Under the pieces are notes generated by a model. It was not told the origin of the DNA and made no database searches. It was given only the letters and a program-made list of their open reading frames with translations. Source: Chloroflexota bacterium (GTDB lineage Bacteria > Chloroflexota > Dormibacteria > CF-121). Taken from it: 32,031 bases of DNA. Positions 1-32,031 of the stretch are shown here, in pieces. The stretch is taken from assembly GCA_005881425.1 (NCBI GenBank), contig VBIC01000067.1:1-32031 (forward strand). The letters are read 5' to 3'. Position numbers and translations under genes: made by a program. Position 1 is the stretch's first letter, and each line of letters opens with the position of its first letter.

Positions 1-73
1 GTCCCAGGTAGGCGGCGGCGGCCAGGCCGTTGTGGCCGCCCCCGACGATGACCGCGTCGTAGCCCTGCGGCAC
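1..73 (-). CDS. FAD-dependent oxidoreductase, N-terminus only (partial)
   Basis: Only the first 24 codons of a leftward gene lie in the window; it continues past base 1. Read from a GTG at 73 the peptide begins VPQGYDAVIVGGGHNGLAAA, a Rossmann FAD-binding start with GxGxxG (GGGHNG) and the DAVIVGGG strand. The 'GGGHNGL.AAAYL' form is typical of phytoene-desaturase-like/PYROXD2-type FAD oxidoreductases, so this family is the best guess; the substrate cannot be told from 24 residues. There is no Shine-Dalgarno sequence, but TATACT ends 7 bases before the GTG, which suggests a leaderless transcript. It is divergent from the permease gene starting at 210. Confidence 0.7.
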   Translation of the reverse strand, partial: MPQGYDAVIVGGGHNGLAAAAYLG

Positions 74-80
74 GGCTGGG

Positions 81-86
81 AGTATA
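81..86 (-). promoter_or_regulatory. -10 box (TATACT) of the leftward FAD oxidoreductase
   Basis: TATACT on the minus strand ends 7 bases before the GTG at 73, the spacing expected if transcription starts at the start codon. No convincing -35 is visible. Confidence 0.45.
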
Positions 87-124
87 CGCGGGCCTTTGAG
101 GCCTCTCAGCCGGCCGGCCGGTCC

Positions 125-153
125 TTGACAAGGCGTCCGCCTAAGCGTGAAAT
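125..153 (+). promoter_or_regulatory. Sigma70-type promoter of the first permease
   Basis: TTGACA (125-130) is followed after exactly 17 bases by TGAAAT (148-153). Transcription would begin near 160, giving a leader of about 50 bases that carries the GGGAGGG ribosome site before the TTG start at 210. Confidence 0.5.
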
Positions 154-209
154 GGCGCTGGGGTTTGGGCAACTGCCCATGCCTACAAATCGAATTGGGA
201 GGGTGACAG

Positions 210-1751
210 TTGGCTCAAGCGCTCGCGACTCAAGAGCTGCTCGCCGAAAAGCAGAAGCTCAAAAAGTCCTTGTTCCGCCTCGACCTCATCTTTTTCACCG
301 TCGCGGCCATCGTCGCACTCGATACTCTCGGCGCCGTCTCGTCCCAGGGCGCCCAGGCGATCTTCTGGCTTGCGGTGTCGGCGGTTACGTTCCTGATTCC
401 CTACGGCCTGCTCACCGCGGAACTGGGAACCGCCTTCCCCGTCGAAGGGGCCTGCTACGAATGGGTGCGCCTCGCCTTCGGGCACCTGGCGGGCGCCGTG
501 ACCGCGGTCATGTACTGGATCAGCAACCCGGTCTGGCTCGGCGGCACCCTGGCGGTGACCGCCATCGCGGCCATGGACACCTTCTGGGGCAAGCCCTTCG
601 GCGGAATCGGCAACATCGGCTGGCTGGAGTTCGTGGTCGGTGCGGCCTTCATCTGGATCGCCGTCACCTGGAACATCCTGTCGCTGCGCTACATGAAGTG
701 GGTTCCGAACCTGGGCGCCATCGTCCGGCTCGCCCTGCTGGCTCTTTTCGGCCTCCTGGTCATCCTTACCGGGACCAGCAAGGGCTTCGCCGGAAATCTC
801 AGCGGATGGACTCCGACCACGGGTGTGTTCGTCGCGGTCATCGGGGTCCTCGTCTTCAGCTGGATCGGCTTCGAGCTCTCCACCAACGCCAGCGAGGAGA
901 TGGAAGACCCCCAGCGCGACGTGCCCCGGATGGTGGTGGGCTCGGGCATCATCAGCGCCCTGGCCTACGCCGTGCCGATCATCGGGATCCTGCTGGTGCT
1001 CAGCACCAAGGACCTGAGCAACGTCGGCTCCTTCGTCTCCGGCTACCAGACCGTCGTCGCCAACGCGGTGGGTGGAACGGCGGCGAACGTGCTCAACTTC
1101 CTGGTGGGCCTGGCGATCGTCTTCTCGCTGCTGACCAGCGGCACCGTCTGGCTCATGGGCGCGGACCGGATGATGGCCATCGGGGCGCTCGCCGGCTCTG
1201 GTCCGCTCCGGCTTGGCCGCTTCTCCAGGCGGTTCGGGACCCCGGTGCCGGTCAACGTCACCTCCGGCATCCTGGCGACCGCCTTCCTGCTGGCCAACGT
1301 GATCATCAACCACGCGCTGAGCAACGGCAGCCTGTCCTCACTCTTCGCGGTCGTGCTCGCCCTCGCCATCTCGACCACCACCTTCTCCTACCTGCTGGTC
1401 TTCCAGGCCCTGGAGGTGTTCCGCATCAAGTTTCCGAACCAGCCCCGGCCCTACAGGGTGCCCGGCGGCATGCTGGGCGCCTGGATCGTCACCATCCTGA
1501 CCTTCGCCTACGTCCTGGGCGCCACCGTCTTCTCGCTCTGGCCGGGTCTGTTCACGTCGGGGGTTACCGGGCCGGCGTCCAACGTCGACCGTGGGACCTT
1601 CGAGATCACGGTGCTCGTCACCATGGCGATCATCATCGGAATTGCCATCGTCTTCTACTACCTCGGCCGTGGCCATGCGGTCCATGAACTGCTGCCCGGA
1701 GAGGGTGCACCGGCGGGAGACCGTCAGCTGACGGGAGCGCGCCGGATCTAG
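210..1751 (+). CDS. APC-superfamily amino acid permease
   Basis: A 513-residue, very hydrophobic protein with about 12-14 predicted membrane segments and a short charged cytosolic N-terminus (LLAEKQKLKKSLFRLDLIFF). The first helix motif (FFTVAAIVALDTLGAVSS) and the 'GAQAIFWL...PYGLLTAELGTAFPVEGACYEWV' region are those of the APC amino acid/polyamine/organocation permeases, which move amino acids or amines with protons or by exchange. The conserved FSWIGFELSTNASEEMEDPQRDVPR stretch after TM6 also fits (residues around 215-240). The start is TTG at 210, chosen because GGGAGGG (197-203) sits 6 bases upstream. Substrate is not predictable from sequence alone. A second APC permease follows, suggesting related uptake functions beside a flavin oxidoreductase that might act on an amine or amino acid (inference). 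Confidence 0.85.
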   Translation: MAQALATQELLAEKQKLKKSLFRLDLIFFTVAAIVALDTLGAVSSQGAQAIFWLAVSAVTFLIPYGLLTAELGTAFPVEGACYEWVRLAFGHLAGAVTAVMYWISNPVWLGGTLAVTAIAAMDTFWGKPFGGIGNIGWLEFVVGAAFIWIAVTWNILSLRYMKWVPNLGAIVRLALLALFGLLVILTGTSKGFAGNLSGWTPTTGVFVAVIGVLVFSWIGFELSTNASEEMEDPQRDVPRMVVGSGIISALAYAVPIIGILLVLSTKDLSNVGSFVSGYQTVVANAVGGTAANVLNFLVGLAIVFSLLTSGTVWLMGADRMMAIGALAGSGPLRLGRFSRRFGTPVPVNVTSGILATAFLLANVIINHALSNGSLSSLFAVVLALAISTTTFSYLLVFQALEVFRIKFPNQPRPYRVPGGMLGAWIVTILTFAYVLGATVFSLWPGLFTSGVTGPASNVDRGTFEITVLVTMAIIIGIAIVFYYLGRGHAVHELLPGEGAPAGDRQLTGARRI

Positions 1752-1770
1752 CGGCGAGACTCAACGGCTG

Positions 1771-1800
1771 TGGGCGCGGGCGGCCGTCCGCCCGCGCCCA
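1771..1800 (+). terminator. GC-rich hairpin after the first permease
   Basis: TGGGCGCGGGCGG and CCGCCCGCGCCCA form a perfect 13-bp stem with a CCGT loop, 20 bases after the permease stop. There is no U-tract, so it may be a Rho-independent-like pause/terminator or only a 3'-end stabilising hairpin. Confidence 0.5.
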
Positions 1801-1838
1801 GCGTCTGGGCGGCTGCGCGGGAATGGGCTGGACGGCTA

Positions 1839-1867
1839 TTGACGGCGTCCGCACGGGCTGTTAGCGT
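1839..1867 (+). promoter_or_regulatory. Possible promoter of the second permease
   Basis: TTGACG (1839-1844), 17-base spacer, TAGCGT (1862-1867). The predicted start of transcription lies near 1874, about 18 bases before the GTG start at 1892. Confidence 0.35.
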
Positions 1868-1891
1868 TCGCCAAAACCCCCGCCCGCGGCC

Positions 1892-3430
1892 GTGACCGAG
1901 CCGCGCACCCAGGAGGGGGACGACGCGCGCGACCTGGCCGGTTTCGGCTACCGGCAGGAGCTCAAGCGTATCCTGGGCGTCTACTCCAGCTTCGCGGTCG
2001 CCTTCTCCTACATCTCCCCCTCGACCGGCATCTTCACCCTGTACGCGCTGGGGCTGGGCCTGGCGGGCGGCTTCTTCTTCTGGAGCTGGCCGATCGTCAT
2101 TCTCGGTCAGTTCCTGGTGGCCCTCAACTTCGCCGAGGTCAGCTCGCACTTCCCGGTGGCGGGCTCCGTCTATCAGTGGAGCAAGTACCTGGCCAACCGG
2201 CACTACTCCTGGTTCAACGGCTGGATCTACCTATTCGCCGGGATCCTGACCGTCACCGCGGTCGACCTGACGGTGCCCATCGTACTGGTCCCCTTCCTCA
2301 ACGGCCTCGGCCTCAGCATCCCGAGCGGTTTCTGGACGCCGATCGTCGTGGGACTCCTGGTCCTGCTCAGCACCACGTTGCTCAACGTCTTCGGGGTCCG
2401 GCTGGTGTCGATCGTCAACAACACGGGCGTCGTCTTCGAGATCCTGGGGATGGTGGTCTTCGCCCTCGTGCTGCTGATCTTCTTCCACCACCAGTCGCCC
2501 AGCATCCTGACCGACACCCGCTATCTCGGCTCAGGATTCGGTAACGCCAGCGGCGTCTTCCTGGCCGCGATGTTCATGTCCCTGTTCGTGGTCTACGGGT
2601 TCGACACGGCCAGCACGCTGGCGGAGGAGACCAGGAACCCGCGCCGGGAAGCCCCCAGGGCGGTGCTGGCCTCGGTGATCGGCGCCTTCGTCATCGGCAC
2701 CATCTTCCTGCTGGCCACCATCCTGGCCATCCCGGGTGACGCCAATAAGTTCATCACCGATACGGCCGGCGGCAAGGCCGCCCCGCCGGTGGACATCATC
2801 ACCGGCAACTTCGGAGCCGGCAGCCTGGGCTCAGAGCTGTACCTGTTCGTGGTCTTCGCCGCCATCTACGTCTGCTGCCTGGCGATCCAGACCTCGACCA
2901 TCCGCCTGGCCTTCGGCATGGCCCGCGACGGCAAGCTCCCCTTCGGCCGGATCTACAACAGGGTCAGCCCTTCGCTGCACACTCCGGTCGGCACCTGCAT
3001 CGTGATCGGGCTGCTTTCGGCGATCCCCGTCTTCTACGCGGGCGCCGGCACGGTCGCGATCTCGGCGACCTGCATGATCTACCTCTCCTACTTCCTGGGC
3101 AACCTCGCCATCCTGATCGCCCGGGGCAAAGGCTGGCCCAAGGCCGGTGCTCCCTTCCGGCTGCGTGGATGGGGCGCGGTGGTCAACGTCCTGGCCCTGG
3201 TCTGGGGTGGAAGCATGCTGGTCAACTTCCTCTGGCCGCGCCCGGGAACGATCATCAACCCCAACACCAGCGAACTGCCCGGGCTGGCCGGCATCCCGCT
3301 CGTCGGGAACGTCCCTATCGTCGAGCTGACCATCGGGGTCGTGGTCCTCGTCGGCCTGGTCTATTACCTGATCGCTCAGGTCAACAAGCCGGCGCAGCCA
3401 CTTCCACAAGAGGCGGCCGCTTCGGCCTAG
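1892..3430 (+). CDS. APC-superfamily permease, ACT (amino acid/choline/GABA) type
   Basis: A 512-residue membrane protein with about 12 predicted helices. The soluble N-terminus leads into GFGYRQELKRILGVYSSFAV and FSYISPSTGIFTLYALGLGL, the hallmark first-helix region of the amino acid-choline-transporter/GABA permease branch of the APC superfamily. The VVYGFDTASTLAEETRNPRR motif after TM6 also fits that branch. It should sit in the cytoplasmic membrane and import or exchange an amino acid or amine; the substrate is unknown. The GTG at 1892 is the first start in frame and has no good Shine-Dalgarno sequence; an AGGAGGGG at 1910-1917 lies inside the reading frame with no start codon after it. 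The gene is separated from the first permease by 140 bases with its own promoter-like boxes and ends at a strong hairpin. Confidence 0.85.
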   Translation: MTEPRTQEGDDARDLAGFGYRQELKRILGVYSSFAVAFSYISPSTGIFTLYALGLGLAGGFFFWSWPIVILGQFLVALNFAEVSSHFPVAGSVYQWSKYLANRHYSWFNGWIYLFAGILTVTAVDLTVPIVLVPFLNGLGLSIPSGFWTPIVVGLLVLLSTTLLNVFGVRLVSIVNNTGVVFEILGMVVFALVLLIFFHHQSPSILTDTRYLGSGFGNASGVFLAAMFMSLFVVYGFDTASTLAEETRNPRREAPRAVLASVIGAFVIGTIFLLATILAIPGDANKFITDTAGGKAAPPVDIITGNFGAGSLGSELYLFVVFAAIYVCCLAIQTSTIRLAFGMARDGKLPFGRIYNRVSPSLHTPVGTCIVIGLLSAIPVFYAGAGTVAISATCMIYLSYFLGNLAILIARGKGWPKAGAPFRLRGWGAVVNVLALVWGGSMLVNFLWPRPGTIINPNTSELPGLAGIPLVGNVPIVELTIGVVVLVGLVYYLIAQVNKPAQPLPQEAAASA

Positions 3431-3451
3431 GTCACAAGAGCAACCATCTCT

Positions 3452-3480
3452 AGAGAGGAGCGGGCCGACCGCTCCTCTCT
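3452..3480 (+). terminator. Hairpin terminator after the second permease
   Basis: AGAGAGGAGCGG (3452-3463) pairs perfectly with CCGCTCCTCTCT (3469-3480) around a 5-base loop, followed by ATAATTGT. A 12-bp stem directly after the stop, with an A/T-rich tail, is a good candidate terminator. Confidence 0.6.
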
Positions 3481-3485
3481 ATAAT
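3480..3485 (+). promoter_or_regulatory. -10 box TATAAT of the MoaD-like gene
   Basis: A perfect TATAAT whose first T is the last base of the preceding hairpin. It ends 10 bases before the ATG at 3496, so the leader would be 3-4 bases at most. No clear -35 is seen because the hairpin arm occupies that region. Confidence 0.5.
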
Positions 3486-3495
3486 TGTCGGCACC

Positions 3496-3771
3496 ATGGC
3501 GGTCAAGATCAGGGTTCCGGGCGCCCTGCGCCAGCTGACCAGGGGGGCGCCGGTGGTCGAGGTCGACGCCGGCGACGTCTCCCAGGCGCTGCGCGCCCTG
3601 AACGACAAGTATCCGGGCTTCAGCGAGCGTCTCTACGACGACCAGGGGCAGCTGCGCCAGTTCATCAACATCTATCGCAACGACGAGGACATCCGGTTCG
3701 GCTCCGGGCTGCAGACGCGGCTGCAGGAGAACGACGACCTCTCCATCGTCCCCGCCGTAGCCGGAGGCTAG
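3496..3771 (+). CDS. MoaD/ThiS-family ubiquitin-like sulfur carrier
   Basis: A 91-residue protein starting MAVKIRVPGALRQLTRGAPV and ending IVPAVAGG. The beta-grasp pattern (KIRVPGALRQLT, then DVSQALRALNDKYP, then LSIVPAVAGG) and the C-terminal Gly-Gly are those of MoaD/ThiS-like small sulfur carriers, in which the terminal glycine is adenylated and converted to a thiocarboxylate. The extra N-terminal-half segment (FSERLYDDQGQLRQFINIYRN) matches the MoaD-like subgroup found near NIL-domain and cysteine/methionine-synthesis genes. No activating E1-like (MoeB/ThiF) gene is in the window. It is followed 4 bases later by a broken NIL-domain gene and then mnmA, so a sulfur-transfer role in this cluster is a reasonable inference; molybdopterin synthesis is the alternative. 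Confidence 0.85.
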   Translation: MAVKIRVPGALRQLTRGAPVVEVDAGDVSQALRALNDKYPGFSERLYDDQGQLRQFINIYRNDEDIRFGSGLQTRLQENDDLSIVPAVAGG

Positions 3772-3775
3772 GACG

Positions 3776-3981
3776 ATGCCGCGCGCGACCGTGCGGCTGA
3801 CGTTCCGCGGCGACAGCTGGGCAAGGACTACCGCGTGGTCACCAACATCAAGCGGGCCCAGGTGGACGAGGGGGCCGGCTGGCTGGAGGTTGAGCTGGAG
3901 GGACGCTCAGAGGACGTCGAGGCGGCCCTCGCCTACTGCGCCAGCCGCGGCATCGACGTGGAGCGGGTAACGGCCCCATGA
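3776..3981 (+). pseudogene. NIL-domain protein gene, frameshifted
   Basis: The ATG at 3776 opens a frame reading MPRATVRLTF, the usual start of NIL-domain proteins, but the rest of the domain continues in another frame: from about 3817 it reads LGKDYRVVTNIKRAQVDEGA and runs through [20 protein letters not shown] to a TGA at 3979-3981. That TGA overlaps the mnmA ATG (ATGA), supporting the second frame as the true end. NIL proteins normally have about a dozen residues between LTF and LGKDY; here only 11 bases remain, consistent with a loss of about 25 bases (3n+1). The NIL domain is a small ligand-binding ferredoxin-like fold known from MetNI transporters and sulfur-amino-acid genes. It could be a genuine mutation, an assembly error, or a shorter protein starting at CTG 3817 or GTG 3835. 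Confidence 0.65.
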
Positions 3982-5060
3982 AGGTGGCCGTGGCCATGAG
4001 CGGCGGCGTCGATTCCTCGGTCGCCGCCGCGCTGCTGCGCGACGAGGGGCACCAGGTCTTCGGGCTGACGCTCCAGCTCTGGCCCAAGGAGATGGCCGCC
4101 CGGGACTTCGACCGGCATCACGGCTGCTGCTCGCTGGACGCGGTCGAGGATGCGCGCCGGGTCGCGTCACGACTGGGCATCCCCTACTACGTGCTCAACT
4201 TCGAGGAGGGCTTCCGCCGCTCGGTCATCGACCCCTTCACCGAGGCCTACCTGTCGGGGCGCACGCCCAACCCCTGCATCCGCTGCAACGAGCAGGTCAA
4301 GTTCGGGCTGCTGCTGCGCAAGGCGCTGGCGCTGGGGGCCGGGGCGCTGGCGACCGGGCACTACGCTCGGATCGAGTCGAGCGAGGGCGAGTACGTCCTG
4401 CGCAAGGCCGTGGACGAGCGCAAGGACCAGTCCTACGTCCTCTACCAGCTGGGGCAGCGCGAGCTCGGCGCGGTCCTGTTCCCGGTGGGCGGGATGCTCA
4501 AGGCGCAGGTCCGGGAGCGGGCCCGCACACTCGGCCTGCCGACCGCGGACAAGGCGGAGAGCCAGGAGATCTGCTTCGTCAGCGAGGGCAGCTACCGCAG
4601 CCTGCTCAAGGAGCGGTTCGCGGCCCGCCTGCTGCCCGGGCCGATCGTGGACGCCCAGGGGCGCGAGGTGGGGCGCCACGCCGGGATCGCCCTCTACACC
4701 GTCGGCCAGAGGTCGGGGCTGCAGCTGCGGTCGGGCACGCCGTCCGGCCCGCCGCGATACGTGACCGGGATCGAGCCCGGCAGCAACACGCTCCACGTGG
4801 GTCCCGCCGAGGACCTGCTGCGCGACCGCTGCGAGCTGGAGGACGTTCGCTACGTGGCGGCCCGGCGGCCCCGAGCCGCGTTCGCGGCCCAGGTCAAGGT
4901 TCGCTCCCACGCCGTCGAGGCGCCGGCCCGCGTGGTCCCGCTCGGGGATCGCGCCCGCATCCAGTTCGCGCAGCCGCAGCGCGCCCTCACCCCCGGACAG
5001 GCCGCTGTCTTCTACCACGGCGACCGGGTGATCGGTGGCGGCGCCATCGCGGCCGCGTGA
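3978..5060 (+). CDS. mnmA: tRNA-specific 2-thiouridylase MnmA
   Basis: A 360-residue protein, the usual length for MnmA, which installs the 2-thio group on U34 of Lys, Glu and Gln tRNAs in the cytosol. The ATP-pyrophosphatase P-loop SGGVDSS is at residues 8-14. The two catalytic cysteines are present: C103 in NPCIRCN and C199 in SQEICFV. TGHYAR (126-131), [10 protein letters not shown] (149-158) and the GQR.GL central motif are also intact, and the C-terminal beta-barrel follows. The start codon overlaps the stop of the NIL-domain frame. In most bacteria sulfur reaches MnmA from IscS, often via Tus proteins; the upstream MoaD-like carrier raises the possibility of another route (inference). 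A GTG inside the stop region starts the next gene. Confidence 0.95.
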
Positions 5061-5383
5061 ACGGGGGCGAGGTCGCCCGCCAGCTGCTCCTGCACCTGGC
5101 GCAGGTGGCGCTGGTCTGGCTGATCCTGCTGGGCGGGGTCGTCTCCGCGGCGACGGCCGTCCGGGGCCGCCCCGCCTACTGGCTGGGTGTCGCCGGGTCG
5201 GTGCTGATCGTCTTCGGGTTGATCCTCGGGCCGGGATTCCTGCCGGGCAGCGTGACCGGCGTGGCGATCGGCGCCGGGATCGCGCTGGCCATCTTCGGCG
5301 TGGCCCTCGACCTCCTCCTCGGACCTCCTCCGGCGGCGGCCGGCCCGAGGGCCGGGGAGAGTCTCGACTCACGCTTCGAATGA
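5057..5383 (+). CDS. Small membrane protein of unknown function
   Basis: A 108-residue protein whose GTG start overlaps the mnmA stop (GTGA). It has three hydrophobic stretches (about residues 10-33, 40-58 and 64-88), then a Pro/Ala-rich polar tail ending [12 protein letters not shown] do not recognise a family; it is probably a three-helix inner-membrane protein co-translated with mnmA. Confidence 0.65.
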
Positions 5384-5391
5384 TCTCCAGC

Positions 5392-5397
5392 TAGCAT
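5392..5397 (+). promoter_or_regulatory. -10-like box TAGCAT before the FNR-like gene
   Basis: TAGCAT ends 8 bases before the ATG at 5406, so the fnr-nuoJKLMN-like operon may begin with a nearly leaderless transcript. No clear -35 is visible. Confidence 0.35.
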
Positions 5398-5405
5398 ATC
5401 GCTGA

Positions 5406-6182
5406 ATGATCGCGACCGACAAGTACATGAGCGCGCCCATCGTGGCGCGCACCGACCATGCGCCAACCCTCTGGTCGATCCGGATCAAGACGCCAGACCC
5501 GCTGCCGTTTCGCGCCGGCCAGTACGTAGCCTTCGGGCTGCTCAACGGCGAGAAGGTGCTGGAGCGCGCCTTCTCGATCGCCTCCAGCCCCTATGAGGAA
5601 GAGCTGGAGTTCTTCATCGAGCGGGTCGCGGACGGGGCTCTCTCGCCTCAGCTCTACCAGCTGCAGGTGGGCGACCGGGTGCAGATGCGCCGCAAGGCGA
5701 AGGGCGTCTTCAACCTGGACCACAAGTCCGGACACAAGCAGCATTTCCTGGTCTCGACCGTCACCGGGATCGCGCCCTACATCAGCTACGTCCGGACCAT
5801 GATGCGCGACCTGGAGCAGGGCCGGCTCGAGGAGCCTTTCCGCCTGGTCATCCTCCAGGGCAGCTCGCGCTCGGACGAGTTCGGCTACGACGAGGAGCTG
5901 CGCTGCTGCGCCCGGAGCGCCTCCTGGCTTACCTACATCCCGACCGTCAGCCGTCCCTGGGAGGATCCCGGCTGGGCGGGGGAGCGGGGCCGGGTCGACG
6001 ACCTGGTCCGCAAGTACACCGACACCATGCGGCTCGACCCCGAGACCACGACCGCCTACCTCTGCGGCAACCCGGGCATGATCGTCAACGCCCGCGACAT
6101 CCTGCGGCGCCGCGGCTTCAAGACGGAATCGATCAAGGAGGAGACCTACTGGGCGCCCGGCGAGGGTGAGGTCGAGTACTGA
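5406..6182 (+). CDS. Ferredoxin-NADP+ reductase-like flavoprotein (Fpr type)
   Basis: A 258-residue protein of bacterial Fpr-type length. FAD-binding motif RAFSIASSP is at 54-62, preceded by the FRAGQYVAFGL strand. The NAD(P)-binding loop is STVTGIAPYISYVR (117-130), with Val where the usual TGTGIAP has Gly. AYLCGNPGMI (217-226) precedes the C-terminal EETYW (245-249), which normally stacks on the flavin. Enzymes of this family pass electrons between NADPH and ferredoxin or flavodoxin in the cytosol. The next gene starts at the base after its stop, and five complex-I-membrane-arm-like genes follow without a gap, so it is likely co-transcribed and may be the electron input or output of that assembly (inference). 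No ferredoxin gene lies nearby. Confidence 0.85.
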   Translation: MIATDKYMSAPIVARTDHAPTLWSIRIKTPDPLPFRAGQYVAFGLLNGEKVLERAFSIASSPYEEELEFFIERVADGALSPQLYQLQVGDRVQMRRKAKGVFNLDHKSGHKQHFLVSTVTGIAPYISYVRTMMRDLEQGRLEEPFRLVILQGSSRSDEFGYDEELRCCARSASWLTYIPTVSRPWEDPGWAGERGRVDDLVRKYTDTMRLDPETTTAYLCGNPGMIVNARDILRRRGFKTESIKEETYWAPGEGEVEY

Positions 6183-6716
6183 GTGGCGGCGCTCACCTTC
6201 CTCTTCGCCCTGCTGGCGGTGGCCGGCGCCGGAGCCGCGGTCCTCTATCCGGGCCTGCGCCGGAGCGGGCTGGCGCTGGCGGCGACCAACCTGTTCGTGG
6301 GCCTGGTCGCCCTGACCCTGCAGGCGGTCCCGGTCTTCCTGATGGAGGTGGTCGCCGCGCTGCTGCTGGCCGGGCTGGTCCAGGCTTTTCCCATCCGCGG
6401 CGCCGATCGCGCGCTCTGGCCCCCCGGCGGAGCCCTGGCGCCGCCGGCGGTCCTCTCGACGCTGGTCCTGGCCGGCCTGGCCTGGGTCGCCCTGCAGCCG
6501 GTCTGGTCCGCCTCACCCAACCGCGCCCTCAACCCGGCCGTCCTGCCCCAGGGGCAGCTGGTCGCCCTCGGCGCCGCCGTCCTCCTGGCGATCGCCGCCG
6601 CCCTGGCCGTGCTCACCCGCCGCGAGCCGCGCCGGGCGCAGCCGGTCGAGCAGCCGCCCCCTCGCCGGACCGCCTCCAGCACGGCGCGCCCCCCGCGTGG
6701 CCGAGGCCGCCGGTGA
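6183..6716 (+). CDS. NuoJ-like membrane protein
   Basis: A 177-residue protein starting at GTG 6183 directly after the FNR-like stop. It has about four or five membrane helices and a basic Pro/Arg-rich tail (PPRRTASSTARPPRGRGRR). The N-terminal half (FLFALLAVAGAGAAVLYPGL, then NLFVGLVALTLQAVPVFLME) resembles the first three helices of NuoJ/ND6, the complex I subunit whose TM3 pi-bulge helps couple quinone reduction to proton pumping. The usual VYxGA motif of that helix is absent; the matching stretch reads MEVVAALLLAGLVQAF. Assignment rests on this weak similarity, the size, and position just before NuoK-, L-, M- and N-like genes. Confidence 0.6.
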   Translation: MAALTFLFALLAVAGAGAAVLYPGLRRSGLALAATNLFVGLVALTLQAVPVFLMEVVAALLLAGLVQAFPIRGADRALWPPGGALAPPAVLSTLVLAGLAWVALQPVWSASPNRALNPAVLPQGQLVALGAAVLLAIAAALAVLTRREPRRAQPVEQPPPRRTASSTARPPRGRGRR

Positions 6717-7009
6717 CGGCTGTGGCGCTGCTCGCCGCGGCCTGCCTGTTCGCCCTCGGCTGCTTCGGCGTCCTCGTCCGCCGGCAGCCGGCCGGCGTCG
6801 TGATGGCGGCCCAGCTGCTCTGGCTGGCGGTGGTGCTGGTGCTGGTGGCGGTCAACCAGCCGGCGGGCCGGCTGAACCGCGGCGAGGGATTCGCCCTGCT
6901 GATCGCGGTCGCGGGGCTGGCCCAGGTCGCCGTCGGCCTGGCCCTGGCCCAGCATGCCGGCCCGGATGGCCGGGAGCGCGAGGAGGCGCGGCCTGGCCGC
7001 GCCGGCTAG
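6713..7009 (+). CDS. NuoK-like membrane protein lacking both key glutamates
   Basis: A 98-residue, three-helix protein whose GTG start overlaps the previous stop. It lines up along its length with NuoK: CLFALGCFGVLVRRQPAGVV matches ILFVLGLTGLVIRR in E. coli, and AVAGLAQVAVGLALAQ matches LAAAEASIGLALLLQ. In NuoK, glutamates in TM2 (E36) and TM3 (E72) form part of the proton path. Here both are glutamine: Q34 (codon 6812-6814) and Q71 (codon 6923-6925). The tail is polar and charged (GREREEARPGRAG). The NuoK identity is well supported by size, topology and gene order; proton transport by the usual route is unlikely. Confidence 0.75.
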   Translation: MTAVALLAAACLFALGCFGVLVRRQPAGVVMAAQLLWLAVVLVLVAVNQPAGRLNRGEGFALLIAVAGLAQVAVGLALAQHAGPDGREREEARPGRAG

Positions 7010-7015
7010 GCCCCG

Positions 7016-8947
7016 ATGACGGGGGTGCTGCTCGCCGCCAGGGGACCGCTCGAGACCTGGAGTCCGACGCTGATGGCGCAGCTGGCGCTCCTGCTGCCCG
7101 CCCTCGCGGCTCTGGTGGTGGTGACCTTCACCATCGATTCCCGGCGGGCGACCGCGGTCACGGCCTTCCTCGGAACCGCCGGGATGCTCCTCTGCGCCGG
7201 CGTCATGGCCGCGATCGAGGTGGCCCACCCGGGTCACGCCGAGACCAGCTTCACCTTCCTCCAGTTCTTCACCGGCCAGTCGGGGACGGCCTCCGAGTTC
7301 GGCCTCAATCTGGGCGTGGTCGCCGATCCGCTGGGCGCCGTCATGCTGCTTGCGCTCGCTCTCACCAGCCTGCTGGTCATCGTCTCCGCCCTCGATTCGG
7401 TTCGCCGCGCCGATGGCTTCATCCGGCTGGTGCTGGTCAGCCTGACCGCCACCTTCGCCATGGCCGGGGTGATCCTCTCTCCCAACTATTTCGAGACGCT
7501 CCTGTTCTGGATGCTGCTGAGCGCGAGCGGCTACCTGCTGGTCGGCCACTGGTGGGGCCTGCCCGCGGCCGCGGCGGCGGCCCGGCGCGCCTTCCTTTAC
7601 CTGGCCCTGGGAGACGCGCTGCTGCTGGTCGCCATCGTCTATGCCTTCTTCCGCTTCCAGGACCTCAACTTCGGCCACCTGAGCCTGGCCTACCGCGGCG
7701 GCAAGGTCAGCTCCAACGGCCTGCTGATCCTGGCCCTGCTGGTCCTGGGAGCGGCCGTGAGCAAGTCGGCCCAGCTGCCGCTGCACGCCTGGCTGACCGA
7801 CGCGGTCGAGGCCCCGGCCCCGGCCGCGGCGCTGGTGCTGGGTCCCACCCTGGCCAGCTCCGGCGTCTACCTGGTGGCGCGCACCTATGACCTCTTCCAT
7901 GCCAGCCCGCGCGCGCTGGCGGTGCTGGCGGTGGTCGGTGGCGCGAGCGCGATCATGGCGGCGGTCTGGGCGCTGGGCCAGCGCAACCTCAAGCACGGCC
8001 TGGCCTTTGCCGCCATGAGCAACCTCGGCCTGATCCTGCTGGCGCTGGGGCTGGGCGCCTTCGGCGGCGCCCTGCTTCATCTCTTCACCTCGGTCTTCGC
8101 GGTTGCGCTCCTGTTCCTGGCGGCCGGCGCGGTCGGCGCCGGCCTGCGTACCGAGCGCCTGGCGGAGATGGGTGGACTCCTGCGCCGCATGCCGGTCACC
8201 GGCTGGACCACGCTGCTCGCCATGGCCTCGCTCTGCGGCATCCCGCCCCTCGCCGGGTCGTGGAGCAAGGGTGCCATATGGGCCTCGCTGCTGAGCCCGC
8301 TGAAGGAGCCCGGACCGATCGCCCTGGGACTGGCTTCGCTGCTCCTGGCCGCCGCCCTTACCCGGCTCTTCGCCGCGGCCTTCCTCGGCGAGACCGCCCG
8401 GCGGCGCCGTTTCGAGCCGGCCAGGATCCAGGACGCCGCCGGCCGGGTGCGCACGGCGCTGATCCTGCTTGCCATCCCGGTCGTGGTCGCCGGCGTCTGG
8501 GCGCTCCCACTGGGCGGCCACGGCTTCCTGAACGTGGTCCGTTTTCCCGGGCTCAAGCCCACCCCTCTGACCGCCGCAGGGGTCGGGCTGGCGAGCCTGC
8601 TGGGGCTGCTGGGCGCCGGGATCGGCTGGCTCGGCGGCCGGGCATGGCGCTGGCCGGAGCCGGTGGGTGCGGCGCTGGAGAGCTCCTTCTACCTGGGCCA
8701 TGCGGTCGCCGCCGCCGCCCGGAGGGGCTCGGGCGCCGCCGCGTCCGGCCTGGGCTGGATCGAGCGCAGGGTCCTGGACGGCGCCCTGGCCGGCTTCGAG
8801 GAAGCGGGGGCGCTCGCCGGCCGGGTGCCGCGCCGGCTGCGAGCCGGCCGCGCCGAGCAGAGCTCCCTCGGCCTCTTGGCCGGGGTGGTGCTGGTGATCG
8901 CCCTTGCCCTCCTGCTCGTCGCCTGGGCCGCCAGGGTGACCGGGTGA
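7016..8947 (+). CDS. NuoL-like antiporter-family membrane protein, divergent
   Basis: A 643-residue protein with about 15-16 helices, NuoL length. The antiporter-family core is clear: SKSAQLPLHAWLTDAVEAPA (249-268), SSGVYLVART (281-290), NLKHGLAFAAMSNLGLILLA (324-343), ALLHLFTSVF (352-361) and CGIPPLAGSWSKG (407-419). The C-terminal amphipathic/anchor region (from about 555) is also NuoL-like. Lys250 and Lys418 match the TM7 and TM12 lysines. Other pump residues are lost: the TM5 Glu is Met166 (LFWMLL), the ALIHAA His is Leu275, and the HLFTH..FK His and Lys are Ser359 and Val363. It sits between K- and M-like genes and overlaps the M-like start by 4 bases. Confidence 0.85.
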   Translation: MTGVLLAARGPLETWSPTLMAQLALLLPALAALVVVTFTIDSRRATAVTAFLGTAGMLLCAGVMAAIEVAHPGHAETSFTFLQFFTGQSGTASEFGLNLGVVADPLGAVMLLALALTSLLVIVSALDSVRRADGFIRLVLVSLTATFAMAGVILSPNYFETLLFWMLLSASGYLLVGHWWGLPAAAAAARRAFLYLALGDALLLVAIVYAFFRFQDLNFGHLSLAYRGGKVSSNGLLILALLVLGAAVSKSAQLPLHAWLTDAVEAPAPAAALVLGPTLASSGVYLVARTYDLFHASPRALAVLAVVGGASAIMAAVWALGQRNLKHGLAFAAMSNLGLILLALGLGAFGGALLHLFTSVFAVALLFLAAGAVGAGLRTERLAEMGGLLRRMPVTGWTTLLAMASLCGIPPLAGSWSKGAIWASLLSPLKEPGPIALGLASLLLAAALTRLFAAAFLGETARRRRFEPARIQDAAGRVRTALILLAIPVVVAGVWALPLGGHGFLNVVRFPGLKPTPLTAAGVGLASLLGLLGAGIGWLGGRAWRWPEPVGAALESSFYLGHAVAAAARRGSGAAASGLGWIERRVLDGALAGFEEAGALAGRVPRRLRAGRAEQSSLGLLAGVVLVIALALLLVAWAARVTG

Positions 8948-10572
8948 CCGGCTTCTCGCTGCTCATGGCCGCCGCCTCGCCCAGCGCGACCTCCTCGCCG
9001 CTGGCCACGCCCAGCGCCTCGCCGCTGCCCTCGATCGTCCCCAGCCTGCCCATCCCCAGCGGCACGCCGGCCCCGGTCACGCTGGCCAACCCCACGCTGC
9101 CCGCGCTCCTGCTCAGCGGCATCGTCTGGATCCCGCTCATCGTCGGGCTCGTCCTCCTGCTCCTGCCCGCGCGCAGCGAGGCGGAGCGGGCCCGGGTCAG
9201 GATCGGGGCCATCGTGGGCAGCGGCTTCGTGCTGGTACTGGCCGTGCTGATGTGGTACGGCTTCGCCGACCAGGGGGGCACCCTGGCCTACGAAGAGCAG
9301 CGGGCCTGGCTTCCCCAGCTGGGGTCGAGCTATCATCTCGGCGTCGACGGGGTGAGCCTGGCGCTCCTGCTGCTGACCTCGCTGCTGAGCCTTGTCGCCG
9401 TGCTCGCCTCCAGCCGCGTGCGCGAGCGGGCTGGAGCCTACTTCGCCCTCCTCCTGCTCTTCGAGACCGGCCTCAACGGGGTGCTGGCGGCGGTCGACTA
9501 CCTCCTGATCCTCCTTTTCTGGGCCATGCCGGTGGTGGCCGCCTTCCTCCTGATCGCGGGCTGGGGCGGACCCGGACGGTCGCGGGCAGCCCTCAAGGTC
9601 CTGGCCTTCGGCCTGGCCTCGACGGCGCTCCTCCTGGTGGCGGTGCTGATCCTCGCCGGGCAGAGCTCACCACCCACCTTCGACCTCCTGAGCCTGCACA
9701 ACACCGTGCTCCACGGGCCGGCGACGGGGCTGCTCTTCTGGCTCTTCTTTGCCGCCTTCGCCATCCTGCTCCCAGCCGTCCCCCTGCACACCTGGTTCAT
9801 CGACGCGGTGGCGGAGGCGGGCGCGCCGGTGGCGGCGCTGATCGGCGGCGCGCTGCCGGCGCTCGCCGGCTACGGGCTCTATCGCACCGTGCTGGGCGAC
9901 TTCCCCGCCGACCTGCACCGGATGCGCGGGGCGATCCTGGTCCTGACCCTGGCCACCCTGATCTGGAGCGGACTCTCCGCGCTGGGCCAGGACGACCTCA
10001 AACGCGCGATCGCGTTCCTCGCCCAGAGCCGCTCCAGCCTGGTCCTTCTCGCCGTCGTCTCCGCCGCGCCGGTGGCGCTCAACGGGGGCGTGGTCCTGAT
10101 CGTCGCCAGCGGGCTGGGCGTGGCCCTGCTCCTGCTCACGGCGGGGATGATCCAGGAACGCACCGGCACCCATTCCGTCCGGGCACTCTCCGGGCTGGCC
10201 GCGCGCCTGCCGCGAGCCGCGATCCTCTATCTCGTGGGCGGACTGGGTCTTCTCGGCCTTCCCGGACTGGCCGGGTTCGTCGGGATGGTCCTGGTCTTCC
10301 TCGGCGCCTACCCGGTGGACCGCACCACCACCACCATCGCCATCCTGGCGTCCGCGCTCCTGTCCGGAGGCCTGGTCGTCACCTCCAGCGAGCGGATCTT
10401 CTTCGGCCCCCTTCCCGACGGCTTCGCCCGGCTGCGCGACCTGGGCACGCTTGAGCTGACCTACGCGGTCCTGCTGGTGGCCGTGATCGTGTTGCTGGGC
10501 GTCTTCCCGACCCTGCTGGCGAACGACGTCAACTTCGGCATCCTCAGCCTGCTGGCCCGGGGCGCGGGATGA
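8944..10572 (+). CDS. NuoM-like antiporter-family membrane protein, all key charges lost
   Basis: A 542-residue protein starting at GTG 8944 (GTGA overlap). A 50-residue Ser/Pro/Thr-rich segment precedes about 13-14 helices, which is unusual for NuoM. Family motifs remain: YHLGVDGVSLALLLLTSLLS (130-149), LLPAVPLHTWFIDA (275-288), AGYGLYR (308-314), GMIQERTGTH (401-410) and GLPGLAGFVG (438-447). Against E. coli NuoM, E144 is Ala194 (LFWAM), K234 is Leu275, K265 is about Ala306, H348 is Ser389 and E407 is Met448. These are the residues shown or thought to carry protons in complex I. The protein is therefore a structural relative unlikely to pump by the known path. It overlaps the N-like start by 4 bases. 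Confidence 0.85.
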   Translation: MTGFSLLMAAASPSATSSPLATPSASPLPSIVPSLPIPSGTPAPVTLANPTLPALLLSGIVWIPLIVGLVLLLLPARSEAERARVRIGAIVGSGFVLVLAVLMWYGFADQGGTLAYEEQRAWLPQLGSSYHLGVDGVSLALLLLTSLLSLVAVLASSRVRERAGAYFALLLLFETGLNGVLAAVDYLLILLFWAMPVVAAFLLIAGWGGPGRSRAALKVLAFGLASTALLLVAVLILAGQSSPPTFDLLSLHNTVLHGPATGLLFWLFFAAFAILLPAVPLHTWFIDAVAEAGAPVAALIGGALPALAGYGLYRTVLGDFPADLHRMRGAILVLTLATLIWSGLSALGQDDLKRAIAFLAQSRSSLVLLAVVSAAPVALNGGVVLIVASGLGVALLLLTAGMIQERTGTHSVRALSGLAARLPRAAILYLVGGLGLLGLPGLAGFVGMVLVFLGAYPVDRTTTTIAILASALLSGGLVVTSSERIFFGPLPDGFARLRDLGTLELTYAVLLVAVIVLLGVFPTLLANDVNFGILSLLARGAG

Positions 10573-11996
10573 GCTTCAGCATCCAGAACGCCCTCGCCTT
10601 CACCCCGGAGTGGTGGCTGCTGCTGGGGGCCGCCGTGGCCTTTACGCTGGGCCGGGTTCGGACGGGTTCGGAGGACCAGACCAGCGTGGTGGGGCTGATC
10701 GCCGTCGTCCTCGCGCTGGCCGGGCTGCTGACCCAGCTGCGCTCCAGCATCACCATCTTCGAGGGCGCCTTCGTGGTCGACGGCTACACCCGCCTGCTGC
10801 AGGGGATCGTCCTCGCCTCTGCGGCGGCGTGCCTGCTGCTGGCGCTTGCCGACCGCACCTGGACGCCCGCGCCCGACTTCGCCGGCTTCCTCCTGCTGGC
10901 CACCACCGCCGCCATGCTGATCGCGGGAGCCGCCGACCTGGTCTCGCTGGCGCTGGGCGTCGCCCTGCTCGGGATGGGCCTGGGCGTGATGGCGGTCGAG
11001 GCGCGGCCGTCGTCGACGCCGGCGGCGGGCGTGGGCGCCTTCATCGCCTCAACCCTGGCCGCGGCCGTGATCGCCTACGGCTTCGCGCTCCTCTACGGGC
11101 TGAGCGGTGAGACCGCGCTCGCCGCCGTCGGCCGCCGCCTGGGGCAGACAGGGTCGCGGCCGGCCCTGGCGGTGGCGCTGGCCCTGGTGCTGGCGGGCTT
11201 CGGCGTACTGATCGGCATGGTGCCGGTCCAGTGGGGGATGCAGTCGATCTTCCAGCGCGCTCCTCTGCCGGTATCCGCCTTCACGGGGTCGGTCGCCGTC
11301 ACCGCCGCGCTGGGCGGGCTGATGCGCGTCGTCACAGGCGTCGCCGCCTCCGGCTCCGCCGTCTCCCTGCTGCTGGCGATCCTGGCGGCCGCGACCATGA
11401 CCGGAGCCACGGTGGCGGCCCTGGGCGAGCGCAGCCTGCGCCGGCTCCTGTCCTGGATCCTGGTCGGCCAGGCCGGCTTCGGGCTGGCGGCGCTGGTCGG
11501 CGCGCGGCAGGGCGGAGTGGCGGCGCTCCTGGTCTTTTCGGCCAGCCTCGCCGCCGGCCTGCTGGCCGCGGTCGCGGCCCTGGTCGCCTATTTCCACCGG
11601 GTGCACAGCGACCGGGTCGCGGACATCAGCGGCATGGCCAGCTACGCGCCGGCCCCGGCCGCGGTCCTGGCGCTCGCGCTCGCGTCGCTGAGTGGAATTC
11701 CGCCGCTGGCCGGCTTCTTCGGCAGGCTCCTGGTGCTGCGGGCGGTGGTCGACGCCGGCTACAGCTGGCTGGCCCTGATCGGGGTAGCCAGCACGGTGCT
11801 GGCCGCATTCAGCGCCCTGCGGCTGGTCCGCGCCGTCTTCCTCGACCCGCCGGTGTTCGAGGTCCATCCCGTCCTGCCCCACCGGGCCCAGGGGACTGCG
11901 CTCGGCCTGGGCACGCTGGCGGTGGTCGCGTTCGGCGCCTTCCTCGGGCCCCTGCTCGGCTTCGCCACGGTGGCAGCGAGAGCGGTCCTGCCATAA
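10569..11996 (+). CDS. NuoN-like antiporter-family membrane protein, divergent
   Basis: A 475-residue protein with about 13-14 helices, NuoN length. Recognisable NuoN-like parts are the VVDGYTRLLQGIVLASAAAC stretch (69-88), the weakly kept TM7-TM8 segment (IGMVPVQWGMQSIFQRAPLP, 215-234) and SGIPPLAGFFGRLLVL, the TM12 motif. In NuoN the TM5 Glu (E133) corresponds to Ala132 (LGVALL), TM7 Lys (K217) to Leu214, and TM8 Lys (K247) to about Val244. The TM12 Lys appears as Arg (FFGRLL), the only conservative change. The HxWxPDVYxGAP loop of normal NuoN is rewritten. It is the last gene of the FNR-J-K-L-M-N operon; the next gene starts 35 bases later. Confidence 0.75.
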   Translation: MSFSIQNALAFTPEWWLLLGAAVAFTLGRVRTGSEDQTSVVGLIAVVLALAGLLTQLRSSITIFEGAFVVDGYTRLLQGIVLASAAACLLLALADRTWTPAPDFAGFLLLATTAAMLIAGAADLVSLALGVALLGMGLGVMAVEARPSSTPAAGVGAFIASTLAAAVIAYGFALLYGLSGETALAAVGRRLGQTGSRPALAVALALVLAGFGVLIGMVPVQWGMQSIFQRAPLPVSAFTGSVAVTAALGGLMRVVTGVAASGSAVSLLLAILAAATMTGATVAALGERSLRRLLSWILVGQAGFGLAALVGARQGGVAALLVFSASLAAGLLAAVAALVAYFHRVHSDRVADISGMASYAPAPAAVLALALASLSGIPPLAGFFGRLLVLRAVVDAGYSWLALIGVASTVLAAFSALRLVRAVFLDPPVFEVHPVLPHRAQGTALGLGTLAVVAFGAFLGPLLGFATVAARAVLP

Positions 11997-12031
11997 CCTT
12001 GGGGACCGGGCTCCCGTTTGCCCTGGGTCGC

Positions 12032-14209
12032 ATGACAAGGACTCGGCGGGCCAAAGCGACCCGCGGTGGGCGCGGCCGCCTGATCCGGCGCTCCCTGCTG
12101 GGGCTGCTCGCCATCACTGCCGCCCTGACCGTCGCCGGCGGCGGCCTGCTCTACACCTACGCCGGCGAGCTTCCCAGCCTCGACCAGGTGAGCGCCAGCG
12201 CCCTGCCCCAATCCACCAGGATCTATGCCCGCGACGGCTCGACCCTCCTCGACGAGCGCTTCTACGAGCGCCGCACGGTGGTGCCGCTCCACGCGGTCGC
12301 CTGGGACCTGCGTCACGCCACGATCGCGATCGAAGACCGGGACTTCTACAGCCACGGGGCGGTCAATCCCCTGCGCACGCTGGCCGCCGGGATCTACGAC
12401 CTGGCTCATCGCCGGGCCGCGCAGGGCGGCAGCACAATCAGCCAGCAGCTGGTGAAGAACACGCTGCTCCAGTCGTCCGGGGTCGCGCCCCGCAGCCTGG
12501 ACCGCAAGCTGAAGGAGCTACTGCTCTCGATGGAGCTGGAGCGGCGCTACTCCAAAGACCAGATCCTGGGGCTCTACCTGAACACCATCTTCTACGGCAA
12601 CGGCGCCTTCGGCATCGAGAGCGCCTCCCAGACCTACTTCGGCGTCCCGGCGCGCAGCCTCGACCTGGCTCAGGCCAGCCTGCTGGCCGGGCTGCCCCAG
12701 GCCCCCTCCGCCTTCGACCCTTTCTCAGGCCAGGGGTTGGCGCGGGCCCGCGCTCGCCAGTCCGCCGTGCTGCGGTCGATGGTGCGCGATCATTACGTCA
12801 GCCCCCAGGCGGCGGCCCGGGCCGCGTCAGAAGACCTGCGTCCGGCGCTGGCCCGGGCCCACCAGGCGATGGCAGGCGGCCGGCCCATGCTGGCGCCTCA
12901 CTTCGTGGACTACGTCTGGTCCCAGCTCCAGCAGCAGTTCGACCCCAGCTTCCTGCTGCGCGGAGGGCTCCGGATCGTCACCACCCTGGACGCGCCGACC
13001 CAGGCCAGGGCGCAGCAGGCGCTCCACGACGGCGTCAACCGTTTCGCCAGAGGCTACAGGGTCAACAACGGGGCCATGCTGGTGCTGGATCCTCATACCG
13101 GCGCCATCCTGGCCATGGTCGGGAGCGCCGACTACTTCAGCCAGGCGATCGGCGGCGAGGTCAACTACACCGTCGCGCCGCGTCAGCCCGGGTCGTCCTT
13201 CAAGCCTTATACGTACGTGACCGCGCTCATGAACGGGTGGACGCCTGCGTCCCCGTTGAAGGACGAGAACGGAGCGCACGCCTTCCCCGGCTACCCGGTC
13301 CACGACTGGGACTCGCGCGAGCTCGGCGTGATCAGCCTGCGCCAATCGCTGCAGCTCTCGCGCAACATCTCGTCGGTGCACCTCTTCCAGGACGTCGGGA
13401 TGGCCAGGGTGCTGGGCGTGGCACGCCAGCTGGGGATCAGCACCGACCTGGAGAGCAGCCTGCCCACCACCCTCGGCGCCAGCCCGGTCTCCATGATCGA
13501 GCACCTGGCCGCCTACAGCGCCTTCGCCAATGGTGGCACCCGGGTACGGCCGTTCGGCATCATCGAGGTGCGGGACCAGGACGGCGCCCTCCTCGAGCGC
13601 AACGATCCCAAGGCGGACAGCGGGGAGCGTGTGCTGCCCAGGTCGGCGGCCTACATCCTGACCGACATCCTCAAGGGCGCGGTCCACCCGGCGCTGAGGG
13701 TTCCAGTCGCCGCCAAGTCAGGGACCACCACCGACTTCAAGGACGCCTGGTACGTGGGTTACACCAGCGACCTGGCGGTCGCGGCCTGGATGGGCCGGAC
13801 GGTGATGACGCCCACCCCGCACAACGAGTCGATGAACGGGCTCTGGGGAGAGACCGGCCCGGGGGCCGTCTGGCACGCCTTCATGACCTCCTATTACTCC
13901 TCCCGCCGTCCCGCCGACTGGACCCGTCCGGCGGAGGTGATCATGCAGGCGCTCTGCAAGGCGACCGGGCAGCCCGCCGATTCCGCCGCGCCGGCCGGTT
14001 CCACCGTCCAGGAGCTCACGGCCAGCGCCGGGCTGCCCTCGACCGCGGCTCCCTGCGGCGGCGCGGCGGGCGTCGCCGGCGACGGGGGCGCGTCAGCCGG
14101 GCCGCCGCCCTCGCCCGCCGCCAGTCCCGGCCTGCCCGGTGAGGGCGTGACCCCGTCCCCGAGTCCGTTGCTGATCCTGCCTTCGATCCCGCCCGGCCTG
14201 TCGGGATAA
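12032..14209 (+). CDS. Class A penicillin-binding protein (transglycosylase/transpeptidase)
   Basis: A 725-residue bifunctional peptidoglycan synthase. After a basic N-terminus and one membrane anchor (about 21-43) comes the GT51 glycosyltransferase domain: IEDRDFYSHGAV with catalytic E101, QGGSTISQQLVKN (131-143) and RKLKELLLSMELERRYSKDQ (158-177). The transpeptidase domain follows, with SSFK at 388-391 (active serine S388), SRN at 443-445 and KSGTT at 562-566. It polymerises and cross-links glycan strands outside the membrane. The C-terminal 80 or so residues are Ala/Ser/Pro/Gly-rich, ending in PSPSPLLILPSIPPGLSG, with no recognised domain. The ATG at 12032 lacks a visible ribosome site; it is chosen because it directly precedes the basic membrane anchor. 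Confidence 0.93.
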   Translation: MTRTRRAKATRGGRGRLIRRSLLGLLAITAALTVAGGGLLYTYAGELPSLDQVSASALPQSTRIYARDGSTLLDERFYERRTVVPLHAVAWDLRHATIAIEDRDFYSHGAVNPLRTLAAGIYDLAHRRAAQGGSTISQQLVKNTLLQSSGVAPRSLDRKLKELLLSMELERRYSKDQILGLYLNTIFYGNGAFGIESASQTYFGVPARSLDLAQASLLAGLPQAPSAFDPFSGQGLARARARQSAVLRSMVRDHYVSPQAAARAASEDLRPALARAHQAMAGGRPMLAPHFVDYVWSQLQQQFDPSFLLRGGLRIVTTLDAPTQARAQQALHDGVNRFARGYRVNNGAMLVLDPHTGAILAMVGSADYFSQAIGGEVNYTVAPRQPGSSFKPYTYVTALMNGWTPASPLKDENGAHAFPGYPVHDWDSRELGVISLRQSLQLSRNISSVHLFQDVGMARVLGVARQLGISTDLESSLPTTLGASPVSMIEHLAAYSAFANGGTRVRPFGIIEVRDQDGALLERNDPKADSGERVLPRSAAYILTDILKGAVHPALRVPVAAKSGTTTDFKDAWYVGYTSDLAVAAWMGRTVMTPTPHNESMNGLWGETGPGAVWHAFMTSYYSSRRPADWTRPAEVIMQALCKATGQPADSAAPAGSTVQELTASAGLPSTAAPCGGAAGVAGDGGASAGPPPSPAASPGLPGEGVTPSPSPLLILPSIPPGLSG

Positions 14210-14226
14210 TCTAAGGTAAGGCGGAC

Positions 14227-14244
14227 GCGGCGCTCGGGCGCCGC
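14227..14244 (+). terminator. Short GC hairpin between the PBP and LysE genes
   Basis: GCGGCGC and GCGCCGC pair over a 4-base loop, 18 bases after the PBP stop, with no U-tract. A -10-like GATAAT (14205-14210) overlaps that stop, 17 bases after TTCGAT (14182-14187), so the hairpin could instead lie in the leader of the LysE-type gene. Confidence 0.35.
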
Positions 14245-14266
14245 TCAAACCAGAGGGGGTGCCCTG

Positions 14267-14887
14267 ATGCTGGCCGCGTTCCTGCAGGGGTTCGGTCTCG
14301 ACCTGAGCCTGATCGTCGCCATCGGAGCCCAGAACGCCTTCGTGCTGCGCCAGGGCCTGCGCCGGCTGCACGTCTTCGCCACCGCCCTGGTCAGCTCCAT
14401 CTGCGACGTCACCCTGATCGTCCTGGGAGTCGGTGGAGTCAGCTCGCTGCTGGGGATCATTCCGGTGGTCGCGAGGGTCGCCACCGCCGGCGGAGCGCTC
14501 TTCCTCTTCTACTACGGCCTGCGATCGTTCCGGTCAGCGCTCACCGACTCCTCGCTCAACGTCCGCAACGGGTCGGAAAACTCGACCCGGCTCAAGGAGA
14601 CGATCCTGACCGCGCTCGCTCTCAGTCTCCTGAATCCGCACGTCTGGCTCGATACCGTGGTGCTGGTGGGAACCGTCGGAACCCATTTCCCTCCCAGCCA
14701 GCGGCTCATTTTCACGGTCGGTGCTGGACTCGGTTCCACCGTCTGGTTCTTCGCCCTCGCGTACGGCGCCTCACAGCTCTGGCGGCTCTTCGAGCATCCT
14801 CTGTCCTGGCGGATCCTCGACTCCGTGATCGGCTGCATCATGTGGACCATCGCCTTCTTCCTGGTGCGCTCGCTGCTCCATTTTTGA
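14267..14887 (+). CDS. LysE/ArgO-family amino acid exporter
   Basis: A 206-residue protein with about six membrane helices, the normal LysE size. The N-terminal signature AIGAQNAFVLRQGLRR (residues 19-34) is diagnostic for LysE/ArgO, which export basic amino acids such as lysine and arginine out of the cytoplasm. The later NPHVWLDTVVLVGTVG motif (about 124-139) also fits. The ATG follows GAGGGGG about 8 bases upstream. No LysG/ArgP-type regulator is adjacent. The next gene is a diiron N-oxygenase-like gene, so export of a modified amino compound is conceivable but unproven. Confidence 0.9.
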   Translation: MLAAFLQGFGLDLSLIVAIGAQNAFVLRQGLRRLHVFATALVSSICDVTLIVLGVGGVSSLLGIIPVVARVATAGGALFLFYYGLRSFRSALTDSSLNVRNGSENSTRLKETILTALALSLLNPHVWLDTVVLVGTVGTHFPPSQRLIFTVGAGLGSTVWFFALAYGASQLWRLFEHPLSWRILDSVIGCIMWTIAFFLVRSLLHF

Positions 14888-14902
14888 AAGCCGATGCGGG
14901 CC

Positions 14903-14932
14903 TTGACGCCCGAGGAACCCATGGACTAAGGT
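14903..14932 (+). promoter_or_regulatory. Possible promoter of the AurF-like gene
   Basis: TTGACG (14903-14908), 18-base spacer, TAAGGT (14927-14932). Transcription would start near 14939, about 36 bases before the ATG at 14975. Confidence 0.4.
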
Positions 14933-14974
14933 GATGCCTTACCGGATCGCTCGTTCGTGATCGCGGGGGGCCGC

Positions 14975-15902
14975 ATGAATCGCAATCACGTCCTGTCGCA
15001 GGCGGTCGATGCCCGCTTCTACGAGAGCAAGCTCAAGGACTGGTACGAGAGGTCCAGCATCCGGACCAGTCCACGGCGCCTCCTGCTCAAAGAAGACGCT
15101 GAGGGGAAGGTCTACTTTCCTCCCGATCTGGTCCCGATCATCGGCCATCGACTGGTCCGAGACCAGGGTCAGGACGTCGCCCAGCGGTTGATCGTCCAGC
15201 ACCTCTACGCCTATCTGGACTTCACGGCCGCCCTCGAGCACGACGTCGTCAATCGGGTCACGCAGCGGATCGCCCAGCAGCGTGCGGGTTTCGAGCTGCC
15301 GCAGGCGATGGTGATGGACGCCTACAAGATCTACTGCGACGAGGCCTACCACGCGCTGTTCTCGGCCGACATCCGGGAACAGATCCACGCCGCCACCACG
15401 GTAGCGCCGCTCGGCTCCATGGGCGACTCCACCTGCCTGCGCCGCCTGCAGGTGGTCCTGGCAGGGCTTTCGCCCGATCTCCAGTGGCCGGCGGAAGTCT
15501 GCTTCTCGATCGTCTCCGAGACCCTGATCTCGGCCATCCTGAGCCGGGTGCCCCGCGACGCGAGAGTGGTCCCGACGATCCGGCTGGTGGTCGCCGACCA
15601 CGCCCGGGACGAGGCCCGCCATCACGCCTACTTCGCCAACCTTCTGGAGCGTGCCTGGCCGCAGCTGGACGCCGACCGCAAGGCCGTGCTCGGTCCGCTG
15701 CTGGCGGACTTCGTCCTGGTCTTCCTCGAGCCGGACCTCGCCGCCGTGCGAGGTCACCTGCTCCGAGACCTATCCGCAGGACCAGGTGCTGGCCTCGGTC
15801 CGCCGCGCCGCTCGGGCCACCCTGCGTCTGTTCGAACGCCAGGGCATCTTCGAGGACCCGGCGACCCGTGCGGCCTTCCAGGCCACCGGCCTCCTGGGCT
15901 GA
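14975..15902 (+). pseudogene. AurF-like diiron N-oxygenase, frameshifted near the C-terminus
   Basis: The protein reads as an AurF-type (p-aminobenzoate N-oxygenase family) diiron enzyme. Candidate iron ligands are all present: Glu in FTAALEHDVV, Glu and His in YCDEAYHALF, Glu in SIVSETLISA, and His/Glu/His in ADHARDEARHHAYF. Such enzymes oxidise aryl- or alkyl-amines to hydroxylamino or nitro groups. After FLEPDLAAVR (about 15755) the frame is lost; the expected C-terminus, CSETYPQDQVLASVRRAARA and on to FERQGIFEDPATRAAFQ, is in the +1 frame and stops at 15900-15902. The usual linker between these parts is also missing, fitting a short deletion of 3n+2 bases. Start chosen at ATG 14975 after GCGGGGGG; GTG 14957 is possible. 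It may be a real lesion or an assembly error. Confidence 0.65.
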
Positions 15903-15907
15903 CGCCC

Positions 15908-16681
15908 GTGCCGCGAAGTCCCGCGGGCGCGGCGCCGGGAAGGCTGGAGACGGCGGCTGGCGCCGTTCTGTGCTGTCCGGTCGACCACGGATCGCTGCTC
16001 CGGGAGCCGGACGGGCATCGCTGCCGCGCCTGCCACCGTCTCTTTAAGGAGGTCGACGGGCTCCCCGACCTGGCCTACTCGCCGCTGCCCGACGTCGACG
16101 GCCACGTGCCCTACCTCTGGAGCGACGTCTTCCACCTGGAGAACATCCTGCGTCAGCTCGTCCGTCCCCAGAGCGTTGTCCTGGAGGTCTGTTCGGGACC
16201 CAACATCGTGGTCCCGCTGCTGCTCAAGCGGCTGGACCGGGCGGTGACCTATCTCTCGATCGGGATCAACTCCGCTCACCTCCTCCAGCAGAGGCAAGGC
16301 GTGAACTTCCCGGTCCAGAGCATCCGGGGCGACGCCACCGCCCTGCCGCTGGCGGCGCAGAGCGTCGACCTCTACGTCGGCCATCACGCCATCAACGACA
16401 TCTGGCTGACCAAAGGGGAGGCGGGGGTGACGCGCTCCTACCACGAGATGCACCGCGTCCTCAAGGCCGACGGCTACCTGGTGCAGTCCGACTGCGTCCT
16501 GCAGCACGACAGCCGGGTCGGCGATCCATCGACCAAGCTGATCGGGCTGGGCAGCCTGGCCCGGTTCCTGGACGAGCGCCGCTACCGGTGGGAGCAGAGC
16601 AGCGGCGGCGAGCTCGACTGGATCGTTGCCTCGCCGACCCAGAGCCTCCGGATCGAGCCGTCCCCCGACTACTCCATCTAA
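15908..16681 (+). CDS. SAM-dependent methyltransferase with Trm112-like zinc N-terminus
   Basis: A 257-residue protein from GTG 15908, five bases after the AurF-like stop. Residues about 20-50 carry a Trm112-like pattern: CCPVDHGSLL, then CRACHRLFKEVDGLPDL. The class I methyltransferase core follows: VLEVCSGPNIVVPLLL as the SAM-binding glycine motif, RGDATALPLAAQSVDLYVGH as motif II-III, and EMHRVLKADGYLV. It should methylate a small molecule or protein in the cytosol; the acceptor is unknown. The upstream frame runs into this gene without a stop and would make an apparent 574-residue fusion, but that results from the AurF frameshift. Close coupling suggests both act on the same product (inference). 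Confidence 0.8.
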   Translation: MPRSPAGAAPGRLETAAGAVLCCPVDHGSLLREPDGHRCRACHRLFKEVDGLPDLAYSPLPDVDGHVPYLWSDVFHLENILRQLVRPQSVVLEVCSGPNIVVPLLLKRLDRAVTYLSIGINSAHLLQQRQGVNFPVQSIRGDATALPLAAQSVDLYVGHHAINDIWLTKGEAGVTRSYHEMHRVLKADGYLVQSDCVLQHDSRVGDPSTKLIGLGSLARFLDERRYRWEQSSGGELDWIVASPTQSLRIEPSPDYSI

Positions 16682-16700
16682 TACACTTGTCCTCACTCCC

Positions 16701-17618
16701 GTGCGCGATTCCCCGCGGCGTCCGCCTGCGTCCGAGGAGCCCGATCTCCCGCCCAACATCTTCATCGTCGGGCTGCTCCATCAGCTGAGGGCGGGCGGCT
16801 ATACGTTCACCGCCTGGCGGGTCTTCTGGCGCGACTCCTGGGTCCGGTCGCTCCAGATCATCCAGGAGCAGCCGGAGCTGCGCGCCTCCTGGCAGCGCTT
16901 CGCCCTGTCCGGGGTCACCGGGATCGTCCTGGCGACCGTGCTCGCGCTGCGCTTCCTGAGCCTCTCGGAGAGCCTCCTCTTCCTGCTCACCAGCCTGGCC
17001 TGGTGGGCGGTCCTGATGACCGACCTGGCCCTCCACCTGGGGCTGATGGTCAACCTGGAGAGCGGCGAGCTGGAGCGGGAGATCGGCTGGCCCAACCGGC
17101 TCACCGAGCTGCGCGCGTTCTCCTCGGTGTGGGTGGCCTGGGGAGCGCACTGGGTGAGCGCGGGCACCTACCTGCCACTCCTGGTGGTGTTCGGTGCTGC
17201 GGCGCTGAGCGACCTGCTCGACGGCTGGCTGGCCCGGCGCTGGCACCGGCCGACGCGGTGGGGACGCCTCTACGACCCCTTCATGGACGGCGTCTTCTTC
17301 AGCACCGCGTCGATAGCCCTGGCGGTGGTCGACATCATCCCCGACTGGCTGGCCGTGCTGGTCACGGTGCGCTACGCCTTTCCGGTGGTGGGTGCGATCG
17401 CCTTCCTCATCGTCCGCCGGCGAACGCCTCGAGTCCGGCACACGCCCTGGGGAAGGGCCTCCTCTGCCGCCATCGCGCTCATGGTCTTCGGCAGCGCGGC
17501 TGCGACCGTCTTCCACCTGCCCGTGGGCGTGATCGGTCCCATCCTCTTCAGCGCGGTACTGGTCACCACCATCGGGGCCTTCGTCAACATCCTGCTCCGG
17601 GGCATCGAACAGGCCTAG
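16701..17618 (+). CDS. CDP-alcohol phosphatidyltransferase family protein
   Basis: A 305-residue membrane protein from GTG 16701. The complete family signature D-G-x2-A-R-x8-G-x3-D-x3-D is present as DGWLARRWHRPTRWGRLYD followed by PFMD. These enzymes join a CDP-linked lipid to an alcohol (glycerol-phosphate, inositol, serine or similar) within the membrane. The protein is longer than most: about 130 residues with two membrane helices and charged segments (WRDSWVRSLQIIQEQPELR) precede the usual domain. TACACT at 16682-16687 is a -10-like box 13 bases before the start. The last residues form a hydrophobic helix and a short tail. Substrate not determinable. Confidence 0.85.
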   Translation: MRDSPRRPPASEEPDLPPNIFIVGLLHQLRAGGYTFTAWRVFWRDSWVRSLQIIQEQPELRASWQRFALSGVTGIVLATVLALRFLSLSESLLFLLTSLAWWAVLMTDLALHLGLMVNLESGELEREIGWPNRLTELRAFSSVWVAWGAHWVSAGTYLPLLVVFGAAALSDLLDGWLARRWHRPTRWGRLYDPFMDGVFFSTASIALAVVDIIPDWLAVLVTVRYAFPVVGAIAFLIVRRRTPRVRHTPWGRASSAAIALMVFGSAAATVFHLPVGVIGPILFSAVLVTTIGAFVNILLRGIEQA

Positions 17619-17639
17619 GGCTCTCGCGGCGCGCCCTCC

Positions 17640-17645
17640 TAGAAT
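17640..17645 (+). promoter_or_regulatory. -10 box TAGAAT of the substrate-binding lipoprotein gene
   Basis: TAGAAT ends 7 bases before GTG 17653, matching a leaderless start. An ATG at 17644 overlaps the box and is therefore an unlikely initiator. Confidence 0.45.
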
Positions 17646-17652
17646 GCTGAGC

Positions 17653-18924
17653 GTGCGTCGTCTTGCGACCCTCGCGCTCACCATCTCGGTGCTCGCGGGC
17701 TGCGGGCAGCCAGCCGCCGGTGGCAGTCAGGGATCGCGCGTCGGCGAATCGATCACGATCGGAACCCTCTTCCCGCTGAGCGGGGCCCAGGGGCCCCTGG
17801 CCCGGCGGGAGTACACCGGGGTCACGATCGCCCGCGACCTGGCCAACCAGGATGGCGGCGTGAGCGGCAGGCGGATCAGCCTGCTGCCGAGAGACCTGAG
17901 CGTTCGGGAAGACGCAGGCGCCCGGGTCCTGGAGCTGAAGTCCGCGGGCGCGGTGGCGGTCCTGGGCGCCTACTCCAGCGCTCTCTCGATGCCCGCCGCC
18001 GAGGCGGCCCAGTCCGCCGGCCTCCTCTACTGGGAGGCGGGCGCGGTCGCCGACCAGCTGACCGGGGAGGGGCATCCCCTGGTCTTCCGGGTGGGTGCCA
18101 CCGGCCATCAGCTGGGCGCCATGTCCTCGACCTTCGCCGCGCAGGTGATCGCGCCCCGGCTCCACCGGCGGCCCCAGGACCTGCGCCTGGTGATCGTCCA
18201 CAACCGCGATGCCTATCCCCAGGACGTCGCCGGCGCGGCCGAGGCCCGGGCCCGCGAGCAGGGGATCGTGGTCGCGGCCAGCGTGGCCTACGACGCCCAG
18301 CGTCCCGATTGGCCGCGGGTCCTGGCCCGGGTCGAGGCGGCCCGTCCCGACATCCTGGTGCTCGCCTCCTACATCCCGGACGGGGTCGCCTTCCGCCGGG
18401 CCATGCTGGCGCGGGGCCTCAGAGTCGAGGCCATGATCGGTTCGACCATGGCTCAGTGCGTGCCCGAGTTCGGCGCGCTGATGGGCAGGGACGCGGTCGG
18501 AGTCTTCGCCTCCGACCGCCCCACCAGCGGCTTCAACCCGTCCGCGCTCAACCCCGTGGGCCGCGACCTGTACCAGCGCTTTGCGACCGCCTACCGCAGG
18601 CAGGCAGGGTCCGAGCCGGACGAGGAGGCGCTGGCCGGCTTTTCCGCCGCCTGGACCCTCTTCCATTACGTGATGCCCGCCGCGGACCGGGCCGGCGGGC
18701 TGGATCCCGCCTCCCTGGCTCGGGCGGCCCGTGCCCTCGACCTGCCCGAGGGCACGCTCCCCGACGGCGCCGGGGTCAGCTTTGCCGCGCAGGGGCCGGC
18801 GATGGGCCAGAACCAGCGCGCGGCCAGCGTCATCTGGCAGTGGCAGGGTGTGCGGCACAGCGTGACCGTCTACCCGCCGGTCTTCGCCACCGGGACCCCT
18901 GGCTTCATCCCCTTGCCTGCGTGA
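17653..18924 (+). CDS. Branched-chain amino acid-type ABC substrate-binding lipoprotein
   Basis: A 423-residue exported lipoprotein. The start RRLATLALTISVLAGCGQ is a lipoprotein signal with lipobox LAGC. The mature part begins with ESITIGTLFPLSGAQGPLAR, and DLANQDGGVSGRRISLLPRD follows, the type I periplasmic-binding fold of the Leu/Ile/Val-binding (Peripla_BP_6) family. It would capture an amino acid, amide or similar small ligand outside the membrane. No permease or ATPase genes of this transporter type are in the window, so it is an orphan here and could be a sensor or share a transporter. GTG 17653 is preferred over ATG 17644 because it lies 7 bases after TAGAAT. The stop overlaps the next GTG. 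Confidence 0.85.
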   Translation: MRRLATLALTISVLAGCGQPAAGGSQGSRVGESITIGTLFPLSGAQGPLARREYTGVTIARDLANQDGGVSGRRISLLPRDLSVREDAGARVLELKSAGAVAVLGAYSSALSMPAAEAAQSAGLLYWEAGAVADQLTGEGHPLVFRVGATGHQLGAMSSTFAAQVIAPRLHRRPQDLRLVIVHNRDAYPQDVAGAAEARAREQGIVVAASVAYDAQRPDWPRVLARVEAARPDILVLASYIPDGVAFRRAMLARGLRVEAMIGSTMAQCVPEFGALMGRDAVGVFASDRPTSGFNPSALNPVGRDLYQRFATAYRRQAGSEPDEEALAGFSAAWTLFHYVMPAADRAGGLDPASLARAARALDLPEGTLPDGAGVSFAAQGPAMGQNQRAASVIWQWQGVRHSVTVYPPVFATGTPGFIPLPA

Positions 18925-19544
18925 TCGCCAGCGTGGGGCGGACCGGCGCCTGGCCGCAGGCCGGCCGGATCTCAGCCCTCGTGCTCCTGGCCGCCCTGGC
19001 CCGGGCCGCGATCGAGCCGATGGGGGAGGGGATGGCGACGGCGGCCTTCGCCACCGTGCTCCTGGCGGGCATGGTCTTGACTCGACCCACCTCCCCCTTG
19101 ATGGGAGAGGGTTGGAGTGGGGGTGCTGCTTATAGCCGCTGGAACACGGGACGGTCGCTGCTGGGCGGGCTGGTCGTGGCCGCGCTGATCGTGGCGCCGG
19201 GGCTGCCTGCGCTGGCCGGCGCCGGCGCCGGTCACGCCAGCCGCGGGCTCGACGGCTGGTGGGCATGGGCCGCGGTCACGGCGCTGGTGGCCACGCTGGA
19301 GGAGGTCGCGATCCGGGGCGCGCTCCAGGGCGCGCTCACGCGGGGGGCCGGCACCCTGCCCGCCATCGCCGCCGGCGCGGCGGTCTTCGCCCTCATCCAC
19401 CTGCCCCGCTACGGCCTGGGCGGACTCCCGCTCGACTTCGCGGTGGGCGTGGCCCTGGGGGGGCTGCGCGCTGTCTCGGGGCGCGTCCTCCCCTGCGCCG
19501 TCGCGCACACCGCCGCGGACTGGGCCGCGTGGTGGATGGCGTGA
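18921..19544 (+). CDS. CPBP-family intramembrane metalloprotease
   Basis: A 207-residue membrane protein starting at GTG 18921 (GTGA overlap). The three family motifs are intact near the C-terminus: EEVAIRG (EExxxR), AVFALIHLPRY (FxxxH) and AVAHTAADW. CPBP (CAAX protease and bacteriocin-processing) proteins cut substrates within the membrane. Between TM2 and TM3 the coding region carries an inserted palindromic repeat in frame, giving an odd segment RPTSPLMGEGWSGGAAYSRW that does not look like membrane protein sequence. The protein is otherwise short and the active-site part is unaffected, so it may still work. Substrate unknown. Confidence 0.8.
   Translation: MIASVGRTGAWPQAGRISALVLLAALARAAIEPMGEGMATAAFATVLLAGMVLTRPTSPLMGEGWSGGAAYSRWNTGRSLLGGLVVAALIVAPGLPALAGAGAGHASRGLDGWWAWAAVTALVATLEEVAIRGALQGALTRGAGTLPAIAAGAAVFALIHLPRYGLGGLPLDFAVGVALGGLRAVSGRVLPCAVAHTAADWAAWWMA
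19088..19124. repeat. Interspersed palindromic repeat inside the CPBP protease gene
   Basis: CCTCCCCCTTGATGGGAGAG (19090-19109) is an imperfect palindrome followed by a G-rich GTTGGAGTGGGGGTG flank. On the minus strand it reads as AACCCTCTCCCATCAAGGG, the kind of short interspersed repeat that in many genomes is translated as 'HPNPLPxGE'-like junk peptides. Only one copy is seen in this window. It adds about 20 codons without breaking the frame. Limits are approximate; no target duplication is recognisable. Confidence 0.55.
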
Positions 19545-20281
19545 GGCGCCGCGGCCCCTTAGTGGCGCTCGCGCTGGGCCTGGCGCTGGCCGCCCTGATC
19601 CACACCGCCTCACCCTCGCCGCCACTCTTCGACGGCCTCCCTCTTCCGCAGGCGCCCTATGCCTACTGCTCCCCGCCTTCGAACCTCGAGTCGAGCAACG
19701 TCCGGCCCGCCAGAGGACAGGCCGACTTCCCGGTGCAGAACGGCGTGGTCGCGGGCGGCAGCGTGCAGACCGACGAGTCAGCTCCCCAGGTCATCCTCTT
19801 CATCGGTGTCGACGAGCTCAAGGTCTCGCCGGGCGCGGTGAGCGCGCGGGTCACGATCGACCCCGTCTGCGCTGACCCGCCCCCGCCGCCTGGAGGCGCC
19901 CAGATCCGGGGCAACGTCTACCGGGTGAGCGCCGTCGAGGAGCCCGGCGGGCGGCCGGCCAGGGTGTCCGCCGCCTATCACCTGACCATGCGGGTGCCCC
20001 CCGGGCCCTTCAGCCACCTGCAGCTCTACGACGGGACGGCCTGGCACCCGCTTTCGACCTCGCTGGCGCCGGGGGGCAATCCCTACGCCGGCTCCACGCT
20101 GGCCCAGATGGGAGAGCTGGCCGCGACCGCGACCTCGGGCGGGGAGAGCCCGGTTTCGGTGGTCCTGCGCTGGCTGGGCAGCTTCGGCGTCCTGGCCCTG
20201 GTGGTCCTGTTTGGGATAATCGCGCTCGTCCAGGAGATCCGCCGGCGACGCACCCAGGGACGAGAACGGAGGACCGGATGA
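19541..20281 (+). CDS. Exported membrane-anchored protein of unknown function
   Basis: A 246-residue protein from GTG 19541, overlapping the CPBP stop. An N-terminal signal or anchor (GPLVALALGLALAALI) is followed by about 170 extracytoplasmic residues with alternating beta-like patterns (QVILFIGVDELKVSPGAVSA, VNYRVSAVEEPGG-type strands) and then a C-terminal membrane helix (WLGSFGVLALVVLFGIIALV) with a basic tail QEIRRRRTQGRERR. Two cysteines (CSPP and VCADPP) could form a disulfide. I do not recognise a family. Position just before a FedA-like membrane protein and CtaG suggests a part in the same envelope or oxidase-assembly process. Confidence 0.7.
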   Translation: MRRRGPLVALALGLALAALIHTASPSPPLFDGLPLPQAPYAYCSPPSNLESSNVRPARGQADFPVQNGVVAGGSVQTDESAPQVILFIGVDELKVSPGAVSARVTIDPVCADPPPPPGGAQIRGNVYRVSAVEEPGGRPARVSAAYHLTMRVPPGPFSHLQLYDGTAWHPLSTSLAPGGNPYAGSTLAQMGELAATATSGGESPVSVVLRWLGSFGVLALVVLFGIIALVQEIRRRRTQGRERRTG

Positions 20282-21612
20282 TCCACGGCCTCGTCTGGCT
20301 GCATGCCTTCGGGACACGCTACGACCTGCCCGCACCCCTCTACCTCTATCTCCTCGGGGCGGGCGCAGTCGTCTTCGCCACCTTCCTCTTCGTCCTCTCC
20401 CGTCCGGTGCTGAGGCAGGCGCGGACGCCGGCCGAGGATCTGCCCCCGGTCCCACCCACCCCGGCCTGGCCGGGGTGGCTGATGGCTGCCATCGGCGCGC
20501 TGCTGGCCTACGCCGGGCTGTTCGGGACCCAGAGCGTGCCCGACAGCATCCTGCCCACCGCCTTCTGGCTCGTCTTCTGGATCGGGGTCCCGATCAGCAT
20601 CGCCATGGTCGGCGACTACTGGCCCTACGTCAGCCCGCTGAACGTGATCGCCCGCACCATCGGGGGGCGCGCCCGACGGCCCTACCCGCGCACCCTGGGA
20701 GTGTGGCCGGCCGTGATCCTCTTCTTCCTCTTCGCCTGCGGTGAGCTGGTCTTCAACGCGATGGCCACGCTGCCCGCGGCGACCGCCCTGATCATGATCG
20801 CCTACGCCGTCTTCACGGCGTCGATGAGCTGGATCTACGGTGCGGAGTCATGGCTGCGCCGGGGCGAGGTCTTCTGTGTTCTCTTCGCCACCTGGGGCAG
20901 GCTGGGCTGGTTCCGCTTCGGCTCGCCGGGGCGGCCTGGATTCTTCGGCGGGCTGGAGCGGCCGTTCACTCCGACGGTGGACCGGCTCACCTTCGTCCTC
21001 CTGCTGCTGGTCTCGGTCAGCTTCGACGGGCTGCTGGCCACCCCGGCCTGGAAGAGCTTTCGGGCGGAGCTGCCGGGCACGCTTCAGCCCGGCCAGCCCG
21101 GTTATGCGGTCTTCCTGATTCTCGTCTTCATCCTGCTGACGGGAGTGATCTGGGCCCTGTTCGGCGGCTTCGCCCTGGCGGTGAAGGCCGTCGGCCGCCT
21201 GGATGGGTCGGTCCTGGGGGTCATGGCTGGACTCGTGCCCTCGGTGGTCCCGATCGCCTTCGGCTACCTGGTGGCGCACAACCTCGACTACCTGGCCATC
21301 AACGGGCAGCTGCTGATCCACCAGGCCTCCGACCCCATGGGAACCGGGCTCAACATCTTCGGCGCGGCCGGCTACGAGCCCAACCGCAACCTGGTGCCGA
21401 CGGCGTTCATCTGGTACTTCCAGATCCTGCTCATCATCGGGGTCCACGTCGCAGCGGTCGTCCTGGCCCACGGCTATCTCGGTCGGGCCGCGCGCTCGGC
21501 GGAGCAGGGCAAGCGGGCCGAGTGGCCCTGGATCGCGGCCATGGTCGGCTACACCATGTCCAGCCTCTGGCTGCTGGCGCAGCCTATCGTCCAGGAGGGT
21601 ACCAAGGGCTGA
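20278..21612 (+). CDS. FedA-like (fenitrothion-hydrolase-family) integral membrane protein
   Basis: A 444-residue protein with about 10-11 helices, overlapping its neighbours at both ends. The beginning HGLVWLHAFGTRYDLPAPLY and the following long hydrophobic segments resemble the integral membrane family named after the actinobacterial fenitrothion hydrolase FedA. Members are widespread and often lie next to ctaG, as here. The organophosphate activity was described for one protein; the normal role is unknown, so that name should not be read as function. Conserved-looking polar sites include DYWPYVSPLNVIAR (about 113-126) and HNLDYLAINGQ (about 336-346). Linked to respiratory-oxidase assembly only by gene order. 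Confidence 0.6.
   Translation: MIHGLVWLHAFGTRYDLPAPLYLYLLGAGAVVFATFLFVLSRPVLRQARTPAEDLPPVPPTPAWPGWLMAAIGALLAYAGLFGTQSVPDSILPTAFWLVFWIGVPISIAMVGDYWPYVSPLNVIARTIGGRARRPYPRTLGVWPAVILFFLFACGELVFNAMATLPAATALIMIAYAVFTASMSWIYGAESWLRRGEVFCVLFATWGRLGWFRFGSPGRPGFFGGLERPFTPTVDRLTFVLLLLVSVSFDGLLATPAWKSFRAELPGTLQPGQPGYAVFLILVFILLTGVIWALFGGFALAVKAVGRLDGSVLGVMAGLVPSVVPIAFGYLVAHNLDYLAINGQLLIHQASDPMGTGLNIFGAAGYEPNRNLVPTAFIWYFQILLIIGVHVAAVVLAHGYLGRAARSAEQGKRAEWPWIAAMVGYTMSSLWLLAQPIVQEGTKG
21593..21599 (+). promoter_or_regulatory. Shine-Dalgarno site deciding a CTG start for ctaG
   Basis: AGGAGGG lies inside the end of the upstream gene, 9 bases before CTG 21609. No ATG, GTG or TTG occurs in the ctaG frame between this site and the conserved N-terminal region. 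Confidence 0.55.
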
Positions 21613-22412
21613 TCCCACTCCACGCCGCGCTCGGCCTCGGGACCTGGTCCTGGGACCCGACCGTCATCCTGGGCACGCTGGCGCTGGGCGCGGCCTACCT
21701 CTGGCTCGCCCGCGGCCGGTCCGCGGGCGCTGACGCCTGGCCGCCGCTCCAGCGGCTCTATTTCAGCCTGGCGCTGCTGACCCTCTTGCTGGCCCTCGAG
21801 TCGCCCATCGACGTCGGCGGCGACCGCTACCTGTTCAGCTTCCACATGCTGCAGCACGTCCTGCTGGCCATGGTGGCGCCGCCATTGCTCCTGCTCGGCC
21901 TGCCCCAGCGTTGGCTGGCGATCGACCGGCTGCGGCTGACCCCGCTCAGCGCCAACCTGCTCTTCACCGGGGTGCTCGCCGTCTGGCACCTTCCTTTCCT
22001 CTACGAGGCCACCCTGCGGACGCCGCCGCTGCACGTGGCCGAGCACCTCACCTTTCTCGGCGCGGGGGTGATCTTCTGGTGGCCGGTGGTGGGACCCGCC
22101 GGGCGCCACAGCCTGACCGCGATCGGCAAGATCGCCTACCTGGGCTTCGCGGGCGTGCCTCCGACCGTGCTCGGGATCGCCTTCATCATGTCCCGCAGCG
22201 TGCTCTATCCCTTCTACGCCGCCGCGCCGCGGGTCCTGCCGCTGTCGCCGATCGACGACCAGCGGCTGGCGGGCCTGGTCATGTTCGGGCTGGGCAACAT
22301 CATCTATTTCCTGGCCATCTCGGCCATCTTCTTCGGCCTCGACGACAAGGCGGCGACCGCGGGTGACGAGGCGATGGAGGGCGCCGAGATCGGTGCGAGA
22401 ATGAAGGCATGA
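21609..22412 (+). CDS. ctaG: Cytochrome c oxidase assembly protein CtaG (caa3 type)
   Basis: A 267-residue protein with about seven membrane helices. The signature ESPIDVGGDRYLFSFHMLQH then VLLAMVAPPLLLLGLPQ (about residues 60-97) identifies the CtaG_caa3 family, needed in Bacillus to assemble the caa3 oxidase. FTGVLAVWHLPFLYEATLRT and HVAEHLTFLGAGVIFWWPVV are also typical. The start is unusual: the frame has no ATG/GTG/TTG before the conserved part. CTG 21609, overlapping the previous TGA (CTGA), follows AGGAGGG by 9 bases and gives the natural N-terminus LIPLHAALGLGTWSWDPT. No oxidase subunit genes are in the window. The stop overlaps the Fur-family start. Confidence 0.88.
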   Translation: MIPLHAALGLGTWSWDPTVILGTLALGAAYLWLARGRSAGADAWPPLQRLYFSLALLTLLLALESPIDVGGDRYLFSFHMLQHVLLAMVAPPLLLLGLPQRWLAIDRLRLTPLSANLLFTGVLAVWHLPFLYEATLRTPPLHVAEHLTFLGAGVIFWWPVVGPAGRHSLTAIGKIAYLGFAGVPPTVLGIAFIMSRSVLYPFYAAAPRVLPLSPIDDQRLAGLVMFGLGNIIYFLAISAIFFGLDDKAATAGDEAMEGAEIGARMKA

Positions 22413-22849
22413 CCTCGAGGGCGTCCGCGACCGAGGCGCTGCACACCTCGGGCTACCGGCTGACCATGCAGCGGCAGTTCGTCTGGGATACGCTGCGCCA
22501 GGCCACCGAGCACCTGAGCGCGGAGCAGATCTGCTCCCGGATCCGCCGCCGCTTCCCGCGCTTCAACCTGGCCACCACCTACCGGTCGCTGGAGGTCCTG
22601 GAGGAGCTCAGCCTGGTGAAGCAGACCCGGATCGGCGGCCGCGGCTACTACGAGCTGGCCCAGGACGGCCAGGACCATTACCACCTGCTCTGCGACCAGT
22701 GCGGTTCGACCGTCGACATCGAGGGCGACCACATGGTGCCGGTGCTCCACCACATCACCCAGGACCATGGTTTCGTCGCGTCCGCCGCGGACCTGGTGGT
22801 TCACGGCCGCTGCGCCAAGTGCCAGGCCAGGGCCGACCGGGTGCCGTGA
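22409..22849 (+). CDS. Fur-family metal-dependent transcriptional regulator
   Basis: A 146-residue protein of Fur length whose ATG overlaps the ctaG stop. The winged-helix DNA-binding part covers about residues 10-80, with the recognition region NLATTYRSLEVLEELSLVKQ. The dimer domain has HYHLLCDQCG (H90, H92, C95, C98) and CAKC (C135, C138), two CxxC pairs that normally hold structural zinc. Fur-family repressors sense iron, zinc, manganese or peroxide. A VIT1/CCC1 iron/manganese-type transporter follows, so iron or manganese control is the most likely role (inference). No clear Fur-box inverted repeat is visible in the 21 bases before that gene. Confidence 0.9.
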   Translation: MTSRASATEALHTSGYRLTMQRQFVWDTLRQATEHLSAEQICSRIRRRFPRFNLATTYRSLEVLEELSLVKQTRIGGRGYYELAQDGQDHYHLLCDQCGSTVDIEGDHMVPVLHHITQDHGFVASAADLVVHGRCAKCQARADRVP

Positions 22850-22870
22850 TCCCTCTGAGAGGATGGGCGG

Positions 22871-23608
22871 ATGGCCCAGCCTGAGCCCGACGCGATCCGG
22901 ACTCCGGTCCTGCACGACCACGACCAGCCGCAGACTGGAATCGGGCGGCGCCTGCGCGACATCATCCTCGGGGGCCAGGACGGGCTGGTCAACGTGCTCG
23001 GCCTGGTGCTGGGGGTGGCCGCCGCCACCCAGAAGACGCAGGTCATCATCGTCGCCGGCCTGGCCGCCACCTTCTCGGAGTCGATCGCCATGGGCGGCGT
23101 CGCCTACACCTCCGCGCTCGCCGAGCGGGACTATTACCTCTCCGAGCTCAATCGTGAGAAGGATGAGATAGAGGAGGTCCCGGACGTCGAGACCGAGGAG
23201 GTCCGCGAGATCTTCCGCGACAAGGGGCTGAAGGGCGAGACCCTGGAGCGCGTCGTCAAGGACATCACGTCGGACAAGCAGGTCTGGCTGGAGGTCATGA
23301 TGCGCGACGAGCTGCACCTCTCGCCGGTGTCGACCGCCGGGCTCACCGGCCGGGCGGTCCTGACCGGGGTCTCGACCCTGATCGGCTCGCTGATCCCGCT
23401 CGTCCCCTTCCTGATCCTGCCGGTCGTCCCGGCCACGATCGTCGCCATTCCACTGTGCGCCGCCGTCCTCTTCGGGGTCGGCGCCTACAAGGCGCTCACC
23501 CTGGTGGGGGACTGGCGGATGAGCGGTCTGCAGATGCTGATCATCGGCATGGCCTCGGCCTTCGCCGGCTACCTGATCGGCCGGCTGCTGCACGTCTCCG
23601 GGGCTTGA
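22871..23608 (+). CDS. VIT1/CCC1-family iron/manganese transporter
   Basis: A 245-residue protein. GQDGLVNVLGLVLGVAAATQ (about 36-55) and SESIAMGGVAYTSALAERDY (about 74-93) are the TM1 and TM2 signatures of the VIT1/CCC1 family, which move Fe2+ or Mn2+ across membranes. A charged cytosolic metal-binding helix domain follows (EKDEIEEVPDVETEEVREIF), then DELHLSPVSTAGLTGRAVLT and three more helices. The acidic central domain is as expected. AGAGGA lies about 9 bases upstream of the ATG. Together with the Fur-family gene 21 bases upstream it suggests a regulated metal-detoxification or storage unit. Confidence 0.9.
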   Translation: MAQPEPDAIRTPVLHDHDQPQTGIGRRLRDIILGGQDGLVNVLGLVLGVAAATQKTQVIIVAGLAATFSESIAMGGVAYTSALAERDYYLSELNREKDEIEEVPDVETEEVREIFRDKGLKGETLERVVKDITSDKQVWLEVMMRDELHLSPVSTAGLTGRAVLTGVSTLIGSLIPLVPFLILPVVPATIVAIPLCAAVLFGVGAYKALTLVGDWRMSGLQMLIIGMASAFAGYLIGRLLHVSGA

Positions 23609-23646
23609 GCGCGACTCGCCCTTCGGGCCGCCAAGCCTTCTAAGCC

Positions 23647-24816
23647 ATGTTCATCCTCGAAGCCCTGGCCTCGGCCTTCGACATGCTGTGGCAGGTCTTC
23701 TGGCCGCTGGTCCTGGGCTTTCTTCTCTCGGCCGTGGTGCAGAGCCTGGTCTCCCGCCGGACGGTGGCCGCGGCGCTGGGTGACGCGTCCCCGCGCAGCC
23801 TGGGAATCGCCTGCCTTCTGGGAGCCGCCTCCTCGTCCTGCTCCTACGCGGCGGTCGCCATCGCCCGCACCCTGTTCCGCAAGGGGGCCAGCTTCCCGGC
23901 GGCGATCGTCTTCGAGTTCGCCTCCACCAACCTGGTCTTCGAGCTGGGCCTGATCCTCCTCATCGTCCTGGGCTGGCCCTTTCTGGGAGCGGAGTTCGCC
24001 GGTGGCCTGCTGATGATCGTCATCCTCGCCCTCCTCTTTCGCTGGACCCTTACCCCGCGGCTTACCACGCAGGCGCGGCAGGAGGCCGAGCGCGATCGGC
24101 GGGGCAGGATGGAGGGCCACGCGGAGATGGACATGGCGGTCACCGAGGGACCGTTTTTGGCGCGCCTGCTCTCGGCGCGCGGGCTGACCTCGGTCAGCCA
24201 CTCCTTCTGGATGGACGTCAGCGCCCTGTGGCTGGACATCGGCCTCGGCCTCCTGATCGCGGGTGCCCTCGCCGCCTGGGTCCCGGACAGCTTCTGGCGC
24301 GGGTTCTTCCTGAGCGGCCATCCGCGGCTGGCCTTCGTCTGGGGTCCGCTGGTGGGGCCGCTGATCTCCATGGTCAGCTTCGTCTGCTCGGTCGGCAACG
24401 TCCCGCTGGCGGCCGTGCTCTGGAACGGCGGCATCTCCTTCGGCGGTGTGATCGCCTTCATCTTCGCCGACCTGATCATCCTGCCCATCCTGGACATCTA
24501 CAGGAAGTACTACGGGCTCCGGGTCGGCATCTACCTGCTCGCCGTCTCCTACGTGGCGATGGTCGCCGCCGGTATGGCGATCGAGCTGCTCTTCCAGGTG
24601 CTTGGCCTGGTGCCCTCGGACCACCACGTGACCGCCCTGCGGTCGGCGCCGTCGCTGGACTACACGACGGTCCTGAACCTGCTCGCCCTGCTCGTGATGG
24701 CGCTCCTGGGCTGGCGCTTCCTGAGAACCGGCGGGCTACAGATGCTGCGCATGATGGAGGGCCCGGCTGAGTCCGGTACTAGGCACGATCATCACGCCCA
24801 TCACCCTCATCACTGA
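23647..24816 (+). CDS. UPF0718/ArsP-type permease with His-rich C-terminus
   Basis: A 389-residue membrane protein with about 9-10 helices in two repeats. Repeat one carries CLLGAASSSCSYAAVAIART (about 57-76); repeat two carries SVGNVPLAAVLWNGGISFGG, then FIFADLIILPILDIYRKYYG. These mark the UPF0718 (DUF318) permease family, which includes ArsP organoarsenical exporters; the substrate here is unknown. The C-terminus is HDHHAHHPHH, a possible metal-binding tail, and its codons overlap the end of the convergent gene by 38 bases. The long cytosolic loop (TTQARQEAERDRRGRMEGHA) separates the repeats. The location after a metal transporter gene is consistent with metal or metalloid handling. Confidence 0.8.
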   Translation: MFILEALASAFDMLWQVFWPLVLGFLLSAVVQSLVSRRTVAAALGDASPRSLGIACLLGAASSSCSYAAVAIARTLFRKGASFPAAIVFEFASTNLVFELGLILLIVLGWPFLGAEFAGGLLMIVILALLFRWTLTPRLTTQARQEAERDRRGRMEGHAEMDMAVTEGPFLARLLSARGLTSVSHSFWMDVSALWLDIGLGLLIAGALAAWVPDSFWRGFFLSGHPRLAFVWGPLVGPLISMVSFVCSVGNVPLAAVLWNGGISFGGVIAFIFADLIILPILDIYRKYYGLRVGIYLLAVSYVAMVAAGMAIELLFQVLGLVPSDHHVTALRSAPSLDYTTVLNLLALLVMALLGWRFLRTGGLQMLRMMEGPAESGTRHDHHAHHPHH

Positions 24817-25144
24817 GCGCCGCGGCCCGCGCCAGGGCACGATCCAGTCCGGAATGCGTGGCCAGCCGCGCCCCCAGCGCCCTGGCCCGGCGGCGGAGGT
24901 CCCGCTCCAGGTGGCCGGTGACCGCCAGCACGGTGGGCGCCGGCCGGCTCTGGCGCAGGCGCTCCAGCAGCGCCAGCTGCTGCTCCGGCCTCAGGGTCAG
25001 CTGCATCACAACCACCGCCCTGGCCCGAGCTTCCACCTCGCGCGGCGAAACGAGCTCGGCAGTGAGCCCCAGGCGGCGTGCCGCGGCCTCGACCCGGGCG
25101 CTGAAAAAGAGGTCGTCCTGGGCTACGAGCAGCGGGCGCGGCAT
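24779..25144 (-). CDS. Receiver-like protein lacking the phospho-acceptor Asp
   Basis: A 121-residue leftward protein from ATG 25144. It has the alternating strand/helix layout of a response-regulator receiver domain: RPLLVAQDDLFFSARVEAAA with an acidic pair, then EARARAVVVMQLTLRPEQQL, then TVLAVTGHLERDLRRRARAL, then LATHSGLDRAL. The strand-3 position that normally ends in the phosphorylated Asp (VLDL) reads VVVMQL, and the usual Lys near the end is missing, so phosphorylation is unlikely. There is no output domain. TATCCT ends 6 bases before the ATG, pointing to a leaderless transcript. Its 3' end overlaps the convergent permease. Confidence 0.6.
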   Translation of the reverse strand: MPRPLLVAQDDLFFSARVEAAARRLGLTAELVSPREVEARARAVVVMQLTLRPEQQLALLERLRQSRPAPTVLAVTGHLERDLRRRARALGARLATHSGLDRALARAAALSDEGDGRDDRA

Positions 25145-25150
25145 CAGCCC

Positions 25151-25156
25151 AGGATA
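25151..25156 (-). promoter_or_regulatory. -10 box TATCCT of the receiver-like gene
   Basis: TATCCT on the minus strand ends 6 bases before the ATG at 25144, the spacing that puts the first transcribed base on the start codon. Confidence 0.4.
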
Positions 25157-25199
25157 GACCGGGCCCGGCCGCTTCATGGCCGCGGACGTCCGTTGGCGC

Positions 25200-25228
25200 T
25201 TGCTAAAGGGTGGCTGAAACCGTATAAT
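25200..25228 (+). promoter_or_regulatory. Strong sigma70-type promoter of the zinc-ribbon gene
   Basis: TTGCTA (25200-25205), 17-base spacer, perfect TATAAT (25223-25228). It is one of the two best promoters in the window and implies a leader of about 75 bases. Confidence 0.7.
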
Positions 25229-25234
25229 TCGCCC

Positions 25235-25309
25235 CCGTATTTGGGTCGAGGCCATTGGTGGGGCTCGAGGCGGACTCCGATCCAAAATCGAAAGAAAGGA
25301 GAGCCTCCC
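25235..25309 (+). other. Structured 5' leader of the zinc-ribbon gene
   Basis: TTTGGGTC (25240-25247) can pair with GATCCAAA (25279-25286) with one G-U pair, enclosing a second stem GAG-CC (25248-25253, one bulge) with GGCTC (25262-25266). AAGGAG (25296-25301) lies downstream, 8 bases before GTG 25310. It may be a regulatory leader such as a temperature- or protein-responsive element; it matches no riboswitch I know. Confidence 0.35.
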
Positions 25310-25609
25310 GTGAGCATGGCCGACAAGACCCTGACCTGTCGCGACTGCGGATTGAACTTCGTTTTCACCACCGGAGAGCAGCAGTTCTACGCCGCCAAAG
25401 GTTTCCAGCACGAGCCGTCGCGCTGCCCTGATTGCCGCTCCATCAACCGGAACGTACGCGGCACCACCGGCGGCGGCCGGCCCCGCGAGCTGCACGAGGT
25501 GATCTGCGCCGAGTGCGGTAAGCCGGCCCAGGTCCCCTTCCTGCCCACCATGGGACGGCCGGTCTACTGCAGCGACTGCTTCGACAAGGTGCGCACCACG
25601 CGGCGGTAA
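25310..25609 (+). CDS. Zinc-ribbon domain protein
   Basis: A 99-residue protein beginning MSMADKTLTCRDCGLNFVFT. The first half, CRDCG ... GEQQFYAAKGFQHEPSRCPDC, is the probable zinc-ribbon family (zf-trcl type) with two CxxC pairs. The second half has another pair of CxxC motifs, ICAECGKPAQVPFLPTMGRP then VYCSDCF, found fused to or next to the first in many GC-rich bacteria. It probably binds zinc; function is unknown, with nucleic acid or protein binding likely. GTG 25310 is chosen over ATG 25316 because AAGGAG is 8 bases before it. Its strong promoter suggests high expression. Confidence 0.85.
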   Translation: MSMADKTLTCRDCGLNFVFTTGEQQFYAAKGFQHEPSRCPDCRSINRNVRGTTGGGRPRELHEVICAECGKPAQVPFLPTMGRPVYCSDCFDKVRTTRR

Positions 25610-25707
25610 CAACGGCGTAACGGTGTAATGGCGGCCGTAAGGTCGCCAGGCCAGCATGAGGTCGAGAGGCCGCGGGTCCGAGGGTCCGCCGCCTTCAGAG
25701 CTTGACG

Positions 25708-26238
25708 ATGGCACATACCGGTGGCCGTCCCGTCCGCCTCCTCGGTGACGATCCCGAGGACCACTTGAGAGCGCGCGTCCGCAGGGTCGGCGGGCTGACC
25801 TTCTGGGCCGAGACCCTCGATCTCCGCACTCAGCGGCCGCGGCAGTTCATCGACCTGACCGATAGGGTCGACGCCGTGGTCTCGAGGTCGGCGGTCGACC
25901 AGGGCTGGGTCGGGATCTTCAGCAGGCACACCACCGCCGCGGTGATCATCAACGAGAACGAGCCGCTGCTGCTGGAAGACCTGGGCAACCTCCTCGAGCG
26001 GCTGGCAGCGGTCTCGGGCGATTACGGCCACAACGACCTGAGCCGCCGTTCAGGACCGATGGATGCCGAGGAGTGCGCCAACGGCCACGCCCACTGCCAG
26101 CATCTGTTGCTGGGAAGCAGCGAGCAGGTCCCGATCGCGCAGGGGCGGATGGAGCTGGGCCGCTGGCAGCGGATCTTCCTGCTCGAGCTCGACCGTGCCC
26201 GCGACCGGCAGGTGCTGGTGCAGGTCTTCGGCGCCTGA
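25708..26238 (+). CDS. yjbQ: YjbQ-family (UPF0047) protein
   Basis: A 176-residue cytosolic protein. The family signature is complete: GIFSRHTTAAVIINENEPLL in the middle, NGHAHCQHLLLGSSEQVPIA, and GRMELGRWQRIFLLELDRAR at the C-terminus. UPF0047/YjbQ proteins form trimers with a metal-like histidine site and have been linked to a secondary thiamin-phosphate synthase activity, but the physiological role is unsettled. It is about 35 residues longer at the N-terminus than short family members. ATG 25708 is used; TTG 25702 is also in frame. No clear ribosome site is seen. A gap of about 98 bases from the zinc-ribbon gene holds no other gene. Confidence 0.9.
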   Translation: MAHTGGRPVRLLGDDPEDHLRARVRRVGGLTFWAETLDLRTQRPRQFIDLTDRVDAVVSRSAVDQGWVGIFSRHTTAAVIINENEPLLLEDLGNLLERLAAVSGDYGHNDLSRRSGPMDAEECANGHAHCQHLLLGSSEQVPIAQGRMELGRWQRIFLLELDRARDRQVLVQVFGA

Positions 26239-26269
26239 CGCGAGCGACCGCGCCCTCCGGTCCTTTCCC

Positions 26270-26275
26270 TAGAAT
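26270..26275 (+). promoter_or_regulatory. -10-like box TAGAAT before the MBL-fold hydrolase gene
   Basis: TAGAAT lies 50 bases before ATG 26326, giving a leader of about 43 bases with an AGGAGG ribosome site. The surrounding CCTAGAAT followed by TGAGCG also occurs at 17638-17653. Confidence 0.35.
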
Positions 26276-26325
26276 TGCCTGAGCGCGGCAGCCACGCTCG
26301 CGATCGCGCAACAGGAGGGATCAAG

Positions 26326-26982
26326 ATGCTGGAAGCCTTCACCTGGTACAAGCAGTCCGCCTATCGCTGGCGGGGGAACGGCATGACCGTTTACATCGAC
26401 CCCTGGGGCGTCAGCGCCCAGGACGGCCCGGCCGACGTGATCTTCATCACCCACGCCCACTTCGATCATTACCAGCCGGAAGAGATCGCCAAGGTCAAGA
26501 CGGCGAAGACCAAGTTCGTCGCCCCCCACGACATCGCGAAGGAGCTGAGCGGTGACGTGAAGGCGGTCCGTCCGGGCGACTCCTTCGAGGTGGGTGGGAT
26601 CAAGGGCCAGGCGGTGCCCGCCTACAACACGGCCGCGGAACGGCTCGAGAATCACCCGAAATCGAAGCAATGGGTCGGTTACGTCCTCGACCTGGGCGGC
26701 CGCCACTACTACCACGCGGGTGACACCGACCATGCCCCCGAGCTGGACAGGATCAAGACCGACGTGGCATTCGTGCCCATTGGCGGCACCTACACCATGG
26801 AGGCGCCGGAGGCGGCCGGGCTGGTCAAGGCGATCAAGCCCCAGCTCGCGGTCCCCATGCACTACGGCTTCGTGGTGGGCACGCCGGCGGATGCGGATCT
26901 GTTCAAGCGGGAATGCGACCCGATCAAGGTCGAGACGCTGAAGCCGGTGCACGCCTTCGAGAAGACCGAAGCCCGTGCATAG
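26326..26982 (+). CDS. UlaG-like metallo-beta-lactamase-fold hydrolase
   Basis: A 218-residue cytosolic protein. The metal-binding motif ITHAHFDHY (HxHxDH) is at about residues 40-48, and the further ligands are in GDTDHAPEL and PMHYGF. The overall form (YKQSAYRWRGNGMTVYIDPW at the N-terminus) is that of the UPF0173/UlaG-like branch, annotated as metal-dependent hydrolases, some acting on lactones. AGGAGG (26313-26318) sits 7 bases before the ATG. The last 8 bases overlap the dienelactone hydrolase start, so the two hydrolases are co-translated and may act in sequence on a lactone or ester substrate (inference). Confidence 0.9.
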   Translation: MLEAFTWYKQSAYRWRGNGMTVYIDPWGVSAQDGPADVIFITHAHFDHYQPEEIAKVKTAKTKFVAPHDIAKELSGDVKAVRPGDSFEVGGIKGQAVPAYNTAAERLENHPKSKQWVGYVLDLGGRHYYHAGDTDHAPELDRIKTDVAFVPIGGTYTMEAPEAAGLVKAIKPQLAVPMHYGFVVGTPADADLFKRECDPIKVETLKPVHAFEKTEARA

Positions 26983-27673
26983 GGAGACGGTATCCTACCG
27001 GGCCAACGGCGGCAGCGCCTCCGGCCACCTCGCGGTGCCGGACGCTAAAGGGCCGCACCCGGGGGTGGTGGTCATCCAGGAGTACTGGGGACTCGAGCCT
27101 CACATCAAGGACGTCGCCGGCCGCTTCACAGAGCATGGATTCGTCGCCCTCGCTCCCGACCTCTATCACGGAAAGGTCGCGAAGGAGCCCGATGAAGCGC
27201 GCAAGCTGGCCATGGCGCTCGACCTGCCCCAGGCGGTCAGGGAGATCGCCGGCGCGGCCCGCTACCTGACCGGACGCTCCGACGTGCAGCCCAAGAAGGT
27301 GGGCGTGATCGGCTTCTGTATGGGCGGCCGGCTGGCGCTCGCCTTCGGCGCCGCCTCAGAGCTGGTAGGAGCGATCGCGGCCTTCTATCCCGGCGGGTAC
27401 CGGCCGACGGTCGAGGACGCGCGCCAGCTGAAGGCGCCCATCCTGATCCATTTCGGCGAGGAGGACCACTCCATCGGTAGCGACGACCGGGCCCACATCG
27501 AGCGGACGCTCAAAGAGGCCGGGCGCACGGCCGAATGCCACATCTACATGGGAGCGCCGCACGCCTTCTTCAACGACACCAAGCCGGGCCACCGGCCGGA
27601 GTCGGCCAGGCAGGCCTGGGAGCGGACGATCGACTGGTTCTCCCGGCACCTGAAGGCCGTGCCGGTCGGCTAG
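26975..27673 (+). CDS. Dienelactone hydrolase family protein
   Basis: A 232-residue alpha/beta hydrolase starting at GTG 26975, inside the end of the previous gene. The catalytic triad of dienelactone hydrolases is visible: Cys in GVIGFCMGGRL (nucleophile elbow GxCxGG), Asp in IHFGEEDHSI and His in MGAPHAFFN. The Glu in VVVIQEYWGLEPHIKD, which holds the Cys in its resting state, is also present. Such enzymes open lactone rings in aromatic breakdown or act on other esters. No ring-cleavage genes are nearby, so the substrate is unknown. The stop TAG shares the CTAG tetranucleotide with the stop of the convergent gene. Confidence 0.9.
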   Translation: MHRETVSYRANGGSASGHLAVPDAKGPHPGVVVIQEYWGLEPHIKDVAGRFTEHGFVALAPDLYHGKVAKEPDEARKLAMALDLPQAVREIAGAARYLTGRSDVQPKKVGVIGFCMGGRLALAFGAASELVGAIAAFYPGGYRPTVEDARQLKAPILIHFGEEDHSIGSDDRAHIERTLKEAGRTAECHIYMGAPHAFFNDTKPGHRPESARQAWERTIDWFSRHLKAVPVG

Positions 27674-28599
27674 GAAGGCGCCTCCGGACCGTGCACGCGG
27701 TTCGACCACATCAGCTGGATGGGAGCAGTCCCGCCGGCCCCGAGTCGGACCTCCTTGAAGACCAGCCCCAGGTCGGTCCCCGCCTCGAAGACCGGGAAGT
27801 CGCCGACCTCGAATCCCTGGGCTGACGTCCAGCCCAGCAGGGCGTCGGCCTTGGGATCGTCGCCGGCTCGGATCGCATCCTCGACGTCGGCGTCGGTGCG
27901 GGCTTCGTTGAGCTCGTGGTAGAAGGTGGCGACGACGTTCTTCCAGGGCTCGTCGAAGGCGACGATCCCGTTCTCCTGGCCGCCGTTGAGCCGCTGGGAG
28001 AAGACGCCGACCGCGTAATAGGTGACGCCGCCGCCGAGGTGAAGGGAGCCGTGGAAGCCGCCCAGCCCGTGCAGCGAGTCGGCAGCCTCCTCGTCCAGGC
28101 CCTGGCGCTTCTGCGCGCCTCCGCTGTCCGCGAGCACGGTGCCCGCCGGCAGCATCAGGTTCACTACCGTCCGGCTGCGATCGAGCTGGCTCAGATGACC
28201 GCCGGACTGGAGCTGGGCGACGATCCGCTCCACGGCTGTCTTGTCGGTGCGCCTGGGCGGTTGGACGGCGAGCACCTGCGACTGGTGCGGGCTGGTCGTC
28301 GGCGGCTTGCCACCGAAGTACTGGCCCATGATCTCGTTCAGGCCGGGATCGGTCATGGCGCCGGCCAGAGCGGCGTCGATGGCCTTGACGTCGGAGGCGG
28401 ACCACTGTCCGGAACCGCCCAGAAAGAAGCTGACGTAGTCGAGGCTGGGAAAGGTCCTGCCACCATGGTCGACCAGGTCGTGCCCGGGACTGGGGGCGAT
28501 CCCGGGAGCGATGGCGTCGGGGGCGAGACCGACCCAGGTCCGGTAGGCCCGTGCCGCCTGCGACCTCGGCCTGGCCACGACGTTGAGGATCCGGCCCAT
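27670..28599 (-). CDS. Unrecognised conserved-looking protein with HELNE motif
   Basis: A 309-residue leftward protein from ATG 28599. It has no signal peptide or membrane helix. The C-terminal two thirds look well ordered: AVERIVAQLQSGGHLSQLDR, RTVVNLMLPAGTVL, LGGFHGSLHLGGGVTYYAVG, and GIVAFDEPWKNVVATFYHEL running into NEARTDADVEDAIRAG. FYHELNEARTD could be a metal-binding HExxE site, hinting at a metallopeptidase-like fold, but I cannot assign a family. It starts 9 bases after TATAGT (28609-28614, minus strand), with no Shine-Dalgarno sequence. It is divergent from the DUF2330-like gene and shares a stop tetranucleotide with the dienelactone hydrolase. Confidence 0.75.
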   Translation of the reverse strand: MGRILNVVARPRSQAARAYRTWVGLAPDAIAPGIAPSPGHDLVDHGGRTFPSLDYVSFFLGGSGQWSASDVKAIDAALAGAMTDPGLNEIMGQYFGGKPPTTSPHQSQVLAVQPPRRTDKTAVERIVAQLQSGGHLSQLDRSRTVVNLMLPAGTVLADSGGAQKRQGLDEEAADSLHGLGGFHGSLHLGGGVTYYAVGVFSQRLNGGQENGIVAFDEPWKNVVATFYHELNEARTDADVEDAIRAGDDPKADALLGWTSAQGFEVGDFPVFEAGTDLGLVFKEVRLGAGGTAPIQLMWSNRVHGPEAPS

Positions 28600-28608
28600 G
28601 CTGGCATC

Positions 28609-28614
28609 ACTATA
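28609..28614 (-). promoter_or_regulatory. -10 box TATAGT of the HELNE protein gene
   Basis: TATAGT on the minus strand ends 9 bases before ATG 28599, implying a leader of only 2-3 bases. No clear -35. Confidence 0.4.
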
Positions 28615-28644
28615 GGCCGGCGCTCCTCTCGATACGGGAACTTT

Positions 28645-28672
28645 TTGCCGGCTGTCCCGTCTGAGGTATGAA
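28645..28672 (+). promoter_or_regulatory. Possible promoter of the DUF2330-like gene
   Basis: TTGCCG (28645-28650), 16-base spacer, TATGAA (28667-28672). The leader would be about 22-26 bases and includes the AAGGAGG ribosome site. Confidence 0.35.
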
Positions 28673-28700
28673 GTCTCGACCCCGACAAGGAGGACGCGCC

Positions 28701-29783
28701 ATGCTCCGCAAGCTGCTGTCCGCCGCCGGTTTAGCCTCGCTCGCCGCCGCCCTGACCCAGGCGGTCCCCGCCGCCGCCTGCGGCAGCCTGATCGCTCCCA
28801 ACGGCTCAGTCCGCCTCACCCATGCCGCCACGCTGGTTGCCTGGCACGACGGCGTGGAGCATTACCTGACCAACTTCAGCTACGCGGGCAACGTCCCCGA
28901 CGTGGGCTATATCATCCCCCTGCCGGCGGTCCCCGTCGAGCCGGTCAAGGAGGGTGGAGACTGGACCCTGCAGCGGCTCTTCCGGGAGACCCATCCCGCG
29001 CCCCTCGCGCTCGATTTCTTCGCTGCCGGTCACGGGAAGGCCGCGGCGTCCTCGGTCGACGTCCTGCAGCAGGTCCAGGTCAAAGCCCTCGACATCACCG
29101 TCCTGCGCGGCAGCGGGCAGGCGGTCATCGACTGGACCGCCTCGAATCACTTCGTGCTCGACCAGGAGACCAGGGAGCACCTGCTCGCCTACGCCAAGGG
29201 GAGCCCGATCTTCCTGGCCGCGAAGTACGACCTGAGCCGGGCCCGCCAGCAGGGCCTGCTCTTCGGTGACGGGACGCCGGTCCTGATCACCATGAAGACG
29301 GCTCATCCCTGGATCCCGCTCGAGGTCCTGGCCATCGACGGCCAGCAGACGCAGGCCGATCTCTACCTGCTCACGGACCAGCCGCTGAATACCTCAGCGC
29401 TGGGCGCGATGGTGGGACAGTCAGCGGTCGGGCAGGAGGTCCCGGGCGCGCCGGGGCTTCGCATGGCCTTCCAGGAATCCATGAACGCCAGCCTCTTCCA
29501 CGACCTTTCCACCGACAAGAACATGGGCTGGGTGCCCACCAGCGGCTGGCTCAGCTACCTGACCCTGGACGCGGCGCCGCAAAACGTGACCTACGACCTG
29601 AGCGTGACCCCGATGGGCGTGGTCAAGCTCGCCCCCTTCGGAACGGCGCCGATGGCGATCGTCGACGGGCCAGGCGGCGGCCGGGCCCTCAACCTGCCCA
29701 CGGCGCCGGTCGGGACGCCGCTCGCGATCCTGCTGGTGCTGCTCCTCGCCGAGGGCGCGTTCCTGGTCCTGCGGCGCAGCTGA
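28701..29783 (+). CDS. DUF2330-like exported, membrane-anchored protein
   Basis: A 360-residue protein. ATG 28701 is chosen because AAGGAGG (28687-28693) is 7 bases upstream; an in-frame ATG at 28668 would make the signal peptide too long and polar. The signal peptide ends near AVPAAA, followed by CGSLIAPNGSVRLTHAATLV. The C-terminus is a membrane helix (PLAILLVLLLAEGAFLVL) with RRS, so the body sits outside the cell membrane. The ACG..., YLTNFSYAGNVPDVGYIIPL and AVPVEPV layout resembles DUF2330 proteins, whose function is unknown. Terminator-like hairpin follows. No functional partner is evident. Confidence 0.75.
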   Translation: MLRKLLSAAGLASLAAALTQAVPAAACGSLIAPNGSVRLTHAATLVAWHDGVEHYLTNFSYAGNVPDVGYIIPLPAVPVEPVKEGGDWTLQRLFRETHPAPLALDFFAAGHGKAAASSVDVLQQVQVKALDITVLRGSGQAVIDWTASNHFVLDQETREHLLAYAKGSPIFLAAKYDLSRARQQGLLFGDGTPVLITMKTAHPWIPLEVLAIDGQQTQADLYLLTDQPLNTSALGAMVGQSAVGQEVPGAPGLRMAFQESMNASLFHDLSTDKNMGWVPTSGWLSYLTLDAAPQNVTYDLSVTPMGVVKLAPFGTAPMAIVDGPGGGRALNLPTAPVGTPLAILLVLLLAEGAFLVLRRS

Positions 29784-29799
29784 CGCTCGATCCGGCTCC

Positions 29800-29825
29800 A
29801 CAGGCGCGGGGTTTCCCGCGCCTGT
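29800..29825. terminator. Bidirectional hairpin between convergent genes
   Basis: ACAGGCGCGGG and CCCGCGCCTGT form a perfect 11-bp stem with a GTTT loop, located between the rightward DUF2330-like stop and the leftward SDR stop. There is only a weak CTTC tail, but position and symmetry fit a shared terminator. Confidence 0.6.
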
Positions 29826-29854
29826 CTTCGCGTCGCGGCCCGCTGCCGTCGAGG

Positions 29855-30625
29855 TCAGATCAGGCTGCGCGACTGGCCGCCGTCCACGGTCCAGCAGGCG
29901 CCGGTCACCAGGCTGGCCCGGTCCGAGGCCATGAAGGCGACCACCTCGGCCACCTCTTCCGCGCTGCCGAAACGCCCCAGCGGCAGCTCGGAGCGGGTAA
30001 AGGCCTCGATCCCGGCCGGGTCCTGCTCCCGGCGGCGCTCCCAGCTGCTGCCGGGGAACATCAGCGAGCCGGGGGCCACGGCGTTGACCAGGATGCCCTC
30101 GGGCGCCAGCTCCCGGGCCAGGGCGCGGGCCAGGCTGATCTCGGCCGCCTTGGCCAGGTTGTAGGCGGCCCGCCCGCCGCTCTCGCGCCCGTAGATGGAG
30201 GCGATGAAGATGATCCGGCCGCCCCTGGCCCGCCGCATCCAGGGCACGGCCGCGCGGGCCGCGCGCAGCCCGGCCAGCGCGTTGAGGCTGAAGCCCTCGC
30301 GGTAGGCGTCGTCCGGGGTCTCGAGCGCGCCGCTCCCCGAGGCCCCGCCCGCGTTGTGGACCAGCACCCCGAGGCCGCCGAAGTGATTCGCCGCCGATTC
30401 GACGAAGGCCTCCACCTGGCCCGGGCCGGTGACGTCGCAGGCCTGGATCAGGACCTGCGCGCCTTCCGCGACGAGCCGGGCCCGGGCCGCCTCCAGCGTG
30501 GCCGGGGTGCGGCCGCAGATCGCGATCCGGCAGCCCTCTCGGGCCAGCGTCGTGGCGATCGCCAGGCCGAGGCCCCGACCGCCGCCGGTGATCGCGGCGA
30601 CCCGGCCGCTGAGTCCCAGCTCCAT
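29855..30625 (-). CDS. SDR-family oxidoreductase
   Basis: A 256-residue classical short-chain dehydrogenase/reductase. The NAD(P)-binding TGGGRGLG is at residues 14-21, NAGG at about 91-94, the catalytic Ser in IIFIASIYGR, and the YNLAK (YxxxK) pair at about 154-158; the C-terminal TGACWTVDGG is typical. Arg in CGRTP after strand 2 suggests NADP(H) preference. It reduces or oxidises an unknown carbonyl or alcohol substrate in the cytosol. It lies 25 bases downstream of the ABC ATPase gene on the same strand and is probably co-transcribed. There is no clear ribosome site. Confidence 0.92.
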   Translation of the reverse strand: MELGLSGRVAAITGGGRGLGLAIATTLAREGCRIAICGRTPATLEAARARLVAEGAQVLIQACDVTGPGQVEAFVESAANHFGGLGVLVHNAGGASGSGALETPDDAYREGFSLNALAGLRAARAAVPWMRRARGGRIIFIASIYGRESGGRAAYNLAKAAEISLARALARELAPEGILVNAVAPGSLMFPGSSWERRREQDPAGIEAFTRSELPLGRFGSAEEVAEVVAFMASDRASLVTGACWTVDGGQSRSLI

Positions 30626-30650
30626 CGGCAGGGCTAGCGCCGGCCTGGGA

Positions 30651-31775
30651 TCAGACCCGCGCCGGCTCCCCCTGCAGGACCAGCGCCCTCTCCGTCTTGG
30701 GGTCGAAGAGGTGCAGGTGGTCGGTGTCGACCGCGAGCTGGACCGGCTGACCCGGCTGCAGGTCCTCGCTGCGAGGATCCATGCGCGAGGTCAGCGTCTT
30801 GCCGCCCACCGTGATGTAGGCGAAGATCTCGCTGCCCATGCTCTCCACGACCTCGACCTTGGCCGGGACCCTGGGCATGCCCTCGCGGCCCGGGAAGCGG
30901 GCGTCCTTGAGGTCCTCGGGACGCAGGCCGACGATGACGTCCTGGTCGCGCCTGGCGCCCGCGCCGCTCAGGACGCGCTCCTCCATGGGGATCTCGAAGC
31001 CGTCGCCCTTGAGAGAGGCGCGGCCGTCGCCGGTGACCCTGGCGCTGAGGAAGTTCATGGCCGGGCTGCCGATGAATCCGGCGACGAAGACGTTGACCGG
31101 CTTGTGGTACAGGGTCTGGGGCGTGTCCACCTGCTGGACCAGGCCGTCCTTCATGACCACGATCCGATCCCCCATCGTCATCGCCTCGACCTGGTCGTGG
31201 GTGACGTAGATGAAGGTCGTCTGCAGGCTCTTGTGCAGCTTCAGGATCTCGACCCGCGTCTGCACCCGCAGCTTGGCGTCGAGGTTGGAGAGCGGCTCGT
31301 CCATCAGGAAGGCCTGGGGCTTGCGCACGATCGCCCGGCCCAGGGCGACGCGCTGGCGCTGGCCGCCGGAGAGCGCCTTGGGCTTGCGGCTGAGGTAGTT
31401 CTCGAGCCCCAGGATCCGGGCCGCCTCCCGCACCCGCTTGTCGATCTCGGCCTTGGGTGTCTTGCGCAGCTTGAGCCCGAAGGAGAGGTTGTCGTAGACG
31501 GTCATGTGGGGATAGAGAGCGTAGGACTGGAATACCATGGCGATGTCCCGGTCCTTGGGGGCCACGTCGTTGACCACCCGCTCGCCGATCTTGACCATCC
31601 CGTCGCTGATCTCCTCCAGGCCGGCCACCATCCGCAGCGCGGTGGACTTGCCGCAGCCGGAGGGGCCGACCAGGACCATGAACTCCTTGTCCTTGATCTC
31701 CACGTTCATGTCGGCGATCGCGGTCACGTTGCCCGAGTAGCGCTTGTACACGTGCTCGAAAACAACCCCTGCCAT
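30651..31775 (-). CDS. Carbohydrate ABC transporter ATP-binding protein (UgpC/MalK/MsiK type)
   Basis: A 374-residue ATPase that powers sugar or glycerol-phosphate importers from the inner face of the membrane. Walker A is GPSGCGKST, the Q-loop FQSYALYPHMTV, the signature LSGGQRQR, Walker B AFLMDEPLSNLD and the switch THDQVEAMT. The C-terminal OB/TOBE domain (GLRPEDLKDARF, then GGKTLTSRMDP and LAVDTDHLHLFD) marks the UgpC/MalK group. No permease or binding-protein genes are adjacent, so it may serve several transporters, as the actinobacterial MsiK does (inference). ATG 31775 is used rather than the longer upstream frame because MAGVVFEHVYKRYSG is the family start and TAGAAT lies 7 bases before it. 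Confidence 0.95.
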   Translation of the reverse strand: MAGVVFEHVYKRYSGNVTAIADMNVEIKDKEFMVLVGPSGCGKSTALRMVAGLEEISDGMVKIGERVVNDVAPKDRDIAMVFQSYALYPHMTVYDNLSFGLKLRKTPKAEIDKRVREAARILGLENYLSRKPKALSGGQRQRVALGRAIVRKPQAFLMDEPLSNLDAKLRVQTRVEILKLHKSLQTTFIYVTHDQVEAMTMGDRIVVMKDGLVQQVDTPQTLYHKPVNVFVAGFIGSPAMNFLSARVTGDGRASLKGDGFEIPMEERVLSGAGARRDQDVIVGLRPEDLKDARFPGREGMPRVPAKVEVVESMGSEIFAYITVGGKTLTSRMDPRSEDLQPGQPVQLAVDTDHLHLFDPKTERALVLQGEPARV

Positions 31776-31782
31776 GGGCCGA

Positions 31783-31811
31783 ATTCTACGGTTGGGCAGG
31801 GGGCTGGTCAA
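31783..31811 (-). promoter_or_regulatory. Leaderless-type promoter of the ABC ATPase
   Basis: On the minus strand TTGACC (31811-31806), 17-base spacer, TAGAAT (31788-31783), then 7 bases to ATG 31775. It is the best-formed example of the window's leaderless arrangement. Confidence 0.7.
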
Positions 31812-31819
31812 GGGCGGCT

Positions 31820-31866
31820 CTCGAACTGGGCTCCAATTCGAGCCCGGCCGGCCGAACGAGCGTTCG
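31820..31866. promoter_or_regulatory. Two inverted repeats upstream of the ABC ATPase promoter
   Basis: CTCGAA (31820-31825) and TTCGAG (31837-31842) are separated by 11 bases. CGAACG-AG-CGTTCG (31853-31866) is a 14-base palindrome. They lie between the leftward ABC promoter and the rightward gene at 31939, where LacI- or TetR-type operators would be expected. No regulator gene is in the window, so this is only a candidate. Confidence 0.3.
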
Positions 31867-31938
31867 ATTCCGGTCAATTACGAGAGGAAAGCTGGACGCC
31901 GCCGTTATACGACTGGCATCATTGTCCTGGAGAGGGGT

Positions 31939-32031
31939 ATGACGCAGAGGCGGGCCCTCGAGCTCAGGCTCCCCCCCAAGGAAGTTGAACGCGTTTGGCA
32001 CTCAAGTCTCCAGTGGTCTCACCAACCTCGT
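31939..32031 (+). CDS. Start of an unidentified rightward gene (partial)
   Basis: ATG 31939 opens a frame with no stop to the window end (31 codons), beginning MTQRRALELRLPPKEVERVW. GGAG (31929-31932) sits 6 bases before the ATG, and TTATAC (31905-31910) could be a -10. No family can be recognised from this fragment. It is divergent from the ABC ATPase. Confidence 0.35.
   Translation, partial: MTQRRALELRLPPKEVERVWHSSLQWSHQPR

Follow-up and report, generated by a model that had tools for sequence, protein, structure and literature searches.

A complex I-type membrane arm without redox genes and without NuoM channel residues in a Chloroflexota genome

Introduction

A long-standing question about complex I is which residues of the membrane arm serve pumping and which serve assembly. 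Mutation of the conserved Lys and Glu residues in NuoL and NuoM affects the E. coli enzyme (PMC3046159), and even the exchange E407K lowers the pumping stoichiometry (PMC9271201). A NuoM-like gene in a genome of the Chloroflexota class Dormibacteria raises this question anew. A preliminary description reported that its product had lost every key channel residue and gained a Ser/Pro-rich N-terminus. Is this protein still a NuoM, does it stand alone, and what could an arm built with it be doing? The window, which is the whole stretch of DNA analysed here, has 32,031 nucleotides and lies on contig C150 of a draft genome of 2.9 Mb in 227 contigs (89.9% complete).

Results

Gene content of the cluster

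Along the + strand of the window, the genes around the NuoM-like frame follow one another in this order:

3978..5060, + strand: MnmA, tRNA 2-thiouridine synthase (NF001138, 418.9 bits); anchors the synteny, lying upstream of remnant and intact complex alike
5057..5383, + strand: small hydrophobic, predicted membrane protein of 108 aa, its start overlapping the MnmA stop
5406..6182, + strand: FNR-type flavoprotein, ferredoxin/flavodoxin-NADP+ reductase family (PF00175 and PF00970)
6183..6716, + strand: NuoJ-like, strongly diverged (by position and alignment to J of relatives)
6713..7009, + strand: NuoK-like (PF00420, 34.8 bits, above cut-off)
7016..8947, + strand: NuoL-like (NCBIfam NuoL profiles)
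8944..10572, + strand: NuoM-like (TIGR01972, 334.8 bits, cut-off 263.8)
10569..11996, + strand: NuoN-like (NCBIfam profile and alignment)
12032..14209, + strand: class A penicillin-binding protein (PF00912 and PF00905), outside the module; the downstream neighbour in family f1

The FNR stop abuts the NuoJ start, and the frames overlap by 4 bases at J/K, L/M and M/N, as expected for a single FNR-J-K-L-M-N operon. Profile searches found none of NuoA, B, C, D, E, F, G, H or I at the cluster. A separate, canonical complex I cluster lies on contig C193 of the same genome; no second NuoH or NuoB was found in the 89.9% complete draft, the single copies of both being in the canonical cluster. Judged by this draft genome (90% complete), the arm has no set of NuoB, C, D, H and I encoded with it or for it, as complex I has. 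The small protein at 5057..5383 gave no Pfam match above cut-off. Counterparts stand next to MnmA in families f1 and f2, among them one at the intact locus of genome G020 described below, and the protein is a possible accessory subunit.

Residues and fold of the NuoM-like protein

The window protein is a NuoM by its match to TIGR01972 over the full length. It is predicted to adopt the antiporter-type multi-helix fold (AF2 pLDDT 85.8), and Foldseek gave target-normalised TM-scores of 0.96 to 6tjv_D and 0.90 to E. coli 3rko_C; the same fold is found in MrpD/MrpA of Mrp. The best PDB sequence match was NdhD of 6tjv. Alignment to E. coli NuoM (7p61_M) by phmmer, with a check of positions, reproduced exactly the five replacements that had been described: E144 by A194, K234 by L275, K265 by A306, H348 by S389 and E407 by M448. 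In the same alignment the sixth channel residue, H322, corresponds to R363, and window M retains none of the six proton-path residues of NuoM (E144, K234, K265, H322, H348, E407). An alignment restoring Lys or Glu at TM5, TM7, TM8 and TM12 was looked for and not found, and the loss of all key channel residues survived both profile and structure comparison. The loss is no peculiarity of one odd NuoM; it is shared by all five genes of the module (J, K, L, M, N) and by a clade of relatives.

We compared window M with 25 pump-type NuoM proteins and with 38 M proteins of the second clusters, which are additional to canonical complex I, using residue tables that rest on MAFFT alignments. In 63 columns at least 24 of the 25 pump-type proteins are conserved; window M keeps 38 of these columns and none of the six that belong to the channel (hypergeometric p = 0.0026). 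Across the 38 second-cluster proteins, channel columns were kept at 18% vs 62% for all 63 conserved columns. Random column sets were as low as the channel columns in 62 of 100,000 draws, in a test that takes columns as exchangeable and in which five of the six channel columns came from the preliminary description, H322 having been added in this analysis. The columns never lost in second-cluster M are Gly, Pro, Asp, Phe and Leu. Channel residues are lost preferentially, and structural Gly, Pro and Asp are retained.

The other membrane subunits

The neighbouring subunits have lost residues as well. Window NuoK carries Q in place of both Glu residues that mark the complex I subunit (E36 and E72). 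NuoL keeps D178, K229, K305, H334 and K399 and has replaced E144 (M), H254 (L), H338 (S), K342 (V) and D400 (G); it also gave a weak match to DabB2. NuoN shows E133 to A, K217 to L, H224 to Q, K247 to V and K395 to R. Charged residues in the TM core are down from 15-16 to 11 in window M and from 12-15 to 8 in window L, and are lower in N too. NuoJ scored 131 bits against PF00499 in the intact G020 locus, 61 in G040, 30 in G019 and 25 in G003, and the window protein gave no match.

An intact counterpart and the origin of the arm

The same locus is intact in G020, a genome of family f2. Beside MnmA it encodes the small membrane protein, an NDH-2-like protein, and NuoA, B, C, D, H, I, J, K, L, M and N, of which the NDH-2-like gene, NuoA and NuoB were recognised by eye in the translation. 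All six channel residues are present in G020 M, and among the second clusters examined this one alone has NuoH. A canonical complex is also present in this genome (L054). The NDH-2-like NADH dehydrogenase gene lies at 1985-3481 of L143, between the MnmA side and NuoA.

In the M tree, second-cluster M groups with that of G020 in a single clade (99/95), set apart from canonical M of the same class (100/99). The sister group of this clade consists of intact 11-subunit-type complexes of other Chloroflexota, including L065 and L073, where C, D, H, I, J, K, L, M and N stand in a row. The natural reading of gene order and tree is that an 11-subunit complex I would have lost its redox/quinone module in place, leaving the membrane arm of the window. 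The position of G020 in family f2 suggested several independent losses of A to I; these are not demonstrated, as an AU test did not reject a tree in which the second-cluster rows, G020 apart, are all in one clade (p = 0.255), which allows a single loss.

Distribution and selection

M homologues in family f1 share 49-53% identity and the same gene order. A search of 110 genomes of the class gave an M match in 109, more than one in most, and most of the 110 carry an M additional to the canonical one. Residues were read for the 38 second-cluster M from four families in a subset of these genomes: E144 was lost in 38 of 38, and all six channel residues were kept in 25 of 25 comparison M. Some relatives retain part of the path. 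In the sister genus, M still has K/R234, K265, H322 and D348, and L still has K229, D178, K399 and D400; M of f3 members carries R234, R265 and E or D407. Canonical complex I is also found in most genomes with a second arm; the drafts G024 and G056 have a second-type M and gave no NuoH match. One strong NuoH match was obtained in most class genomes and two in a few, with further matches at ~100 bits. These extra weak matches, in several f4 and f2 genomes, are probably group 4 hydrogenase-type subunits.

Between close sister species of genus g4, dN/dS of the second cluster was 0.11-0.18 for L, 0.09-0.19 for M, 0.14-0.15 for N and 0.07-0.19 for FNR. These values overlap those of the canonical genes in the same genus (L 0.11-0.19, M 0.03-0.32, N 0.09-0.22), a rough range in which some comparisons include an upstream non-homologous frame or partial genes. 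Purifying selection maintains the second arm in the relatives tested. Close relatives of the window species are lacking; of 140 columns invariant in the rest of the family, window M retains 114 (81%), a value between those of its neighbours G001 (79%) and G002 (88%). The low dN/dS and the open frames disfavour a pseudogene.

The N-terminal tail of NuoM

The Ser/Pro-rich N-terminus of the preliminary description is real: a stretch of ~50 residues rich in S/P/T/A precedes TM1 (68% S/P/T/A in residues 1-50), and canonical NuoM has no such extension. The sole in-frame starts before TM1 are GTG 8944, which overlaps the NuoL stop, and ATG 8965. As no further ATG, GTG or TTG occurs there, the extension is not removable by a later start. 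AF2 predicts residues 1-51 to be disordered (pLDDT <50), and the tail is probably disordered; it might tether a partner. What does not stand is the idea of a new gain tied to the residue loss, because G020 M, with its channel residues intact, begins with a similar Thr/Pro-rich stretch of ~40 residues, and we reject that link. Thr/Pro/Ser-rich tails of ~12-60 residues occur in most of the clade M inspected, with little or none in L037 and L042. By sequence comparison, the tail is an older, loosely kept feature unrelated to channel loss.

The FNR-type flavoprotein

The product of 5406..6182 has both the FAD- and the NAD(P)-binding domain of the FNR family (PF00970, PF00175). Its best NCBIfam profile is Fpr NF008178, below that profile's cut-off, and its best PDB relatives are the ferredoxin-NADP reductases 6rr3 and 1fdr. 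The gene stands where the intact G020 locus has NDH2-A-B-C-D-H-I; in those f1 clusters whose contig reaches this far, it is found between MnmA and J. In f1 its position within the operon, in the slot left by the lost genes, makes it the best candidate partner of the arm. The in-operon FNR is limited to this family; f2 and f4 FNRs, 44-52% identical, are encoded elsewhere in the genome. Against a partnership counts that the JKLMN arm itself has no redox centre, which leaves unexplained why an FNR would need it. In the f1 genome G003, ~3 kb separates FNR from J. This interval (L033, ~12800-15660) contains no recognised gene.

Discussion

We favour a non-pumping membrane scaffold, with the FNR-type flavoprotein as its putative partner in the window, a reading that draws on gene content, on synteny with the intact locus, on the residues lost and the fold predicted to remain, and on selection in the sister genus. 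In its fuller form, JKLMN would be the arm of a second, 11-subunit complex I whose redox half was lost and whose proton path was dismantled, with the scaffold kept and re-used; we give this account about an even chance. The quinone/iron-sulphur module and NuoH would have been deleted and the proton path taken apart, with the membrane scaffold held under purifying selection. The five proteins would still come together in the membrane as a JKLMN arm; this arm would pump no protons and may be re-used as a membrane platform. In f1 the adjacent FNR would dock on the arm as its likely partner and might exchange NAD(P)H electrons, in either direction, with ferredoxin, flavodoxin or a quinone-side acceptor, uncoupled from proton translocation. 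The redox half and the pumping residues are lost, yet selection persists, which points to a role different from ordinary proton pumping. In other families the arm is kept with no FNR in its operon, so the scaffold role would be older than the FNR partnership or independent of it. As sister species keep part of the path, some ion movement may still occur there.

Those retained residues also favour a different account, in which the arm still moves ions through Arg, Asp or other groups, as an Mrp-like or passive cation or proton conductance that is not redox-driven. The Lys, Arg, His and Asp positions kept in M and L of the sister genus, the Arg and Glu or Asp of f3 M, and the fold shared with MrpD/MrpA agree with it. 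Against this, none of the six window M positions is classically protonatable, R363 possibly excepted; N also lacks E133, K217 and K247, TM-core charges are down, E144 is lost in 38 of 38, and no Mrp-type partner subunits were identified beside the window arm. We regard ion conductance as unlikely. An arm that swaps onto the quinone module of canonical complex I, giving a low-gear or uncoupled complex with fewer protons per electron, seems less probable again. JKLMN is exactly the set that would need exchange, and canonical complex I co-occurs in most genomes with a second arm, but the two kinds of arm are deeply separated in the tree, G024 and G056 combine a second-type M with no NuoH match, and E. 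coli mutations at the conserved Lys and Glu of L and M affect enzyme function (PMC3046159).

Divergence is progressive from G020 to the window, and Pfam no longer recognises window NuoJ, which would suit a slowly decaying relic without function. Such a relic is quite improbable given strong purifying selection in sister species, equal to that on canonical Nuo genes, frames that almost all members keep open, and persistence in four families. An artefact of alignment, frame or start would have to be sought in the high GC content of the window and its long open frames on both strands. It can practically be dismissed, as the TIGR01972 score is above cut-off over the whole protein, AF2 and Foldseek agree on the fold, and the losses fall at the same positions in many genomes. 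Beyond the scaffold that we favour for the window, a class-wide pump-dead arm could be a new kind of membrane machine, in the window perhaps an NAD(P)H enzyme with a docked FNR, or else a low-gear arm that canonical complex I could take up in exchange; we hold this as a tentative idea, at less than even chances.

Among known systems, that of Desulfitobacterium hafniense (PMC11238625) has J, K, L, M and N homologous to those of the window; the window genes have the order and locus of the intact G020 copy, and the window clade adjoins intact 11-subunit-type complexes of other Chloroflexota. Unlike it, the window has no NuoA, B, C, D, H and I, has lost the channel residues and, as in f1, has an FNR in the operon. 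Canonical 14-subunit NuoM (TIGR01972) resembles window M in the full-length profile match and predicted fold, but window M is without the six channel residues, has a disordered tail by prediction and has no partner peripheral arm. A survey of prokaryotic complex I, as far as its text was available, reports many incomplete sets and does not describe an arrangement of the window type (PMC12361115). Literature searches, with subscription journals mostly outside their reach, found no published description of such an arm.

Mrp and membrane-bound hydrogenase modules are also related, and Mrp is a precedent for antiporter-type subunits that function without NuoB, D and I. The window sequence is NuoM-type, however: its best profiles are NuoL, NuoM and NuoN, and J-K-L-M-N is not the set MrpA-G. 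Antiporters keep the conserved Lys and Glu residues that the window arm has lost. The cyanobacterial NDH-1MS and DAB CO2-hydration complexes are precedents for the recruitment of antiporter-type subunits to other work, but no CupA/DabA-like partner was identified in the window operon.

For the question of pumping versus assembly, the class offers a natural experiment in which the Lys/Glu/His path is stripped and Gly, Pro and Asp positions are fixed. G020, with its intact complex at this locus, provides a ready comparison, and the arm could serve coupling models as a natural non-pumping mutant. The presence of nuoL, nuoM or nuoN in a metagenome-assembled genome is no proof of proton pumping.

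Other features of the window

An Rfam search of the window found no RNA element. Upstream of MnmA, 1892-3430 encodes an amino acid permease like the urea carboxylase-associated permease TIGR03428, below cut-off. Further along, 14957-16681 is a single reading frame with both an AurF-type N-oxygenase (PF11583) and a methyltransferase (PF08241) domain, a VIT1-family protein (22871-23608) adjoins an ArsP_1 permease (23647-24816), and 28668-29783 encodes a DUF2330 protein.
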